This document shows positions 1 through 64,000 of a stretch of 64,000 bases of DNA, in pieces. The DNA is from Gemmataceae bacterium (lineage in GTDB: Bacteria; Planctomycetota; Planctomycetia; Gemmatales; Gemmataceae), in the NCBI GenBank assembly GCA_003136315.1, contig PLDW01000323.1:1-64000 (forward strand), read 5' to 3'. The notes under the pieces were generated by a model. The model saw only the letters and a program-made list of their open reading frames with translations, was not told the origin of the DNA and made no database searches. The translations under genes and the position numbers were made by a program. Within the stretch, counting starts at the first letter, position 1, and each line of letters starts with the position of its first letter.

Positions 1-375
1 GGCCACCTCCGGGCTGAGACGGTCACGGACCAGCCGATCCCGGTTCTGGTTCTCGATGTCACCGAAGACGAAGCGGCGAAGTTGCTGGCCACTTTTGACC
101 CCATCTCGGCAATGGCAGGGGCGGATGCGGCGAAGCTTGACGAACTGCTCAAGAGCGTCAGCACCGGGAACGATGCCGTTATGGCCTTGCTGGAGCAGAC
201 GGCGCTCAATGCGGGGATCGTGCCAGTGACGGAATCCGAGGATCAGCCAGGCGGTCCGAGCAGCATTCCGACGAACTACCAGATCCTCATCGAATTCGCT
301 GACGAACGGACCCAGGCCGAGTGGCTCGAACGACTCACCACCGAGGGGCTGACCTGCCGGAGTTTGATCTCGTGA
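1..375 (+). CDS. ParB N-terminal-like domain protein (5' partial)
   Basis: The reading frame is open from base 1, so the gene starts outside the window and only the last 124 residues are visible. They begin GHLRAE, the usual end of a ParB/Srx-type nucleotide-binding fold, followed by VPVLVLD-like text (here IPVLVLDVTEDEA) and a helical stretch with FDPISAMAGAD. This matches the phage and plasmid ParB-domain proteins often found next to DNA modification or terminase genes, not the chromosome partitioning ParB. The C-terminus (QILIEFADERTQAEWLERL) is a small alpha/beta segment common in these phage versions. The stop TGA (373-375) overlaps the GTG start of the next gene (GTGA at 372-375), which implies translational coupling and one operon through 2576. 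The role is inferred from family and neighbours; catalytic residues lie upstream of the window. Confidence 0.7.
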   Translation, partial: GHLRAETVTDQPIPVLVLDVTEDEAAKLLATFDPISAMAGADAAKLDELLKSVSTGNDAVMALLEQTALNAGIVPVTESEDQPGGPSSIPTNYQILIEFADERTQAEWLERLTTEGLTCRSLIS

Positions 376-1508
376 AACTCACCATCCGCCGCACTGCCGA
401 AGTCCAGAAGACCGCCCGCGTGCTTCAGCTCTGCGGCCTGTTCGACGTTCCACCGACCGAGCGAAGCGAATCGGCCTGGGACATCTCCCTGCCCGTCGAG
501 GACGAGCCCTGGCAGATCGGACTTGTCGTCGGGAGTTCAGGGAGCGGCAAGACGACACTCGCCCACGAGGCATGGCCCTCGGCCCCGTTCGTGTCGGCAA
601 ACGTCGGGTATGACTGGCCAGCGGACAAAGCAGTGGTGGATGGTTTCCCCGCCGAGTTGTCGATCAAGGACGTCACCGGGGCACTCTCCTCCGTCGGGTT
701 CAGCAGCCCACCCGCCTGGCTGAGACCGTTCGCCCATCTGTCTACCGGGGAACAGTTCCGGGCAACGGTGGCCCGGGCGCTGGTCGATCCGGCCCCGCTC
801 GTGGTCATCGACGAGTTCACCTCGGTGGTTGATCGGACGGTTGCCCAGATCGGATCGGCAGCGGTGGCGAAGGCCGTTCGACGAACACCGGGCAAGCAGG
901 TGGTGTGCGTCACCTGCCACCTCGACGTTGAGGAGTGGCTCTGCCCTGACTGGGTGGTGGAGATGCCAGGCGGAACCTTGATGCGGAGGTCACTTCAGCG
1001 ACCGCCGATTCCGCTTACGATCGCACGGGTCGATTCGTCGGCTTGGAACCTTTTCAAGCGACATCACTATATGAGTGCCGAGCATCACCCCGGTGCCAAA
1101 TGCTTCTGTGCCTTCCTGCGGAATCGACCGGTTGCGTTCTGCTCCGTTCTCCACTTCCCTCATGCGACCGGCGGCTGGTGGAAGGAACATCGCACAGTCG
1201 TCCTGCCAGACTTCCAGGGGGTCGGGATTGGCAACCGGCTGAGTGAGTACGTTGGCTCCCTTTTCCGGGCGACGGGCAAGCCCTACCGGGATGTGACCGC
1301 CCACCCCGGGCATGTCCACCACCGGGCCAAGTCGCCGCTCTGGAAGGTCACACGGGAGATGTCCCGGATGCGTCCCCAGTCCCGCAAGACCAGCCTCAAC
1401 CGCGGGGTGGGGACGGCCAAGACCGTCAGTTCCGCCCGGCTGACGATGTCCTTCGAGTACATCGGCCCCGCCCGCCCCGAGGAGGCCCGCAAGTTCGGGA
1501 TCATCTGA
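372..1508 (+). CDS. ABC-type ATPase fused to GNAT acyltransferase (COG2401-like, possible Mom-type DNA modifier)
   Basis: A 378-residue protein. The start is the GTG at 372, which overlaps the upstream stop as GTGA; an in-frame ATG at 321 would lie deep inside the previous gene. Residues about 1-220 form an ABC ATPase: Walker A GSSGSGKTT, signature-like LSTGEQFRATVARAL, Walker B LVVIDEF. No membrane segment is seen, so it is not a transporter component. Residues about 225-378 are GNAT-like: an early W..FKRHHYMS block, CFCAF, VLPDFQGVGIGNRLSE (acyl-CoA pyrophosphate loop, Q/RxxGxG/A type) and TAHPGH. This arrangement matches COG2401, an ABC ATPase fused to a predicted acetyltransferase. Mu Mom, which modifies adenine in DNA, is also a GNAT-fold protein, so a nucleobase-modifying role is a reasonable inference beside ParB, PanD and a CoA transferase. 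It is not shown by the sequence alone. Confidence 0.8.
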   Translation: MKLTIRRTAEVQKTARVLQLCGLFDVPPTERSESAWDISLPVEDEPWQIGLVVGSSGSGKTTLAHEAWPSAPFVSANVGYDWPADKAVVDGFPAELSIKDVTGALSSVGFSSPPAWLRPFAHLSTGEQFRATVARALVDPAPLVVIDEFTSVVDRTVAQIGSAAVAKAVRRTPGKQVVCVTCHLDVEEWLCPDWVVEMPGGTLMRRSLQRPPIPLTIARVDSSAWNLFKRHHYMSAEHHPGAKCFCAFLRNRPVAFCSVLHFPHATGGWWKEHRTVVLPDFQGVGIGNRLSEYVGSLFRATGKPYRDVTAHPGHVHHRAKSPLWKVTREMSRMRPQSRKTSLNRGVGTAKTVSSARLTMSFEYIGPARPEEARKFGII

Positions 1509-1891
1509 TGCGTACTTTCATCGCGGCGAAGATCCACGGGGTGACGGTCACCGCCTGCCACCTCAACTATCACGGCTCGCAGTCCCTGCCCGTCTCGCTG
1601 ATGCAGGCGGTGGGCATCCTGCCGTATGAGCAGGTCCATGTGGTCAACCTGAAGAACGGCCGACGATGGGTCACCTACGCCCTGGCCGGACCGGAGGGTG
1701 TTTGCACGCTCAACGGCGCGGCGGCCCACAACGGCGAGCCGGGGGACGAGTTGATCGTCATGGCTTACCGGCAGGAGGAGCGGTTCACCGGGGCGAAGGT
1801 TGCGTTTGTGACCCACGACAATCGCCTCCAGGAAACGCTCGCCTACCCTGCCGAGGAGGAGGTCATCCATGACCCCGCTACGGGTTCTTGA
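1508..1891 (+). CDS. panD: PanD-like pyruvoyl aspartate 1-decarboxylase
   Basis: A 127-residue protein, the normal PanD length. Known PanD enzymes self-cleave between Gly and Ser to create a pyruvoyl cofactor and turn L-aspartate into beta-alanine. The key residues are present: K8, H10, Y21, the cleavage pair G23-S24 (YHGSQ), R53 and Y57 (NGRRWVTYA) and the NGAAAH block at about 69-74. The start ATG overlaps the upstream stop (TGATG at 1506-1510), and its 3' end overlaps the next gene by 23 bases. No panB or panC is nearby, and it sits inside a mobile-element operon with an acyltransferase fusion and a CoA transferase. It therefore probably does not serve coenzyme A synthesis and more likely supplies beta-alanine or a related decarboxylated amino acid to a modification pathway. 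The last ten or so residues diverge from standard PanD. Confidence 0.9.
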   Translation: MRTFIAAKIHGVTVTACHLNYHGSQSLPVSLMQAVGILPYEQVHVVNLKNGRRWVTYALAGPEGVCTLNGAAAHNGEPGDELIVMAYRQEERFTGAKVAFVTHDNRLQETLAYPAEEEVIHDPATGS

Positions 1892-2576
1892 ACTGGGGAA
1901 CTTCGTGGTCCCCGCCTACGCTGGGATGCTGTTGACCGAGCAGGGTGCGGATGTCCATAAGTGGACCAACGGCAAAGACCCGATCCTGGGATGTCGCTCG
2001 GGTGCTGACCTCTGGGCCTGGATCAACCACGGCAAGACCCTGCTAAACCGCCCTGCCGCCTCGCTGCCGGGCGATCCCCCCTCGGTCGATATTGTGATCG
2101 ACAATTTCCGACCGGGCACTCTGGCGGGCTGGGGGGTTGATCCGGCGGCCCTGGCTGAGCGGCATGGGTGGGTGTGGGTGTCGATGCGCAGTGAGGTCGG
2201 CGAGCGGTCGTTCGATCTGATCGCCCAGGCCCGTAGCACGGCCGAGTACGCTCCGCACATCCCATTCTGGCTGGGGGACACCTCGGGCGGGCTGTGGTGT
2301 GCATTCAAGGCCCTGGCGATGCACGCTGCGGGACGGCCGGGGCACTACGTCCTCGGCCAGGCGTCGTGCCTCCAGAAACTCGTGGAGGGGGAACTCTGCG
2401 TCGAGCGTCCGGAGCCGCTACCGGGCAACGTGGTGCCCTGGGATGCCGACCTGTACCGGATGTGGGACGGCGCGGCGGTGGTGGAGTACAAGGGCGACCG
2501 GCTGGAGGAGCCCATCCGGTCGCGCGAGTGGAAGCTGGCGAACCTGTGGCATGTCAAGGGGCGGATGCGGGTATGA
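1869..2576 (+). CDS. Shortened CoA-transferase family III (CaiB/BaiF-like) protein
   Basis: A 235-residue protein resembling the N-terminal half of family III CoA transferases, which move CoA between carboxylic acids through an aspartyl-CoA thioester. Visible family landmarks: LRVLELGNFVVPAYAGMLL, GADVHKW, the INHGK block, VIDNFRPGTLAGWGVDP, and GDTSGGLWCAFKAL, where D137 aligns with the catalytic aspartate region. Normal family members have about 400 residues and form interlocked dimers; the C-terminal half is missing here and the chain ends with a short unrelated tail. It overlaps the panD-like gene by 23 bases, so the two are almost certainly co-translated. It may activate or carry an acyl group (perhaps the PanD product) for the GNAT domain encoded upstream. 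Alternatively it has lost CoA-transferase activity and acts as a binding protein. Confidence 0.75.
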   Translation: MTPLRVLELGNFVVPAYAGMLLTEQGADVHKWTNGKDPILGCRSGADLWAWINHGKTLLNRPAASLPGDPPSVDIVIDNFRPGTLAGWGVDPAALAERHGWVWVSMRSEVGERSFDLIAQARSTAEYAPHIPFWLGDTSGGLWCAFKALAMHAAGRPGHYVLGQASCLQKLVEGELCVERPEPLPGNVVPWDADLYRMWDGAAVVEYKGDRLEEPIRSREWKLANLWHVKGRMRV

Positions 2577-2626
2577 ACTCCGTCGAGGCTGTGCTGGCGA
2601 TGATCGAGGCCGGTTGGCCGGGGTAA
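2573..2626 (+). pseudogene. 17-codon stub after the CoA-transferase gene
   Basis: An ATG overlapping the preceding stop (ATGA at 2573-2576) opens a 17-codon frame reading MNSVEAVLAMIEAGWPG before TAA. The coupled start fits a fifth operon member whose body has been deleted, since the sequence just after it is intergenic up to the kinase gene at 2752. It could instead be a genuine tiny leader peptide or chance. No function can be assigned. Confidence 0.3.
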
Positions 2627-2751
2627 GGGCGGTCGAAATGCCTCTCCATACCGCAGTAAGGCGGAACACCTCGGACGGCAACCTGTGGACCCACTCCCAC
2701 TGGCGGAGTATCATCGGGCTCTGTCTCCCCCCACAGACTCGGGATCGCCCG

Positions 2752-5700
2752 ATGAACACCGACGACCCAAACCGGACAGCCCACACACCCCGTCCGGAGC
2801 AAGCGGACCCCACATTACCCCCGACTGATCCGAGTACCCGTACCGGTGGCCGGGGCGATCCCTCCCCACTTCCACACGCCCCGGAGCCGACCCAGGCCGG
2901 GGTTGCCCATGATCCGGCCCAGACAATCGACCACGCCCACCGGTCCAGGCCAGTCGAGTCCGACCCGGACCGGGTCACTGTCGATCCGTCGGATGATCCC
3001 GGTTCGGTCACCGTAATCCACGATGACGCCAACTCCCCGACTGCCGATCCCAACACTGGGACGGGGTCACCCGGCGGGGTGGGGCTGACCGGTCCCGTCG
3101 GGGTCAAAGTGGTCACCCTGGACGGGCTCCCGGACATCCCCGGGTATGTGGTCGAGGCGGAGATCGCCCGGGGCGGGATGGGGGTGGTGTTCAAGGCCCG
3201 CCACCTTCGGTTAAATCGTCCCGCAGCAATCAAGATGATCCTCGGTGGGAAGTATCACGACCCTGCGACCCGGATTCGGTTTCTGATCGAAGCGGAGGCG
3301 GTGGCTCAACTCGACCACCCGCACATCGTCGGGGTACACGAGTTCGGCACTCATGAGAACTTGCCGTTCTTCGTCCTGGAGTATGTCGGCGGCGGGACGC
3401 TGGCTGGGAAGCTGGCACGGGAGGGGCGGTTCGCCCCACGGGCGGCAACGGACATGGTTGTGAAACTGGCTGATGGGATCGCTGCGGCTCATGCGAAGGG
3501 GATTGTTCACCGGGACGTGAAACCGGCTAACATCCTGTTGACGGAGGCGGGCGAGCCGAAGGTGGCCGACTTCGGACTTGCCAAGGTGGGTCAGTCGGAC
3601 ATGACGGCGACCGGTGCGGTAATGGGCACGCCCAGCTACATGAGCCCCGAACAGGCGGCCGGTCGAGTTCGGGAGGTCGGGACGCCGACGGATGTGTACG
3701 CCCTCGGAGCGATCCTGTTCGAGTTGTTGACTGGCCGTCCGCCGTTTCTGGGCGACACGGCGATGGCGACGATCCAGCAGGTGTTGACCCGTGACCCGGA
3801 CCGACCACGGGGGATCGATCCGGCGATTCCCCGGGATCTGGAGACGATCTGTCTAAAGTGTCTGGAGAAGGACTCGAAGAAGCGGTACCGGACGGCGGCG
3901 GAACTGGCGGCGGAGCTTCAGGCGTTCCAGGATGGTCGGCCGATCACCGCCCGTCCGGTGGGCAACCTGGAGCGGGCCTGGAAGTGGACGAAGCGGCATC
4001 CGGGGCGGGCGTCCGGTGTCGCGGCTGGGCTGTTGCTGACGGTCGGTCTGTTGGTCGCCTCGAACGAGATCCGGGATCAGCGGGTGAAGGATCAATTGGC
4101 GGCCGAAAAGCGACTGGGTGAAGAGCAGTTGGCGGCCGAGACGAAACGGTTGGATGACCTCCGGGCGGCCGACGAGAAAGCTCGGCAGGTGCAGGAAGTG
4201 ACCCGGCGAGAGACCCGTGCGACGGCGCTGGTCCAGTCGCTGGCGTCGGCAGATACGGCCGGGGTGCCGCGCTTGATCGAGGATCTGGCAGAGTTCCGAA
4301 ACCTGACCGGCCCGCAACTCCGCGAACTTGCCAAGCAGCCGGTGAACACGAAGCCGGGTCTTCACGCTCGGATGGCCCTGTTGTCGGAGGAACCCGAACG
4401 AGCGGGCGAACTGGCCGCGTACCTGCCAGAGTGTCGGCCGGAGGAGTTGCTCCCGGTCCGGTCGCAGCTCAAGCCCCATGCTGCCGAAGTCGCGCCGGGG
4501 TTGTGGGCGCTGCTCACGGACGCGACCGCGGAACCCGGGAAGCGGGTGCGGGCGGCGTGTGTGCTGGCGGGACTGGCCCCGGATGACCCGCGGTGGAAGA
4601 CGTTGGCCCCGGCGGTGGTGGAGCAGGTGACGAAAGAGAACCCGTTGGAGGCGGTGGTGTGGTCGCAGGCCCTGGAACCGGTTCGGGGTGACCTACTGCC
4701 GGCGCTGGTGAGGCGATATCCGGAGTCGCGGGGTCGGATCGAATCCGGGAAGCTGGCGGTGTCGGAACTGGTCGCCGAAGCCTCCGGGTTCGACCTGACG
4801 GCGAACTTGCTCGCCAGATACACGACCGACCGGCCGGCGGAACTGGCCGAATTGGCGATGATTGTAGATGCCCGCCACCATGAGCGGTTCGCGGATGCGA
4901 TCCGGAAGAACCGGGAGGAAGTCGTCCCCGTGTTGCGTGCGGAATTGGGGAAGGTGGCCTTCCCGGGTGGGTTGGTGGGTTCCGGGCTGGCGTCGGTAGT
5001 GGGTGCCGCGGTGTCGGTGTCGGCCCTCGACCCAGACCCGGTGTTCGATGCGGTGGCGAAGCGGAAGGCAAATGCGGCGGCGGTTCTGCTGACGTTGGGG
5101 GAGTCGGAATCGGTATGGCCGCTGTTGCGGTTCCCTGCGGACGGCGACCCATCGGCCCGAAGCTACTTGGTGGAGCGGTTGGCGGGGATCGGTGCCGATC
5201 CACTGGCGCTGATCCGTCGGTTCCGTGATGAGCCGGAGGTGTCGGGGAAGCGGGCGTTGCTGATCGCCCTGGGTGACTTCCCGGTGTCGGCGGTGTGGGC
5301 GGGCGAGCGGGAAGGGCTGGCGAAGGAGTTGGTGACGCTCTACCGAGAACACCCGGACCCGGGCTTGCACGGAGCGATCGACTGGTTACTGCGTCAGCGG
5401 TGGGGAAAGGCTGCGGAGTTGGCGGGGATGGACGCGGAACTGGGGTTGGTGTCGCGGGGTCGTGTGGCGGCCCGAGCGGTGTTCGGCGGTGTGCCAGTGC
5501 CGGGTTTTGGAGGCGTGATGGGTGTGGCGTGTGGCCCATTGCTCCCTGCCCCGGTGGTGGGTCATGACCGGGACTGGTTCGTGAACGGAGAGGGTCAGAC
5601 GTATGCGGTGGTGCGTGGTCCGGTGGAGTTCACACTCGGCTCGCCCGCTACGGAATCAGGGCGGTTCGCTGACGAAACGGCTCACCCGAAGCGGATTGGG

Positions 5701-6378
5701 CGTTCGTTCGCAATTGCAACGAAAAAAGTGACAGTCGAACAGTTCTTGAGGTTTCGGCCTAGACATCGTTGGACGGAGCGATATAGCCCAGACCGTGATA
5801 GCCCGGCGGTAGCAGTGACATGGTACGATGCAGCGGAGTACTGCAACTGGTTGAGCGAGCGGGAGGGGATTCCACCGGACCAGTGGTGCTATGAACCGAA
5901 CAAGGGCGGGAAGTATGCCGAAGGAATGCAGATTAAGGAGGGTCACCTGAAACTGACGGGTTACCGGTTGCCGACAGAGGCAGAGTGGGAATATGCCTGC
6001 CGATCGGGTTCGCTGGCGGGCCGGTATTACGGCCGGTCGGAGGAGTTGCTGCCGCGGTACGGGTGGTACTTGAAGAACGCGGATGATCGGGCGTGGCCGG
6101 TGGGCCGTCTGCGTCCGAACGACCTGGGGCTGTTCGACATGCTGGGGAACGCCAATGAGTGGACCGAAGATCCAGGATTTCTCTATGATATAAGACGTAT
6201 GGAAGATATCGAAAATACGTCACAATTACGATTAAAAGAACAAATGACTCGCCTTCTTCGGGGGGGCTCGTTCGTCTTCACGCCGGTGTTCCTGCGGTGT
6301 GCGAGCCGTAGCGTCAACCGGCCGTCGTTCGTCTTCAATTCGACCGGGTTTCGCCCCTCCAGGACTTCTCCTGATTAG
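2752..6378 (+). CDS. Transmembrane Ser/Thr protein kinase with hypervariable FGE/C-type-lectin-like C-terminus (DGR target)
   Basis: A 1208-residue protein; the ATG at 2752 is chosen because upstream in-frame codons lie in the previous gene. Residues 1-125 are Pro/Asp/Thr-rich and disordered. Residues about 130-400 are an active-looking kinase: glycine loop ARGGMGVVF, VAIK-equivalent AAIKM, HRDVKPAN near 253, DFG near 271, GTPSYMSPEQ. A hydrophobic helix at about 417-437 (AAGLLLTVGLLVAS) is followed by a coiled coil (about 440-490) and a long alpha-helical region. Residues about 955-1208 are an FGE-sulfatase/C-type-lectin fold: FTLGSP, VTWYDAAEYCNWLSE, YRLPTEAEWEYACR, LGLFDMLGNANEW, RGGSF, GFRP. 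Residues about 1167-1203 are encoded by the variable repeat. The layout suggests a cytoplasmic kinase and an extracytoplasmic variable ligand-binding head. Such FGE folds in retroelement targets normally bind ligands and are not formylglycine-generating enzymes. Confidence 0.93.
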   Translation: MNTDDPNRTAHTPRPEQADPTLPPTDPSTRTGGRGDPSPLPHAPEPTQAGVAHDPAQTIDHAHRSRPVESDPDRVTVDPSDDPGSVTVIHDDANSPTADPNTGTGSPGGVGLTGPVGVKVVTLDGLPDIPGYVVEAEIARGGMGVVFKARHLRLNRPAAIKMILGGKYHDPATRIRFLIEAEAVAQLDHPHIVGVHEFGTHENLPFFVLEYVGGGTLAGKLAREGRFAPRAATDMVVKLADGIAAAHAKGIVHRDVKPANILLTEAGEPKVADFGLAKVGQSDMTATGAVMGTPSYMSPEQAAGRVREVGTPTDVYALGAILFELLTGRPPFLGDTAMATIQQVLTRDPDRPRGIDPAIPRDLETICLKCLEKDSKKRYRTAAELAAELQAFQDGRPITARPVGNLERAWKWTKRHPGRASGVAAGLLLTVGLLVASNEIRDQRVKDQLAAEKRLGEEQLAAETKRLDDLRAADEKARQVQEVTRRETRATALVQSLASADTAGVPRLIEDLAEFRNLTGPQLRELAKQPVNTKPGLHARMALLSEEPERAGELAAYLPECRPEELLPVRSQLKPHAAEVAPGLWALLTDATAEPGKRVRAACVLAGLAPDDPRWKTLAPAVVEQVTKENPLEAVVWSQALEPVRGDLLPALVRRYPESRGRIESGKLAVSELVAEASGFDLTANLLARYTTDRPAELAELAMIVDARHHERFADAIRKNREEVVPVLRAELGKVAFPGGLVGSGLASVVGAAVSVSALDPDPVFDAVAKRKANAAAVLLTLGESESVWPLLRFPADGDPSARSYLVERLAGIGADPLALIRRFRDEPEVSGKRALLIALGDFPVSAVWAGEREGLAKELVTLYREHPDPGLHGAIDWLLRQRWGKAAELAGMDAELGLVSRGRVAARAVFGGVPVPGFGGVMGVACGPLLPAPVVGHDRDWFVNGEGQTYAVVRGPVEFTLGSPATESGRFADETAHPKRIGRSFAIATKKVTVEQFLRFRPRHRWTERYSPDRDSPAVAVTWYDAAEYCNWLSEREGIPPDQWCYEPNKGGKYAEGMQIKEGHLKLTGYRLPTEAEWEYACRSGSLAGRYYGRSEELLPRYGWYLKNADDRAWPVGRLRPNDLGLFDMLGNANEWTEDPGFLYDIRRMEDIENTSQLRLKEQMTRLLRGGSFVFTPVFLRCASRSVNRPSFVFNSTGFRPSRTSPD
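6249..6362 (+). repeat. DGR variable repeat (VR)
   Basis: A 114-bp segment at the 3' end of the kinase gene. It aligns without gaps to 7667-7780 at a constant offset of 1418 bases. There are 17 mismatches, every one at an adenine of the template (12 A to T, 4 A to G, 1 A to C); the other 97 positions match. In frame, most changes fall in AAC/AAT codons, turning Asn into Val, Phe, Ser or Thr between RGGSF and GFRP. Just past 6362 the two copies differ by non-adenine changes (6363, 6369, 6372), as expected for the end of the mutagenic homing region. Confidence 0.97.
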
Positions 6379-6422
6379 TTTTTTACTGTTTTAGCATTTT
6401 ACTATCTTACCGTATTCCACTC

Positions 6423-6437
6423 TGCCGCGAAGCGGCA
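6423..6437 (+). other. Mini-hairpin downstream of the VR
   Basis: TGCCGC-GAA-GCGGCA forms a 6-bp stem with a 3-base loop, 61 bases after the VR. The core GCGAAGC is a known unusually stable DNA mini-hairpin. Several retroelements of this class need a hairpin/cruciform shortly after the VR for efficient homing, so this is a candidate for that element. It could also be the transcription end of the kinase gene. Confidence 0.5.
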
Positions 6438-6556
6438 TCGGCACGAAAATCCGAAATTTGATCTGATCGATGATAGAATTTCGTCCCTTCAACGGAGCTG
6501 AACATCGAGGTGTTTCCGTGACGATAAGAGATTGACCGCCACGGAGAGAGGTTGCC

Positions 6557-7645
6557 ATGAAACGGGTTGGGAACCTGTGGGACCGGCTGGTTTCATTCTC
6601 CAATCTCCTGGTAGCGGCCCGGAAGGCCCGCAAGGGGAAGCGGTCCCGGTTTGATGTGCGAGCGTTCGAGTTCGACGCTGAGCGGGAACTCCTCCGCATT
6701 CGGGACGAGCTACAGGCCGGCACCCACACCTTTGGCCTGTACCACACCTTCACCATCACCGAGCCCAAGCCCCGCCTCATCAGCGCGGCACCTTACCGGG
6801 ATCGGGTTATTCACCATGCCCTGTGCAACGTGTTGGAGCCGGTGTTCGAGCGATCGTTCATCGCCGATAGTTACGCTTGCCGCACGGGCAAGGGGACACA
6901 CGCCGCGGTTCGACGCTGCCACGCCTTCGCCTGGCGGTTTCCGTGGGTGCTGAAGGCCGATATCCGAAAGTTCTTCCCGAGTATCGACCACACGATTCTG
7001 AAGGCCCAACTCGCCCGCAAGATCAAGGATCGGCGGGTGCTGGACCTGGCGGCCCGGGTGATCGACCACAGCAACGATCAGGAACCGGTGATCGACTGGT
7101 TCCCGGGTGATGGGTTGCTCGATCCGGCCGACCGCCGCCGGGGGCTGCCGATTGGGAACCAGACGAGTCAGTTCTTCGGGAACGTGTATCTGGATGCCCT
7201 CGACCATTTCGTGACCGACTGCCTCGGAGTCCGCGGGTACATTCGTTACGTCGATGATTTCGTGGTGTTCGGGGAGGGGAAACGAGAGTTGGCGGCGGTC
7301 CGGGAGCGGATCGCGGAGTTCCTTGAATCCCTGCGGTTGCGGCCACACCCAGGAAAGACGACTGTATTCCCGACCCGCCAGGGAATCCGATTCCTGGGCT
7401 ATCGGGTGTTCGGGTCGCACGTCCGGATGGCCCGGGAGGGTGTGATCCGCTTCCGCCGACGGGTGCGGGACTGGCAGGCCGATGCGTCGGCCGGACGGCT
7501 CGACCGGGAGCAGATGCGGCGAAGTGTGGCGAGCTGGCTGGGGCACGTGTGCCACGCTGCCGCCACGAAGTTGCGGGAGCGGATGTTGGGGGAATGGGCC
7601 GCAGCGTTGGAATCGGTGACCCCACCCCTTGCGGCGAACCGATGA
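6557..7645 (+). CDS. Diversity-generating retroelement reverse transcriptase
   Basis: A 362-residue reverse transcriptase with a good ribosome site (GAGAGG six bases before the ATG). Visible RT motifs: KPRLISAAPYRDRVIHHALCN, LKADIRKFFPSID with palm D135, the diagnostic IGNQTSQFFGN at about 199, and the catalytic YVDD at 231-234, then FLGYRVF. The IGNxTSQ version of motif 4 separates DGR enzymes from group II intron and retron RTs. No maturase or endonuclease domain follows, as usual for the class. In characterised systems this enzyme, with Avd, copies the TR RNA and misincorporates at adenines; the cDNA then replaces the VR. It lies between VR and TR on the same strand as the target gene, and its stop codon is 21 bases before the TR. 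Confidence 0.97.
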   Translation: MKRVGNLWDRLVSFSNLLVAARKARKGKRSRFDVRAFEFDAERELLRIRDELQAGTHTFGLYHTFTITEPKPRLISAAPYRDRVIHHALCNVLEPVFERSFIADSYACRTGKGTHAAVRRCHAFAWRFPWVLKADIRKFFPSIDHTILKAQLARKIKDRRVLDLAARVIDHSNDQEPVIDWFPGDGLLDPADRRRGLPIGNQTSQFFGNVYLDALDHFVTDCLGVRGYIRYVDDFVVFGEGKRELAAVRERIAEFLESLRLRPHPGKTTVFPTRQGIRFLGYRVFGSHVRMAREGVIRFRRRVRDWQADASAGRLDREQMRRSVASWLGHVCHAAATKLRERMLGEWAAALESVTPPLAANR

Positions 7646-7666
7646 AGGGTGTGGGTAGCGGCCGTA

Positions 7667-7780
7667 TCGCCTTCTTCGGGGGGGCTCGTTCAACAACACG
7701 CCGGTGAACCTGCGGTGTGCGAACCGTAACAACAACCGGCCGTCGAACGACAACAATACGAACGGGTTTCGCCCCTCCAG
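7667..7780 (+). repeat. DGR template repeat (TR)
   Basis: A non-coding 114-bp repeat 21 bases after the RT stop. It contains runs of AAC and AAT codons in the register of the VR and holds 26 adenines, 25 of them in the mutable part (7691-7762). Seventeen of those are changed in the VR and eight are not. The invariant parts encode RGGSF, LRC, NRPS and GFRP when read in the target frame. It is the RNA template for mutagenic cDNA synthesis. Confidence 0.97.
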
Positions 7781-7981
7781 CACTTCGCCCCACGGACGGG
7801 AGAGCCAGAATCCGGGTGCCCTTCTGTGCCACCCGGAGCGTGCCGGGGTGTGAAGTCCAGGCCACGGTCCAGTGCCAGTTCGCTCACGGGCGGTCTGGCC
7901 GAATCGAACCGATCGCCCGGCGGGTCTGGTAGGCCGCAAGGCTCGAAGGCCCCGCCGGGCTTCCTCATTTCCGGGGTGGTC
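7781..7981 (+). ncRNA. Probable TR-RNA spacer with a long inverted repeat
   Basis: The 201 bases between TR and avd have no convincing gene. They contain a perfect 10-bp inverted repeat (GCCCGGCGGG at 7915-7924 and CCCGCCGGGC at 7951-7960). In the studied phage BPP-1 system about 140 bases 3' of the TR are required in the RNA for RT-Avd binding and priming, so this stretch is the natural candidate for that structured spacer. The function is inferred from position. Confidence 0.5.
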
Positions 7982-8314
7982 ATGTCGAACCCCGAACTGC
8001 CGGTGATTCTGCGGACCTACGATCTGTTGAAGTGGACCGGAGAGCGTGTGGCCCGTTTCCCACGAATTCACCAGCACACCCTCGGCCGGCTTCTCTTCAC
8101 CCACCTTCACGACCTGTTCGACCTGTTGCTGGAAGCGAAGTACACCCGACAGCGAGAACCGTTGCTGACCCGGGCAAACCTGATCCTGGAGCAACTCCGC
8201 TTCCGTGTCCGGCTGGCGTTCGACCTGCGGTGCCTGCGGGCGACCGGATACGGATTCGCAGCGGGCGAACTGGACGCCATTGGCCGGATGGTCGGCGGGT
8301 GGCGGAAGGGGTAG
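7982..8314 (+). CDS. avd: Avd-like accessory variability determinant
   Basis: A 110-residue, all-helical basic protein that matches the Avd family by pattern: PVILRTYDLLKW near the start, FPRIHQHTLG, HDLFDLLLEAKYTR, PLLTRANLILEQLRF, LRCLRATGY, LDAIGRMVGGW at the end. Avd forms a pentameric four-helix-bundle barrel that binds the reverse transcriptase and template RNA in characterised elements. The ATG at 7982 is preferred because the conserved region starts right there and GGGGTGG lies just upstream; longer in-frame starts run back into the TR spacer. The gene order here (target, VR, RT, TR, avd) is a recognised variant of the usual arrangement. Confidence 0.9.
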   Translation: MSNPELPVILRTYDLLKWTGERVARFPRIHQHTLGRLLFTHLHDLFDLLLEAKYTRQREPLLTRANLILEQLRFRVRLAFDLRCLRATGYGFAAGELDAIGRMVGGWRKG

Positions 8315-8502
8315 GACAGTTGCCAGGGGTTGCCCCCGCCCCAATACGTCTGCCCTCCATTCGGTGCGTCTGCCCCGGAGCCCACCCATTGCCCACAACC
8401 CCGGGCGATGCCCTGGTTCTGGACAAGGGAGCAGGCCGAGCCATCGAATAGCTGGCCGACCAGGCTCGATCGGCATCCTCCTCACTTCCCAGTGGCCTAT
8501 CA
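8315..8502. other. Intergenic gap between avd and ASCH gene
   Basis: The DGR operon (plus) and the ASCH gene (minus) converge here. The gap contains the imperfect direct repeat CGTCTGCCC (about 8346 and 8367). I see no second variable repeat, gene or clear terminator. Confidence 0.4.
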
Positions 8503-8919
8503 TCACCCGGTCGATCCGACCGCCCCCGAGATCAGACCATCGGGCACCTCGAACAGCAGTTGAGCCCCACGGAACGGCACGGGCTGGGGCAGTGGGCGAG
8601 GATTCGCCAGAACCCAGCAGACCGGCCCCTCGGTCCAGGGGTTGAGCCGGATGGCCCGGGACGACGTCGGGCTGACGCAATCGAGCAGATCCACCACCCC
8701 CACGACGGCCCCGGTGACCAGCTTCTCCCAAGGGGGCAGGTCAACCCCATACAGCGCTCGCCAGTCGAGTTGCTTCTCCCGATCGTAGCTCACCCGGCTC
8801 TTGCTCGCATGGACGAGTAGCGGGCCGCGGTACTTCGTCGACCATGTCCGGTTCTCGATCGTCTTACCGGCCTGGAGGATGGCCCAGGGCCACGGCTGAT
8901 GAATCGACAGGGCGCGCAC
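8503..8919 (-). CDS. ASCH domain protein
   Basis: A 138-residue protein with the ASCH signature at its start: ALSIHQPWPWAIL, GxKTIENRTW, YRGPLLVHASK, then GAVVGVVDLLDC and WVLANPRPLPQPVPFRGAQLLFEVP. ASCH domains are PUA-like folds that bind RNA or modified nucleosides; some are N4-acetylcytidine amidohydrolases. Phages and mobile elements often carry them. The GTG start at 8919 is one base past the clamp-like stop and has AAGGAG at good spacing, so it is the third member of the minus-strand operon with the DUF932 and clamp-like genes. A role in handling a modified nucleoside would fit the candidate base-modification operon on the same element, but that is speculation. Confidence 0.8.
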   Translation of the reverse strand: MRALSIHQPWPWAILQAGKTIENRTWSTKYRGPLLVHASKSRVSYDREKQLDWRALYGVDLPPWEKLVTGAVVGVVDLLDCVSPTSSRAIRLNPWTEGPVCWVLANPRPLPQPVPFRGAQLLFEVPDGLISGAVGSTG

Positions 8920-8920
8920 T

Positions 8921-9967
8921 TCAGACTCCTTGCAGACGCTCGCGGCGGGACAGAGGGCGGGTAGACACGGGAGCGGGCCGCACCGTCCCGGGGTGGTTCA
9001 GGGCTTCGCTCAGAGTCGCCGATCGGGAGGCCAGTCGAGCGTTCTCCGCCTGGAGTCGATCCCGATCATCGACCAACCCGCGGGCGTTGTGCTGAATGGT
9101 GTCGATCGTCCGCAGTAACTCGGCGATCCGATCTTCCCGTGCGGCGAGCCTGCTTCGTAGCTCGGTGACCTCGGCCCCCTTCTCGATTGCCGCCTGGACA
9201 AACTGGTCACGCTCCACCTGGAGGCCATCCCGCTCGGCTGTCACCAGCCCCAGCCGCTTCTCCAACGCGGTGACCTCGGGGGACTCCTCGGCCTCTTCCT
9301 TCTCGTCCGGTTCCCCGGCTGCCAGGGGCATGATGAGCCCTTCCACAGACAGCGACGGGTTGAACCCCTTCACCAGCACTGGCTTGCCCGGCTTGTCGCC
9401 GACCAAGAACTCGACCCGCTGGGTGCCCTCGTCGATGAGTGGCATCATCGCCCGGAGAAGCTCGGCGAGGAGCACCGGGTCGGCAGCGAAGGCCAGCCGG
9501 TTGTTCTTCTGGCACTGGCCCATGACATCGGCAATGGGTGGGTAACGACCTTCAATGTGTCGCACTGTCTCACACATCGTCTTGGCGGCGAAGGTGTCGA
9601 CCGCCCCGAAGGTCGTGGCGTCCTTGCCGATCTTGACCGCCACGCCTGCGATCTCGGGCTTCCTGTTGCTCTTGGTGATCTTCGTTGCTCGACTGAACAC
9701 CTCACGCCAGCCGCTGGCCGGGATGAGGGCCTCCATCCCGCTGTTGGGTGCAGCGTCGAAGTTGGGGACATTCGCGGAGGGGAATTCGTTCGGGTCAGCC
9801 AGGCAGGGGCCAGTGACCCGCAGGACACGCTTGGAGTCGGTCGCCTCGGCAATGAAGGTGTTGTCACCGTGAACGCGGAGATGGACGCTGGAGAGGCTGA
9901 AGCGGGTGCTATCCCTGGCGTCGGACACATCGGCGAGTTTGGCCAGGCTGGTGGGAAGCAGGTGCAT
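8921..9967 (-). CDS. Sliding-clamp-like (DnaN-related) protein with C-terminal coiled coil
   Basis: A 348-residue protein; the ATG at 9967 is supported by GAGGA just upstream. Two stretches resemble bacterial beta clamps: STRFSLSSVHLRVHGDN..IAEATDSKRVLRV near the start (compare the clamp pattern of a strand, then ATDGHRLA) and GKPVLVKGFNPSLSVEGLIMPL at about 215-240, which mirrors the clamp end KPVLIR..LIMPM. Residues about 255-320 are a heptad-rich coiled coil (ALEKRLGLVTAERDGLQVERDQ). Beta clamps usually have about 370 residues in three domains and no coiled coil, so this is a divergent or partial clamp. It may load the element's own family A polymerase (29206-31512) or tether another enzyme to DNA. 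It is a weak-homology call from pattern only. Confidence 0.5.
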   Translation of the reverse strand: MHLLPTSLAKLADVSDARDSTRFSLSSVHLRVHGDNTFIAEATDSKRVLRVTGPCLADPNEFPSANVPNFDAAPNSGMEALIPASGWREVFSRATKITKSNRKPEIAGVAVKIGKDATTFGAVDTFAAKTMCETVRHIEGRYPPIADVMGQCQKNNRLAFAADPVLLAELLRAMMPLIDEGTQRVEFLVGDKPGKPVLVKGFNPSLSVEGLIMPLAAGEPDEKEEAEESPEVTALEKRLGLVTAERDGLQVERDQFVQAAIEKGAEVTELRSRLAAREDRIAELLRTIDTIQHNARGLVDDRDRLQAENARLASRSATLSEALNHPGTVRPAPVSTRPLSRRERLQGV

Positions 9968-10009
9968 GGTATCCTCGGGGGTGGGGTGTGAAGAGAAGGG
10001 CCGGGGAAG

Positions 10010-10031
10010 GGCCGGGGAACACTCCCCGGCC
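10010..10031 (-). terminator. Intergenic hairpin between the DUF932 and clamp-like genes
   Basis: A perfect 9-bp inverted repeat, GGCCGGGGA / TCCCCGGCC with an ACAC loop, lies just after the DUF932 stop on the minus strand. There is no T-run, so it may attenuate transcription or stabilise the mRNA end rather than terminate fully. Confidence 0.4.
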
Positions 10032-10043
10032 CCGGGGGACGAC

Positions 10044-11255
10044 TCAGATGGCCAGGGCGAGGATGGCGGCCCCTGCCCGGTCGAGGAACATCCGGTCATC
10101 CGTGTACCCGGTCTCTTGGCTCAATCGGGTGAGCCCATTCACATACCCCCACACGGTCCGCGGGCTGCCGTCGGTATCGACGTGTTGCTCGGCCAGATCG
10201 TAGGCGCTCCCCAGTTGCTTGAGGTTCATCCCGCTGGGCAGGCCGTTTCGTCGGCTCCCGGCGATGGCCTTGAACACGCTGTCCAGAACCGCGTCCTTGG
10301 TTGAACCCAGTTCCATCTGCCGCGCCCGCAGGACTCGGGCTGTCTCCTCGGAGGCACTGGCGTTGAGGTACTTGTCAACCGCCCCGCCCAGTTCGATGTG
10401 GAATCGACCGGCGACGTCGCCGATGTGTCGAACCGCCACCTCGATGATGTTGGAGGCATCCCAGACGATATGGTTGCCGCAGACGTGGCGATAGTGGAAG
10501 AACGTCACCTTGAGGGCGGAGGCCCCGACCTCGCTGTTCTGAACGAAGAACCCCCGGGCCAGCCCTCCATCGGAGCCATCGTCGATCCGGTACTCCTCAT
10601 TGACGAGGAAGGCGAACATATCGTGATCGCTGGCGTAGATCCCGGCCGGTGCGATCATCGAGCCCGGGGTCACTGACAGACCGCCACCCTTGCTGTTGCG
10701 CGTCAGACAGTCGGTTTCCGTCGCCACCCGAGCCCGGGGGTCGCCCGCCTTCGCAGGACGAGCAGGGGGGACTCGCCACCCGCCTTGCTCCAGGCCGAGG
10801 AGTCGGTCGAACACCTCCCAGTTCCAGAAGCGGCTGTATCGCTCGCTGGTGAGGCTTCGCAGGACTGTCGAGCCGTTGGAGTGGACGAGGGCCTTGCAGG
10901 TCATGGCGTCGCGGCCAGCGAAGTGGGTGTCCAGCCCGGCATCGATACACTGCCCGGCCAGGTGGGCGGGGAGCTTGCGGAGGTACTCAGCAGGAGCCCC
11001 GGCCATCCGGGCGAGTTGGCTGAACCCCCAGTGGGTCATTGTCGCCGTCTTGTAACCCCGGCCCCCATCGAGGGTCAGGCACAGGTCGTTGTCATCGTGC
11101 AGGAGCACCTCGGCCCCGAAATCGACCTCGACCTCCTCGGCGGTATCGGCATACGCCTTGCAGGTCTCCCGGGCCTCGGCCAGGGTCCAGAATCGCTCAT
11201 CGGCCGGCCGGTTCGCCCATTGCCCATGAGCCGCGTACAGGTTAGACTTCGCCAT
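10044..11255 (-). CDS. DUF932 (phage/plasmid-like) protein
   Basis: A 403-residue protein of the DUF932 / phage-plasmid-like family, carried by many plasmids, phages and integrative elements; its biochemical role is not established. Family landmarks: LTLDGGRGYKTATMTHWGFSQLARMAGAPAEYLRKLPAHLAGQ near the start, then RSLTSERYSRFWNWEVFDRLL, GIYASDHDMFAFLVNE, GFFVQNSEVGASALKVTFFHYRHVCGNHIVWD. The ATG at 11255 has GGAGGT five bases before it, better than upstream in-frame starts at 11267 and 11283. It heads the minus-strand operon that continues with the clamp-like and ASCH genes. Confidence 0.8.
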   Translation of the reverse strand: MAKSNLYAAHGQWANRPADERFWTLAEARETCKAYADTAEEVEVDFGAEVLLHDDNDLCLTLDGGRGYKTATMTHWGFSQLARMAGAPAEYLRKLPAHLAGQCIDAGLDTHFAGRDAMTCKALVHSNGSTVLRSLTSERYSRFWNWEVFDRLLGLEQGGWRVPPARPAKAGDPRARVATETDCLTRNSKGGGLSVTPGSMIAPAGIYASDHDMFAFLVNEEYRIDDGSDGGLARGFFVQNSEVGASALKVTFFHYRHVCGNHIVWDASNIIEVAVRHIGDVAGRFHIELGGAVDKYLNASASEETARVLRARQMELGSTKDAVLDSVFKAIAGSRRNGLPSGMNLKQLGSAYDLAEQHVDTDGSPRTVWGYVNGLTRLSQETGYTDDRMFLDRAGAAILALAI

Positions 11256-11317
11256 CTCGACCTCCATCAAGGTTGGGATCATGACCCCGGACAGTTGACG
11301 CTGTCGCGGGGTTCTTT

Positions 11318-11373
11318 TGTTGACTGCCACTCAGTCAACACATTCAATATAACGGCGATCTGCCGAGTGTCAA
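11318..11373 (-). promoter_or_regulatory. Promoter and operator-like palindrome for the DUF932 operon
   Basis: Read on the minus strand, TTGACA (11368-11373) is followed after 16 bases by TATATT (11346-11351), predicting a start near 11339. A 9-bp inverted repeat TGTTGACTG / CAGTCAACA (11318-11326 and 11332-11340) covers that start site, a typical place for a repressor. The 5' leader would be about 84 bases. Confidence 0.6.
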
Positions 11374-11485
11374 TATAATTAGGCAAAAATTCTGCCGAAT
11401 TTATTGGAAATATCCAAATCCCTGTTTCCTGAGCTTTGCCTGAGAATTCCGCCTGATATGCTGGGAGTTGGTTCAGAAGTGCGTC

Positions 11486-12088
11486 GTGAGTACACCCGTG
11501 GCCCAAAAGAAAGCAAAGACTGGCCGGCCCCCGAAGCTCACCCCCGAGGTGGCCAAGATCATCACCGACAGCGTGGCGGCCGGGGTGCCGTACAAGTACG
11601 CTGCCAAGCGGGCCGGGGTCACCGAGCGAACTTTGATGCGGTGGCTGGCTGCGGGCCGCAAGGCGAAACGCGGACCACTTATGTCACTTTTGTCAGCCCT
11701 AAAAAAGGCCGACGCGGATGCTGTTGCCGGAGGTATCGCCAGCATCCAGTTCGCTGGCACTCCGCACGAAGACGTGATCGTCAAGGAAACGACATTCACC
11801 GACTCTAACGGTGTCCGGACCACCAAGACCGAGACGACAAAGCGGAAGGTGTTCGACTGGACGGCGCGGGCCTGGATACTTGAGCGCACTCATCCCGCGG
11901 ACTTTTCCATCTACTGGAAGGAGATCCGGCAGTTGATCAAGGACTTAGCGGCCCAGAAAGTCCGGGTGGAGGAAGTGGCGGAGCAATATGCCGCTTATGA
12001 GCGTGATAAAGCTGCGGCTTCGGGGGACGGACAGCCATATCGAATCATCCCCAAAGTCGGCGGAGACGCCGACCCCAACGCCATCTGA
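11486..12088 (+). CDS. Helix-turn-helix phage-type protein, possibly terminase small subunit
   Basis: A 200-residue protein with an N-terminal DNA-binding region: TGRPPKLTPEVAKIITDSVAAG, PYKYAAKRAGVTERTLMRWLAAG, the layout of phage small-terminase and transposase-like HTH proteins. The middle has a beta-rich VIVKETTFTD segment, then WTARAWILERTHPADFS, common in small-terminase-like proteins of this kind, and a charged helix. The GTG at 11486 is a reasonable start (AGAAG upstream), but a TTG at 11468 is possible. No large terminase is visible in the window. It is the first gene rightward from the divergent region shared with the DUF932 promoter. Confidence 0.55.
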   Translation: MSTPVAQKKAKTGRPPKLTPEVAKIITDSVAAGVPYKYAAKRAGVTERTLMRWLAAGRKAKRGPLMSLLSALKKADADAVAGGIASIQFAGTPHEDVIVKETTFTDSNGVRTTKTETTKRKVFDWTARAWILERTHPADFSIYWKEIRQLIKDLAAQKVRVEEVAEQYAAYERDKAAASGDGQPYRIIPKVGGDADPNAI

Positions 12089-12103
12089 CGACGCAACGCC
12101 TCA

Positions 12104-12412
12104 CGTCGGGGTCTGCGGTTCGCCTCGAATCTCCGGTCCGGGTTGGCTGGCCCGAACCCGACCGCTCTCGACTATCTACTCGCCGAGCGGGTTGTGATCG
12201 GGTGGGTGTTCGTCCACTGGTGTGAAGCGCAGTTCGCCCGGCAGTTGACCAAGCTGACGTTGAAGGAAACGGAGTTCCACACGAAGCGGATCGAGTTGGC
12301 CAACCGGACGCTGATGAGCGCTGCCCGGACTTTGGCGAAGGTGAAGAAATTGAAGCTGCCCGACGTGCTGGCGCTGGTGAACGTGAACCCCCCGACCGCT
12401 GGCCCGGCCTGA
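12104..12412 (+). pseudogene. Truncated copy of the unknown gene at 15822-16712
   Basis: Directly after the preceding stop, and in the same frame, the sequence reads RFASNLRSGLAGPNPTALD and continues to LALVNVNP. This is clearly homologous to the last ~105 residues of the 296-residue protein at 15822 (RFASDLRTRLAGPNPSALD ... VALVNVTP). The first two thirds are missing, so this is the tail left by a deletion. An internal TTG (12143) could still start an 89-residue product, but the abrupt homology start favours a remnant. Confidence 0.7.
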
Positions 12413-12674
12413 CCCCACGAAAGAGGGTTTGTCGGAAATTTCCTTGACGCCACTTCAGTTGTCCCATCTAATCCATTTACTCGGCGGATCTGGTTTGGTG
12501 GATCTATCGCAGACGCTGGCCTCAATTACTTTGGTGAGTGTGGACGCCGTTGGAGCGCGAGCACCAAAATCCCAAGCGTCCGGTATGTGTCGTCATTGTG
12601 TGCTTCTGACACCACTCCTGAAAACGACGATCGAATGTAATGATATACTAAAAATTCAGTCAGAGGACCGAGCA

Positions 12675-14213
12675 ATGGAAAACCGAATCTGGAGTTTCGT
12701 GCTCGCGGTGACGGTGGGGTTCGCGGGGATCGGCAGAGCGTGCGCAGATGAGGCCGAAGATCGTGCGATCGCAGCAGTGAAGGAAGTTGGCGGTAAGGTC
12801 GAGCGTACTCTCAGACCTACGCCAAGAACATCTGTGACGTTCTCTGACAAATCCAAGGTGACCGACGTAGTATTGAAGGATCTCGCCCGACTGAAGAATC
12901 TGACCACACTCGACCTTAGTCACACGAAGGTGACCGATGATGGAATGATGGCACTTGCCCCCCTCACGGGTCTAACCACACTCGACCTCAGCTATACGGA
13001 GTTGACCAGCATGGGGGTAAAGGCACTCGCACCACTCCACAAGCTGCGTATACTCAGCCTCAGTCACACGAAGGTGACCGACGAAGGGTTGAAGGAACTC
13101 GTCCTGCTCAAGGGGTTGACTCGACTCGACCTCAGCGGAACCGGACTGTTCGGCCTGGGGCTAAAGGAACTCTCCCAACTCAAGGAGTTGGAGAACCTCG
13201 ACCTCAGTAACACCTGGGTATCGGATGCAGGACTCAAGGAACTCACCCAACTCAAAGGGTTGAAAAGCCTCAACCTCAGTTCCGCATCCAAGGGTAAGGA
13301 ACTACCCCTTCTCGGAAAGCTGCCCACAACCAATCCGGGCCGGCCCGAGGAAAACGATTCGGGGTTAAAGGCACCCGTCGGATTCAAGGGGGTTACGGAT
13401 ACGGGAGTGAAGGAACTTAGCTCCCTAACGGGCCTGACCACACTTGACCTCAGCGGGACAAAAGTGGCGGACGACGGGGTGAAGGCACTTACACAACTCA
13501 AGGGTCTGACCACACTGAACCTCAGTCGGACTGACGTGACTGATATTGGTCTGAATGCACTTGGCTCATTCACGGCTCTGACAACTCTCAACCTGAGCCA
13601 TACGAAGGTGAAAGGGGAGGTGGTTATGAAGGAAGTAGCGGGTCCAGAAGACACTTGGCTGGACCCCAACGTGCTCAAGGATCTCGCCACACTCAACCTT
13701 AGTGACACATTGGTGACTGACGAGGGGCTGAAGGTAATCGTCCGCCTAAAAGGCCTCACGACAGTCAACCTCAGCCACACGAAGGTAACTAACAAGGGGC
13801 TTAAGGAACTATTCGGCCTTAATCCCCTTCGGCCGTTGCAACTACTCCCCTGGGCCAAGAATCTGACCACACTCGACCTCAGCTACACGGCGGTGAACGA
13901 TGAGGGGGCGCAGGCCCTCACATCACTCACGGGTCTGACCACACTCCATCTCAGGTCGACTTTGGTGGACGACAAGGGGGTGAAGGCCCTCACCTCACTC
14001 AACAAGCTGCATACACTCAACCTCAGTCATACGTTGATGACAGACGAAGGGTTGAAGGAACTCGTCCTACTCAAGAAGCTGGAAGTGCTCTACCTCTACG
14101 AGTCCAACTTTGTGACACAGATGGCTATCTCCGCTCTGAAAAAGGCAAACCCCGCATGCGTTATCTACTACTCGCCGACAGTGAACGCGGGAGCAGTGCC
14201 TCCGAAGAACTGA
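12675..14213 (+). CDS. Secreted leucine-rich repeat protein
   Basis: A 512-residue protein. The ATG at 12675 has AGAGGA seven bases upstream and begins a signal peptide (IWSFVLAVTVGFAGIGRACA). About 15 leucine-rich repeats follow, of the planctomycete LTTLDLSxTxVTDxGLKxLxxLKG type. One repeat near residue 215 is interrupted by a ~35-residue insertion (around KELPLLGKLPTTNPGRPEE) and another near 320 by an acidic insertion. Such proteins are probably extracytoplasmic binding proteins; the ligand is unknown. The gene lies between two phage-like modules of the mobile element and looks like cargo. A short partial duplication of its 3' end follows the stop. Confidence 0.85.
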   Translation: MENRIWSFVLAVTVGFAGIGRACADEAEDRAIAAVKEVGGKVERTLRPTPRTSVTFSDKSKVTDVVLKDLARLKNLTTLDLSHTKVTDDGMMALAPLTGLTTLDLSYTELTSMGVKALAPLHKLRILSLSHTKVTDEGLKELVLLKGLTRLDLSGTGLFGLGLKELSQLKELENLDLSNTWVSDAGLKELTQLKGLKSLNLSSASKGKELPLLGKLPTTNPGRPEENDSGLKAPVGFKGVTDTGVKELSSLTGLTTLDLSGTKVADDGVKALTQLKGLTTLNLSRTDVTDIGLNALGSFTALTTLNLSHTKVKGEVVMKEVAGPEDTWLDPNVLKDLATLNLSDTLVTDEGLKVIVRLKGLTTVNLSHTKVTNKGLKELFGLNPLRPLQLLPWAKNLTTLDLSYTAVNDEGAQALTSLTGLTTLHLRSTLVDDKGVKALTSLNKLHTLNLSHTLMTDEGLKELVLLKKLEVLYLYESNFVTQMAISALKKANPACVIYYSPTVNAGAVPPKN

Positions 14214-14235
14214 AAAAGCAAACCCGATGCGTTAT
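14136..14235 (+). repeat. Imperfect duplication of the LRR gene end
   Basis: A 29-base segment at 14136-14164 (CTGAAAAAGGCAAACC...) recurs with three single-base deletions at 14210-14235, where the copy starts over the LRR stop codon. This looks like a slippage or recombination scar: the second copy may be the remains of an older gene end. Confidence 0.55.
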
Positions 14236-14430
14236 TTGTTCCCGCTAACCCTTTCCCCAGCCGCGGGAGAGATATGGCGTTCGCTTCAGTCGGTTCTAGC
14301 GGTTCGATCTGCAATCAGACAGCGACGGAATTCTCTGGTAGAATCGAGCGTGTAAGGCGGCCCCCGTGTGGCCGAGGCGTGGCCCCTTCCCTGAAACAGC
14401 CGACCCCCGACGTGATGGGAAGCGAGCGCA

Positions 14431-14967
14431 ATGAGTGTTCAGACGCCACCCCTGACCGACCGGCGACACCGGTTCCGGGAAGCCGATCCAATCGACGAGG
14501 ATGCCGCCCTGGCGTCTCTCCGGACTCCCCCCGCGGTTACTCCCCTGACCTCGGCCCCTGCGGTCAAGAAGCCTCCCAAGAAGCCCCGCAAGAAACGCCA
14601 ACCCGCCCCTGAGATCAGGCCCGTAGACGTCCTCGGCATCTCGCCCGAGATCGATACCAACCTTGTGCTGGTGGAACTGGGAGCGGTTGCGTTCTCGAAT
14701 ATCTGCGACCTGTTCGGCCCGGACAACCGGTTCCTACCCCCTTCGGAGATCCCGCAGGCTGCGGGCCGGACAATCGCCTCGTTGAAGGTCCGGCGGACCA
14801 CTCGCCGGAGGATTGGGAAGGGGAAGGACGCGATCGAGGAAACGGTCGAGATTATCGGCGTGACGCTCGCCCCGAAGCTCCTGGCGACCGAGCTTCTCAT
14901 GAAACGGTTAGGGATGTTCACTCCACGCTTACCGCCGGAAAAGTCGATCGTGTTGGATCTACCCTGA
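14431..14967 (+). CDS. Phage terminase small subunit-like protein
   Basis: A 178-residue protein. Its first 60 residues are Pro/Lys-rich; the rest follows the small-terminase pattern: AFSNICDLFGPDNRFLPPSEIP, RTIASLKVRRTT, VEIIGVTLAPKLLATELLMKRLGMF, similar to the family's alternation of an acidic helix, a KVR strand and the closing LGMF helix. Small terminases bind phage DNA and guide packaging. No large terminase, capsid or tail gene is visible, so the element may be a packaging-dependent satellite, or the rest may lie left of the window. GGGAAG precedes the ATG and a -10-like TAGAAT lies at 14339-14344. Confidence 0.6.
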   Translation: MSVQTPPLTDRRHRFREADPIDEDAALASLRTPPAVTPLTSAPAVKKPPKKPRKKRQPAPEIRPVDVLGISPEIDTNLVLVELGAVAFSNICDLFGPDNRFLPPSEIPQAAGRTIASLKVRRTTRRRIGKGKDAIEETVEIIGVTLAPKLLATELLMKRLGMFTPRLPPEKSIVLDLP

Positions 14968-15013
14968 CGAATGGGTGAGCCTGGATAACACCAACCCAGG
15001 CCGCATCAAAACG

Positions 15014-15044
15014 AAAAAGCCCCCGGGTTCTCCGAGGGCTTTTT
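15014..15044 (+). terminator. Rho-independent terminator after the terminase-like gene
   Basis: AAAAAGCCCCCGG, a 5-base loop, then CCGAGGGCTTTTT: a 13-bp stem with one mismatch and a T-run, 47 bases after the stop at 14967. A second perfect 9-bp inverted repeat (GGCTGGGTG / CACCCAGCC) follows at 15045-15071. Confidence 0.85.
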
Positions 15045-15089
15045 GGCTGGGTGTCCACTCGTCACCCAGCCGTTCGTTTCCAAGCAGTC

Positions 15090-15251
15090 TTACTTCCCTG
15101 CTTGGATCACGACTGTAGCAACCGCACACACCGTCCCAATCGCGGTCAGGAAAACCCCGACGATTGTTGCGACCTGTGCAGCACGAACTAGCCTGCCGTT
15201 TTCTGGCCGGGGTTCTGGGGATTCCTCCCCTCCCGACAGGGGCAGACTCAC
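15090..15251 (-). CDS. Small single-pass membrane protein
   Basis: A 53-residue frame starting with GTG at 15251, preceded by a strong GGGAGG ribosome site six bases upstream. The N-terminal half is charged and proline-rich (SGGEESPEPRPENG); the C-terminal half is one hydrophobic helix (VATIVGVFLTAIGTVCAVATVV). The reading frame extends further upstream, but only this start has a ribosome site. No family is recognised. Size and topology resemble phage holin-like or membrane-anchored small proteins, but nothing proves that. Confidence 0.45.
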   Translation of the reverse strand: MSLPLSGGEESPEPRPENGRLVRAAQVATIVGVFLTAIGTVCAVATVVIQAGK

Positions 15252-15360
15252 GGCACCCTCCCATAAAAGAGTGGACGGTGGGGCGCCGATGCGTACTTTA
15301 CCACGGACCTTCCGAGGAGGTCGCACCGGCGCCCCAAACGTCCGGGCGGCTTCCGACAAC

Positions 15361-15408
15361 CACCCGGTCTGGCTGCTGTCGTTACCAGCAGTCAGGCCGG
15401 GTGTTTTT
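15361..15408 (+). terminator. Rho-independent terminator-like hairpin
   Basis: An 18-base stem with wobble pairs (15361-15378 with 15386-15403) is followed by TTTTT. No plus-strand gene directly upstream explains it, which suggests a lost gene or a small unannotated RNA. Confidence 0.6.
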
Positions 15409-15475
15409 ATAGGTAGTGGTGTCGGACTCGTGCAAGAAATGGTGGCGGGATGAACCCTGAGACCCGGATGATGAG

Positions 15476-15517
15476 GTTGAGTGTTCATTTTGCCAACGTT
15501 GAGTGTTCATTTTGCCA
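15476..15517. repeat. Tandem 20-bp direct repeat
   Basis: GTTGAGTGTTCATTTTGCCA occurs twice exactly (15476-15495 and 15498-15517), separated by AC, giving a 22-bp period. Duplicated end motifs with CATTTTGCC resemble IS21-family terminal repeats, so this may be a solo IS end. No transposase is adjacent. Confidence 0.6.
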
Positions 15518-15539
15518 GGGGTTTTTTACATATTTCAGG

Positions 15540-15609
15540 CCGAATGAAGATTTGATGAAGGTCGAATTTGCCAAGTGAGGAATGCGTCCTTCATGAAATC
15601 TTCACTCGG
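15540..15609. repeat. Long imperfect inverted repeat
   Basis: A 22-base arm at 15540-15561 pairs with 15588-15609 with two mismatches (core GAAGATTTGATGAAGG against CCTTCATGAAATCTTC), separated by 26 bases. It could be a protein-binding site, the end of a small transposable element or a structured RNA. Confidence 0.6.
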
Positions 15610-15821
15610 CACGCTGATAAATGGGGACGGGTGTGAAGCCCGTAGGGTAGACTTTGTGAGGGATCAAAGGTGTCCCCTGGCCCCGGCCCAAAGCGTGGCA
15701 CTCGGGAAAATGTAGTACAGATTCCGCGCCCCCAAATTCGGCGAAACCGCTGGAAAACAAGCATTTCGCATGCGGAGATAGCCGTTTTACCCCCTCAATT
15801 GGTGCAATTTGAGGCCCCGGA

Positions 15822-16712
15822 ATGGCACTGGAGATGCGAAACGGCCGACCGTATTTCTACCGCACCCGGCGGTCCGGCAGTCGGGTGGTGAGGGAGTACG
15901 AGGCGAGCGGGGAAGGGGCTGCACTCTGTTATCAACTGACCGAATACTACCGGCAGGACCGGGAGTTTCAGGCATCCAAGCAACGGGCCGAGGTTGAGGA
16001 AATCCGTGGGCAGAATGCCGCGGTCCGGGACTGGTTCGCTGCGGTCGATGCGGTGATAGCGACCGCGCTGGAGTTGTCCGGGTGGCATCGGGTCCGACGG
16101 CAGTGGCGCAAGCAAAGGGGGGCGACCGTGGGCACTCTGGCGACCGTCGAACAACTCACCTGGGTGTCGCCCGAACTGGCGGCCCGCGCTGGAGACCTCG
16201 ACCCCGACATCAGGGAAAAGGCCGATAGGGGAGATCGGGCCGCCATGAAGGCGGTCGATGATTACTTCGCCAACCCGGCCGCACTGGCGTTGTGGGGCGA
16301 CCTCGGCCGGTATGTCTTCAAGAAGTGGGTCGCGAAGCTCTCCGGGGAAAGCGAAGTCGTGAAACTGGCGATTACGCGGTTCGCCTCCGACCTGCGGACC
16401 CGGCTGGCCGGGCCGAACCCCTCGGCCCTCGATACCCTGCTTGCCGAGCGGGTGGTTCTGGCCTGGATGAATGTTCATTGGGCGGAATTGCAGTATGCCG
16501 GGCAGACGGGCGAACAGACGTACAAGGCCGCCGAGTTCCAAATGAAGCGAGTCGAGTTGGCTAACCGGCTCTTGCTGTCCGCCTGCCGGGCGCTGGCAAA
16601 GGTGAGGCGGGTTAAACTGCCGGATGTGGTGGCACTGGTAAACGTCACCCCGGCCAGGGGTGAAGGCATGACCTCGGCATCGGATGAAATTGATCGGGCG
16701 ACGATTTCCTGA
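15822..16712 (+). CDS. Conserved hypothetical protein, full-length paralogue of the remnant at 12104
   Basis: A 296-residue protein I cannot assign to a function. The ATG has GAGG six bases upstream. The N-terminus reads MALEMRNGRPYFYRTRR (a short beta segment), followed by long charged helices, a WVSPELAARAGDLDPDIREKA segment and a C-terminal helical region (LAERVVLAWMNVHWAE ... VELANRLLLSACRALAKVRRVKLPDVVALVNV). It has no membrane segment. The C-terminal third is duplicated as a truncated copy 3.7 kb upstream, also behind a small-terminase-like gene, which implies repeated insertion of the same pair in this element. Confidence 0.75.
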   Translation: MALEMRNGRPYFYRTRRSGSRVVREYEASGEGAALCYQLTEYYRQDREFQASKQRAEVEEIRGQNAAVRDWFAAVDAVIATALELSGWHRVRRQWRKQRGATVGTLATVEQLTWVSPELAARAGDLDPDIREKADRGDRAAMKAVDDYFANPAALALWGDLGRYVFKKWVAKLSGESEVVKLAITRFASDLRTRLAGPNPSALDTLLAERVVLAWMNVHWAELQYAGQTGEQTYKAAEFQMKRVELANRLLLSACRALAKVRRVKLPDVVALVNVTPARGEGMTSASDEIDRATIS

Positions 16713-16825
16713 GCGGGGCCACTCCGCGCACCACACCTCGACCCGGCGATACTCGTCTCTGCCCCAGAAGATCCCCTAGTCGAAGCACCCCACCCGAGTG
16801 CTGGTCCTCTGAAGTCTGGGGAGAA

Positions 16826-19893
<3,068 letters not shown>

Positions 19894-19897
<4 letters not shown>

Positions 19898-21030
19898 TCG
19901 TCCTCAATCGCGACTTCCTGGGCGTTATGGAGTGCGAAAACTCGACCCTCTCGCTTGAGGGTACCATTGCAGCGAATCGATTTCCCGAGGCGGTGAGCCT
20001 GAATGGCGATTTGGTACTCTGCATCCATCAGTTCCACCATCACACGCGCCTGACGACCATCGACCAGGCCGACCACTGTGACTCTGCCGGTCGGCGTTCC
20101 GTCCGGCCGCTCCAGCTTTACGACCGGGCCGTTCAACTCAAACCCGGTGACAGGAGCACGTTCACGCATCAGCCGGCCGGCCTCGCGGATGAGCGGAATA
20201 CGGTCCGCTGGGAAGGTCACCTTCGCGGGGAGAGTCGGATTCGTTGGTCGCGCCGGCGAACACGTGAATGAGAACTCCATCGTTCGCTGCCCTTCGTCTC
20301 CACCCCAGAGCCCAGCCACTGCATCGCACAGGTTGGCGCTGACGCCCTTCGCCACGGCCTCGTCGAATGCATCCATCTTCTGGGTCATTGCCGCCCGCTC
20401 CGCCGCCTGGTCAAGCGCGTGCAGAGCCTCAACTAATGACAAAGTGACCCGTCGCTCGTACGGCTCCTCCTCAAACAGCGTGTGGGCTTGCGTGTCCAAT
20501 GAAGGCGTTACCCTGCTGATGACCGTAATGATATAACTGCCACGCTCGCTCTGACCGATCCGCACCTTGCGAACATATTCCATTGCCTGGGCCGGTTTTC
20601 GTGTGTGCCAGACCGGCCGGCGATCGGTGGCAGCGCACGCCGCGGCGATCATCAAGTCTCGGGTCTTCTGAGCGATCTGAACATTGTCTTCGATCGGCAG
20701 TGTCCCATTGACAGACTCTGGGTCGGCAATCCGGATACGGGTCACGTCTGCGGTGACCATGAGCAGGTCGCTGTAGATCTGCGTCTGGGGCCTATCTTCA
20801 ACGGCCGCGAGGACGTGAAGCAGTTCGCTCATCCGCAGCACGTAGTCCTTGGGCGTGTGATCCAGCGGCAGAAGGGTTTCATATTCCTCGTCGCCGACGA
20901 TTAGCCGCCAGGTCGAGGATCGCCCCGGCTGAAACTTCGTCTGCTCCCAGTTTTTGGAGCGCAGATAGAGTGCCGCATCGACCGGCGGGATTGCCTGCAG
21001 CGCCAGACCATCGCGGATATCGACTTTCAC
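19894..21030 (-). CDS. Unknown protein embedded in the type I restriction operon
   Basis: A 378-residue protein I do not recognise. The GTG start at 21030 overlaps the upstream stop as GTGA, and its own stop overlaps the hsdR start, so it is tightly coupled on both sides. The N-terminal 80 residues are beta-rich ([44 protein letters not shown]). The middle has [20 protein letters not shown] and YIITVISRV. The C-terminus has [31 protein letters not shown] and a final strand pair that looks like an OB-type or barrel module. There is no signal or membrane segment. Position suggests an accessory of the restriction system, either restraining or assisting HsdR, or an independent defence effector. 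Confidence 0.7.
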
Positions 21031-21527
21031 GGCAACCCCCCATTCCCAATACGATCCATCATGGCCCGCAGCGTAGCAACAGTAAATGTCCGCTGTCGGC
21101 TCATCTGCACTGTCTGTCCGGTCGCGTTGGTGCTCTTTTGCAATCCCCGCAGACTCGACCAGTAGCCGCATCGGCGAAGGACCAGTTCTGCCTCCGTGTG
21201 GTCAAGCCAGCCTACCGGGTCGTCGGGAACCAGGACGACCACGAGTATTCGTGGCACCAGAACCGTCTCATCCCGCAGGTCATCGTAGTTTTTCAGCTTG
21301 ATCGAGTGGGGGAATGCGTCTTCGGCCGGTGTGGTCAACTCCTTGCACTTCAACTGAACGTCCAGCCGAGGCGAACGAACGGTACCCCTGCCTCCAGTCT
21401 GGTGTAAAGTCAAATCCACGCTGTCGTCATCGACACTCGGGATGCTCCAGGCGAACCCGGCACATGCAGCGACAGCCTGGATGTATGCTCGGCTGAACTG
21501 TTCCTTCTGCATATCGGGAGTCATCAT
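21027..21527 (-). CDS. DUF4365-like protein with a nuclease-type fold
   Basis: A 166-residue protein with the DUF4365 pattern: EQFSRAYIQAVAACAGF, VDLTLHQ, LDVQLKCKE, IKLKNYDDLRDET, ILVVVLVPDDPVGWLDH, YWSSLRG. The D ... QxK arrangement (VDLTL, VQLKCK) is that of a PD-(D/E)XK-like core, so nuclease activity is possible. The ATG at 21527 is preferred because GAGGG sits just upstream and family similarity starts there; a GTG at 21578 overlapping the previous stop is an alternative. It is the second of three accessory genes between hsdS and hsdR. DUF4365 proteins turn up in defence islands. Confidence 0.65.
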   Translation of the reverse strand: MMTPDMQKEQFSRAYIQAVAACAGFAWSIPSVDDDSVDLTLHQTGGRGTVRSPRLDVQLKCKELTTPAEDAFPHSIKLKNYDDLRDETVLVPRILVVVLVPDDPVGWLDHTEAELVLRRCGYWSSLRGLQKSTNATGQTVQMSRQRTFTVATLRAMMDRIGNGGLP

Positions 21528-21574
21528 CCCGCCCTCGCGACGATCCGGGGCCTGTGATACCTTCAGCCATCGCG

Positions 21575-21895
21575 TCACTTCTCGCGCTTGCGGCGAACCT
21601 TCCGTGCTGCGGCCTTGCGCTCCGCGCGTTCACGTTCGGCTTCCGTACGGGGGAAGCTGATCGTTGAGTCGCACCGATTGTCAGTTTCTGACCGCATCGC
21701 CCAATCGATCTTGGAGACAGCGAGATACTGGGCCTCGGTCTGCATGGTGAACTCGGCCACCAGCCATTCGGGGTTCGCCTCGGCCGATACCCGCACGCTC
21801 GCGGGGTCGTCGGTGAGGCGGTTCGCGAGCGACCGCATGGACTGCCAGTCGTCCTCGGTGGGCGATTCGAACTGGATGCGGACCTGCACGTTCAT
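21575..21895 (-). CDS. Small accessory protein after hsdS
   Basis: A 106-residue protein whose ATG overlaps the hsdS stop (TGATG, 21893-21897). The first 70 residues alternate beta and alpha (VQVRIQFESPTEDDWQSMRSL ... EWLVAEFTMQTEAQYLAVSKI), like a small ferredoxin-type domain. The last 25 are a strongly basic helix (AERERAERKAAARKVRRKR) likely to touch DNA or RNA. No family is recognised. The coupling makes co-production with HsdS certain enough to treat it as part of the system. Confidence 0.65.
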   Translation of the reverse strand: MNVQVRIQFESPTEDDWQSMRSLANRLTDDPASVRVSAEANPEWLVAEFTMQTEAQYLAVSKIDWAMRSETDNRCDSTISFPRTEAERERAERKAAARKVRRKREK

Positions 21896-23259
21896 CACAC
21901 GGCCCTCCCGACGATCCGCTCGGCATCAGGAACCCGCAACTCGCCGGAGATCAGTTTCGGTAGTAGCGCGTCTCGCATCGCTGCAAGGCTGGTGGAGTTT
22001 TGGACGTTTGCGCGGATAGCGGCACGTTGCGGCTCGATTATCTGCGAAAATTTCTGGAGAACAGCATCGTTCGGACGGAGTACTTGCGCCCTCTTCAAGT
22101 CTTTCAGGACAACTCGCGGGATTGCACTGCCCGAAACGAACCCTTCCCGCAAATAAGACTTTGTTTCTTCCGAAGTGAGCCACAGATGTAGATAGGGTGC
22201 TTCTGCGAGTGACCGTGGCCTTAAAATAGCTACCGACGACAGCAATACGACACGGTCATTTTGGCGATACTCACAGGCAGTTTCCAGGCATGTTGCGCCA
22301 TCTTTTGCGAGCAATATATCGCCTTGAAGTGGCTGGCAATCATTCGCTACAAGAGATTCAAAATCTACCTTAGCGATCAGGCGACAAGTACCAACCGTGA
22401 TCCCCCAGTCGGTCATGTCTTTCACTGAGGCCATCGGTAAACCGTCGTTTGTTGACGGAGGGGATTTATGAGCACCGTCAGTGATCTTGGAGCAGTAGCC
22501 AGCGAGTGTGGTTGGCTTCCATCCATACGGGATTGGGCCGAGGGCGGAGTCCTCAAACGAGTCCGGGAAGAGCGTAGCGGTGTCCTTCGACAAGCCCGCG
22601 GGCACCTGGCCAGCGGCTTTCGCTCGAACGGGGTCGAAGTCCACGAACCAACTTTGGAAGATTGCCCGCGCCATCGCCTCCAGCGTCCGGTTCCGGCGCC
22701 GGTTCAACTCGATTTTGTCGTCCAACGAGCCGAGAATGCACGCGATGGCTTGCTGGTGCTTTCCTGGCGGGTTTGGGAGAAGTTGGGCATAAAATGTGTC
22801 ACGGCTCAGACTCGGATTCGATGTACCATCCTTGAGGTGATTGAGACCGATATAGCCAATCAAATAGTACAAGAACTTCATGTGGAGGTTCTCGACTTTC
22901 GGCGTGACAAAGTACGCGGTGTCAATCACCCAGAAGTTAGACGGGCACCACTTCACACCCAGGTTGCCCATTCCTTTTCGGCCGAGGATCAGTCCTGGCC
23001 CTTTGCTCAGGGACTGATTGTGCCAACCGCACTGTCCATTGGTTCCGAATACAGGGATCGACCCTGCGATGCGATTCTTGTCGAGTAGCGCCTTGCCGTA
23101 GTTGAGGGTGACCAATTCGCCTGCCCGAACGAGTGGCCAGGTAAAGGGTGTGTCACGGTTGAATCCTTTGGGCCAAGTCCCTTGGGGGGCATTTGCGTCA
23201 CTCATTTCCCTCTGCCCATTTTCTTGTGGCTGGGGAGGGTGAATCAATTCACCCGCCAT
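21895..23259 (-). CDS. hsdS: Type I restriction enzyme specificity subunit (HsdS)
   Basis: A 454-residue protein with two target recognition halves. Each half has a variable DNA-contact region followed by a conserved helix: PGKHQQAIACILGSLDDKIELNRRRN in the first and VLQKFSQIIEPQRAAIRANVQNSTSLAAMRDALLPKLISGEL in the second. The two halves read the two parts of a split DNA site. The ATG at 23259 has GGAGGAG eight bases upstream; a second start at 23205 also has a ribosome site. The gene overlaps an hsdM tail remnant at its start and the small accessory gene at its end. Confidence 0.93.
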   Translation of the reverse strand: MAGELIHPPQPQENGQREMSDANAPQGTWPKGFNRDTPFTWPLVRAGELVTLNYGKALLDKNRIAGSIPVFGTNGQCGWHNQSLSKGPGLILGRKGMGNLGVKWCPSNFWVIDTAYFVTPKVENLHMKFLYYLIGYIGLNHLKDGTSNPSLSRDTFYAQLLPNPPGKHQQAIACILGSLDDKIELNRRRNRTLEAMARAIFQSWFVDFDPVRAKAAGQVPAGLSKDTATLFPDSFEDSALGPIPYGWKPTTLAGYCSKITDGAHKSPPSTNDGLPMASVKDMTDWGITVGTCRLIAKVDFESLVANDCQPLQGDILLAKDGATCLETACEYRQNDRVVLLSSVAILRPRSLAEAPYLHLWLTSEETKSYLREGFVSGSAIPRVVLKDLKRAQVLRPNDAVLQKFSQIIEPQRAAIRANVQNSTSLAAMRDALLPKLISGELRVPDAERIVGRAV

Positions 23260-23341
23260 AGCCGATCTCCTCCAGGTTGGCCCAAATGAGCCTGTCGGGC
23301 GGGGTGGATTGCTCAGCTTGCTCATGGAGTTCAATAGTCAT
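23249..23341 (-). pseudogene. Leftover C-terminal tail of a second hsdM
   Basis: A 30-codon frame just before and overlapping hsdS reads MTIELHEQAEQS, then DRLIWANLEEIGYGG. It aligns residue for residue with the end of the intact HsdM ([27 protein letters not shown]). Its stop lies inside hsdS by 11 bases, the normal coupling of hsdM to hsdS. So the original hsdM for this hsdS has been lost except for its tail, and the present hsdM sits 218 bases further upstream. The stub may still be translated to reinitiate hsdS. Confidence 0.8.
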
Positions 23342-23404
23342 TCCGCACCGTTACTCTTCCTACGAGCATCTGGGATACTTAGTCTCCCTTACCGTCGTAA
23401 TTGT

Positions 23405-23468
23405 GCCACAGGTTGTGGCACTTTTTGCGGCGAGGGTAATTTCGCCACTGGTTGTGGCTAAATTACCC
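23405..23468. repeat. Two related palindromes between hsdM and hsdS
   Basis: GCCACAGGTTGTGGC (23405-23419, extended by GT/AC to a longer stem and followed by TTTTT) and GCCACTGGTTGTGGC (23444-23458) differ by one base and lie 39 bases apart. The second is flanked by the perfect inverted repeat GGGTAATTT / AAATTACCC (23435-23443, 23460-23468), giving a 15-bp stem with one mismatch. They could be a repressor site controlling hsdS, RNA hairpins, or the scar of the event that removed the older hsdM. Confidence 0.7.
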
Positions 23469-23558
23469 GGGGTTCTGGAAGCCTCGCTATTAGGCTACCA
23501 TTCGATCCATTTCCCGCTCAACTACCGTTTTGAGTACGCCACGGGTGGTGTCGGCTTC

Positions 23559-25118
23559 TTACTCGCCATACCCGATGTCCCTCAGATTGAACCAGATGAG
23601 CTTGTCCAACATGGCCGACTGCTCGGTCTGCTCGCGGAGTTCGGCGGTCAGGCGGGCCATCTTGTCCTCAAAGGGCTCGCCGTCGTCCTCCAACTCGGCT
23701 GCGCCGACATACCGGCCAGGGGTCAGGATGTAGCCGTGGTGGAGGATGTCTTCGAGCTTTGCCGACTTGCAGAACCCGGCCACATCCTCGTATTTCTGGG
23801 TCGCGTCCCTGTCGCCACGCCAGGCATGATAGGTGTTTGCGATGGTCCGGATGTCCTTGTCCGTCAGTTCGCGGTGAACCCGGTCGATCATCGTGCCCAT
23901 CTTGCGAGCGTCGATGAAGAGTGTCTCACCCGGCCTCTTGCGGAACCGGCCGTTTCCCTTGCTCCGGACAATGAACCACAAGCACACGGGGATTTGTGTG
24001 CTGTAGAAGAGTTGCCCCGGCAGCGCAACCATGCAATCGATCAGGTCGGCCTCAATGATCGCTTTCCGGATCTCGCCTTCCCCCGACTGGTTCGACGACA
24101 TGCTGCCGTTGGCCAGGACGAACCCAGCTAGCCCGTTCGGGGCGAGGTGGTGAATGAAATGCTGAACCCAGGCGTAGTTCGCATTCCCGGCAGGTGGAGT
24201 GCCGTAGGCCCAGCGTTTGTCGTCCTTCAGCAGTTCGCCGCGCCAGTCGCTATCGTTGAACGGTGGGTTTGCGAGGACGTAATCGGCCTTCAGGTCCGGG
24301 TGCAGATCACGGTGAAAGCTGTCGGCGTGTTCCCTGCCGAGGTTCGAGTCTATCCCCCGAATCGCGAGGTTCATCTTGGCCAGTCGCCAAGTGGTGTGGT
24401 TCGATTCCTGACCATAGATGCTGATGTCGCCGATCTTGCCGCCGTGTTCCTCGATGAACTTCTCGGACTGCACGAACATCCCGCCGGACCCGCAGCAGGG
24501 GTCGTAAACGCGGCCCTTGTACGGAGCCAGCATCTCGACCAGAACCCGGACGACGCAACGAGGGGTATAGAACTGCCCACCTTTCTTGCCCTCAGCGCTG
24601 GCGAACTCGGAGAGGAAGTATTCGTAGACGCGGCCGAGGATATCCTTCGAGCGGTTCGCCTTGTCGCCCAACCCGATATTGCTGATGAGGTCGATAAGCT
24701 GGCCGAGGCGATGCTTATCGAGCCGTGGATGGGCGTAGTCCTTCGGCAACACGCCCTTGAGGGTGGGGTTATCGCGCTCGACCGCGAGCATGGAATCATC
24801 GACGATCTTGCCGATCATCGGGTCTTTCGCGCGGTTCTTCAGGTTCGACCAGCGCGATTCCGGCGGCACCCAGAAGATGTTGACGGCCCGGTACTCGTCC
24901 GGGTCTTCGGGGTCGGCCCCGCTCTTGCGGTCGACTTCGAGGGCAGCGTGGTGTTCCACGAAGGCATCGGAGATGTACTTCAGGAAGATCAGGCCGAGGA
25001 CGACGTGTTTATACTCGGCCGCGTCCATGTTGGAGCGGAGAGCGTCTGCGGCCTTCCAGAGATCGGCCTCGAAGCCGAGGTTCGCCGCGCTGCCGTTGTT
25101 GGCGTTCTTGGGTGCCAT
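23559..25118 (-). CDS. hsdM: Type I restriction enzyme methylase subunit (HsdM)
   Basis: A 519-residue N6-adenine methyltransferase of normal length. The N-terminal helical domain ([34 protein letters not shown]) is followed by the AdoMet site [10 protein letters not shown], then [11 protein letters not shown] (motif I) and the catalytic NPPF in [11 protein letters not shown] (motif IV), as expected for gamma-type N6-methylases. The C-terminal helix ends in [13 protein letters not shown], which packs against HsdS in known complexes. It protects host DNA and forms the M2S core with HsdS. It is the first gene of the minus-strand operon and is divergent from the unknown gene at 25376. The last 30 codons are present a second time just before hsdS. 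Confidence 0.95.
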
Positions 25119-25375
25119 GCGGTCTCGTTTGTGATCTCGCAGTCACGAGGGGAGAAGACGCCCCAGCCGATGGAATCGAGAACCTCGGACACGAACGATC
25201 AACCCGTCGTGAACTTGTTACGGTGATTCAGTTTAGCAGAGGCAACCCGCTTGGGTAGCTCAGGAGGGGAAAGGGGGCAGCGCCGGCCAATTCCTGACAC
25301 CGGCTGCCCTTCCCCGTCACGAACCTCCGAAGTATCATACCTCAACAGGCGCGAGCTATCTTGGAGCGTGCCACG

Positions 25376-28012
25376 ATGGCAATACACTGGACCGACTTCC
25401 CCGAACGGGTCGAGACGTTCGGTGACCTGTTGAGCATTTACGAGACCCTCGAAAGAGATATCCGCAAAAATCACCTTCCCTTTGGCTTGTTTAATAAGCG
25501 CACAAATCAGTCAGCGTATGACATTGAAGTCGGAGGCATGGGAGAGGTGATCCCGCGGTCAGATCGTGTCCCGGGCTGGGATGCCCTCGCCACATTTGCA
25601 GAGCAAGAGTTCTCCACTCCGCCCAGCCTTTACGTCTTGCGACAGATCCGCGGCCAGGCGTCGAAAGCCCTTGCTGTCGACCTGAAAACTGTAAACGAGA
25701 TGTCGATCACTGCGGTCCTCGAAGCCCTCGCCGAGACGGACCGTGAGCCCAATTCACCGCCAACTTCTCCCCAACCGGACGACGGAATCAAGCCGCCCGT
25801 AGTTGAGGTGCCGCCCCATCTCACCACCACTGCCCCGGCTGACTCAGGAATCAGGAATCCCTTGATGTCCGCACCCGCATGGTCCGCGCTGGCGGACCGC
25901 TTCGCCGAACTCGCTGCGGAGCAGGAATTCGATCTCTGCCTCTACTCAATCGAAAACCACCATTATCCCTCCGCCATACCCGATGGGGCGGTACGGTTCG
26001 TTTCCGCTGCCCACATCGTGCGAGAACGGACAGGGTTTCCCGCAATCGCGTTGGTCGGCTCGCCCACGTGGAGCGCCAACGAATTCAGGCGATTCAACCG
26101 TTTCCGCTGGCTGGCGTGGACTGCCGGCCGGCTTCTCTGTTCCACCGCTTCACGCCCCGAACTGGACTGGTTGTTTTCCGTTCACCGTTCCAACGCAGAA
26201 CGAGTTGAGATGATGGGGCCGGAAGGTCGGTTGCGATCACTCATCGCTGCATCTGGGGCCACCGCCAGCAAATATGCCGAAGATGGTTCCAGAGATGCCC
26301 CCCCTCCGGTGTCTTCAGGCGCGCTCGTATCTGGACCGTGGCAGGAACCGATGCGGAGCCTCCGCGCTGAGTTGTGGAAACACGCGACTACCCAGTTCGA
26401 CTTTCACCTGGAACTCCTTGGATACACAAACCCGGGGCCTTTTGGCGTCGAAGGTCGGCGAATCGAACAGATTCAGCAACACGCGATCAAAATGGGCCGG
26501 GGTATCAACTCGCAGATAGGCGCAGAGTTGGTGTACTGGACCGACACCGAGCCAGGTGGGACGTTCATTCAACTGGCCGAGCACGCCGGCCGGCAACTCC
26601 CCGCCCCATTCATTCCATCAATAAGACTGCTTCCCCCAGGATTGCAAATCTGGGGGCGAGATCAGCCCAGCCCATTGGTTGCATGGGCCGAATTTCTCTG
26701 GATGTCGAATCCACAAAACTATCAAACCTGTAGCGATTCCCAAGACCCCGGAGCCCGGAAGGCCGTGTGGAAGGGCGGGAATCCCTTTATGGCCTCTGCC
26801 CTGGCCATCGACCAGTTCATCCAAAACTATGGCCCGGAAACCCTGGCCCAATACAACCGGCGAATCGTTGAGGTCTGCCCCTGGTTTTCAGGCCCCGAAG
26901 ACCGATCCGCAGCGGCCACTGCGATCGAAGCTGCATTCTCACCGCCTCCGATCTCTGAGACTGGCGGGCCGGGGAATCCCTACACCCTCGGCAAGTTGCG
27001 CATCCATCGCCAAGCGGAGACCGCTGCGTCCCGCCGGGTCGGAAAAGATGTGTGTTTTGACATCCCGAACCACTACACGACCGACCCAGCTTTTCGCCGG
27101 TTGGAGGCGTATCTGAACGCTCGCGGGGACGAGGCAACCCCCAAAGCGTTGCTGCAACTTCGGGGGGAGGTGTGTCATGCGTGCAACTGTATAACCACGG
27201 ATGCCGACATGATGACACTGGAAGAGGTTGCGAACGCGCTCGACTGTCCAGGAGGTGTCAAGGCCCCAACGGTACAAACCCCTGCGGTTCCCACACAATC
27301 GACGACGGACGCGGCCTCAGCATCGAATCAGCCGTACACCCTCAGCGACATTTCTGCCCTACTTCGTTACAAGCGGGAGCAAGCGGAATATCAGACCCGC
27401 CTCCGGTCGATCAATCCCACAGAGATGATGGGAGCGCAGTTTGGTCCTTCGTGGGTGAAGGCAAAAATGGATCGGTCCCTAACCGCCCCTACACCTCCCC
27501 GATTGACTGTTGAACAAGCCGTGGCGTTCTCCTCCTACCGATGGCTGATGAGGGCTTCGCTGACTGACTGGGAACGACCTCTCGACGAGGAAACGCTGTT
27601 GCTGTTGGTCGGGGAAGTGGCCTCGAATAGTTCGGAGAGTGTCGAAGTGTTGATGGCACTCCCACTCGACGAGTTCGAACAGATTCGTGATTGGGGCGAA
27701 TCGGAATCTGCCGATGGCGATCAGGGGGATGAGGAGGATAAGGAGAACGCACAAACGGGCTCTGGTGAGATGGGGTCCGCGAAATCCGGCCGCCCTAATT
27801 TGGAGCTATCGGCCGACCCGAAAGACCGCAAATTGGCGAACGTCTATCGACTGATAGTGAAAAATAAACGCCCGGGTATGGGGCCAAAGAAGCTTATCCC
27901 TTTGCTCAAGTCTGATAGGAGCTTGATGGATTTGATTCAAGAGGCCGGGGTGGTTCTCGACAAAGCACTCATCCGGGCGGCCGTGGAGTACAATCGCAGA
28001 CAATCCGCCTGA
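25376..28012 (+). CDS. Large unknown protein divergent from the restriction operon
   Basis: An 878-residue protein I cannot place. The ATG at 25376 has GGAG nine bases upstream. The N-terminal ~125 residues are helical (WTDFPERVETFGDLLSIYETLERDIRKN) and end in a Pro-rich linker. A middle block starts SAPAWSALADRFAELAAEQEFDLCLYSIENHH. Residues 450-600 hold a helix-turn-helix-like LYVLRQ/TLEEVANALDCPGG style segment (EVANALDCPGG near 625). The C-terminus is acidic (GDEEDKENAQ), then KNKRPGMGPKKLIPLLKSDRSLMDL, a helix pair that could be a small winged or HTH motif. There is no signal or membrane segment. Position next to a restriction operon on a mobile element makes a defence or regulatory role possible but unproven. 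Confidence 0.7.
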   Translation: MAIHWTDFPERVETFGDLLSIYETLERDIRKNHLPFGLFNKRTNQSAYDIEVGGMGEVIPRSDRVPGWDALATFAEQEFSTPPSLYVLRQIRGQASKALAVDLKTVNEMSITAVLEALAETDREPNSPPTSPQPDDGIKPPVVEVPPHLTTTAPADSGIRNPLMSAPAWSALADRFAELAAEQEFDLCLYSIENHHYPSAIPDGAVRFVSAAHIVRERTGFPAIALVGSPTWSANEFRRFNRFRWLAWTAGRLLCSTASRPELDWLFSVHRSNAERVEMMGPEGRLRSLIAASGATASKYAEDGSRDAPPPVSSGALVSGPWQEPMRSLRAELWKHATTQFDFHLELLGYTNPGPFGVEGRRIEQIQQHAIKMGRGINSQIGAELVYWTDTEPGGTFIQLAEHAGRQLPAPFIPSIRLLPPGLQIWGRDQPSPLVAWAEFLWMSNPQNYQTCSDSQDPGARKAVWKGGNPFMASALAIDQFIQNYGPETLAQYNRRIVEVCPWFSGPEDRSAAATAIEAAFSPPPISETGGPGNPYTLGKLRIHRQAETAASRRVGKDVCFDIPNHYTTDPAFRRLEAYLNARGDEATPKALLQLRGEVCHACNCITTDADMMTLEEVANALDCPGGVKAPTVQTPAVPTQSTTDAASASNQPYTLSDISALLRYKREQAEYQTRLRSINPTEMMGAQFGPSWVKAKMDRSLTAPTPPRLTVEQAVAFSSYRWLMRASLTDWERPLDEETLLLLVGEVASNSSESVEVLMALPLDEFEQIRDWGESESADGDQGDEEDKENAQTGSGEMGSAKSGRPNLELSADPKDRKLANVYRLIVKNKRPGMGPKKLIPLLKSDRSLMDLIQEAGVVLDKALIRAAVEYNRRQSA

Positions 28013-28019
28013 CACGAAA

Positions 28020-28048
28020 CACGAAACCTGACTGTGGAAGGTTTCGTG
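28020..28048 (+). terminator. Hairpin after the large unknown gene
   Basis: CACGAAACCT (28020-28029) pairs perfectly with AGGTTTCGTG (28039-28048) seven bases past the stop at 28012. There is no T-run, so terminator strength is uncertain. Confidence 0.5.
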
Positions 28049-28212
28049 CCGAAATTCTGACACTTCGCGGAACTGCTAGACTTCTCCGTGCTTTTCTCGA
28101 CACCACGACTCACAGATCGGCACGAAAAGGGGTGGGCGATTTCATGGCGGTTGCCATGTGCTTCAATGTCGTTGCGGGAAGCAATTCGCCCTCGACTTGT
28201 CAGGAGTACCTG

Positions 28213-28425
28213 ATGCACCCCGAGCCGATCTCCGTCTCAGTTCCGACACTCACCCGACCGCCCGGTTCGCCGTGGCCGGTCACAGAAGCAGCAAAGTTCT
28301 TATCGGTGTCCAAGCGACATCTGTTCCGGCAGATCGACGCCAACCGGGTCAAGACCATTCTGATCGGTAGGCGACGATTGATTCCGGATGCCGAGGTCCA
28401 GCGCATCGCGTCCGAAGGCTGCTAA
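28213..28425 (+). CDS. Excisionase-like MerR/HTH_17 DNA-binding protein
   Basis: A 70-residue protein: WPVTEAAKFLSVSKRHLFRQIDANRVKTILIGRRRLIPDAEVQRI is the classic small winged-helix helix-turn-helix of Xis and related element regulators. The ATG at 28213 has AGGAG seven bases upstream and is preferred over a start at 28132. Such proteins bend DNA at attachment sites or regulate integrase; this one opens the replication/integration module that ends with the integrase at 32229. Confidence 0.75.
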   Translation: MHPEPISVSVPTLTRPPGSPWPVTEAAKFLSVSKRHLFRQIDANRVKTILIGRRRLIPDAEVQRIASEGC

Positions 28426-28433
28426 CTCCTGCG

Positions 28434-28452
28434 ACCGGGGACGCTCCCCGGT
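28434..28452 (+). terminator. Compact GC hairpin after the excisionase-like gene
   Basis: ACCGGGG-ACGCT-CCCCGGT, a perfect 7-bp stem with a 5-base loop, eight bases after the stop. No T-run follows, so it may only partly block transcription. Confidence 0.45.
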
Positions 28453-28554
28453 TGCCAGCTAACCCGAGCCGTGGGCCGGTCGGCTCGCGGTCCATCCAAT
28501 CGAGATTCATTCACTCATTTGGCCGGGCACCCCCGGCTCTGGAGACCCATTGCC

Positions 28555-29202
28555 ATGTCGAATCCTCCGACACCGGGCCAGCCCACGAATGACCCGACCG
28601 ACTTTCCGTTCGGGACGAACGTCCCCCCGCCTACTGACCCCAAGCCTGACCCATTCGACCCGGCATCCCTCCGGTTGTCGGGCGAGTTCACCGCCGCGCA
28701 GGGAGTGAAAAAAGCGATGCTGACTGTCCCGATCCGCAAGCCGGAGAAAAGTTGGTGGGTTCGCACACACCCGGCCGAGGAGTACCGACTTCAGACGGCG
28801 GTGATCGAGCTAAAGGAAGACCGGGAAACCTATCTGGTCCAGCAATCCCTCTGGGCCGATCTTTCGACAGAGTCAACATTCAGTCCGCGCATGCTCGTCA
28901 CAGCCATCAACCGCCAGGGGGTGGTGTTTCTCTGGCCGATTCGCTTACCGGGTCCGGATAGGAAGTTGGATGACTGGAGCCAGTCCGCTCTGGAGGCGGC
29001 CAACCTGGCCAGGGAGGGGTGGGTTCGGGTGGCCGCGAATATGTCCCTCGGGGCCTATGACGTGTTCCAGGCAACGGGCAACATCCCGGACCCTGACTGG
29101 CCGGACGCTCCGTTTAAAGACCTGCTTCGGATTGGCTTCCGGGGGAAGCTGATCGACTCGATGGATCACCCGGTTCTCCGCCGACTCCGCGGGGAGGTGT
29201 AA
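28555..29202 (+). CDS. Unknown mobile-element protein upstream of the polymerase
   Basis: A 215-residue protein. The first 40 residues are Pro/Asp-rich and disordered (PPTPGQPTNDPTDFPFG). The rest is a compact alpha/beta region with KPEKSWWVRTHPAEEYRLQTAVIELKEDRETYLVQQSLW and VFLWPIRLPGP. I do not recognise a characterised family. The gene ends three bases before the polymerase start, so the two are cotranscribed. A helper of replication is the simplest guess. The start has GGAGA ten bases upstream. Confidence 0.65.
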   Translation: MSNPPTPGQPTNDPTDFPFGTNVPPPTDPKPDPFDPASLRLSGEFTAAQGVKKAMLTVPIRKPEKSWWVRTHPAEEYRLQTAVIELKEDRETYLVQQSLWADLSTESTFSPRMLVTAINRQGVVFLWPIRLPGPDRKLDDWSQSALEAANLAREGWVRVAANMSLGAYDVFQATGNIPDPDWPDAPFKDLLRIGFRGKLIDSMDHPVLRRLRGEV

Positions 29203-29205
29203 CCG

Positions 29206-31512
29206 GTGAAATCTCTCCGGCACTTCCGGGAAGTGTGGGCGGTGGACTTTGAGTTCACCGCCCACCCGGGTCACCACCCGGCCCCCATCTGCGTTGTTGC
29301 TCGGGAGTTGGTCACCGGCCAACTCATTCGGCGGTGGCTCGAGGGAGCCGACCCGGGCAGCCCGCCCTACGGGACAGGACCGGACACACTCATGGTCGCC
29401 TACTATGCGAGTGCGGAATGGGGGTGTCACCAGGCCCTTGGATGGCCATTACCGGTACGGGTTCTCGATCTCTTCGCAGAGTTTGCGTGTCTGACAGTCG
29501 GGGCAGTCCCAGCGGCTGGCCGGAGCCTTCTGGGGGCCATGATTTACCACGGGCTCCCGGCCCTCGATGCGGCGGAGAAGGAAGGGATGCGAGCCCTGGC
29601 CATGCGAGGCGGCCCATACACCGCTGGCGAGCGGGCTGCGCTTCTCGACTACTGCCAGACAGATGTTGACTCACTGGCCCGCCTGCTCCCGGCCATGCTC
29701 CCACGCATCGACTTCCCCCGAGCCCTACTCCGTGGCCGATACATGGTCGCCGCAGCCAGAATGGAGTGGCAGGGGGTGCCAATCGACCGTGAGGTTCTCG
29801 ACCTGTTGCGGGTGAACTGGGACCGAGTGAAGCATCAGATCGTTGCGGCGGTGGATGCCAAATACGGGGTGTTTGAGCCGGTCGGGCGAGTGATCGATCC
29901 GAACACCCGACTTGGAGCAGCCCTGACCGAAGCTGCGCGGGATGCGGGGGTGAGTGTCCATACCCTGGCCGAGGCGGTGGACATGCTCTGGCAGGAGGAA
30001 CATGAACGGCACACAGAAACGGCGGAAGGTCTCCGTGAAGCCCGGCGGGCAACCGGTCTGACCCCGTCCCGAATCCGTCGGCTGGAGGGCGAGGGCCGGG
30101 ATCATCTGGACGTGCCGGGGTTGGACGTGACCGCCCGGGAGTTGGCCGGGATGTATCCAGAACTGGGAATCGGCCGCGGGTACGATCCGGACGCCCCCGA
30201 CACCGACGACCACGCCGCGCGGCTGTTCAACAGGCTCCGGGCTCCAGACCCTCGTCCCAGGCCGAAGCATGATCCGGGGTTGATCCGCCAGGCTGTTGAT
30301 CTGGTCGCCGGAGACGGACCCGAGGCCGGAAGGTATGTCGGGCCGATGCGATTCTCAGCAGCGAAATGGGGCGAGTACCTGACTCGTGAGGGTATCCCCT
30401 GGCCTCGGCTGGACAGCGGAGCCCTGGCCCTGGACGACGACACGTTCAAGGAGATGGCAAAATTATACCCGGAACAGGTGGGGCCGGTGCGGGAGGTGCG
30501 ATACGCGCTGTCCCAGATGCGACTAAATGAACTCGCGGTTGGGCCAGATGATCGAAACCGATTGATCCTGTCCGCATTCAGTTCAAAAACCGGTCGGAAT
30601 CAGCCTTCGAACTCGCGGTTTATCTTCGGGCCGAGTTGCTGGCTGCGATCTCTTATCAGGCCCGGCCCTGGCAAGGCACTGGCCTATTGCGATTGGTCGG
30701 CCCAGGAACTGGGGATCGCAGCGGCGCTGTCCGGAGACAAGCGGATGCAGGAGGCGTATCAGTCGGGCGATCCCTACCTCTGGTTTGGGAAAGCCGCAAG
30801 GCTGATCCCGAACGATGCCACAAAGGCCACCCACGGGGCCGACCGTGACCGGCTCAAGGTGGTAATGCTGGGTGTGCTCTACGGGCTTTCAGCGAATGGG
30901 ATGGCCCGGAAACTCGGACTCACCCCAGCCCACGGACGGGAATTCATGCTCCTCCACAAAGAAACCTTCCGGGTGTTCTGGCGGTGGTCGGACATGATCC
31001 AGGATGAGGCCGTGCTAACTGGCCGACTGCGAACGGTCTTTGGGTGGACGGTCCAGGTTGGGCCGGACACCACACCGACCAGTTTGCGGAACTTCCCGAT
31101 GCAGGCGAATGGGGCCGAGATAATGCGTCTGGCGGCCTGCCTGGCGACTGAGCGGGGTATCGGGGTGTGCTGCCCGGTCCATGACGCTTTTCTAATCGAG
31201 GCAGACACCGACGCCATTGCCGACAAGACGGCCCGGATGCAACAGGCGATGAAGGAGGCGTCGGAACTCGTCCTGCCCGGGTTCCCGCTCCGAACGGATG
31301 CCAAGATCGTTCGTTACCCGGATCGATACGTCGATGCCCGTGGGCGGGCGATGTGGGACATGGTTGACACGATCCTGAACGCCCTCGACCCGCCGAGCGG
31401 ACCCGTAACGAATCGTTACACCCACCTGGAACACTTCGTTACGGGTAGGTGTAACGATCCGTTACACCCGGTCCCTTATTCTTCTTCTTATTCCCCCTCT
31501 ATCCCTCTATGA
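29206..31512 (+). CDS. Family A DNA polymerase with 3'-5' exonuclease (phage type)
   Basis: A 768-residue polymerase; the GTG at 29206 has GGGAGG upstream. The N-terminal exonuclease begins with VDFEF (the DxE metal site) and ends with YCQTDVDSL. The polymerase has motif A in AYCDWSAQELGIAA, motif B in DRLKVVMLGVLYGLSANGMA and motif C in CCPVHDAFLIEA. Motif C reads HDA where bacterial Pol I has HDE, as in some phage and plasmid polymerases. No 5' nuclease domain is present. A repeat-like insertion of ~110 residues (about 235-345, containing ETAEGLREARRATGLTPSRI) separates the two domains. It probably copies the element after excision, perhaps with the clamp-like protein at 8921. The 3' end carries palindromic half-sites. 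Confidence 0.93.
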   Translation: MKSLRHFREVWAVDFEFTAHPGHHPAPICVVARELVTGQLIRRWLEGADPGSPPYGTGPDTLMVAYYASAEWGCHQALGWPLPVRVLDLFAEFACLTVGAVPAAGRSLLGAMIYHGLPALDAAEKEGMRALAMRGGPYTAGERAALLDYCQTDVDSLARLLPAMLPRIDFPRALLRGRYMVAAARMEWQGVPIDREVLDLLRVNWDRVKHQIVAAVDAKYGVFEPVGRVIDPNTRLGAALTEAARDAGVSVHTLAEAVDMLWQEEHERHTETAEGLREARRATGLTPSRIRRLEGEGRDHLDVPGLDVTARELAGMYPELGIGRGYDPDAPDTDDHAARLFNRLRAPDPRPRPKHDPGLIRQAVDLVAGDGPEAGRYVGPMRFSAAKWGEYLTREGIPWPRLDSGALALDDDTFKEMAKLYPEQVGPVREVRYALSQMRLNELAVGPDDRNRLILSAFSSKTGRNQPSNSRFIFGPSCWLRSLIRPGPGKALAYCDWSAQELGIAAALSGDKRMQEAYQSGDPYLWFGKAARLIPNDATKATHGADRDRLKVVMLGVLYGLSANGMARKLGLTPAHGREFMLLHKETFRVFWRWSDMIQDEAVLTGRLRTVFGWTVQVGPDTTPTSLRNFPMQANGAEIMRLAACLATERGIGVCCPVHDAFLIEADTDAIADKTARMQQAMKEASELVLPGFPLRTDAKIVRYPDRYVDARGRAMWDMVDTILNALDPPSGPVTNRYTHLEHFVTGRCNDPLHPVPYSSSYSPSIPL
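31405..31465. promoter_or_regulatory. Cluster of GTAACG/CGTTAC half-sites
   Basis: Two palindromes, GTAACGAATCGTTAC (31405-31419) and GTAACGATCCGTTAC (31451-31465), lie 46 bases apart inside the polymerase 3' end. A further CGTTAC at 31437-31442 also pairs with the GTAACG at 31451. Five half-sites in 61 bases are unlikely by chance and look like a repressor operator or an iteron-type replication or partition site. The nearby Xre repressor is the obvious candidate binder. Confidence 0.65.
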
Positions 31513-31934
31513 CCCCCGACCCGTTCGACCCAGAGGCCGTCGGGCGGACCATGACTGCGGCGGACCTGAACGCCCTGACTCGACCCCGTCTCCCCCGTCC
31601 GGGAAACGGGGAACAGTACATCGGCGGACCAATCCCGATCGGGTGGGTGATGCGAGCTGCGGTCCTCCCCGGGAAGGCGTTCCACCTCGGCATTGCGCTC
31701 TGGTTCGAGGCGGGCCGCAGCCCAAGCAAAGACCCGGTGGTGACTCTCTCAGCCGGGTTGATTGCTCGATTTGGGTTATCAGCCCGCCCGACCCGTACCC
31801 GAGCGCTGGAAGCCCTCGAAGCGGCAGGACTGGTGTCGGTCGAGAAGTGGACCGGTCGCCCGCCCGTAGTTACGATCCTCCCCGCCGATCCGCCGGAAGC
31901 GAGGAAGTCGAAGGACCGAACGCGCAAAACATAA
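31509..31934 (+). CDS. Winged-helix-like protein downstream of the polymerase
   Basis: A 141-residue protein whose ATG overlaps the polymerase stop (ATGA, 31509-31512). The core reads GWVMRAAVLPGKAFHLGIALWFEAG, then VTLSAGLIARFGLSARPTRTRALEALEAAGLVSVEKWTGRPPVVTIL, a winged helix with recognition helix SARPTRTRALEALE and a wing. Similar proteins are common beside replication or integration genes of mobile elements and are taken to be regulators or replication initiators. The palindrome cluster just upstream could be its binding site instead of the Xre protein's. Confidence 0.65.
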   Translation: MTPDPFDPEAVGRTMTAADLNALTRPRLPRPGNGEQYIGGPIPIGWVMRAAVLPGKAFHLGIALWFEAGRSPSKDPVVTLSAGLIARFGLSARPTRTRALEALEAAGLVSVEKWTGRPPVVTILPADPPEARKSKDRTRKT

Positions 31935-31983
31935 CACCCTCAGCAAGCTGGGTGGAAGTCGAAGACAACTGACACAACCACGA

Positions 31984-32012
31984 TTGACAAGTCGACTGCC
32001 AGCCGTGATAAT
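31984..32012 (+). promoter_or_regulatory. Strong promoter for the Xre repressor, probably giving a leaderless mRNA
   Basis: TTGACA (31984-31989), a 17-base spacer, then GATAAT (32007-32012). The predicted start, about 7 bases later, falls at or next to the ATG of the repressor gene at 32020, and no ribosome site is present before that ATG. This mirrors the leaderless cI transcript of phage lambda. Confidence 0.75.
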
Positions 32013-32019
32013 TCACACG

Positions 32020-32232
32020 ATGGCGACTGACTCCCCGATCACCGACGTGTTGCGGCAAGCCATCCTCGACAGTGGGCTGCCGCTCTTGCGAATTGCCGAC
32101 GAGACGGGGGTTGAACGGGCGAGTATCTCCCGGTTTGTCCGGGGGAAAAACTCCCTCCGGCTCGACATGGCGGACAAACTGGCCGTCTACTTCAAGCTGA
32201 CCTTGACCCCGATCAAGAAGCAGAAAGGATGA
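32020..32232 (+). CDS. Xre-family helix-turn-helix repressor
   Basis: A 70-residue Cro/CI-type protein: DVLRQAILDSGLPLLRIADETGVERASISRFVRGKNSLRLDMADKLAVYF, the standard five-helix HTH_3 fold with recognition helix ERASISRFVRG. The ATG at 32020 is chosen because the promoter at 31984-32012 would otherwise lie inside the gene. Its stop overlaps the integrase start (ATGA at 32229-32232), so repressor and integrase are made from one transcript, linking lysogeny-like control to integration. The likely targets are its own promoter and the palindromes at 31405-31465. Confidence 0.85.
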   Translation: MATDSPITDVLRQAILDSGLPLLRIADETGVERASISRFVRGKNSLRLDMADKLAVYFKLTLTPIKKQKG

Positions 32233-34193
32233 AGATCATGGGAACGGTGTTCAAGAAGCAGACGACGCGGCAGGTTCCAACCGGTGCGGAGATCATCGAG
32301 AAGGGCGGGGAGCGGGTCGCCCGCTGGCGGGTGCGGGGCAAACTCCGGACGGCTCCACTGACGACCGGGGAGGGTGGCATTGATCGAATCGTGACCGAGT
32401 CCTCGACCTATTACGCCAAGTACCGAGACGCCGAGGGAGTGGTCCAAGTGGTTCCCACCGGATGCCGAGACCGGCAAGCCGCTGAGCAAATGCTGAAGAA
32501 GTGGGAACGCGAAATAGAACAGATCAAGGCCGGTACACTCGACCGGAAGGCCCTCGACGTAGCCCGTCTGGCAGGTGCTCCGCTCGAAGATCATCTCTCA
32601 GCTTATGAGCGGTCGTTGGTCGCGGCGGAGGTGTCGGACGTTTACCGGGCGAATGTCCTCCGGGCAGTTCGGAAAGTGTCCGCTGAGAGTGGAATTACCA
32701 CTGCGGGCGATCTTTCCCGGGAACTGGTCGAGAACTGGCTTGCAGCCCGGATCGGTGAGGGGATGAGCGCCAGGAGCCGGAACTACTACCGGGAATCGCT
32801 GGTCGCGTTTGCCAATTGGTGCGTCCAGACGAGTCGCCTGAAAGGGCACGACCTCGACCGCGTGCCGAAGGCCGACCAGAAATCCGACCCCCGACGCCAG
32901 AGACGATCCTTGGTTGAGGACGAACTCACTCGATTGCTCGCCATTGCAGTAATCCGCCCCCTGACTGACGCCCGGACAATCCGCCGTGGCACGCGGAAGG
33001 GCGAAGCTACAGCCGACCTCAAACCCGCGATGGTCGCCCGCTTGCAGTTGCTGGGCCGGGAGCGGGGGCTGATTTACAAGACGCTCGTCCTGACTGGGCT
33101 ACGGCGGAACGAACTCAAGACGCTGACCGTCGTTCAACTCGACCTGACCCCCGGAGCTGCGTTCCTCCAGTTGGATGCCGCCGATGAGAAAAGCCGGGAG
33201 GGAAACGCAGTGGCGATCCGGGACGACCTCGCCGAAGACCTCCGAAGCTGGCTCGACGACAAACTCGCCGCACTCCAGGCAAAGGCCCGGGAGGCGGGCG
33301 AACCGATCCCGCTGCGACTTCCCCCCGATACCCTGGTGTTCAGAGTCCCCGCTGCGTTGCGGTTGATCCTCGATCGGGATTTAAAGGCAGCCGGGATTCC
33401 GAAACGGGACGATCGGGGGCGTACAATCGATGTCCACGCAATGAGGACGACATTCGGAACTCTCCTGAGCAAAACCGGAACATCCCCGAGGACAGCCCAG
33501 GCCGCTATGCGACACTCCGACATTAAACTCACAATGGGGGTGTACACTGATCCGCGGTTGCTCGATGTCCGGGGAGCGGTGGAAAAATTACCGGCTCTCC
33601 CCCTGCCGGACGGGTTAACCTCGTCCGCCGCGGGAGCGATCCGGCGGACGGGGACGGATGACCTCCCAAATTTGGTTGCACCACCGGTTGCACCAACTCC
33701 AGGCTCACGGGGTCATTTCAGGGCACTTCCTGGCACAGAGGGAAGATCGAACGAGTCGGAGAGTGGAGGGGAGGAGGTTGACGGAAGTGCTTGCTCTGTC
33801 AACGATAAACCCCCGGTGACATCTGGAGTCACCGGGGGTCATTCAGTCGGGCTGACAGGATTCGAACCTGCGACCTCTTGGTCCCGAACCAAGCGCTCTA
33901 CCAAGCTGAGCTACAGCCCGTTCCCTACCCCGTCATTTTTGGTTAGCTATTATGCGTATATTAGCGGAACTCACAGAATTGTCAACGCGGGTGTCCCTCT
34001 CGGGAGCCGATTGCGCCTCTCGGAAGCATTGGAAATGCAGGGGCAAATAGATGCGGCCAAAAATCTTACCCCAACTCTGCAAGGGTTTGTGTGCAGTTTT
34101 GGTCTCTTATCAGCCCAGAACTCGGATTTTTACCCCATGCTCCCAAGATTGAGGATAATCGTTGCGACTCGTTGTAAGCCCTGGTCCTGCTGA
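32229..34193 (+). CDS. int: Phage-type tyrosine integrase, reading frame runs through the tRNA
   Basis: The ATG overlaps the repressor stop. Residues about 110-200 form the SAM-like core-binding domain (DHLSAYERSLVAAEV ... RNYYRESLVAFANW). The catalytic domain has TGLRRNELKTL (first Arg), HAMRTTFGTLLSKTG (HxxR), MRHSDIKLTMGVYTD (His and the Tyr nucleophile). After about residue 455 the protein becomes low-complexity. From about 537 it reads GLTGFEPATSWSRTKRSTK, which is the antisense translation of the tRNA-Pro at 33847-33920, then runs 90 codons into chromosomal flank. The native C-terminus in the excised element must differ. The enzyme integrates the element at the tRNA 3' end. Confidence 0.93.
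   Translation: MKIMGTVFKKQTTRQVPTGAEIIEKGGERVARWRVRGKLRTAPLTTGEGGIDRIVTESSTYYAKYRDAEGVVQVVPTGCRDRQAAEQMLKKWEREIEQIKAGTLDRKALDVARLAGAPLEDHLSAYERSLVAAEVSDVYRANVLRAVRKVSAESGITTAGDLSRELVENWLAARIGEGMSARSRNYYRESLVAFANWCVQTSRLKGHDLDRVPKADQKSDPRRQRRSLVEDELTRLLAIAVIRPLTDARTIRRGTRKGEATADLKPAMVARLQLLGRERGLIYKTLVLTGLRRNELKTLTVVQLDLTPGAAFLQLDAADEKSREGNAVAIRDDLAEDLRSWLDDKLAALQAKAREAGEPIPLRLPPDTLVFRVPAALRLILDRDLKAAGIPKRDDRGRTIDVHAMRTTFGTLLSKTGTSPRTAQAAMRHSDIKLTMGVYTDPRLLDVRGAVEKLPALPLPDGLTSSAAGAIRRTGTDDLPNLVAPPVAPTPGSRGHFRALPGTEGRSNESESGGEEVDGSACSVNDKPPVTSGVTGGHSVGLTGFEPATSWSRTKRSTKLSYSPFPTPSFLVSYYAYISGTHRIVNAGVPLGSRLRLSEALEMQGQIDAAKNLTPTLQGFVCSFGLLSAQNSDFYPMLPRLRIIVATRCKPWSC
33809..33839 (-). terminator. 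Terminator of the tRNA-Pro gene
   Basis: ACCCCCGGTGAC (33809-33820) pairs perfectly with GTCACCGGGGGT (33828-33839). On the minus strand the stem is followed by TTTATCGTT. It lies eight bases beyond the tRNA 3' end, so it stops tRNA transcription, and it is inside the integrase reading frame. Confidence 0.7.
33847..33890. other. Inferred attachment site (right end of the mobile element)
   Basis: The integrase gene abuts the 3' part of tRNA-Pro, and everything left of it has mobile-element character. The crossover should lie in the tRNA 3' half (T arm to anticodon). The matching copy of this segment is not present elsewhere in the window, so the other end lies to the left. The exact core is unknown. 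Confidence 0.5.
33847..33920 (-). tRNA. tRNA-Pro (anticodon CGG)
   Basis: A full 74-base cloverleaf on the minus strand: 7-bp acceptor stem CGGGCTG / CAGCCCG with discriminator A, D arm with TAGCTCAGCTTGGTAGAGC, anticodon stem CTTGG / CCAAG around loop TTCGGGA (anticodon CGG, reads CCG), T arm with TTCGAAT. CCA is not encoded. Its 3' end faces the mobile element, the usual integration site for a tyrosine integrase. Confidence 0.97.
33958..33985 (-). promoter_or_regulatory. Promoter of tRNA-Pro
   Basis: On the minus strand, TTGACA (33980-33985), a 16-base spacer and TAATAT (33958-33963) sit about 38 bases before the tRNA 5' end. The hexamers are close to consensus and the sequence around them is AT-rich compared with its surroundings. 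Confidence 0.75.
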
Positions 34194-34495
34194 CGGTTAG
34201 AAACTCATCGTTTGGTCTATGCGGTTATGGCGTAATTACACGCCAATAATGTTCCCTGGGATTTCCAACAGCGCAAGCGGCTCCCCTCTCGGGAGGTTCT
34301 TGCGCGACCAGCCGTAGGCTGGGAATCGTAGATGTTTAGCGGGGTCGGGAAATCGGCTTACCCCACGGTAGCAGGCTTTTTGTGCGGAATATGCAGCCTC
34401 CGGGAGCGTTTTCCACGAATTTTACGCCACGGCTCCCGAACTGCGGGTAACTCTTGCGCGTCTATCTGGTAACCCTTTAGTTCCAGGAGCCCGCC
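34194..34495. other. Intergenic region before the transposase
   Basis: No gene. It holds the hairpin repeat at 34268-34305 (its own entry) and CGTAATTACACG-type palindromic bits near 34230. The left end of the transposase-bearing IS must be here, but I could not match inverted repeats with the right side. Confidence 0.5.
34268..34305. repeat. Hairpin repeat, copy 1
   Basis: GCGCAAG (34271-34277) pairs with CTTGCGC (34299-34305), with an inner CTCCC/GGGAG stem. The left 24 bases (ACAGCGCAAGCGGCTC-CCTCTCG) recur at 36045-36068 with one change, where the right arm is cut off close to the ISAs1 element. It has the look of a dispersed REP-like unit. Confidence 0.6.
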
Positions 34496-35872
34496 ATGCG
34501 TGTCCATGCCACCAAGCCGCTGTTCCCGTGGGATGAACTGGAAGTCTCGCCGACTCTGGATGTCATTCGACAGGCCCTCGAAGCTATCCCCGATGCCCCC
34601 CTGCTGGATGCCCGTCGAGAACGTCTGCACAACGGCTGCGATACCTACCCCGTGTCCGTCCTCTGGGGTGTGCTGCTGTTGTCCATCATCCTCAGACACA
34701 GCACCATCGAAGCTTGCCTGGAAGAACTTCGACGCAACGCGCCTCTACGTTTGCTCATCGGCATCGAGGACGAGACGGGTGTCCCCAACGGCTGGAACCT
34801 CAGCCGCTTCCTCGAAGTCCTCGGCCAGGCTCCCTATCTGGACCTGCTGCGTGGGGTGTTCGATGTGATGGTCCGCCGTCTGGGTATCGCCGTACCCGAT
34901 CTGGGCGTTAACACGGCAGGCGATTCGACCGGTCTGTCGGGTCGCCAAGATCCAAATGCCAAGCGACAAGAGGCAGAGATCGAACAGGGTCTACCGCAAG
35001 CCAGCGGTGGCCGCAAGGAGTACAAGGACGACGACGGAAAAGTGACCAAGGTGGTCGAGTGGTTCGGCTACAAACTGCACCTGCTCGTCGACGCCAAGCA
35101 CGAGGTGTCGATTGCGTATGACGTGAGCGACACCAAAGCCCCTGACAACGAACGGATCGAAGCGTTGGTCGATCAGGCTCAGTCCAACCTGCACAAGCAG
35201 CGGATGCAAACGCTGGCTTACGACAAGGCGGGCGATGACGGCAAGGTGCATGAGTTGCTGCATGATCGGGGGATCAAGCCGCTGATCCAGAATCGGTCGA
35301 TGTGGCGGGATCAGGAGAAGGTGATCGGTGGTCGAATCCCGTTGAACGTGGTGCATAACGAAGCAGGAACGGTGTTCTGTTACGACAAGGTGAGCGAGCC
35401 CCCGATCCGGCGGGAGATGAGTTACTGTGGCCACGAGGCGAGTCGGGGGACACTGAAGTATCGGTGCCCGGCGAAAGTCGAAGGATTCACCTGCAAGAGT
35501 GAGGAGAAATGCAACGGCGAGAAATCCTATGGGATGACGGTGCGTGTACCTCAAGAAATCGACTTGCGGCGTTTCCCGTCGATCCCCAGAGAAACGAAAC
35601 AGTTCGAGCGACTGTACAAGGGGCGAACATCAGTAGAGCGAGTGAACGCGCGGTTGAAGATTTTTTGGGGGATCGATGATGGAAACGTAGTTGGATCGCG
35701 TCGATTTCATGCGCACGTGGGCACAGTTATGGTCGTCCATCTTGCATTTGCAACATTGCTGGCATCAGCCCGGCGCTATGGGGGATCGTTCGGGGAAATG
35801 AAGCTGTCGCCGATCGCGGCCAAGCTGCGAGCGTTGATGGGAGAGGCAGAGACTGCTCGTGAGTCAGCTTGA
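34496..35872 (+). CDS. DDE transposase (IS5/IS1182-like)
   Basis: A 458-residue transposase. The ATG has AGGAG seven bases upstream. The N-terminal helical domain (PVSVLWGVLLLSIILRHSTIEACLEELRRNAPLRLLIGIED) is DUF772-like. The catalytic triad is visible as NTAGDSTGLSG (first Asp), TLAYDKAGDDGKVHELL (second Asp) and GRTSVERVNARLK (Glu). A cysteine cluster (CPAKVEGFTCKSEEKC) lies in the insertion before the Glu. The frame is intact, so the element may still move. Terminal repeats were not found with confidence. Confidence 0.88.
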   Translation: MRVHATKPLFPWDELEVSPTLDVIRQALEAIPDAPLLDARRERLHNGCDTYPVSVLWGVLLLSIILRHSTIEACLEELRRNAPLRLLIGIEDETGVPNGWNLSRFLEVLGQAPYLDLLRGVFDVMVRRLGIAVPDLGVNTAGDSTGLSGRQDPNAKRQEAEIEQGLPQASGGRKEYKDDDGKVTKVVEWFGYKLHLLVDAKHEVSIAYDVSDTKAPDNERIEALVDQAQSNLHKQRMQTLAYDKAGDDGKVHELLHDRGIKPLIQNRSMWRDQEKVIGGRIPLNVVHNEAGTVFCYDKVSEPPIRREMSYCGHEASRGTLKYRCPAKVEGFTCKSEEKCNGEKSYGMTVRVPQEIDLRRFPSIPRETKQFERLYKGRTSVERVNARLKIFWGIDDGNVVGSRRFHAHVGTVMVVHLAFATLLASARRYGGSFGEMKLSPIAAKLRALMGEAETARESA

Positions 35873-36044
35873 CAAGATTCAATATGATAATTTCAGTTAA
35901 GTAAAACGAATATTCATTATGTAAAAACAGTCCGGGGTGATCCGGACGGCGAGACGGTGCGCGCTGAGGGCGTTGCGACGGTGGTTTGGTCACGGGATCC
36001 ACCTGGCCTGCAGCCCTCGACTCGGCCGCCCCGAGAAAAAATCT

Positions 36045-36072
36045 ACAGCGCAAGCGGCTCTCCTCTCGAGGT
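36045..36072. repeat. Hairpin repeat, copy 2 (truncated)
   Basis: Matches the left part of the repeat at 34268-34305 (ACAGCGCAAGCGGCTCTCC...). Similarity stops nine bases before the ISAs1 left end at 36081. Either the IS landed near the repeat or the two were rearranged. Confidence 0.5.
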
Positions 36073-36080
36073 GCCCCGGG

Positions 36081-37336
36081 CAGGGCCTTTCCTTCATTCA
36101 CAGTGGGGAATGCCGATAAGTTTCATGGCCTCCTCGGGGCGGATTTGAAGTAGCTCGATCGCCTCTGGGCAGTTTTTAGCTGGTACACCTCCGAGCAAAT
36201 GCACCACGGTATTACGCAACGCCGCCAACACTTGCGGCGCTGCATCTTTGCGCACCCGGCAAGCGTCTTCGCCCAGCGTCACGTCTCGGACATATTGGAG
36301 ACTGTTTTCGATATGCCAATGAGTTCGGTCGATGTGGAGTAACTTGGCCGCGTTGGCTTCTTCGGGCGATAGACTCGTGATCCAGTACACGACTTCGACT
36401 GTTTTCTTACCTTTTTCGGTGCGTTCCCGCGTCAGTTCGAAACCCTGTTTCAACCCCGGCCACTTCTGCTGCACCGTCAGGATTTGTGTGGTTCGCAGGG
36501 TTCGTTTCTCAATCCGACCGTGTGCATTCTCGGTGGTCGTGGCCGATCGATCGGGGTCAACGGGCAAAGGCGTGTCCGCAGGGGGAAGTGGCCGCCGCGA
36601 TTGATCGGGCGGCGGCTTCGAATCCGAATCCGGCTCGGATGTCCGCTTCTAAACTTGGCTGATTATCCTTGACTGTGAGCATGTAATGGCCCCCTTGGTC
36701 GATCACTTGTGCGGCGAGATCGCGTTGGCAGAACATGGCATCACCGACCACGATTTTCCCTTTCAGGGGTAGGATTCCCAGCAATTCCAAAGCAGCTTTG
36801 TGTTCGTTCGTCTTGCAGTCCACACGAATTTGAGCCAACACAGCGTTAACGGATGGAGCGTAAGCAGCGACCAGATTATGACCGGGTACTTCAGCGTCTC
36901 GGCTGCCCCGCAAAGTTTTCCCATCGATCGAGATATGCTCGAACGCGGCAGGATCGATGCGGCCTTGAATCCAACGAGACAAGGTCGCTTCAAGTTGGTC
37001 GGCGTCGAAGCGACGCAAGGTGCGGGAGAGTGTGGAGATGGTGGGCGTTTTACCTCGTCGAAAGCCAAGTGCGTGTGCCAGCGACGGTCCGAACTGTCGT
37101 CCGAAGCGAGTGATACCACTGAGGCTTTTGCGACCCATGAGCATGGCCAATGCCACCAGGCCCATGACTGCGGGTAATGGGTGGATGCGACCGTGGGGGC
37201 TGCGGGGATCGGGGAGGGTGGCGAGAGCTTCAAACAACGTGAAAGGGGTCATTGGCACCTCGGTTGGCTCGATACTGAGATGCCCCGAATACCCATCCCA
37301 CCTCAAACCTACAAGATGAAACAAGGAAAGGCCCTG
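36081..37336 (-). mobile_element. ISAs1-family insertion sequence
   Basis: A 1256-bp element bounded by the inverted repeats CAGGGCCTTTCCTT (36081-36094) and AAGGAAAGGCCCTG (37323-37336). Length and the H-repeat-type transposase fit ISAs1. The transposase stop codon lies in the left inverted repeat. No clean target-site duplication is evident. Confidence 0.85.
36094..37252 (-). pseudogene. ISAs1-family transposase with a frameshift
   Basis: The first part (ATG at 37252, MTPFTLFEALATLPDPRSPHG ... ISIDGKTLRGSRD ... VVGDAMFCQRDLAAQVIDQGGHYMLTVKDNQ) and the second part (NAHGRIEKRTLR ... HWHIENSLQYVRDVTLGEDACRVRKD) together make a complete H-repeat/ISAs1 transposase. They are in different frames. 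The switch occurs at a run of five C (minus strand) near 36582-36590; a one-base change there would restore a single frame. Family members are normally one frame, so this copy is most likely dead. Confidence 0.85.
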
Positions 37337-38510
37337 CGCCCTCAGTACCGTCTCCTGCTTCCACCCCCGTGTGGTCTCCAACCCCAGGTACGAACGCATT
37401 TCTTGGAAGGTGGTCTCTTCGTTCCACCGGCTCACATATGTCTCGATCACTTGCTGCACGCTCATATCCACGTCGGTCGTGAAGAAGTACTCGTCCCGGT
37501 GGCTACCCTCAGATCGTGGACGAAGACCCCACGCACCGCAACAAGGCCCTCCCCCGCCTTGTACCAGTTGCCAGTGTCGCTGACGGTCTGGACATCACGC
37601 CGGCCGCCGCCGTCCCAAGCAACGTTCCACTTGACGCGTTTGGAGCCGCTGACCACCTGCTGCGGAGTGGGCTGTTTGGCTCCCTTAACCCGCGGCCGGC
37701 CGTCACCCGAGTATGGCGGCGGAGGCTCATACAGCATGGCGTCGGGGTAGAACTTGCTGACCAGGGTCAGTCGGCCGCGACGGCCGGAGGCGAACCGAGC
37801 CATCTCGTGCGACCCGTAGCCACCGTCCCCGGCCAAGACGAAACGCCGCGGCCGGAACCAACGCAGCAGCACGCAGAGTTGTCGCAGCAACTGCGTTGGC
37901 GTCTTGTGCCCACGGCCCGCTTTTTTGTCGTCCGCGGGACTGCGGTACAACGCCACCAGTACGGCAACGCCCACAGCCGATGGGTAAAGGGGAACCGGAC
38001 CAAGACGCTCAGCACGACCCACTTGTGGCCTCAGCGGTAGGCCGTATACGAATGGGTGGACCGGACCGGATCGCGGTGGCAGGCTTTACCGTACACCTTC
38101 TCACCAGGATGTTCATCGACGGTGTCATCACCGGCCAGCAGGATACACCCCTGCGGCACGAGGTGGTCGATGATCCAACCGGCCAGGCCGTGGGCCAGCC
38201 GCCAGCAGGACCAACGTCGTTTGGAGAAGACACGGTGATAGCTGGAGGGATGACCCGGAGCCAAGGCACCGAGTGTGCGTAAGAGGTTGCAGACAGTGCG
38301 GCAGCCAACGGTCAGGATGGTGGCCAGGGCCAGGACAACGAAGGGGAGGAATGTCGGGCGGGTGAAGGAGCTTGCCAGGGAATCGAACAGAGAACGGGCG
38401 GGCTTGGGCAGGACTTGGTGAATGAAGTGGAGTGTGCGGGCAGTGGCGCGGGCCTTGCGTTTGAGGCGTCGGCGGCGTTTGCTGCCTCACAAACGAGTCC
38501 GACGAGTGTG
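37337..38510 (-). pseudogene. Degenerate IS701-like DDE transposase
   Basis: On the minus strand, fragments in different frames read FLPFVVLALATILTVGCRT, then CWRLAHGLAGWIIDHLVPQG, LLAGDDTVDEHPGEKVYGK, LRWFRPRRFVLAGDGGYGSH, and finally VIETYVSRWNEETTFQEMRS just before the ISAs1 end. In order they form a planctomycete-type IS701/DDE_5 transposase with catalytic-type Asp in AGDDT and AGDGGYG and Glu in RWNEETTF. At least two frameshifts (about 37930-38030) and the neighbouring ISAs1 element have destroyed it, and its C-terminal end is missing or lies beyond that element. Confidence 0.75.
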
Positions 38511-38680
38511 AGAGCCGGGCGGGGAATGTCGGTGAGCTCGGGGGCAGGAGGACGAGCGGTGAGTGGGAGGTTTGGCTACACTGGACATGGGAGCCTCCGA
38601 GTGTGAGGAGGAGGGCGGCTCTACCCTCATTACACCACGGAGGCTCCTTCTTTGCTACGCTTCGTAAAAGGGCTGAAGTC

Positions 38681-38830
38681 GAGGTGAGAGTACGATTAGC
38701 CCTCTATGAGGAACTCACTTATCGAACTCCGAAGCCGTTCCAGTGGAAGTTCACTCGCGAAAAACTGGCCAGGTGGTTACAACGGGTCATGCCGCATTTG
38801 TCAGCGAAAACTGCCCCGGAGGAAGGCTAG
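38681..38830 (+). pseudogene. C-terminal fragment of an IS630-like transposase
   Basis: About 45 codons ending at 38830 read LALYEELTYRTPKPFQWKFTREKLARWLQRV, the usual closing region of IS630-family transposases (PFxWxFT then a helix). No catalytic part remains. An inverted repeat GGAGCCTCCG / CGGAGGCTCC at 38590-38599 and 38638-38647 lies between this fragment and the IS701-like remnant. Confidence 0.6.
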
Positions 38831-38905
38831 ACCAACAACGACGTTATTTGTGAAACGGACCACTTAGGGAAGGGGGTTGGGGGGTTAGGTTTTGGCCGGA
38901 AGTCC

Positions 38906-41869
38906 TTACCCTACCTCAACGAACCACTCATCGGTCAAGAATCGCGCTTGACCGAGTCCCTCACCAGACGTGGTGCGGGAGACAGACGCGCCACCCAGAA
39001 AGGCCGCCAACCTTGATGGAACGGCAGAGAAGGCGAGTTGCTCACCAGCCCCCGATGTGGCAGAGCGTGTCGATGGAGGAGCGAAGGCCGGGGTGTTAGT
39101 TGTTCCACCCGCGAGTCCCGAGCCAGTCGTTGGTGCTGCGAGAGCGAAGTCATTCACACCCCGGCTGACCGTCACCGTGTCAAAAAACGTATTGAAACCC
39201 GTCGACCGGAAAGCAAAACCGCCCGGCGTCGTGTCACCGGTCGCAACGGTGACTGAATTGAGAAGCGTTTGCCCATCGCTGGCGAACAACTTGGCCACCA
39301 CCGTGCCGGAGGTGCCCCAATCGACTTCGACACGATACCACTGATTGGGCTGATACGTCTGGTTGGCCGCAGCCAGGTTGGTGAATCCGAATCCGGCATT
39401 GTTCTGGATCAGGAATTGACCCGTGTTTGGAGCCAGAACCACGGAATCGGTGCCGTTGAAAGTGGTTCCGAACCCGAAATACGCACGACCGTCGGCAACC
39501 TGGGACAATTGAACCCAGGCGGAGATCGTGTCGCCGGGATGGACCTGGGCCGCTGCGTCGGTGCGGAAGTACCAGTCCCCGTCTCCCGGATCGTCGAGTC
39601 CATGCGTGCTGGTGCTCTCGTGGGCCGCTGCTGCTGAGATGTAGGCAAGTGGGTAACTGTATCCCTCGTACCAGTAATTGCCCAGACCGTTCTGGAAATT
39701 CTCGATCACCGTCCCGCCAGCGATAGGAGTCGTGACATTGAACGCCCCTGAGGTGGCACCGGTCAGCTTGCCGGAACTGGCCGCGAGAGTGTCACCCGTG
39801 CCGACTGCGCTGATCGATACCCCGGTGAACGTGGCCACGCCGTGGACAAATGTCACTGGCCCACCGCCCGTCAGTGTGGCATCAGCGGGATTGGTCGCCA
39901 GAGCGAGGCTCACCTGATCAGAGTTGTCGGTGGTGACCACGTTGTTGAACGCGTCCAACTCGACTACTGTGACGGCCGGACTGATCGCAGAGCCTGCGGG
40001 ACTTGTGGTGGGTTGGTGGAGGAAGGCCAGGTGAGTCGCAGCGCCCGGGTTGACGAGAATCCCCGTCAGTGTGCCGGTCATCGTTGTATGGGACGTGTCG
40101 GTGACTGTGAGTGATTCTGTCCCGGCTGTCTCGAAGGTGGCGGAGAATGTCCCCTTGCCAGCCGTGATTGATGCATTGGCCGGCAGGATCGCCTTCGGAT
40201 CGCTACTCGTGAAGTGGACTGTGCCCGAGTAGCTTGTGAGCGGATTCCCGTAGGAGTCCACAGCTGTGACGGTGAAGGTGCCTGCAACCCCAGCCGTGGC
40301 GGGCGACGGGAAGCCAGTGACCTGGAATCCGCTGACGGCTGCAGCGGAAACGGTGACAGTCGCGCTTCCTGTGATGGACCCACTTGAGGTATCAGTTGCA
40401 GTGATCGTCTGGCTACCAGCCGTCTTCAGCGTGATGCTAAACGTGTGCGAGCCCGCATCGGCTGAGGTGAATGTGTAGGCGGTTGGTAGGCCAGCGGCTG
40501 GGTCGCTGCTGGTCAATTGAACGGTGCCGGTGTAGCCGGTGACGGTCTGGTTATTGGCAGCAAGTGCGGTGACTGTGATGCTGAAGGCGGTTCCGGCCGT
40601 GGCCGTCGAGGGTGCTGTGACGGTGAAGTGTGTGGCAACCGGACCGGAGTTGATCGGGGTGCCGACCAGTCCGGCGACCACCAAGTTGGCAATCGGGCTA
40701 CCGCGACCCGTCACCAGATCGTAGCCAGGGCCAGCACTGTAGCTGGGCGACCCATCACTCGTGCCGGAGGTGATGTCGTGGAAGTCCGCTGCCGGCAGTT
40801 GGTAGATCGCGGGTAACAGGGTGGTGCTGCTGAGCGCGCTCTCGCCAGCCGCTGCGCGACCCTGGTCGGCGATGGCGATCAGGGCGGCCCACTGGGGCGC
40901 TGCGTCGCTGGTGCCGCCAAATTGCATCCAGGCCGATTGGGTTCCATAGGAATCGTAGACCGGGAAGCCAGTATTCGGGTTGGCATCGTAGGCGACATCC
41001 GGGTTCGTCCTGTTAGTCGTACTCTGGGTCACGACCCCCTTCTGATATGCAGGTTGGGACTCGTACTGGCTGATGCCTCCCCCGCTGCCACTCCAACCCG
41101 TCTCGCTGAGGTACCCGCCCTGGGAATTGAGATTGAGCGTGGTCCCACCGACCGAAAGGACGTTCGGTGAGGCGGCTGGATACGAAACAGGAGCCCCACT
41201 GTCGCCAGAGGAGGCCACGAAGACGACCCCGGTGTGCCCCGCTGGAGTCAGGAACGTACTGTCTTGCGATGTTTCGCCGGAGTATTCCGACCCACCCCAA
41301 CTCATGGACACCGCCACAACACCTGGCTGCTTCGCAGCATACGCGGCTGCTGTGTAAAGGTTGGCCGTCGAACTATTGGTGGCCTCGACGAGAAGGATAT
41401 TGGCTCCGGGAGCAATCGCGTGAGCCCACTCCACGTCCAGCGAAATCTCCTCGGCCCAACCCACGTTCCCTGCCGGGAGAGTCGTCCCGCCGGTCTGATT
41501 CACCTGGGTGAGAACCGGGTTCGGGAGGCTAAACTCGCTGTCGAACGTCTGCAAATCGCTTTGAAGGTTCGGATCATTGTACGCGTCGACGATGGCAATG
41601 GTCGTTCCGCGCCCGTCACCCGTGGTTCCGTTGAACGAAATCTGGTTGAAGCCGTAGGCCTGGCGGATCTCGGCCGGCGTGTAGCCTGTAGGACCACTGC
41701 CGAGGTCGGGGTGCGCGATGAAACCGGGTGTGATAAAGGTGGTGGGCACATCGCGTGCTTCGAGAGCCTCGACCTGCGGCCCCCTGCGAAGGTGCCGCCA
41801 GGACTGGCGGGTCCGACGCGATACCGAGGCCGAAAGACCAATTGCTCCGAGCCAACTCATCAGCGGCAT
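38906..41869 (-). CDS. Secreted sedolisin-type (S53) serine-carboxyl peptidase with Ig-like and lectin-like C-terminus
   Basis: A 987-residue protein. The ATG at 41869 has GGGAG eight bases upstream. The N-terminus carries the planctomycete export motif (RRGPQVEALEARDVPTTF). Residues about 60-410 are an S53 peptidase: GTTIAIVDAYNDP, EEISLDVEWAHAIAPGANI (catalytic Glu and Asp), VFVASSGDSGAP (oxyanion Asp), GGTSDAAPQWAAL (Ser nucleophile in GTSxxxP). The long pro-domain typical of the family is absent or replaced by the short N-terminus. Three Ig-like (Big/invasin-type) repeats follow (for example VTAVDSYGNPLTSYSGTVHFTSSDP). A concanavalin/laminin-G-like domain, ENFQNGLGNYWYEGYSY to FNTFFDTVTVSRG, closes the structured part. 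It probably degrades protein outside the cell or at its surface. Confidence 0.88.
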   Translation of the reverse strand: MPLMSWLGAIGLSASVSRRTRQSWRHLRRGPQVEALEARDVPTTFITPGFIAHPDLGSGPTGYTPAEIRQAYGFNQISFNGTTGDGRGTTIAIVDAYNDPNLQSDLQTFDSEFSLPNPVLTQVNQTGGTTLPAGNVGWAEEISLDVEWAHAIAPGANILLVEATNSSTANLYTAAAYAAKQPGVVAVSMSWGGSEYSGETSQDSTFLTPAGHTGVVFVASSGDSGAPVSYPAASPNVLSVGGTTLNLNSQGGYLSETGWSGSGGGISQYESQPAYQKGVVTQSTTNRTNPDVAYDANPNTGFPVYDSYGTQSAWMQFGGTSDAAPQWAALIAIADQGRAAAGESALSSTTLLPAIYQLPAADFHDITSGTSDGSPSYSAGPGYDLVTGRGSPIANLVVAGLVGTPINSGPVATHFTVTAPSTATAGTAFSITVTALAANNQTVTGYTGTVQLTSSDPAAGLPTAYTFTSADAGSHTFSITLKTAGSQTITATDTSSGSITGSATVTVSAAAVSGFQVTGFPSPATAGVAGTFTVTAVDSYGNPLTSYSGTVHFTSSDPKAILPANASITAGKGTFSATFETAGTESLTVTDTSHTTMTGTLTGILVNPGAATHLAFLHQPTTSPAGSAISPAVTVVELDAFNNVVTTDNSDQVSLALATNPADATLTGGGPVTFVHGVATFTGVSISAVGTGDTLAASSGKLTGATSGAFNVTTPIAGGTVIENFQNGLGNYWYEGYSYPLAYISAAAAHESTSTHGLDDPGDGDWYFRTDAAAQVHPGDTISAWVQLSQVADGRAYFGFGTTFNGTDSVVLAPNTGQFLIQNNAGFGFTNLAAANQTYQPNQWYRVEVDWGTSGTVVAKLFASDGQTLLNSVTVATGDTTPGGFAFRSTGFNTFFDTVTVSRGVNDFALAAPTTGSGLAGGTTNTPAFAPPSTRSATSGAGEQLAFSAVPSRLAAFLGGASVSRTTSGEGLGQARFLTDEWFVEVG

Positions 41870-42456
41870 GGGCGGTCTCCCTGTCAAAGCAAGTTGAACG
41901 AGACTCCCAGATCAGGTGAGTTTTTGGTTGCGCCGCCTTGTGGAATCTGGTGTTCCGGCAGGACGGTTACGCTCCCCCGATAGGGTTTGACTTGATAATC
42001 CTAGACGACGAAGAGATCCCGCGGGATTGGGACGACCCCGATTTTTCATTTGTTCCACACGACAGACGGTCAGTTCTGATCGGGGAGCGAGATTTTCAGG
42101 CACGTCAGAACTCTTTCGGGCGAAGATATTGGATTCGTTCTTATGTCATTTCTTACCTCGTCAGCCGAATTCGGTTCCGTGCGACCACTGCCTTGTCGTG
42201 AAAACCGGATGAAATGGCATATCCCCAAAAGAGATCAAGTCCCGGTTCACCGGAGCAATCGTCCCTCCCATCCAGACACCGGCTGATCCGCGAATGGGCA
42301 AAGGTGAGTAACTGCCCGACGACCTTTCCACAAAAAACGATTGTGCAGAACACCAGGAACCGAACTCCGGAAGATCCTGGTTTTCGAGTGGGGTAGGTTT
42401 GCTCCGAGTGGTTGGAAGGGGAACACTCCGGTAGCCGCCCAGTTTCGGAGGGATTT
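41870..42456. other. Intergenic region without a supported gene
   Basis: A 587-base gap between divergent genes. Short open frames exist on both strands (for example 41938-42201) but lack ribosome sites and family character. I see no RNA gene. Promoters of the peptidase and the small lipoprotein gene should be here. Confidence 0.4.
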
Positions 42457-42624
42457 ATGACTCGGATCGCCATTATCGTTGCGCTGATGCTCGCGACCCT
42501 CTCGGCTGGATGCTGTTGGCGTCGTTGTTCACCTCCATGCGGGTCTGGCCCCGCTTACCGGCAGGGCGGTGTTCCAGTCGCCGGCCCAGTAGGGGCAGCT
42601 CCCGCTCCGGGATATTTCTACTAA
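42457..42624 (+). CDS. Small lipoprotein-like secreted protein
   Basis: A 55-residue protein with GGAGGG six bases before the ATG. The N-terminus is a short signal peptide (MTRIAIIVALMLATLSAGCC) that ends in a lipobox-like LSAG-C, so lipidation at Cys19 is likely. The remainder is Cys/Pro/Gly-rich (RRCSPPCGSGPAYRQ) and ends PAPGYFY. Such tiny Pro/Gly-rich lipoproteins are common and uncharacterised in planctomycetes. Confidence 0.6.
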   Translation: MTRIAIIVALMLATLSAGCCWRRCSPPCGSGPAYRQGGVPVAGPVGAAPAPGYFY

Positions 42625-42971
42625 CGCTCCAGTGGAATGACTCCAACGGAAGTGCCTTCAGCCGCAGGCTTTAGCCTGTGAGCAGGGGCACTTACAGAGA
42701 TCGCAGTCTCAAGCCTGCGCCTACAAGGGGTTATGCCTTTCAATGCGTCGATAACAGCGTCTGAGAACGAATTGGACCCCTCGACCCCAATTCAGCTCCC
42801 CAGCTACAAACCTCATCGGTCGCGATCCTGCCTTGTCTACTCACGCAGACCCCATTCACCAATTGGCAACTTCTCGCCCCGGAAGGCAGGTGGTGAGGGT
42901 ATCAACCAGGGCCTTCCAGGATTGGCCCTGCTCGAATCGACCTCTCTGAGTGTGGTGTCGACCCAGTTCTA
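42625..42971. other. Intergenic region with a REP-like hairpin
   Basis: No supported gene. It holds the hairpin at 42650-42693 and a related AAGCCTGCGCC segment near 42714. A plus-strand frame at 42733-43086 overlaps the next gene and has no coding features. Confidence 0.45.
42650..42693. repeat. REP-like hairpin
   Basis: CAGGCT-TT-AGCCTG forms the inner stem (42665-42678) and AAGTGCC / GGCACTT the outer stem (42650-42656, 42687-42693). The GCCGCAGGCTTTAGCCTG motif is a common style of dispersed intergenic palindrome. Confidence 0.6.
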
Positions 42972-43613
42972 CTACCGTGACGCAATGAGGAACCCGGCAG
43001 CGAACGCCATCCCGAGCAAGACCACCACCCCGACGATCAGGAGGGTCACTTTCTGGGTGGTGAGCACAATTTGGTCATCACCGTAATCGAGGCTATTCGC
43101 ATCCATTCCGGAGACCGCCTTGCGCCGCGGCCCGGGTTCGTCCACTTCAACGATTGGCACGCCAGGCTTCAGGCCCAACAGCGCATCCACATCCTCTTGC
43201 TCGAAAAGAGGTGCGTCTCCGCTCGTGATTGCCGGTCGAGGAGGTCGCGATGCCGTTCGTGGCGAGGTTGGCGGCCTGGTTGGCGTAATTTGGGGCGGGA
43301 CAGGGGCGACCGGGACAGGGGCGACCGGGACAGGGAGCTCTGGCCAGACCGCCTTGGGTGGTTGGGGTCGGACAGGGGCGACTGGCGAGGAGGGTTCAGG
43401 CCACGCAACACGTGCGGGATCACCGAATCCTCGGGGCGAAGGATCTGCCCCTTGAGGGTTGAACGGCGCATCCAGGTCGTCGAGTTCGAGGCCATCCCCT
43501 GCAGGGACGGTCAAGAGACGGTGACACTCCGGGCAGTTGATCTGGGTGCCGACCTTACGGCGGGCAATCCCGAGCAACCGGGTGCAATGCGGACACCGAA
43601 ACCGGATCGGCAT
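42972..43613 (-). CDS. Zinc-ribbon protein with a C-terminal membrane anchor
   Basis: A 213-residue protein; the ATG at 43613 has GGAGGG upstream. Residues 6-30 hold CPHC and CPEC (a zinc ribbon). A long Pro/Val-rich region with PVAPV repeats follows, then an acidic segment (EQEDVDALLGLKPGVPIVEVDEP), and a single membrane helix at the very end (VTLLIVGVVVLLGMAFAAGFLIA). It resembles small planctomycete sensor or adaptor proteins with an N-terminal zinc ribbon; no enzymatic domain is visible. The coding strand shows a short tandem repeat (GGGACAGGGGCGACC type on the plus strand, about 43305-43340) that encodes the PVAPV units. Confidence 0.7.
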   Translation of the reverse strand: MPIRFRCPHCTRLLGIARRKVGTQINCPECHRLLTVPAGDGLELDDLDAPFNPQGADPSPRGFGDPARVAWPEPSSPVAPVRPQPPKAVWPELPVPVAPVPVAPVPPQITPTRPPTSPRTASRPPRPAITSGDAPLFEQEDVDALLGLKPGVPIVEVDEPGPRRKAVSGMDANSLDYGDDQIVLTTQKVTLLIVGVVVLLGMAFAAGFLIASR

Positions 43614-43805
43614 TCCCGACCCTCCACACAACCAACGATACACCCACACGACGGTTAAGTGCAGTATACCGGGCAATCGGGCCAACGGGGAGCATTCTCC
43701 TGACCTGCGATTGCTTCTCGCAACGTCTTGATCCCCCACCCCATCTCCGAAACAATGGACGTGTTGGCTCATCCCGAGCCACGCCCGCGACTGAGGTACG
43801 ATCCG

Positions 43806-46352
43806 ATGCCCCAGACCCATTCGCCGCAGTTTCGCCCGCTCGCGTTATTGTTCTTCCTCGCGGGGCTCTCTGTCGCGGGGATCGTTGCCTCCGCCCCCGC
43901 CGATGTCGTCATTCTCCGGGATGGGTTCGTCATCCAGGGGAATGTCCGCAAGGAGATGGAAGCGGTCAACGATCGGGCCATCGGGCAGGTGATCGTTCCG
44001 AAGGGGAACGGGTTCGACATGATCGACGACGGACCGCGAATCATCATATTCAGCAGTCACGAGAAGCAACTCAAGGCGATCAGCAAGGATGTGAAAATCC
44101 GGCCGGACTACCGGGCGTTCCTCAACCGGTTCGAATTCCGCAAGAGCAACCACCCATTCCCCGGTTTTATCCCAGCCGCGACTCCACCCGATTTCGATGC
44201 CAAGTGGAAGCGGACAGTCAAAGTTCTGGTGCCAGGTGGATTTGAACTCATCCAACAGCAGGTCACTTACCTCGACCCTTACTGTTGCTTCATCGTGTCC
44301 CCCACCCATCTCTGGAGCCAGTCGTTCCGGACGAGCGAGATGGTGCCCCAGACCGTGCGCAAGCTTCTGTCAACGCACCCCGAACTGGCGGAAGCGGATG
44401 GGAAACCCGATCCTGTGAAACGAATCGCGATCGCCCGATTCATGAAGGATGTCGGTTGGTTGTACCTGGCGAAAGAGGAACTCGACCAACTCAAGAAGGT
44501 GGTGCCAGGAGCACTCGCGAAGGAGGCGCAGGATGAGTTCGACCGGCTCCAGAAAGACCTGGACGCGGCGGTCGCTGAACTCGTCACCAACGAAGCCAAG
44601 TCAGCGCTCTCGGCAGGCCGGTACAAGTACGCAACGGACGTTCTGGCGGCCTTTCCCGAGAAGACGGCCGGCCCGAAAGAAATGACCCCCTTCATCGAGC
44701 TCAAGGCCCGCCTCGAAACCGTTCGCGACCAGTACGCGACCTGCCGACGCCTCCTCCGGACGATTCTTGATGAGCTGACCGGGTTGGCAGCGGCTCAACC
44801 TTACCTGGCCATCGGGGGGGGACCGGTAGCAACCGTCTTCCCGGAGAAGAAATTCAGCACGCGGACAAGCATGCTTGTTGCAGCAGCAGAGGTCGTGTAC
44901 ACGGAGGTTCACCCCGACACGATCAGCCGGGTCGAGTTCTTCATCAGTCTGGCGGCCCAGGCCGAGCGTGAGAAGAGTCAAGGCAAGGAGCCAACAAAGA
45001 CGCCCGAAGAACTCCTCGCCACTGTGGTGAGCGGGTGGGTGAAAGGGAAAAACGGGGCAACCCCGATGCCGGATCTGGCGCTTCGCCTCTGGCGCGCACG
45101 GGAGGTTGCACTGGCCTATCAGCGTGCGCCGACCCGGAATTCCCGCGCGGAGGTTCTGGCCACGTACAAGCGATCACAGCCCCTGGAGGGGCGTGAGGTC
45201 GCGCAGGTCATTTCGCTCCTCCCACCGGCCGAGCCCGAGAACCTTGCCGCCCGCAGCGGCACTCCCGTCAAGGCCGTGGACGGGGTTCCGGAGGGGGTCT
45301 ACAAGCGTCGCAGTGGCTCGTTTGGGAACCACCCCGCTGGGATTGAATATTTTGTCCGATTGCCACCAGAATACCATCACGGTCGTGCCTACCCGGTCAT
45401 CGTGCTCCTGAACTATCCCGATGTCCCGGCCGAGCGTCTGATGGGTGCCATTGCCCCCGACGCGGACAAGAACGGCTATATCGTGATCGCTCCGGAATGG
45501 TGTCCCGCCTTCGGCCCTGTGACCGGCTGGCAGTGGAATGCTGAGGACCACGATTTTGCACTCGCTCCGCTGCGTGATGCGATCCGGCATTTCACTATCG
45601 ATAACGACAAGGTGTTTATGCTCGGTGCGGGGATCGGTGGTGATATGGCACTGGATGTCGGGGTGTCGCATCCCGATCAATTCGCCGGTGTGTTTGCAAT
45701 GGGCCTCAACCCCAAGTGGCAGGGGTTCATGCTCGACTACTGGCAGAATGCTCAGAAATTGCCGTTCTACGTTGTCACAGGACAGATGGCGGGGGAAGAG
45801 AACAAGAAGACACGCTTGATCTTTGAGCGATGGATGCCGAATGGTTTCCCGGCCTTGCATGTGATCTATAAGGGACGCGGATTGGAGTGGTTTCCCGCCG
45901 AGATTCCCCTCATGTTCGACTGGATGAACCGCAAGACGCGGGCGAACGGGACATCCACACTTCGCATCGGGACGATGAAACACCTCTCCTGGAAGACCAG
46001 CCGAGAATCGGACAACCGCTTCTACTGGCTTGGTGCGGAGGAGATCGATCAACATCACCTCGCGGCCAACGTGAGACCAGGGCAGGGGATCGTGCCAGCC
46101 GAGATGAAGGGGGACATCCAGGGGAACCGAGTGATCGTGGACACGATGGGTGTCCGGAAGGTGTCGGTCTGGTTGGCAGCCAACATGATCGACTGGTCGC
46201 AGCCCGTGAGCGTTTCGGTCAAGAGCAACCCGTACCCCTGGAAAGCGCGTGTGATCGAGCAGGATCTGGGAGTGCTCCTGGAGGATTACTGGGTGCGAGG
46301 TGACCGACGGATGCTCTACCTCGCCCGGTTAGAGTTCGAGTCGCGAGAGTGA
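43806..46352 (+). CDS. Secreted protein with a C-terminal alpha/beta-hydrolase (esterase-like) domain
   Basis: An 848-residue protein; the ATG at 43806 has GAGG eight bases upstream and starts a signal peptide (LALLFFLAGLSVAGIVASAPA). Residues 30-480 are mainly helical, with an early beta element (VVILRDGFVIQGNVRKE) seen in planctomycete secreted proteins. Residues about 500-720 resemble an alpha/beta hydrolase: EYFVRLPPEYHHGRAYPVIVLLNYP, NGYIVIAPEW, DNDKVFMLGAGIGGDMALDVGVSHPDQFAGVFAMG. The nucleophile elbow position reads GAGIGG, not GxSxG, so the usual serine is missing and enzymatic activity is doubtful. The C-terminus has a beta-rich domain (TSTLRIGTMKHLSWKTS) with VWLAANMIDWSQPVSVSV. Confidence 0.7.
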   Translation: MPQTHSPQFRPLALLFFLAGLSVAGIVASAPADVVILRDGFVIQGNVRKEMEAVNDRAIGQVIVPKGNGFDMIDDGPRIIIFSSHEKQLKAISKDVKIRPDYRAFLNRFEFRKSNHPFPGFIPAATPPDFDAKWKRTVKVLVPGGFELIQQQVTYLDPYCCFIVSPTHLWSQSFRTSEMVPQTVRKLLSTHPELAEADGKPDPVKRIAIARFMKDVGWLYLAKEELDQLKKVVPGALAKEAQDEFDRLQKDLDAAVAELVTNEAKSALSAGRYKYATDVLAAFPEKTAGPKEMTPFIELKARLETVRDQYATCRRLLRTILDELTGLAAAQPYLAIGGGPVATVFPEKKFSTRTSMLVAAAEVVYTEVHPDTISRVEFFISLAAQAEREKSQGKEPTKTPEELLATVVSGWVKGKNGATPMPDLALRLWRAREVALAYQRAPTRNSRAEVLATYKRSQPLEGREVAQVISLLPPAEPENLAARSGTPVKAVDGVPEGVYKRRSGSFGNHPAGIEYFVRLPPEYHHGRAYPVIVLLNYPDVPAERLMGAIAPDADKNGYIVIAPEWCPAFGPVTGWQWNAEDHDFALAPLRDAIRHFTIDNDKVFMLGAGIGGDMALDVGVSHPDQFAGVFAMGLNPKWQGFMLDYWQNAQKLPFYVVTGQMAGEENKKTRLIFERWMPNGFPALHVIYKGRGLEWFPAEIPLMFDWMNRKTRANGTSTLRIGTMKHLSWKTSRESDNRFYWLGAEEIDQHHLAANVRPGQGIVPAEMKGDIQGNRVIVDTMGVRKVSVWLAANMIDWSQPVSVSVKSNPYPWKARVIEQDLGVLLEDYWVRGDRRMLYLARLEFESRE

Positions 46353-46462
46353 GGAAGCCAGGCAGCGAACGTCCTGTGGGCGCTCGCTGAGAAAGGGCTG
46401 ACCGCTCCGCCTCTGCGCGAAGCCATAGCCGCCGAAGTAGGATTCTGATCGGAGGAGTTCCG

Positions 46463-47227
46463 ATGCCCATGCACGACTGGACCCGCGTCCCGGACGGGAT
46501 CTTCCATGCCTTCCACCACCGGTGGATCTCGGCCCTGAGCGACACAATGAACTCCGGGCTGTTGCCCAGGGATTTGTATGCCCTGCCGGAACAGTCCGCA
46601 GCCCGGTTCACGCCGGACATGCTCACCCTCCAGGCGAGCCGTCCCGATCCCGCCGAGGTGAACGGCACCGGAGATGGGCTCGCCACTGCCCCAGGGACCG
46701 TGACCACCCTCCAGACTCGTCCGGCGACCCGGTTCATTGCCGAGGCCGAAGATGGATACTACCACCGCAAGAAAAGCGTCGTCGCTGTCCGGCACGTCAG
46801 TGGAGACCGGATTGTCGCCTTGCTGGAGATCGTCTCACCGGGAAACAAGTCGGGGCAGTACCAGATCGACACGTTCGTCCGGAAGGCGTGCGATTTCATC
46901 GAAAGCCGCATCCACCTCCTCATCATCGACCCGCATCCGCCCGGGCCGCGCGACCCGGATGGCGTCCACGCTCTGATCTGGCGGGCGTTTCACCCGGAGC
47001 CGTTCCACCTCCCGCCTGACAAGCAGCTCACTCTCGCCGCCTACGAGTGCGACATGATCACCCGGGCTTTCATCGAAGCGATCGCTGTGGGCGACCTACT
47101 CCCGGACATGCCGCTGTTCCTCGTCCCCGACGGGTGCGTCATGGTCCCCCTGGAAGCGACCTACCGGGCCGCGTTCGAGGCCCAGCCGCGGCGGTGGCGG
47201 GATGTCCTCCAGCCTCCGGCTCGTTGA
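46463..47227 (+). CDS. DUF4058 family protein
   Basis: A 254-residue protein with the full DUF4058 pattern: MPMHDWTRVPDGIFHAFHHRWISALSDTMNSGLLPRDLYALPEQ at the start, VAVRHVSGDRIVALLEIVSPGNKSG in the middle and DKQLTLAAYECD near the end. The VALLEIVSPGNK strand contains an E-x-nK arrangement typical of PD-(D/E)XK-related folds. The family is abundant in Gemmata-type planctomycetes and cyanobacteria; its role is not established. It has no signal or membrane helix. The next gene on the same strand also has an E-x-K core, which suggests a common theme. Confidence 0.85.
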   Translation: MPMHDWTRVPDGIFHAFHHRWISALSDTMNSGLLPRDLYALPEQSAARFTPDMLTLQASRPDPAEVNGTGDGLATAPGTVTTLQTRPATRFIAEAEDGYYHRKKSVVAVRHVSGDRIVALLEIVSPGNKSGQYQIDTFVRKACDFIESRIHLLIIDPHPPGPRDPDGVHALIWRAFHPEPFHLPPDKQLTLAAYECDMITRAFIEAIAVGDLLPDMPLFLVPDGCVMVPLEATYRAAFEAQPRRWRDVLQPPAR

Positions 47228-47264
47228 TCCGCCACAGGTGCTACAATGGTCTTGGAGGTGCGGC

Positions 47265-47888
47265 ATGGCTTATAGCAACTTCACGCTCCCGTCTGCCCTG
47301 GAACAATTTGGTTTGAACCTGACGACGAGCGAGCCACTGTTCTCGGGCGTCCGGGCGGTCGATGCAGGACCGAGAGTTCATCAGACCCTCGAAACGCTCG
47401 GCCAACTTGCCCTGAGTGTGAATACGGAGAAGGCCCGGTCCGAGTGGCTGATCGCGCCTGTGTTGGGGGAGTTGTGGCTACGTGCCCGCCGGACGATCTG
47501 CCTGTTGTCCGGTGTCGATTTCACGTTTGACCGCGAGGCCGGGCTGACCGGAGTGGTCGATTTCCTGATCGGGAAGGGACCGCAGGTGTCGTTCATGACG
47601 GCCCCGGTTTTGGCGGTCGTTGAAGGTAAGAACGAGAGCATTCCGGGCGGGCAGGGCCAGTGCGCAGCCGAGATGGTCGCGTCCCTCCGGTTCAACGAGA
47701 AGACGAAGACCAAAATTGACACGGTCTACGGGGTTGTCACCACCGGGGACAACTGGCGCTTTCACCGGCTCCGCGGGAACGAACTTGCTATCGACACGCA
47801 CGAATATATCACATCGGAAGTGGATCAGATCCTCGGGAATCTCCTGTACATCGTGGGGATGAACCCTGCCGACGCGCCCCATGCCTGA
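47265..47888 (+). CDS. PD-(D/E)XK-like hypothetical protein
   Basis: A 207-residue protein with GGAGG well placed before the ATG. GVVDFLIGKG followed by VLAVVEGKNES gives the D ... ExK core of the PD-(D/E)XK nuclease superfamily, and KARSEWLIAPVLGELW is the conserved helix before it. Relatives are found in cyanobacteria and planctomycetes as uncharacterised proteins. It lies 37 bases after the DUF4058 gene and converges on uvrA. Confidence 0.7.
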   Translation: MAYSNFTLPSALEQFGLNLTTSEPLFSGVRAVDAGPRVHQTLETLGQLALSVNTEKARSEWLIAPVLGELWLRARRTICLLSGVDFTFDREAGLTGVVDFLIGKGPQVSFMTAPVLAVVEGKNESIPGGQGQCAAEMVASLRFNEKTKTKIDTVYGVVTTGDNWRFHRLRGNELAIDTHEYITSEVDQILGNLLYIVGMNPADAPHA

Positions 47889-47937
47889 GCCCGACCTCAC
47901 TTGCAGGGGGCACATCGGTCTGCTGGGCTGATCGTCA

Positions 47938-50900
47938 TCACCCCGCTTCTTTCCCTGCGACCTCGCCGAATGCCTGGCGATAGCCCTGGAGGTGCTCCGC
48001 CAGGAGCGATTTGAGCTTTCCAGCATTGAAGTGATCCGCGGACACGAAACGGAGTTTGAGCACATCCGACCTGTCGTTCCGGTCCGACTCCACTGCTGCA
48101 TCCCGGCCGAACCCCTCCACCCGGCTGAGGTTGAACTGGCCGGGTTTCCCCACGAACCAACATTCCAGAGCCGCCGACTCCTTTGTCTTGAGCCGACACC
48201 AGAACCGCGAAGACCCTGGCGGGCGGATGGTCACAGCGTCCCGGACATCCCACTTGAACTCCAACGTCGGGTCGATTTCGCGAATGAGCTTGACCACTTT
48301 CGGAAGGAGTCCACGATCCCACTTTGCCGGTTTGCCTGGTGGGAAGCCCTTCTCGGAGAGATGCCACTTCTCGCCGTCTTTCTTCCAGGGCATCTGGCCT
48401 TCCACACCGCCTGCCAGTTCGCGGAGCCGTCCCAGAAAGGCGTCGGCCGCCTTCGACAGGAACGACCGGAAGGCCGCGGTGTCGATCTCCTCCTTCTTGT
48501 GGACCACCACCACAACGTGTTGCAACCCCGGGGCATTGACCACCTCGACCCGGTTCCCATCCCGGGCGTATCCCTCCAGTCCCGGGGTATCCGACAGTGG
48601 CCGCAGGCCAAGGGACGCCGCAAGAGAGTCGCCCTTGAACGTCCGGCCCGGTACCCGGAACACCAGTTTCAGGTACGCTTCGTGCCCGGTCATGGCGTGC
48701 AGGAACCAGCCATCGGCTTTTTTCGGTGCGGCGATCTCCACGATACTCCGATGGTTCCAGTTCGTATCCGAGAACGTCCCGAGCTGATGGACCTCCTCGA
48801 TCACCCATGAGAGCGCCGATCCGTCCCACTTCGCCGGCTTCCCGGTGGTCGTGACCCGATCGGCAGTGTGCCACTTCGGCCCATCCACCTCCCACGGGAG
48901 TTTGGCGTCCTTGCCAACGTCGGTGATGTCGAGGTCGCCGGCCTGTGCCCGAAGGTGCGCCTCCGGGTCGAACGGCACTCGCTCCGCATGTGGACCGGCT
49001 TCGAGGACGGGTTTCAGGACGCGGCCAGTGTGCGAGGTGAGCCCCGCTGATCGCCGGGTAGGATCGACCGCCTGGCGGACGATGTCTTCGGGTGTGCCAC
49101 ATGCCACCACCTGGCCGCCCCGAATTCCGGCCTCCGGCCCCATGTCGATGACCCAGTCGGCGGTCTTGATGACGTCCAGATTGTGCTCGACCGTGATGAC
49201 CGTGTTCCCGAGGTCGACGAGTCGGTGAAGCACATCCAGAAGTTTGCGGATATCATCGAAGTGCAGCCCGGTCGTCGGCTCATCGAGTAGATACAGTGTC
49301 TTCCCCGTGCTCGGCCGTGCGAGTTCCGCAGCGAGTTTCACCCGCTGAGCCTCGCCGCCAGACATGGTCGGAGCGGGTTGGCCCAGGGCCATGTAGCCGA
49401 GCCCCACATCATCGAGGGTGCGAAGGACGGTGCGGATTTTCGGGATATTCCCGAACAGATCCAGGGCCTCCCCGACCCGCATGGTGAGGACATCGGCGAT
49501 ACTGCGGCCGTGGTATTTCACGGCGAGCGTCTCGGGGTTGTAGCGGCTCCCGCCGCAAGTATCGCACTCGACCCACACATCGGGCAGAAAGTGCATTTCG
49601 ATCTTCTTCTGCCCCATCCCCTCGCAGGCTTCGCACCTCCCGCCTTTCTGGTTGAAGCTAAACCGTCGCGGGTGGTAGCCACGCACCTTGGATTCCGGCA
49701 GCCTGGCGAATAGCTCGCGGATGAGGTCAAACACTCCTGTGTAAGTGGCCGGGTTGGAGGAGGGCGAGTTCCCAATCGGATCCTGATCGACATTGATAAT
49801 CTTGTCGATCTGATCGAGCCCACGGATTTCGTCGTGCGCCGCACCGATCGTTCTGGCACGATGGAGCTTCCTGGCCAGTGTGTTGTACAGCACTTCGTTG
49901 ACAAGAGAGGATTTCCCTGATCCGCTCACACCGGTGACTGCGACAAATGCTCCGAGTGGCAGATGAACATCGACATTCTTGAGATTATTCTGCCGGGCAC
50001 CCAGGATGGAAAGTACATGCCCAGATGGAGCGAGTGCGGCCACCTCCTGGGCGGTCAATGTCTCGTCAGGGAGGGCAGGGGAGACCCTGGCGGCGCTGGC
50101 CCTCTCTCCCTTTTTCTTTGAAGGTGTGGGAGTGAGTTCCTCCCTTCGGAGCCTCCGGTTCGTTGGGACTGGGATCGCGAGTTTCCCGGCGAGGTATTTC
50201 CCCGTCAGTGACTCCTTGGCCTTGAGTATCTGCTTGGGAGTGCCACTTGCGGAGATTTCGCCGCCCTGGTCGCCAGCTCCCGGGCCGAAGTCGAGGAGGT
50301 AGTCGGCCGACCCGATCACCTCCCGGTCGTGCTCGACCAGGATGAGGGTGTTGCCCAGATCCCGGAGGCGGTGGAGGGCTGCCAGCAGCCGCTCGTTGTC
50401 GCGCGGATGGAGGCCGATTGTGGGTTCATCCAGAACGTACAGCACCCCTGTCAGACCCGAGCCGATCTGCGAGGCGAGGCGGATTCGTTGCGCTTCGCCT
50501 CCGGACAAGGTCGGACCGGGGCGAGAGAGCGAAAGGTAGTCGAGACCGACATCGACCAGGAATTTGAGTCGGTTGCCGATCTCGCGGAGAACCTCGCCCG
50601 CCACCTGGCGATCATGGTCGGTGAGGTCGAGGCCGTTGAAAAGGGCGAGAGTGTCGCCCAGGGGTTTGTCGACCATGTCGCCGAGGGTGATCCCCCCGAA
50701 CCGAGTGGCCGCGGCGTCGGACCTGAGCCGCGAGCCGTGGCAGGCAGAGCAGGGCACCTCGTCTACCAGATGGTCGAGTCGCTGACGGTAGACGAAGCTC
50801 ACGCGGGACGCCTCGTCCACCGCGGGAAAGAGGCCCTTGTACTGAAACTTCGGCGATTGAGAATTGGGGGTTGCCGAAGCAGATGAAGTGGGTCGTTTCG

Positions 50901-53900
50901 GTTTCTTCTTTGCCTCGGTAGTTCGCTGCGATCCGGCATTCCCTCCCGGTTCCGATTGCAAGAGCAGCCACGCATCCCCCGTTCCGTGGAGGATCGCCCG
51001 CTGGTGGGCGGGGTCGAGCTGGTCGTAAGGGCTATCGAGGTCAAATCCGGCGTGTCGGGAAATGGCCTCTGCAAACGGCAGCCAGGGCGATCCCGGCTCA
51101 AGCCCTGGCCAGCCAGCAACCGCTCCCGCGCGGAGTGTCAGGGCCGGGTCGCGGATGAGCAGATTCGCATTCGCCCCGCGCTGGACACCGAGCCCCTCGC
51201 AGGTCGGACACCACCCCAGCGGGCTATTGAACGAGTAGTGGTGCGGGTTGAGCGGCTCGAAGCTCAGATTGCAGCGGTCGCACGCCAGGTGTTGGGAGTA
51301 CTTCTCGACCTTCCACTTCGTCTCGTCACGGTCCGGATCGACATACCCGATGTGCATCACTCCGCGCCCCAGGTCGAGCGCCTGCTCAACCGCCTCGGCC
51401 ACCCGGGTGCGTGTGCCGGGGCGAACCACGTTCCGATCAACCACGACTTCCACCGCGTGTCGGCGGCGGTGATCGATCACAGGAGCTTCGTCGACCGAGT
51501 ACGATTTCCCATCCACCCGCATTCGCACATATCCCGCCCGGCGGATTTCCTCCCACAGCGTTTCGTACTTCTCCTGCCCTTTGCGTTCGAGCGGGGCCAT
51601 GATGTAGAGCTTGGTCCCTTCTGGAAGGCCGACCACCTTATCGACGATCTCATCGGCCGTCTGGGTGCCGACTGACTGGCCGCAGGTGGGGCAGTGCCGC
51701 TGACCAAGCCGGGCGTAGAGGATGCGAAGGTAGTCGTACACCTCCGTCACAGTGCCGACGGTCGATCGCGGGCTCTTGCTCGTTGTTTTCTGCTCGATAC
51801 TGATCGCGGGCGACAGTCCGCTGATATGCTCGACCCTGGGTTTCTGCACCTGGCCGAGAAACTGCCGGGCGTAGCTGGAGAGCGATTCCACATAGCGCCG
51901 CTGACCCTCAGCGTAAATCGTATCGAGCGCAAGCGATGATTTCCCCGACCCGCTCGGGCCACAGAACACTGACATCTTCTCCCGGGGCAAGCGGGCGTTG
52001 ATGTGTTTCAGGTTGTGCTGACTGGCTCCCTGAATCTCCAGATGTGTGATATATCCGTTTTTCGTGTTTGGTGTTTGGAGTTTGGAGTTTCGCGTTTTGT
52101 CTTCATTCTTCGCTCCGCGCTCCACGTTCCGCGTTCCGCGCTCTACCCGAAGGATCGGTCGAAGCGCCTCTCCAGTGTAGGACGTTGAGCATTTGGCCAC
52201 AGCTTCCGGAGTCCCCGCAACGACGACCCTGCCGCCCCCGGAGCCGCCTTCCGGACCCATGTCGATCACCCAGTCGGCCGTCTTGATGACATCCAGGTTG
52301 TGCTCGATCACGAGCACGGTATTGCCCTGGGCAACGAATCCGTGAAGGACATCGAGCAGTTTCCGGACGTCCTCGAAGTGGAGCCCGGTGGTGGGCTCAT
52401 CCAGGATGTAGAGAGTCTTTCCGGTTCCCCGGCGCACGAGTTCCTTGGCGAGTTTGATCCTCTGGGCTTCACCACCCGAGAGGGTCGGCGAGGCCTGCCC
52501 GATCTTGATGTAGTCGAGGCCGACATCGTGCAGCGTCTGGAGCATGGCGCGGATCTTGGGAACGTGCTCGAAGTGGTCGAGCGCTTCGGCCACCTCCATT
52601 TCCAGCACATCGTGGATCGATTTCCCGCGGTACTTGACCTGGAGGGTTTCCCGGTTGAACCGCCGGCCCTCGCAGACCGGGCAAGTGACCCACACATCGG
52701 CCAGGAAGTCCATCTCCAGCCGGTTCGCCCCGTTCCCCTCGCAGGCTTCGCACCGTCCGCCCGGCTTGTTGAAACTGAACCGGCCGGGCTGGTAGCCGCG
52801 GACCTTGGCATCCGACATTTCGGCGTACAGTGACCGGATCTCGTCCCAGAGCTTAATATACGTACCCGGATTCGATCGAGGTGTGCGGCCAATCGGGGCC
52901 TGGTCGATGTCGATCACCTTATCGACGCGCTCGACTCCCTCGATCCGATCCGCCATCGAGCGAAACGAGGTCTGGATGGTGCGGGTGTCTGCGTCTTCGG
53001 CCTCCTCCTCTGACTCCTCGGGTCCGGCCTCGGCTTGCCGCATCCCGGATCGCAACACGTCGTTAACGAGCGACGATTTCCCCGATCCGCTCACCCCGGT
53101 CACCACCACGAACACACCCAGTGGAATGTCAACCGTCACATCCTTGAGGTTGTTCTGCCGTGCCCCGATAATGCGAAGTCGGTGACCGGCGACGACTGGC
53201 CGACGGCTGGCTGGAACCGCAATCTCTTTCGTTCCGGTCAGATACTGGCCGGTCAAACTGTTCGGGTCAGCGAGAACGGCCGCGGGCTTCCCGGCCGCCA
53301 CCACCTTGCCGCCGCGGATACCCGGACCCGGGCCAAAGTCGACGAGGTAATCGGCGGCCCGCATGGTGTCTTCATCGTGCTCGACGACGAGGACGGTGTT
53401 TCCCATGTCGCGGAGGCGTTCGAGGCTGGCCAGGAGGCGGGCGTTGTCGCGCGGGTGGAGACCGATACTTGGCTCATCCAGTACATACAGAACGCCGACA
53501 AGCCCTGACCCGATCTGGCCAGCGAGGCGGATGCGCTGGGCTTCGCCGCCGGAGAGCGACGGGGCAGGGCGGTCGAGTGTGAGATAGTGGAGCCCGACAT
53601 TGAGGAGAAAGCCGAGCCGAGCCCGGATCTCCTTGAGCAGTTCCCCGGCGATTGTCTTCGCATTGGCGGCCAGGGCCGCCTCATACCCATCGAGCCAGGG
53701 GACGAGGCCCCCGATCGGTGTCCGCCCGACCTCCACGAGGGTTTTTCCCCCGACCCGGACAGCACGGGCCTGGGAGTTCAACCGTTGCCCCTGACAGGCC
53801 GGGCACCGGACCACACGCATGTACTTTTCGAGCTGCATTCGCCGCGGTCCGGAGGCCGCTTTTCGGAACTGCGCCAGGAGTTGGGGAACGATCCCCTCCC

Positions 53901-55089
53901 ACGTCCCACCATGTTTCCAGACGGCCCCATTTCGCTGTTTCCACTCCCACACGACATGGGCATCGCCGCCACCATTGAGGAGAATGTTGCGGTGCTCTTC
54001 GGGCAGATCCTTCCAGGCGGTCTTGAGGTCGATTCCGAACGTCTTGGCCACCCCTTCGTAAATGTGCTTCCGCCAACGGCCCATCCCCTTGAGTGGGCCG
54101 ACGATTGGGACCGCCCCGGCGTACAGGCTCAGATCGGGATCGGGGACGAGGAGATCCGGGTCGAACGTGAACTGATTCCCAAGCCCATCGCACGAGGGGC
54201 ACATCCCGTGCGGGCTATTGAAGCTAAAGAGTTGCGGCGTCGGCGGCTCGTAACTGACCCCGCAATGGGTGCAAGCGTAATGCGCGGAAAGAAGAATATC
54301 GGCCGGGCCTTCGCTCTCCAAAGCATCTGCCGCGTCTGGGTCGGCGGGTCGGTCTCCTGACTCGATCGCAATGATCAGATTCCCCTCGGCCAGTGCGAGT
54401 GCCTGCTCGACCGCCTCGGCCACTCGCACCCGGAACCCACCCTCGCCGGTTCCGCGCTGGACCAGCCGATCGATCGCGATCTCGATCGTGTGCTTGATCC
54501 GCTTGTCGAGCTTGAGGTCGTCCCCGAGTTTGACGGCCTGACCATCGACCCGAGCGCGGACGTATCCTCGACGGACCATGTCGGCGAAGAAGTCCTTGAA
54601 CTCGCCCTTTTGGCCACGGACGACCGGAGCGAGAATGGTGAACCGTGTGCCGGCCGGCAGCGCCAAAATCCGGGCGACGATTTGCTCGCGGGTTTGGGCG
54701 GTGATGGGCCGCTCGCACCTGGGGCAATGCCCCTGGCCGAGCCGGGCGTACAGAACCCGCAGGTAGTCCGACACTTCGGTAATTGTGCCGACCGTCGACC
54801 GCGGGTTCCGGCCTGCCGTCTTCTGCTGGATGCTGACAGCCGGGGACAGCCCGCCGATGTAATCGACGTCCGGTTTGGGGAGCTGGCCGAGGAACTGGCG
54901 AGCGTAACTGGAGAGGGATTCGACGTATCGGCGCTGCCCCTCGGCGTAGATCGTGTCGAAGGCGAGCGAACTCTTACCGGAGCCACTCACCCCGGTGAAG
55001 ACGATCAAGCTATTCCGGGGGAGCTCAAGGTTGACGTTTTGGAGGTTATGCTCGCGCGCTCCGCGCACGACAATGGTCTGTGTGTCCAT
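47938..55089 (-). CDS. uvrA: Double UvrA: two excinuclease UvrA proteins fused in one chain, with a C-terminal extension
   Basis: A 2383-residue protein; normal UvrA has about 940-1000. The ATG at 55089 starts [19 protein letters not shown]. Residues 1 to ~980 are a full UvrA with Walker A at K39 (GVSGSGKSS), zinc-binding CTHC/CPSC and CEAC/CPVC clusters, two SGGEAQRI signatures, a second Walker A near 668 and LDEPTTGLH. Residues ~1013 to ~2025 repeat the whole plan, with Walker A near 1046 (GPSGSGKSS) and 1723, so four ATPase sites are present. The joint is low-complexity. The last ~350 residues are extra, with two related units ([13 protein letters not shown] ... [14 protein letters not shown] and [13 protein letters not shown] ... 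[14 protein letters not shown]). UvrA works as a dimer in nucleotide excision repair, so the chain may form an internal dimer. Confidence 0.95.
50061..50151 (-). repeat. In-frame low-complexity insertion in the second UvrA half
   Basis: Codes for [20 protein letters not shown] and [10 protein letters not shown], ahead of the fourth ATPase domain. The DNA (ACTCACTCCCACACCTTC, AAAGGGAGAGAGGG, CTGCCCTCCCTGACGAG) looks like the dispersed intergenic repeats of Gemmata-type genomes and unlike conserved UvrA sequence. Judged by appearance only. Confidence 0.45.
52057..52144 (-). repeat. In-frame dispersed-type repeat forming the UvrA-UvrA joint
   Basis: The joint between the two UvrA halves reads [20 protein letters not shown] and KLQTPNTKN. 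The DNA (GGAACGCGGAACGTGGAGCG, GAAACTCCAAACTCCAAACACC) is a set of internal near-repeats of a kind usually seen between genes. It keeps frame and therefore fuses the halves. Confidence 0.55.
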
Positions 55090-55136
55090 AACGCCCGAGA
55101 CTCCTCCTGAGCGGGGCAGGGGGGAAGGGTACAGAG

Positions 55137-55157
55137 GAACAGTATAGCTGACTGTTC
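55137..55157 (-). promoter_or_regulatory. Palindromic operator over the uvrA promoter
   Basis: GAACAGT-N7-ACTGTTC is a perfect 7-bp inverted repeat. On the minus strand it contains TATACT (55146-55141), a -10 hexamer with a predicted start near 55134, 45 bases before the uvrA ATG. A palindrome over the -10 of uvrA is what an SOS-type LexA operator would look like, though the sequence matches neither the E. coli (CTGT-N8-ACAG) nor the Gram-positive consensus. Confidence 0.65.
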
Positions 55158-55263
55158 TCTCGGAGGAAACATGAGCCGTGCGTGTAGCAAGTTTTCCGGG
55201 AACATGAAGGGTTATCAACCTGAATGGCTGAGATCTCACAGCCTCGGGCAACGCCTGGGTTCA

Positions 55264-56469
55264 TCAGATCAGGTGTGCGTTTTCTCGCAGTTCCGCCACC
55301 ACAAAAGTGACGTCATCGGTCAGAGGGGAGTCGCCGCGGAAAGTCCGCTGAGTCTCCAGGAGCCGCGCGGTGAGACGGTCGGCCGGTTCGCCGCCATATT
55401 CCCGCAGGCAATCCCGCAATCGGTCTGTCCCGAACGTCTCGCCAATCTCGTTGCGAGTCTCGACCAGGCCATCGGTGTAGAAACACAACCGGTCCCCCGG
55501 TTCGAGTGCCACTTCCTGTTCGCGGTACACTTCCTGGGGCATGATCCCGAGCAGAAAACCCTGCGCTGTGAGAGTGTGGACGCCAGTTCGGGGGGAGTAG
55601 CGCAGTGGTGGAGGGTGCCCGGCAGTGGCGTAAGTCAACACCCGAGCCCGGCGGTCCAAGACCCCGTAGAAGGCGGTCACGAACCGGTCATCGGCGAGCC
55701 CCTGGAGTTGCCGGTTCATTGCAGCGAGTACCTCTCCAGGTCGGAGCGTCCCACCCGACACCTCGGCGAAGGCAATCCGGGACATGATGGCCACCATCGC
55801 GGCAGCGATGCTGTGCCCGCTCGCGTCGGCAATCAGGATGCCGAGGTGGTCCGGGGCGGGGCGGGCGATATCGTAGTAATCGCCTCCCAGGTGTTCGAGT
55901 GGGGCGTAATGGACTCCCCAACGGAGTTCAGGCCAGTCTGGCGGAGCGTGAGGCGTGAGAAGCCGGTTTTGGAAGCGCCCGGCCGCCCGGAGGTTAGCCC
56001 TTGACTCGGCATCCCGTGCGAGCAGGTGTTCATTGGCGAGACGAAGTTCCCGGGTTCTCTCCTCCACCGCCCGGCTCAGGTACTCCTCGCGGCGAGCAAC
56101 CAACATCCGGGGGGAGATCAAACCGATGACGTCTCCCGCTTCGACGACGGGCAGATGTCGAACCCGCAACCGCTCCAGTGTCCGCAGGGCGGCTTCCCAT
56201 CCTACCCCGGGTTCGATGGTATGCGGATTGCTTGTCATCCAGGCTGAGACCGGGAGTGACTGCCAGCCTGGGTTGGCCACAGCGACTCGGCGGAGCAAAT
56301 CCCGTTCGGTGAAGATCCCCACCAGCGACCGATCATTGTGGATAACCACCACGGCCGCGATGCGGTTCAGATTCATGAGCCCGAGAACCACATCGAGCGG
56401 ACAATCGGGGCCGACTGTCACCACGTCCGGTTGCATCACCTGGCGGACGGTTAACTGCGGGTTGCTCAT
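55264..56469 (-). CDS. CBS-pair protein with SpoIIE/PP2C phosphatase domain
   Basis: A 401-residue protein. Residues 1-125 are two CBS domains (VRQVMQPDVVTVGPDCPLDVVL, AVVVIHNDRSLVGIFTERDL; VSAWMTSNPHTIEPGV, RHLPVVEAGDVIGLI), which usually bind adenosine nucleotides. A short coiled coil (EERTRELRLANEHLLARDAES) leads to a SpoIIE-type phosphatase (about 175-398) with GGDYYDI, LIADASGHSIAAAMVA and DDVTFVV, the metal-binding aspartates of PP2C folds. It likely dephosphorylates an anti-sigma-factor antagonist or another Ser/Thr phosphoprotein in response to a nucleotide signal. It ends 174 bases before the uvrA start on the same strand. Confidence 0.9.
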   Translation of the reverse strand: MSNPQLTVRQVMQPDVVTVGPDCPLDVVLGLMNLNRIAAVVVIHNDRSLVGIFTERDLLRRVAVANPGWQSLPVSAWMTSNPHTIEPGVGWEAALRTLERLRVRHLPVVEAGDVIGLISPRMLVARREEYLSRAVEERTRELRLANEHLLARDAESRANLRAAGRFQNRLLTPHAPPDWPELRWGVHYAPLEHLGGDYYDIARPAPDHLGILIADASGHSIAAAMVAIMSRIAFAEVSGGTLRPGEVLAAMNRQLQGLADDRFVTAFYGVLDRRARVLTYATAGHPPPLRYSPRTGVHTLTAQGFLLGIMPQEVYREQEVALEPGDRLCFYTDGLVETRNEIGETFGTDRLRDCLREYGGEPADRLTARLLETQRTFRGDSPLTDDVTFVVAELRENAHLI

Positions 56470-56638
56470 GGGTTTCCGGCAAGCAAACCGGTCATTCGGG
56501 TCAGGATGGGTCCGTCGCATGGTATAATGTACCGAAGACCGCTTCGAGTGAGTTGCGTGAAGTTCGCCGACCGAACCTTGTCCTGGCCTCCGTTATGTGA
56601 TGAACAATACCGTGTCTCCTCCCACACAGGGTGACCAC

Positions 56639-57052
56639 ATGCTCCCCTCCATCCGGCAGGCGGCTGCTATCCCCGTCTCCGGCGGCCGGCTTTGCATGGT
56701 GAACTCGCGGAGTGGCCGCCGGTGGGTATTTCCGAAAGGACAGATCGACCCTGGTCATACTGCGGGAGAAACCGCACTGATTGAGGTCTGGGAAGAGGCG
56801 GGGCTCGTCGGAATCCCAGACCCTGAGCCGGTTGGGAGTTACGTCTACGAGAAGTACGGTCGCCAGCACCACGTCCTGGTCTACCGGTTGACGGTTACCG
56901 AGGCATTGGACCAGTGGCCGGAACAGGATTTCCGGCAGCGGTTGTGGCTGAGTGTCGACGAGGCAATCGACCGGGTCGAAGAGCCCGGTCTACGAGACAT
57001 CCTCCGACGGGTCTTCCACGTCTCCCACCCCGACCGGATCGCGACTGCCTGA
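56639..57052 (+). CDS. NUDIX hydrolase
   Basis: A 137-residue protein. The Nudix box is PKGQIDPGHTAGETAL-IEVWEEAGL: the EVxEE core that binds metal is present, but the first glutamate of the standard box is His and the Arg before EV is Ile. Such changes occur in diadenosine polyphosphate and inositol-pyrophosphate-type branches (PKGxID...). The ATG at 56639 is preceded by AGGGTG; a start at 56600 is also possible. It is divergent from the CBS-phosphatase gene. The substrate is probably a nucleoside diphosphate derivative. Confidence 0.85.
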   Translation: MLPSIRQAAAIPVSGGRLCMVNSRSGRRWVFPKGQIDPGHTAGETALIEVWEEAGLVGIPDPEPVGSYVYEKYGRQHHVLVYRLTVTEALDQWPEQDFRQRLWLSVDEAIDRVEEPGLRDILRRVFHVSHPDRIATA

Positions 57053-57055
57053 GTG

Positions 57056-57152
57056 CCTCATTCACCTTTCGGCAGACTGTGTCGACTCGACCCGCGGATC
57101 GGTCGCAATCTGGCCACAGTCCCAAACGGATTGACCGACCTCGTGAATGAGG
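57056..57152. repeat. Inverted repeat framing an intergenic gap
   Basis: CCTCATTCAC (57056-57065) and GTGAATGAGG (57143-57152) are perfect inverted copies with 77 bases between them, filling the gap between the NUDIX gene and the next start at 57160. Possibly a transcription signal or a small mobile unit. Confidence 0.5.
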
Positions 57153-57159
57153 GTCGAAC

Positions 57160-59016
57160 ATGATTCCCACAATTCGATTAACTCTCCCGATTGTGGCCTT
57201 TTTCATCTGCTGTGAGGTCGCAGCGGCCCAAACTCCGACGGCACCGCCGCCACACCTGACGCTCAACGAGGTCGTGAAGGAATACTGGCGCCACGGACTT
57301 TCTCTTCCTTCCGCAAACGCCGAACTCGTCCGTATCCGAACCTCTAACCGGAATGAAGAGAGTGAATTCGCTTTGGGTTTTCGAGTTATCCCAGCCAGCC
57401 CGAAAGAGTGGCCAGAATTCTTGATGGGATCGAGTTTCCTCAAACCCTGGCACTATGAACCGGAGGGGATCGAGCTTGCGATCCCTCACGTCGAAGCCCT
57501 GCGACAGGTCAAACTGTACCCCGAGCAAGCTCTCTGTTTTGCGGTCCAGTGCCAAACTCGCGGGTGGAACGAGTTGGCAACCGAGTTGTACGAACAGGCT
57601 CGAGAGGGGATTCGGCATCCCCCAAAATCCGGACCGTTCGTGGTGTCCCTTTACACATTCCGGGAGGGAAAAACGATCCCAGCCGGGAGGGTTCGGGAGG
57701 AGCGTCAAGACGTGTTGCAAATGATCCGCAAGGAGGCGTGGGGCCACTGGGAAGGGCGGCTCACGATGCTCGGAACGGATCGCAAGGAGATATTGCACCG
57801 GCTCCAGGGCATCGCTGCGGAAGACGCCAGTTTGCGGTCAGAGTTCAACCGGGATTTGCTCTCCACCCTGGAACGGACTGTCACTTCACCCAAATCGAAG
57901 GCTGGGTCGGTCGTATCGCTCATTGATGAATTGATGGAATATCAAGAGTCAGAAGATAGTTCAAAAGTAGATTCAAATCACGATCTGGACGGATTAACAA
58001 AGCTCATCGATCTCGGTTTTGACGCCGTTCCCGCCCTGATCGAGCACATCCACGACCCCCGCTTGACGCGGATGAGAGGTTTTGGCGGCATCAATTTCGG
58101 TTGGGAGTCCTATTACATGCGTGTTGGACACCTCGCGAGCAATATCCTGCAAGGGCTTTCCGGTCAGGATCTGCGCCGGGCGAAGCACGAACAGTACGAC
58201 ATGGCAGACCCGGAGAAAGCCCGCCAGTGGTGGGAGGAAGCCAGAAAACTCGGAGAGGAACAGTGGCTAATCAAATCCCGATCTGATCGGGAAGGATATC
58301 TGTCGATGCGGGTTCTCGCACGTCTGCTCCGGGTCAAATACCCCTTCCGCCTGGCAGAGGTCTACCGGAAGCACCTCCGCGACGGCGACGACAATGCCAC
58401 TTTCTACTTTGCCGGGGAGATCCTGGCGAGTTCGCTCCCCCGCGAATTGAAAATCGCGTTGCTCCAAGAAGGATCAGCTCTGAACACGTTTCATGAGCGG
58501 TACTACGCACTGGTCGCCCTGGGGGAACTGGACCCACCCGCGATTCGCAAGCCCGTACTTGAGATTCTCAAAGTCTTCGCTACGAAACCCGACGTGGAGG
58601 CCGAAGATTCCCCTTCGGAGACTCGACTCCTCGCTCTAGTGAAACTCGCTAATGATCCCGATTGCTGGAACGCACTGGCGACGGTGGCGAAACAAGCTCC
58701 GCCGGAGTTTCGTCGTCAACTGATTCGCTTTGTGGGCACAGCGCCAAAGCCTGGCGAACAGGATCCCGTCCTTCGGGAGCGGATCCGCTTCGTCCTGGAA
58801 TTTCTGGGTGATCGGACAGTTGTGTGGAACGATCCAGAAATGGAGTGCCGCGATTATGCAGCAGACCGGTTAGTCTGGCTGCTGGGTTTCCGGGTATCGC
58901 CCGATCCCGATCGTTGGAGCCCCTCGAATTCGGAGCGAGGTCTTTTCACGCGGCTGATTGTCCGGATCGCGATGCACCATGCTGCGGAGCAGAGACTCCG
59001 TCGCCAGCCGAACTGA
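57160..59016 (+). CDS. Secreted hypothetical helical-repeat protein
   Basis: A 618-residue protein with a signal peptide (LTLPIVAFFICCEVAAA). The rest is alpha-helical and looks like irregular HEAT-type repeats (DAVPALIEHIHDPRLTRMRGF, LLALVKLANDPDCWNALATVAKQAPPEFRRQLIRFVG), with a conserved-looking GQDLRRAKHEQYDMADPEKARQWWEEAR, common to planctomycete HEAT proteins. No enzymatic motif is visible. The base composition is slightly lower in GC near 57940-58000. It is probably an extracytoplasmic binding or scaffold protein. Confidence 0.65.
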   Translation: MIPTIRLTLPIVAFFICCEVAAAQTPTAPPPHLTLNEVVKEYWRHGLSLPSANAELVRIRTSNRNEESEFALGFRVIPASPKEWPEFLMGSSFLKPWHYEPEGIELAIPHVEALRQVKLYPEQALCFAVQCQTRGWNELATELYEQAREGIRHPPKSGPFVVSLYTFREGKTIPAGRVREERQDVLQMIRKEAWGHWEGRLTMLGTDRKEILHRLQGIAAEDASLRSEFNRDLLSTLERTVTSPKSKAGSVVSLIDELMEYQESEDSSKVDSNHDLDGLTKLIDLGFDAVPALIEHIHDPRLTRMRGFGGINFGWESYYMRVGHLASNILQGLSGQDLRRAKHEQYDMADPEKARQWWEEARKLGEEQWLIKSRSDREGYLSMRVLARLLRVKYPFRLAEVYRKHLRDGDDNATFYFAGEILASSLPRELKIALLQEGSALNTFHERYYALVALGELDPPAIRKPVLEILKVFATKPDVEAEDSPSETRLLALVKLANDPDCWNALATVAKQAPPEFRRQLIRFVGTAPKPGEQDPVLRERIRFVLEFLGDRTVVWNDPEMECRDYAADRLVWLLGFRVSPDPDRWSPSNSERGLFTRLIVRIAMHHAAEQRLRRQPN

Positions 59017-59060
59017 GGTGACTCGTCCCCGGATGCAGTCAACAGACCGAAGGGAGAGGA

Positions 59061-59846
59061 TCAGAAACGAAAGCTGAGCCCGTCGTAGCCCAGCGCCACG
59101 TTGGATGGCAAGGTCGGGGAGACTGCGTCGTAATCCATGCCGTGGGACATGTGAGTCAGGTACGCCTGCCGGGGTTTGATCCGTTCAATGGCGTCGAGAG
59201 CCTGCTCCAGGCTAAAGTGCGACGGGTGCGGCTTCCCCGGGCGCAAAGCGCCAAGGATGAGGACATCCAGATCCTCCAGTAACTGCCAGGATGGGTCCGG
59301 AATGCTGCTCACATCGGTACAATAGGCTACCCTGCCAATTCGGAAACCGTACACGTCGAACCGGCCGTGCTTGAGTGGGACCGGGGTCACGATCTCGCCG
59401 AGAACCTCGAAGGGGGAATCGTCGATCCGATGAAAATCAAGCCGGGGAAGCCACCCTACCGGGAGATCCTCGGTTCCCGGAAGGAACGCATAGGAGAACG
59501 CCTTGCGGATCACCTCTTCGGTCTCGGCCGTGCAGTAGATCGGGAGTGGGCGGTTCAGAATCATCGGGAAGATTCGCAGATCGTCGAGCCCGAAGAGATG
59601 ATCTACATGATAGTGTGTATACAGTGTCGCGTGGACCAACTTGACTCCTGCCCTGACGAGTTGAAGCCGCAGTTCTGGGGTCGAATCAATCAAGATCGTC
59701 CCGTCTGGTGTGGTCACCACGACGGAACTGCGATAACGGTTGTTTTTGGGGTTCGGCGACTGGCAGACGGGGCAGTCGCATCCGAGCATCGGCACCCCGA
59801 CCGATGTCCCGGTGCCGAGAAATGTGAAGGTGCGGGACGGCTCCAT
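59061..59846 (-). CDS. PhnP-like metallo-beta-lactamase-fold phosphodiesterase
   Basis: A 261-residue protein. FLGTGTSVGVPMLGCDCPVC at the start is the PhnP/YycJ-type entry with the zinc-binding Cys pair, THYHVDHLFGLDDLR is the metal-binding HxHxDH, and VPLKHGRFDVYGFRIGRVAYCTD and THMSHG supply later ligands. PhnP hydrolyses cyclic phosphates in phosphonate breakdown, but relatives act on other phosphodiesters. No phosphonate genes are nearby, so the substrate is unknown. The gene starts with ATG at 59846. Confidence 0.88.
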   Translation of the reverse strand: MEPSRTFTFLGTGTSVGVPMLGCDCPVCQSPNPKNNRYRSSVVVTTPDGTILIDSTPELRLQLVRAGVKLVHATLYTHYHVDHLFGLDDLRIFPMILNRPLPIYCTAETEEVIRKAFSYAFLPGTEDLPVGWLPRLDFHRIDDSPFEVLGEIVTPVPLKHGRFDVYGFRIGRVAYCTDVSSIPDPSWQLLEDLDVLILGALRPGKPHPSHFSLEQALDAIERIKPRQAYLTHMSHGMDYDAVSPTLPSNVALGYDGLSFRF

Positions 59847-59908
59847 GTTGACATTCTATCACACTCCGGCCGAGGGATGTTACCCATCGGCCGGAGCCTC
59901 GAATCGCG

Positions 59909-61762
59909 TCAGTACTCGCCCATTGGCGGTTCTTCATCGAGATGAACCTGCTTGTATCCCCCTGTGAAGGCGAAGTACACGATCAGGAAGAGGAATCCGA
60001 TCGCCAGCGTCGCCGGGACTAGAGCGGTATAGAGGAGAGCGGTTTTGGCTCCGTAGAGCTTGGCCTCCTTGAGCGGTAGCTTGTCTTGCTCGTAGTTCGG
60101 CCGGCCCTCAGTCTCCCACCACTTCTTCTGGCGGTTCAGGTTATCTTCCAATTTTGACTCGATCGGCTTCCCCTCGGCCTTCTGCTTAGCCAGCGTCTGG
60201 AGATCACCATCAAGGGTGGTTTCGGGACCGGTCGGGGGCGCTTTGCCGTCTTTCTTGGCCTCTTCGACTTTGCCCAGGTAGCCGCTGTAGTCGTCGAACA
60301 CCTTGATCTTGGAGTTATCGAGCCCCGCGATGGGGGGAACCTGATTCGGGAAGATGCTGCTGACAATCGGGAACGGGGTTTTCTCCGCTTCGCCTAACTC
60401 AGTCTTGGCCTCATACCGCTTGTATGTGGCCTTCCCTTCCGCTGTCTGGTCGAGCTTTTCGACAGCGAAATAGTCCTGCTCGTATCCAATCCCGGGACCC
60501 CCCAAAATCCCGGCCCCAATCATCCCGACTCCGCCACTGAGCCCCAGCGCCAGGGCTCCGCCCTTTGGGAACCGCTCCGAGATCACCCCGAGTAGGGTGG
60601 GCCAGTAGAACGTCTTCCCGATCCCGTATACCGTCACAGCAGCAACCCACGGCCAAACGGAGTTGGTGAAGTCTTGGCCAAGGAGGAAGAGGCCGCCTGT
60701 ACCGAGGCAGGCACTGACGAAGAGCAGTCCGATCGGGTTGATCTTGTGGACGATGGGACCAGCGAAGAACCGGAGGGTGAACATCAGAACGTTGGTCCAG
60801 ATGAACGCGAGCTGTGCCTTCGTCCCACTCTTGAGCACTTCGGTCGTGATGTTCGTGATCCAACTGTCGGTGCCGAGTTCGACATACCCGACCAGGGCGT
60901 GAAGGATGTACAGGAACGCGAGAACCCAGTGGCCTGGCGCGAAGTCAGTGACCAGCCCGAACGCGATCCACACCGCCCCGGCAGCGAGCCAGCCGATCCA
61001 GGCAGGAGCCCCAAAGACATTCGGTAAGAGTGTTGCAAGCGCCAGTCCAATCAGTGCAGCCCCGAGAGTAAACCCAAGCATCCCGACCTGCTTCATCATA
61101 TCCGTCATCGGCACCCCGGCTGTTTCTGCTTCGGACCTCGGGAATGGCCGATTGAACATCAACACCCCGTAAGCCAGCACCGGCACCAGGAAGACCCCGA
61201 GCTTGTACTCCCAGCGGATGCCACTGCCGAGTTGTTCGAATCCGAGCGTGATCACCACCCCGAGGATCAGCCCGAGCGGCCACCCAGCGTGAAGGATGTT
61301 CAACCAGTGTGTCTTCTTGCGGGAGAAGAGCGTCGCCGTGAGCGGGTTGATGACGGCCTCGCATGTCCCGTTGCCGAGTGCAAACAGCCACATCCCCGCG
61401 TTGAGACACCAGAACGCCCCCTCCTTCCCATAGGCGTTATAGACCGGTGTCGCCAGGAATGTGATCACTGCCGAGGACGCATGCAGAAGGAACGCGACGA
61501 GCATCAACTTTCCATAACCGAAGCGGTCAGCGAAGAAGCTAAAGAAGATGATGGCGAGGCCGAACCCGACCAGCCCTCCTCCAGTAATCGTCCCGAGTTC
61601 TGCCTGAGTGAACCCGAACTGGTTGCCCCAGTCCCCCAGAATCACGCCGCGAACGGAGAACCCGATCCCGGCGGCGATCAAGGTACAGAAACTGGCCCAG
61701 AACAGGATTTTTTCGTTCAGGCCGGGAGAGGCCCCGGGTGTGGGTGGAGAATTGCCGTTCAC
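59909..61762 (-). CDS. MFS transporter, planctomycete long form
   Basis: A 617-residue membrane protein; the GTG at 61762 has GGAG eight bases before it. About twelve membrane helices are visible (FWASFCTLIAAGIGFSVRGVILG, LVGFGLAIIFFSFFADRFG with the MFS DRFGYGK loop, and others up to IGFLFLIVYFAFTGG). Between helices 11 and 12 is a ~170-residue soluble insertion (residues ~425-590, TPFPIVSSIFPNQVPPIAGL ... NRQKKWWETEG). Helix architecture resembles the fucose/glucose permease branch. The substrate is unknown, and the insertion is typical of a planctomycete subset. Confidence 0.88.
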   Translation of the reverse strand: MNGNSPPTPGASPGLNEKILFWASFCTLIAAGIGFSVRGVILGDWGNQFGFTQAELGTITGGGLVGFGLAIIFFSFFADRFGYGKLMLVAFLLHASSAVITFLATPVYNAYGKEGAFWCLNAGMWLFALGNGTCEAVINPLTATLFSRKKTHWLNILHAGWPLGLILGVVITLGFEQLGSGIRWEYKLGVFLVPVLAYGVLMFNRPFPRSEAETAGVPMTDMMKQVGMLGFTLGAALIGLALATLLPNVFGAPAWIGWLAAGAVWIAFGLVTDFAPGHWVLAFLYILHALVGYVELGTDSWITNITTEVLKSGTKAQLAFIWTNVLMFTLRFFAGPIVHKINPIGLLFVSACLGTGGLFLLGQDFTNSVWPWVAAVTVYGIGKTFYWPTLLGVISERFPKGGALALGLSGGVGMIGAGILGGPGIGYEQDYFAVEKLDQTAEGKATYKRYEAKTELGEAEKTPFPIVSSIFPNQVPPIAGLDNSKIKVFDDYSGYLGKVEEAKKDGKAPPTGPETTLDGDLQTLAKQKAEGKPIESKLEDNLNRQKKWWETEGRPNYEQDKLPLKEAKLYGAKTALLYTALVPATLAIGFLFLIVYFAFTGGYKQVHLDEEPPMGEY

Positions 61763-62039
61763 GAATCGACTCCGTGGGAGGGTGCGAGTGGAGTGCGGTC
61801 GAGTCTATCAAGTTGTTCTTTCAAGTGTCTAGGAAAAATGACCCCCGTGGGCGACTGGGGGGAGCTGGGAATCCCACGTTTGGGACAGGTTGTACACGTC
61901 GTAGGGGTTTTCCGTGGCGCTAAGCGGCGCCTCGGGAGGGTGCGCCACAGAAAAAACTCCAGCCCTGCACCCCAGCGGCCGATCTCAGGAACGTATCGCA
62001 CAGCGCGACTGGCTGCGGGAGTCCTGGCGGGGGCGCGGC

Positions 62040-62252
62040 GTGTCACGGGAACTCAACGTGCTGGCCCTATTCAAGGGTGACGAGCGGTTTATCTTCGTCT
62101 ACGACGACGATAGCCGTGCGGCCCTGATTGATGACCTCCGACAGAAGGCCGCGGATCCGGCAGTCGTGCTCAATTGGTTCGACGCGGCGGTCTTGATGGA
62201 GCGGATCAAGAACCCTACCCCCGTGGGCGATCCCGCCGTCACTGAAGACTGA
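62040..62252 (+). CDS. Small conserved protein before the Xer recombinase
   Basis: A 70-residue protein reading VLALFKGDERFIFVYDDDSRAALIDDLRQKAADPAVVLNWFDAAVLMERI, a compact alpha/beta unit. I believe similar short proteins sit upstream of xer-type genes in other planctomycetes, but cannot check. The GTG at 62040 is chosen as the start of the conserved-looking part; the frame is open further upstream without a ribosome site. No known function. Confidence 0.6.
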   Translation: MSRELNVLALFKGDERFIFVYDDDSRAALIDDLRQKAADPAVVLNWFDAAVLMERIKNPTPVGDPAVTED

Positions 62253-62387
62253 GCTGTTGCTTCGGGATAAGCTTCACCCTGTGGGGTGCGGGCCCGTGTC
62301 CGCGCCATAGATTGCAATCTCGACCGGGCAGGTCGCGCACGGAGAGTGCCAGGGGTACACCCCGCCTGCTCGGAGGTGGAACGCACC

Positions 62388-63293
62388 TTGACGCTCGAAC
62401 AGGGTCTGGCCGAGTTCTTCACCCACCTCGGTCTCGAAAAAAATGCCTCCGACAAAACTGTCAAGTCCTACCGCGAGGATCTGACCCAGGCTCTCGTGTT
62501 CGCGCGTGAACGCCTGAAAAAAGGTCAGGTGGACCCCGCTGACTGGACAACCCGACTTCTCCGCGCCTTCGTATCCTGGCTGCACGAGCAGGGATACGCC
62601 AAGTCGACGATTGCCCGACGACTTGCTGCGGTCCGGTCATTCGGGAAGTTCCTCTGCCGACAGGGGGTTCTTCAGGCCAACCCCGCGAAGGGCCTCCGCG
62701 GACCCCGTCCGGATAAACCCCTCCCTCACTTTCTGACCGTGGCGGACATCCAGAAGTTGCTGACAGCGCCTTCGCAGACGGATTGGGCCGGGCGTCGCGA
62801 TCGCGCCATTCTGGAGACCCTCTACTCGGCCGGTGTCCGGGTCAGTGAACTGGTCGGGCTCGACCTGGCGGATGCAGACCTGAATGATGGGGTGGTCACG
62901 GTCCGTGGGAAAGGAAAGAAGGAGAGGCTGGCTCTCCTCGGACCCGCGGCGGTGGCTGCGATGAATCTGTGGCTCCCCGATAGATCGGAGCTTCTCGCCC
63001 GGACCAGTCTGGAGACCGACGCCGTGTTCTTGAACAAGGACGGCGGACGGCTCACGACCCGTAGTGTTGGCAGGCTACTGGTGAACTACCTGCGGCAAGC
63101 CGGGCTCGACCCCCGGACCAGCCCCCACACGCTCCGACATAGCTTTGCGACCCACTTGCTTGACGCCGGTGCGGACATCCGAGGGGTGCAAGAACTCCTG
63201 GGACACAAGAGTCTTCAGACCACCCAGGTTTACACCCACGTGACAACTGCCCGGCTTCAACAGAATTACCAGAAAGCTCACCCTCGCTCGTAA
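62388..63293 (+). CDS. XerC/XerD-type tyrosine recombinase
   Basis: A 301-residue recombinase, the normal Xer length. The TTG at 62388 is preferred because GGAGGT lies ten bases upstream; a GTG at 62376 overlaps that site. The N-terminal SAM-like domain (LAEFFTHLGLEKNASDKTVKSYREDL) is followed by the catalytic residues: Arg in SAGVRVSELVGLD, Lys in VRGKGKKER, HTLRHSFATHLLDAGADIRGVQELLGHKSLQTTQVYTHV with HxxR, His and the Tyr nucleophile. Xer proteins resolve chromosome dimers at dif. It is distinct from the integrase at 32229 and is most likely a housekeeping gene. Confidence 0.92.
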   Translation: MTLEQGLAEFFTHLGLEKNASDKTVKSYREDLTQALVFARERLKKGQVDPADWTTRLLRAFVSWLHEQGYAKSTIARRLAAVRSFGKFLCRQGVLQANPAKGLRGPRPDKPLPHFLTVADIQKLLTAPSQTDWAGRRDRAILETLYSAGVRVSELVGLDLADADLNDGVVTVRGKGKKERLALLGPAAVAAMNLWLPDRSELLARTSLETDAVFLNKDGGRLTTRSVGRLLVNYLRQAGLDPRTSPHTLRHSFATHLLDAGADIRGVQELLGHKSLQTTQVYTHVTTARLQQNYQKAHPRS

Positions 63294-63377
63294 GCCTTGT
63301 TCGCCTGCCCCTGCCCACCCCGACACCGGAGTTGGGCACTGACTCGCACCGTGACCGACCGTCCCAGGGGATCCTCC

Positions 63378-64000
63378 ATGCATGCACCCTCAATCCGGCC
63401 GGCTGCCCGCGTTTTTGTCCTGATCTTGCTACTGGCCAGTCTGGACCCGGCCGCGGCCGTGGCCCAGCCTTCGGCTGGAGCGACCGGGATCGTGTGGCGG
63501 ACAGACTACAACGCCGCCAGGAAAGAGGCCCAGGAGAAGGGGCTCCCCATCCTCCTCGTGGTTGGAACCGACGACTGCTTCTACTGCCGGAAGCTCGAAG
63601 CCACGACATTCCGCGATCCGGCCGTGGCAGGCTTTGTGAGCGGCGAGTTCGTCGCTCTCAAACTCGATGCGAACCGTGAACCCGCGCTTGCAAAGTCGCT
63701 CAAGGTTCAGATGTATCCGACGATGGTGCTGGCCGGAGCGGACGGCAAGATCCATGCCTTCATTGAGGGCTATGTCGAGGCCGGGCGTCTGACGGAGCAC
63801 ATGAAGCGGGCCTCGGCTGCATCGGCCACAGCCGACTGGATGGCCCGAGATTACAACGAAGCCTCGAAAGCGATTGGTGCTGGCGATTATCCGAGGGCGG
63901 TTTCGCTGCTCAAGGGGTTGGTCGCGGAAGCGGGCAACAGACCGGTCGGGGTGAAGGCGAAAGAGCTACTGGCTGGTGTCGAGCAACAGGCCGCTGGACG
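63378..64000 (+). CDS. Secreted thioredoxin-like protein (3' partial)
   Basis: A frame that stays open to the window end, 207 codons seen. The N-terminus is a signal peptide (RVFVLILLLASLDPAAAVAQ). Residues 37-145 form a thioredoxin-like fold: DYNAARKEAQEKGLPILLVVGTDDCFYCRKLEA with a CxxC site (DCFYC), FVALKLDANREPALAKSLKVQMYPTMVLAGADGKI with the cis-Pro loop MYPT. A helical region follows (tetratricopeptide-like NEASKAIGAGDYPRAVSLLKGLVAEAG). Such proteins act in periplasmic disulfide chemistry or as thioredoxin-7-type binders; the rest lies outside the window. Confidence 0.8.
   Translation, partial: MHAPSIRPAARVFVLILLLASLDPAAAVAQPSAGATGIVWRTDYNAARKEAQEKGLPILLVVGTDDCFYCRKLEATTFRDPAVAGFVSGEFVALKLDANREPALAKSLKVQMYPTMVLAGADGKIHAFIEGYVEAGRLTEHMKRASAASATADWMARDYNEASKAIGAGDYPRAVSLLKGLVAEAGNRPVGVKAKELLAGVEQQAAG

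Follow-up and report, generated by a model that had tools for sequence, protein, structure and literature searches.

A diversity-generating retroelement cassette with a predicted transmembrane Ser/Thr kinase as its target in a Gemmataceae bacterium

Closest described systems

Ser/Thr kinases diversified by diversity-generating retroelements (DGRs) are already published as such, for cyanobacteria. The proteins described by Vallota-Eastman et al. 2020 (PMC7517822) share with the target described here an N-terminal Hanks-type kinase and a C-terminal diversified C-type-lectin domain (CLec). They likewise occur as several paralogs per genome, remote targets included, and ligand-triggered activation has been proposed for them. 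That paper reports that, of all functional domains in cyanobacterial DGR targets, kinase is the most frequent, which corrects the view of the original prediction that signalling targets are little studied. The cyanobacterial proteins are mostly predicted to be cytosolic, whereas the protein encoded in the window (the whole stretch of 64,000 nucleotides that was analysed, from contig PLDW01000323.1) has a putative membrane helix, a coiled coil and a solenoid between kinase and sensor. The cyanobacterial loci of the present reverse transcriptase (RT) scan contained no kinase target.

TvpA of Treponema denticola (PDB 2y3c) shares the FGE-subtype lectin fold and the C-terminal position of the variable repeat (VR), but is described as a single-domain protein without a kinase (PMC6328139). 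PknB-type transmembrane Ser/Thr kinases have the same type of kinase domain, and after it come, as predicted here, a single membrane helix and a sensor outside the cytoplasm. The window target differs from these in having no PASTA repeats (Pfam at E<=0.001 reports kinase models and FGE only) and in a sensor that is hypermutated by a retroelement. The antigen sensors of multicellular bacteria (Dore et al. 2024, PMC10907252) also comprise multiple DGRs per genome and fusions of FGE/CLec with signalling domains; a figure legend in that paper names Pkinase among the target domains, and some targets have a predicted periplasmic CLec. The loci at its centre encode NACHT/STAND and MoxR-vWA proteins, domains that Pfam does not find in the window target.

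What the window adds is a predicted transmembrane receptor layout that recurs within one bacterial family, a 5.7-kb cassette present in two copies, and a remote target that has an adenine-biased VR and shares the sensor but has another kinase. The open-licence literature, the supplementary tables of PMC7517822 aside, gave no earlier description of a DGR-diversified receptor kinase that spans the membrane. Known DGR targets mostly bind, and few give a readable output. A kinase across the membrane from a writable sensor would allow the question of whether bacteria somatically diversify signalling receptors and select useful ones to be addressed, with kinase activity as the readout, and would lend itself to the evolution of receptor kinases with chosen ligand specificity in laboratory strains.

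The cassette and its adenine-specific variation

Judged from its sequence, the unit detailed in Table 1 is a complete DGR with target gene, RT, template repeat (TR) and the accessory protein bAvd. Its DGR features are TR/VR changes concentrated at adenines, an RT, an Avd and a VR that closes the gene for a C-type-lectin fold at its 3' end. The bAvd match to PF22296 scores 42.8 bits at a cut-off of 40. A second copy of the conserved 5.7-kb unit, 87% identical to the window copy, lies at positions 666-6470 of contig C362 between unrelated flanks, and the TRs of the two copies are 97% identical. Terminal repeats are not evident at the cassette edges in two edge alignments of the window with C362, and Rfam at gathering thresholds gives zero matches in positions 2000-9000. 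Among relatives of the window RT, 74 of the 95 loci scanned have a TR/VR-like pair by script criteria, a few of these being reciprocal or spurious matches.

Table 1. Features of the DGR cassette and its target gene (window positions)
Feature	Position	Strand	Basis
Whole DGR cassette (target gene, RT, TR, bAvd)	2588..8319	+	same unit, 87% identity, on contig C362
Target gene (variable protein), 1208 aa	2752..6378	+	ORF; start kept in paralogs
Ser/Thr protein kinase domain, residues 132-381	3145..3894	+	Pfam Pkinase PF00069, E 2.9e-48
Predicted membrane helix, residues ~418-438, K/R-rich N-terminal flank	4003..4065	+	hydropathy, conserved in paralogs and relatives; helix in model
Coiled coil, residues ~457-499; helical solenoid, residues ~502-911	4120..5484	+	AF2 model (residues 100-1208)
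Further hydrophobic stretch rich in Gly, residues 735-759; questionable as a membrane segment	4954..5028	+	hydropathy up to 1.85
FGE-type C-type-lectin domain, residues 950-1208	5599..6375	+	PF03781, E 5.9e-39
VR	6249..6371	+	match to TR 7667-7789; residues ~1167-1207
Sole two non-adenine VR/TR differences, VR 3' end (IMH-like)	6363..6369	+	
DGR reverse transcriptase, 362 aa	6557..7645	+	PF00078 (RVT_1), E 3.2e-21; phrog_1423, E 1.5e-124
TR	7667..7789	+	direct repeat D1
bAvd accessory protein	about 7982..8314	+	PF22296, E 8.3e-11

In the window, VR and TR differ at 17 of 27 adenines and at 2 of 96 other bases (Fisher p=4e-12). This adenine specificity already contradicts the view that the repeat is a remnant of gene conversion or duplication without a DGR, the probability of which is negligible. 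Older VR-like ends with many non-adenine changes do exist (22/96 in C383 and 24/96 in C303), but the two such changes in the window VR are both 3'-terminal, and RT, bAvd and TR are present in cis. At the first of these positions both TRs have C and 7/7 VRs compared have G; at the second both TRs have G and 5/7 VRs have T. The twin on C362 differs from its own TR at 10/28 adenines and 4/95 non-adenines.

The same pattern is seen in the encoded proteins. Mean pairwise identity among 9 paralogs is 25% at the adenine codons of the VR, compared with 71% at other VR codons and 70% in the remaining FGE domain, and none of 20,000 permutations gave a value as low. The VR/TR statistics were computed without C16 (3-base insertion) and the protein alignments without C202 (broken frame). 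At the level of sequence, these comparisons indicate that the TR RNA serves as template and that adenine-directed copies have replaced the VR, altering up to 16 codons, and that the VR encodes the last ~40 residues of the FGE-type lectin domain while the rest of the protein is conserved.

The 78 bases preceding the window VR have 32% GC, and their third-codon GC of 19%, compared with a gene mean of 77%, is the lowest along the gene; in 59 other DGR target genes the corresponding tract has a median percentile of 0.22. This AT-rich tract was considered as a DGR signal and dropped, because, of 20 further FGE-type loci in this genome that served as controls, 7 could be scored and 6 of these 7 have such a tract as well.

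Architecture and predicted topology of the target protein

From its N-terminal side, the target comprises a PknB-like Ser/Thr kinase, a putative membrane helix, a coiled coil and a helical solenoid; an FGE/C-type-lectin domain ending in the VR forms the C-terminus. The kinase matches PknB (1mru) with a phmmer E of 5e-57 and a VIA Z of 34.8, and its Hanks-type residue set is complete (b3 Lys161, aC Glu, HRD Asp255, Asn260, DFG Asp273 and PE Glu). By these residues the kinase is intact, as had been claimed from HRD and DFG. The residues checked are retained across the aligned kinases except in G064, which has Q at the PE-motif Glu; the kinase of G028b entered the alignment without its N-terminal part (contig end). 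G064 (L080) also has kinase and FGE fused, but was rejected as a DGR-linked case, since the same-strand finder gives no TR/VR pair.

This retention of catalytic residues bears on the idea that the protein is an adhesin or kin-recognition protein, with the kinase as a passive anchor. Most cellular DGR targets are reported to carry membrane and adhesion/binding domains (PMC8144416), yet the twin cassettes keep the kinase 98% identical and the post-membrane part only 83%, and together with the catalytic residues this renders an adhesin improbable.

At the other end of the protein, the isolated FGE domain, modelled by AF2 from 76 sequences, reaches a pLDDT of 94 and a pTM of 0.93. Its top VIA match is TvpA (Z 30.8, 2.2 A over 241 residues), and human FGE is matched at a Z of about 24.6. 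The Pfam FGE-sulfatase match covers residues 959-1201, in agreement with the earlier placement of the hypervariable residues at the end of an FGE/C-type-lectin-like fold; the coordinates previously assigned to the target features are correct within a few residues. A buried or cytoplasmic VR, which would have spoken against the original prediction, was not seen: the FGE domain models well and is closest to the DGR variable protein TvpA, whose fold is published as having solvent-exposed variable residues (PMC6328139). The longer AF2 model, covering residues 100-1208, is of low confidence over the FGE domain and does not give the orientation of the domains.

According to PDB titles, the catalytic cysteine pair of human FGE is C336 and C341. 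Two of the 9 paralogs aligned, C2 and C509, have Ser in place of the Cys that we tentatively take to correspond to C341; five positions N-terminal to it, 6 paralogs have Pro and 3 have Ala.

The coiled coil and the solenoid of ~400 residues, which lie between membrane and FGE domain, were absent from the original prediction; homologs are found in 38 of 95 genomes of the family. The structure match list for the model that includes the solenoid is filled by kinase matches and is silent on the solenoid fold.

The original prediction also proposed one membrane helix, at nearly the position in Table 1. This helix is conserved: in the 8 other solenoid paralogs compared, the top-scoring hydrophobic segment of the part that links kinase and FGE lies at the homologous place, with 5-7 K/R in the 20 residues preceding it. 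A second stretch (residues 735-759) had been overlooked. Its plain hydropathy is slightly higher (1.85 at residues 741-759, the top stretch of the protein, versus 1.67 for the proposed helix), and it is moderately hydrophobic in 9/9 close paralogs (1.44-1.89).

A second crossing at this stretch would place the VR back inside, and a cytoplasmic VR domain, arising in this way or because the first segment is uninserted, could select kinase substrates or intracellular ligands. Such an arrangement would parallel the largely cytosolic cyanobacterial targets, for which substrate choice is one of two hypotheses put forward (PMC7517822), and the kinase-FGE target of the twin G010 has no membrane segment called. 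It is nevertheless unlikely, as the stretch is Gly/Pro-rich, includes a Glu in C16 and appears in the AF2 model as a low-confidence, non-helical part of the solenoid, while the distant relatives C74, C453, C359 and G028b have one candidate segment only. Moreover, the sister DGR G078 has a single TR, and VRs matching it occur in a kinase-TM-FGE protein as well as in a signal-peptide-like FGE protein of 288 aa. An extracytoplasmic VR is the favoured prediction, from hydropathy, the positive-inside flank and the signal-peptide FGE partner in G078.

Proposed receptor function, recurrence and dispersed relatives

The retroelement was originally proposed to diversify a transmembrane Ser/Thr kinase, and this agrees with the adenine-specific VR/TR changes, RT and bAvd in cis, the catalytic residues and the conserved helix. 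The whole explanation, to which a probability of about 0.7 can be assigned, is that a chromosomal DGR cassette diversifies the end at which a receptor-like Ser/Thr kinase with one membrane pass would bind its ligand. The chain is predicted to cross the membrane once with the kinase in the cytoplasm, so that coiled coil, solenoid and VR face would all lie outside. A ligand at the variable face may then alter dimerisation or clustering via the coiled coil, and this change could activate or silence the PknB-like kinase. Ligand-dependent activation of the kinase and an immune-like receptor logic are inferred.

The variable face might more specifically sample phage or competitor molecules, with the kinase starting a defence or death response. 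Relatives of the window RT diversify NACHT (12/64), caspase (7) and TIR (4) proteins, one relative (L096) is a fusion of kinase, nSTAND1 and FGE, and another DGR in the same genome acts on a caspase-FGE protein. Restriction-modification genes and integrases are present on the contigs of both cassettes, and an antigen-sensor function has been published for related DGRs (PMC10907252). Restriction-modification genes beside an integrase are, however, common in mobile islands, and the conserved 5.7-kb unit yielded no effector gene. Such an anti-invader role is plausible, although the odds are somewhat against it.

Fusion of kinase and FGE recurs in 6 of 10 DGR targets scanned in the same bacterial family, compared with 1 of 54 of other origin. 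The underlying alignment covers 64 of 77 filtered target ORFs (the 13 omitted are mostly second targets or near duplicates), and the window protein itself stands outside these 64 rows. The 98 target ORFs include a few reciprocal or spurious ones, and ORFs outside the limits set for position, length or adenine fraction were removed. At 80 viral-contig loci with related RTs the kinase HRD motif is absent in any frame, which is a full negative for the motif but a weak one for targets, as the script found a target in only 6 of the 80.

Most of the related kinases of the cell have no local RT, and at least one appears to be written from a distant TR. Tentatively, the genome may hold a dispersed receptor-kinase repertoire with a shared retroelement-writable sensor and interchangeable kinases, in which the cassette TRs also write remote targets and one random recognition surface would serve several kinase outputs. 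If true, this would be a bacterial analogue of a constant antibody tip with a changed effector end, and a common sensor on different kinases would make receptor logic testable inside one genome. The proposal is based on C121 and C2, which share the sensor but not the kinase with the window protein (78-79% identity in the post-membrane part, only 45-46% in the kinase), and on the adenine-biased VR of C121, where no cassette sequence occurs within the ~430 bases downstream of the stop. This VR is changed at 13/27 adenines versus 7/96 other bases (p=5e-6), and only 5 of the 7 non-adenine changes differ from both known TRs.

The DGR cassette and its second copy

The gene for the 1208-residue target is followed by an intergenic copy of its terminal repeat. 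Taking this intergenic copy as the template repeat (TR), the variable repeat (VR) in the gene differs from it at 17 of 27 adenines and at 2 of the 96 other bases (p=4e-12). These repeats, together with a reverse transcriptase (RT) and a bAvd-like protein, constitute a diversity-generating retroelement (DGR) and not a chance similarity. The adenine-specific differences and the two downstream genes bear out the original prediction that a retroelement diversifies the kinase gene. Both non-adenine exceptions lie at the 3' end of the repeat; the first is G in all seven VRs compared and C in both known TRs, which we take to be the pattern expected of an IMH/IMH* pair.

Features of the DGR cassette in the window
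Feature	Position	Strand	Basis
Target ORF, 1208 residues	2752-6378	+	
Protein kinase domain	residues 132-381		Pfam
FGE-sulfatase domain	residues 959-1201		Pfam
VR, at the end of the target gene	6249-6371		one copy of 123-base direct repeat
RVT_1 reverse transcriptase, 3' of target	6557-7645		Pfam
TR, intergenic	7667-7789		other copy of 123-base direct repeat
bAvd-like protein, 3' of target	~7982-8314		Pfam

The genome assembly totals 11.6 Mb in 524 contigs, at 92.5% completeness and 3.5% contamination; judging from the closest RT match among named organisms and from its general character, it probably belongs to a planctomycete. It contains a second copy of the cassette on contig C362. Similarity (87%) extends over window positions 2588 to 8319 and ends there, with unrelated flanks, indicating that target, RT, TR and bAvd travel as one 5.7-kb unit. 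Where the TRs of the two copies differ, each VR agrees with its own TR, and thus both VRs were written in cis.

Architecture of the putative receptor

The kinase retains the β3 lysine, αC glutamate, HRD, asparagine, DFG and PE residues. Its closest relative by sequence, Mycobacterium tuberculosis PknB (E 5e-57), is also the top VIA structural match of the modelled kinase part (Z 34.8), and the kinase thus appears to be intact, as had been claimed. In a model of residues 100-1208, the kinase is followed by a long helix covering the candidate membrane segment, by a coiled coil and by a helical solenoid, all at fair confidence, but the FGE part is modelled poorly. When the FGE part was modelled alone with 76 related domains, pLDDT reached 94 and pTM 0.93. 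The top VIA match of this domain is TvpA, a DGR variable protein of Treponema denticola (Z 30.8, 2.2 Å, 241 residues), with human FGE far behind (Z ~24.6) and the phage receptor-binding protein Mtd also among the matches (Z ~13). The model therefore agrees with the proposal that the VR sits at the end of an FGE/C-type-lectin-like fold. Passages of PMC6328139 describe the variable residues of structurally characterised CLec DGR proteins as solvent-exposed and as making up a binding site; because of the match to TvpA, those of the window protein are predicted to be exposed as well. Across nine paralogs, mean pairwise identity is 25% at adenine codons; the other VR codons reach 71% and the remainder of the FGE domain 70%. 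None of 20000 permutations gave an adenine-codon identity as low.

The candidate membrane segment (~418-438) is preceded by a flank rich in Lys/Arg. In eight other solenoid paralogs, the top hydrophobic segment between kinase and FGE occupies the corresponding position, and the 20 residues ahead of it include 5-7 K/R. A segment is also called between these domains in the kinase targets of four relatives, among which only that of the related genome G078 lacks the charge bias. This conserved segment with its positive flank predicts that the kinase is inside and the FGE domain outside. A single crossing is, however, put in question by the hydropathy of a glycine-rich stretch at 741-759, which outscores the candidate segment (1.85 vs 1.67) and is moderately hydrophobic in 9/9 close paralogs. 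In the model, this stretch is a non-helical, low-confidence insert within the solenoid, and more distant relatives contain a single candidate segment only. An independent hint of an external FGE domain comes from G078, where one TR matches the VRs of both a kinase-TM-FGE protein and an FGE protein of 288 residues whose start resembles a signal peptide. Extracytoplasmic placement of FGE domain and VR is considered probable (about 0.8). Of the proposed single helix dividing fold from kinase, the segment itself stands by its conservation, while its being the only one is weakened by the higher score of 741-759.

Adenine-directed rewriting alters the VR while kinase and scaffold are conserved. The chain is predicted to cross the membrane once, with the VR outside; ligand binding would then shift kinase output via the coiled coil, and useful VR alleles may be retained by selection. 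Candidate ligands range from phages and competitors to surfaces and nutrients. Targets combining kinase and CLec domains are already published. For cyanobacteria, parts of PMC7517822 describe the kinase as the commonest functional domain of DGR targets and remote targets as common, and propose either ligand-released autoinhibition or substrate choice for kinase-CLec targets; the proteins there are mostly predicted to be cytosolic, whereas the window protein is predicted to be transmembrane. Searches of open-licence papers turned up no earlier description of a receptor kinase that is both transmembrane and DGR-diversified. Sections of PMC10907252 interpret related DGRs as antigen sensors, some predicted to be periplasmic. 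Because restriction-modification (RM) genes and integrases occur near the cassettes on both contigs, and conflict-type domains on related DGR targets, we lean tentatively towards a receptor that would sense biological threats.

Paralogs and distribution

Ten close FGE-domain copies (63-100% identity) are present in the genome. The copy on contig C202 (locus L012) is interrupted by in-frame stops and its VR is still adenine-biased (15/27 vs 13/96); the remaining nine all lie within kinase-membrane-solenoid-FGE proteins. Beyond the membrane segment, the paralogs on contigs C121 and C2 are 78-79% identical to the window protein; their kinases reach only 45-46%, against 69-98% in the other paralogs, indicating that the kinase has been swapped while the sensor stayed shared. 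Apart from the two cassettes, FGE copies have no RT or TR sequence in the flanking stretch examined; C303 contains a weak Avd-like match (E 0.033). Changes in the C121 VR still favour adenines (13/27 vs 7/96, p=5e-6), and of its 7 non-adenine differences only 5 occur in neither TR, suggesting that this VR was written from a remote TR. The C2 VR is changed at 12/27 adenines and 16/96 other bases, and the VRs of C2, C383 and C303 look older. Two additional DGR RTs are encoded on C2 and C288, and the target of the C2 DGR (L081 9541-11289, -) is a caspase-FGE protein that begins with a signal-peptide-like sequence.

Named genomes were scanned with an RT profile, and the best 80 loci were pooled with the family loci and the two cassettes; of the 95 loci then scanned, 74 contain a TR/VR-like pair. 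Of 77 target ORFs passing filters, 64 were Pfam-scanned, and FGE was found in all 64, NACHT in 12, kinase in 7, caspase in 7 and TIR in 4. Kinase domains occur in 6/10 target rows from the window's own family vs 1/54 others, the sole exception (L096, 9151-14052, -) being a Ser/Thr kinase-nSTAND1 NTPase-FGE protein of a planctomycete MAG. The solenoid is present in 38/95 family genomes and RT relatives at E<=1e-20 in 18/95, weaker ones probably being other RT types. Thus, the receptor family is broader than the DGR, which looks like a later addition to it.

Genomic neighbourhood

The ~78 bases directly 5' of the VR (window 6171-6248; same place in paralogs) are very AT-rich, and their synonymous codons end strikingly often in A or T (GC3 of 19%, against 77% for the gene as a whole); 6/7 scorable other FGE-type genes of the genome contain such a tract, which therefore cannot be taken as a mark of DGR targets. 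The neighbours of the second cassette include a type IIG RM enzyme along with two phage-type integrases (L095 1357-4692 and 12035-15152). The window cassette has a complete type I RM set (R, S, M) nearby, followed by genes for a family A DNA polymerase and an integrase (16829-25118 (-), 29206-34193 (+)). Phage-like genes at 321-1505 and 11468-12088 comprise a strong match to phrog_11143, a family of unknown function (Pfam: ABC ATPase and GNAT-like), and a terminase small-subunit-like protein. A leucine-rich-repeat protein is encoded 3' of the cassette (12429-14213, +).

Follow-up and report, generated by a model that had tools for sequence, protein, structure and literature searches.

An adenine-specific diversity-generating retroelement in a Gemmataceae bacterium, with its spacer RNA and the related cassettes of the same genome

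Does contig PLDW01000323.1 of a Gemmataceae bacterium (GCA_003136315.1) carry a complete diversity-generating retroelement (DGR), and has that element been at work? The question is raised by a template repeat (TR) and a variable repeat (VR) found in a 64,000-nucleotide stretch of this contig, here called the window, for which an initial annotation had described a complete DGR with adenine-only variation. Realignment of the 114-bp cores of the VR (6249-6362) and the TR (7667-7780; all features of the cassette lie on the + strand) was gap-free and reproduced exactly the coordinates, length and spectrum of changes reported: 17 differences, 12 to T, 4 to G and 1 to C. All 17 fall on TR adenines, so that the claim of no differing non-A base within the core also stood. 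The core holds 26 adenines in 114 positions, which gives a hypergeometric P of 4e-14 for this placement; the earlier count of 8 unchanged adenines out of 25 is correct if the final adenine, which belongs to the constant CCAG, is not counted. The TR/VR match extends nine bases beyond the core with C>G and G>T differences, and this is an IMH*/IMH-type boundary. At the IMH-like 3' end of the VR (GGGTTTCGCCCCTCCAG/GACTTCTCC, 6346-6371), G is found where the TR has C, and a C/T-to-G boundary difference is common to most of the cassettes compared. Over all cassettes, A-to-C changes are rare (T, 106; G, 93; C, 28; in a second count G, 276; T, 243; C, 64), and the 12/17 share of T in the window VR is equalled in other cassettes, e.g. 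C288 and G063. In vitro, the BPP-1 reverse transcriptase (RT) is reported to prefer adenine misincorporation, giving T in the VR (PMC12875486).

Such a pair could in principle have arisen by gene duplication and selection, the TR and VR being diverged ends of paralogous FGE genes rather than products of reverse transcription. FGE domains do have a common RGGSF...GFRP motif, hence paralogs can be aligned in the VR region, but this origin is already refuted by base specificity, as 0 of the 17 changes is at a non-A base. Furthermore, the TR is not part of the target gene, a covarying RNA comes after it, and the same A-specific pattern was seen in the other cassettes of the genome and in most relatives examined. 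We therefore regard an origin from paralogous ends as extremely improbable.

The protein components of the cassette were then compared with curated families. The RT (6557-7645, 362 aa) matched RVT_1 (3.2e-21) and the DGR RT family phrog_1423 (1.5e-124) and is 38.9% identical to BPP-1 brt (3e-46); the IGNQTSQ and YVDD motifs that had been noted are both present in an intact 362-codon ORF. The gene at 7982-8314, annotated initially as Avd-like, encodes a true Avd accessory protein, which scored above the curated cut-offs of both NCBI (NF033474, 84.3 bits versus 80) and Pfam (bAvd, 42.8 versus 40; 8.1e-11) and also matched the phrog Avd family (5.2e-16). The order of parts in the window is VR-RT-TR-spacer-Avd, whereas VR-Avd-RT-TR is the order in most of the relatives for which a full set of parts was identified. 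IMG/VR was scanned for close relatives with VR variants between strains, and the best RTs were just 32–36% identical; five other genomes of the same genus gave no RT above the cut-off used. Adjoining the DGR, positions 8503-34193 look like an integrated element with a terminase-small-like protein, a type I restriction system, a polA-like protein and a tyrosine recombinase. Elsewhere in the window, a reading frame of 2437 residues (47938-55251) appears, on inspection of its translation by eye, to join two UvrA units in one protein.

Between the TR and Avd lies a structured spacer RNA of 186 nt (7777-7962), for which a covariance model, R1, was built. When 15 sequences drawn from several phyla were aligned, 88.8% of pair cells were paired, a figure favoured by the derivation of the structure partly from the same alignment, and double changes were found at 26 of 32 pairs. 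None of 500 shuffles reached the observed pairing, and sliding the partners abolished it. The fold of the single sequence is unremarkable (z −1.33), and it is covariation that carries the signal. A search of positions 6200-8500 against Rfam returned no family for the spacer RNA; a sub-threshold plant-virus element in the same search was on the wrong strand and was judged a chance match. The window RNA scores 115 bits with R1, of which it is a training sequence. Across the whole genome, R1 picked up nothing beyond the four cassettes already known and, in part, C288; a search of 392 genomes of the phylum gave matches in 25; at the R1 loci checked, a DGR RT was present within 1.5 kb in 19 of 28. 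One match (L129; G247:C1 236000-250000) combines a TR/VR pair with a 103-bit spacer RNA match and lacks a DGR-like RT in its neighbourhood; the top RT match of that genome (99% complete) is just 29% identical. At the edge of the TR, ACUUC (7782-7786) pairs with GAAGU (7852-7856) some 70 nt downstream. Priming of cDNA synthesis in BPP-1 occurs from the spacer (PMC12875486), and the ACUUC/GAAGU helix fits this, suggesting by analogy that priming here may occur in the same way. Run against the BPP-1 cassette, R1 gave no match, its highest score being 2.9 bits (TR side), so the role proposed for the spacer RNA rests on analogy.

Downstream of the VR, a T-rich tract (6379-6419) is followed by a putative homing hairpin, TGCCGC[GAA]GCGGCA (6423-6437), which has a 6-bp stem and a 3-nt GAA loop and begins ~61 nt past the VR core. 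Among cassettes the stems of this hairpin differ while the GAA/GNA loop is kept. For 37 A-specific VRs of other genomes, a T-rich stretch was found after 30 (15% background) and a GNA-triloop hairpin after 17 (1.2% background). Efficient homing in BPP-1 needs a hairpin after the VR (Guo 2011, PMC3240598), and phage DGR hairpins have stems of 7–10 bp and 4-nt GRNA loops at a distance of 4–34 bp (PMC3240598). The window hairpin departs from this rule in both its triloop and its distance; by analogy, it is a putative counterpart of the BPP-1 hairpin and may likewise act in homing.

The VR lies in a gene (2752-6378) whose product matched Pfam Pkinase (2.9e-48) and FGE-sulfatase (5.9e-39). From N to C terminus, the protein comprises a Ser/Thr kinase domain (about 3145-3894; Pfam Pkinase), a predicted transmembrane segment (residues ~418–440, with a borderline hydropathy of 1.67), a long middle region and an FGE domain (about 5626-6354). 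The closest solved structure to the C-terminal domain is that of the Treponema denticola variable protein TvpA (2Y3C, 9e-16), which, unlike the window protein, does not have an N-terminal kinase domain. The VR would thus form the 3' end of a target with a C-type-lectin fold, as predicted from the FGE-sulfatase and PDB matches. We infer for this protein a lectin-fold binding face and a membrane topology. With about 13 randomised codons in a lectin-fold domain that the predicted membrane segment would link to a kinase, the gene most likely encodes a hypervariable receptor kinase, which probably acts as a sensor in defence or cell conflict.

In addition to the window cassette, the assembly (11.6 Mb, 524 contigs, 92.5% complete) contains a near-twin, C362, and three further template repeats, which brings the total to five TRs, with no fewer than four RTs. 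C362 is a single 5.8-kb block with 87% DNA identity to the window, and its VR differs from its own TR at adenines only, apart from the boundary base. At the non-A sites that separate the two TRs, each VR carries the bases of its own TR. The duplication corresponds to a dS of about 0.25–0.4, and dN/dS between the two copies is 0.10 for RT, 0.03 for Avd and 0.21 for the target. Purifying selection on the twins, strong for RT and Avd, together with the tracking of each TR by its VR, implies that homing in cis continued after the copies diverged; as far as can be read from sequence, this shows that homing worked in both cassettes after their separation. The earlier statement that the system has been active was upheld on these grounds.

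The remaining cassettes serve other targets. C2 holds an RT, Avd, a TR and three caspase–FGE VRs, one of them ~16 kb from the TR, and C288 (L029, L094) holds an RT, one TR and three NACHT–FGE VRs. The C288 group is a separate DGR class, in which the T tract and hairpin are absent and the VRs share a G-rich 3' flank. C190 (L030, 3967-6832) has Avd, a TR with its spacer RNA, and a kinase–FGE gene whose VR is A-only; no RT was found on this contig, and the cassette is possibly served in trans by another one of the genome. Broken Avd gene fragments on C483 (L031, 1031-1236) probably mark a dead cassette. A kinase–FGE paralog (L011, 4900-7761 of C2:58000-70000) has its end joined directly to the sequence that lies beyond Avd in the window, as if the RT-TR-Avd block had been lost or had never been inserted.

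In all, 32 VR-like FGE ends were matched by the five TRs. Of these, nine differ at adenines alone or almost alone (0–3 non-A differences, mostly the boundary base) and lie in kinase-, caspase- and NACHT-FGE proteins, and 23 are drifted, with 4–18 non-A differences. In the kinase and caspase groups, each of the six A-only VRs is followed by the T-rich tract and, 54–62 nt beyond where the aligned match ends, by a GC hairpin whose loop is GAA. At that position no hairpin was present in any of the 22 drifted sites (of 23) with enough flank; the Fisher P for A-only (non-NACHT) versus drifted sites is 3e-6, an optimistic value because the sites are related by gene duplication and so are not independent. 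One drifted site, C191, has kept its T tract and has a decayed hairpin, TCGC[ATA]GCGA; at another, C121, a GAA-loop stem occurs at +123 but is unrelated. The 12 drifted relatives tested still have an excess of changes at TR adenines, so the drifted sites seem to have been targets once or to be duplicates of targets. For most remote VR-like sites, a role as live targets in trans was rejected, given 4–18 non-A differences and the missing hairpin. A related explanation is that the drifted sites are also served in trans, by a true TR that is absent from the incomplete assembly. The draft state of the genome and C121, a seeming mosaic of bases of the TR1 and TR2 types, would allow for this, but the genome-wide search with the RNA model returned known cassettes only, and the drifted sites lack the hairpin, mostly lack the T tract and reach 18 non-A differences. 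A missing TR consequently seems improbable. As a tentative and rather doubtful proposal, the genome may hold a two-tier receptor repertoire, in which a few hairpin-licensed VRs would be mutable and duplicated copies would lose the hairpin and T tract and become locked. Some 23 FGE genes, with kinase, caspase or other partners, would then archive binding specificities that had been selected. The licensing signal would include a T-rich tract and a GNA-triloop hairpin, the latter a distinct variant of the BPP-1 signal.

Taken together, the A-specific TR/VR pair, intact RT, Avd, lectin-type target and IMH-type boundary bear out the initial annotation of a complete DGR with A-only variation. We put the probability that the locus is a complete, canonical DGR with the following mechanism at about 0.92. 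The TR and spacer transcript would fold, with the spacer pairing with the 3' edge of the TR, and RT and Avd would copy the TR into cDNA with errors at adenines, as in BPP-1. The cDNA would replace the VR at the 3' end of the kinase–FGE gene, at a site presumably marked by the IMH-like end, T-rich tract and GAA-loop hairpin, and about 13 codons, mostly AAC, would be randomised in the lectin-fold domain. Present-day activity is compatible with the intact state of RT, Avd, RNA and hairpin. The DGR might instead have been active formerly and be silent now, with a frozen VR and a cassette that persists only through chance or its recent origin. Each site is represented by a single VR sequence, and the 23 drifted relatives show that freezing is common in this genome; against this, RT and Avd have evolved under dN/dS values of 0.10 and 0.03 since the duplication, the VR has no non-A differences from its TR, and the RNA and hairpin are intact. 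Silence is a possibility that we think unlikely, and a canonical DGR that may still be active is the reading retained here.

With these results, DGR-diversified immune-like sensors are extended to a genome whose gene content points to a planctomycete, the effectors being of the kinase, caspase and NACHT types. The occurrence of A-only, hairpin-bearing VRs and drifted, hairpin-less VRs in one genome is a natural experiment that makes target licensing directly testable, and R1, a model absent from Rfam, locates DGRs without protein sequence.

Compared with known systems, the window cassette resembles the BPP-1 DGR (mtd/avd/TR/brt) in its homologous RT and Avd, its A-specific TR-to-VR change, its spacer RNA after the TR and its putative homing hairpin after the VR (Guo 2011, PMC3240598; PMC12875486). 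It differs in the order of parts, which in BPP-1 is VR-avd-TR-brt, and in its target, a cellular kinase–FGE protein rather than a phage tail fibre. A second likeness is to the DGRs of multicellular bacteria such as Thiohalocapsa PB-PSB1 (Dore et al. 2024, PMC10907252), with several loci per genome, multiple and duplicated, and FGE/CLec sensors that carry a protein kinase, NACHT or caspase-like domain; genomes with more than two DGRs are rare among them (PMC10907252). The FGE fusions to kinase, caspase and NACHT seen here agree with the conflict-system sensors proposed in that work (PMC10907252). The organism and RT sequences are different, and the present genome has in addition the 23 drifted VR relatives, hairpin-less where testable (22). 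The system is thus of a known kind, and the genome that carries it is unusually informative.
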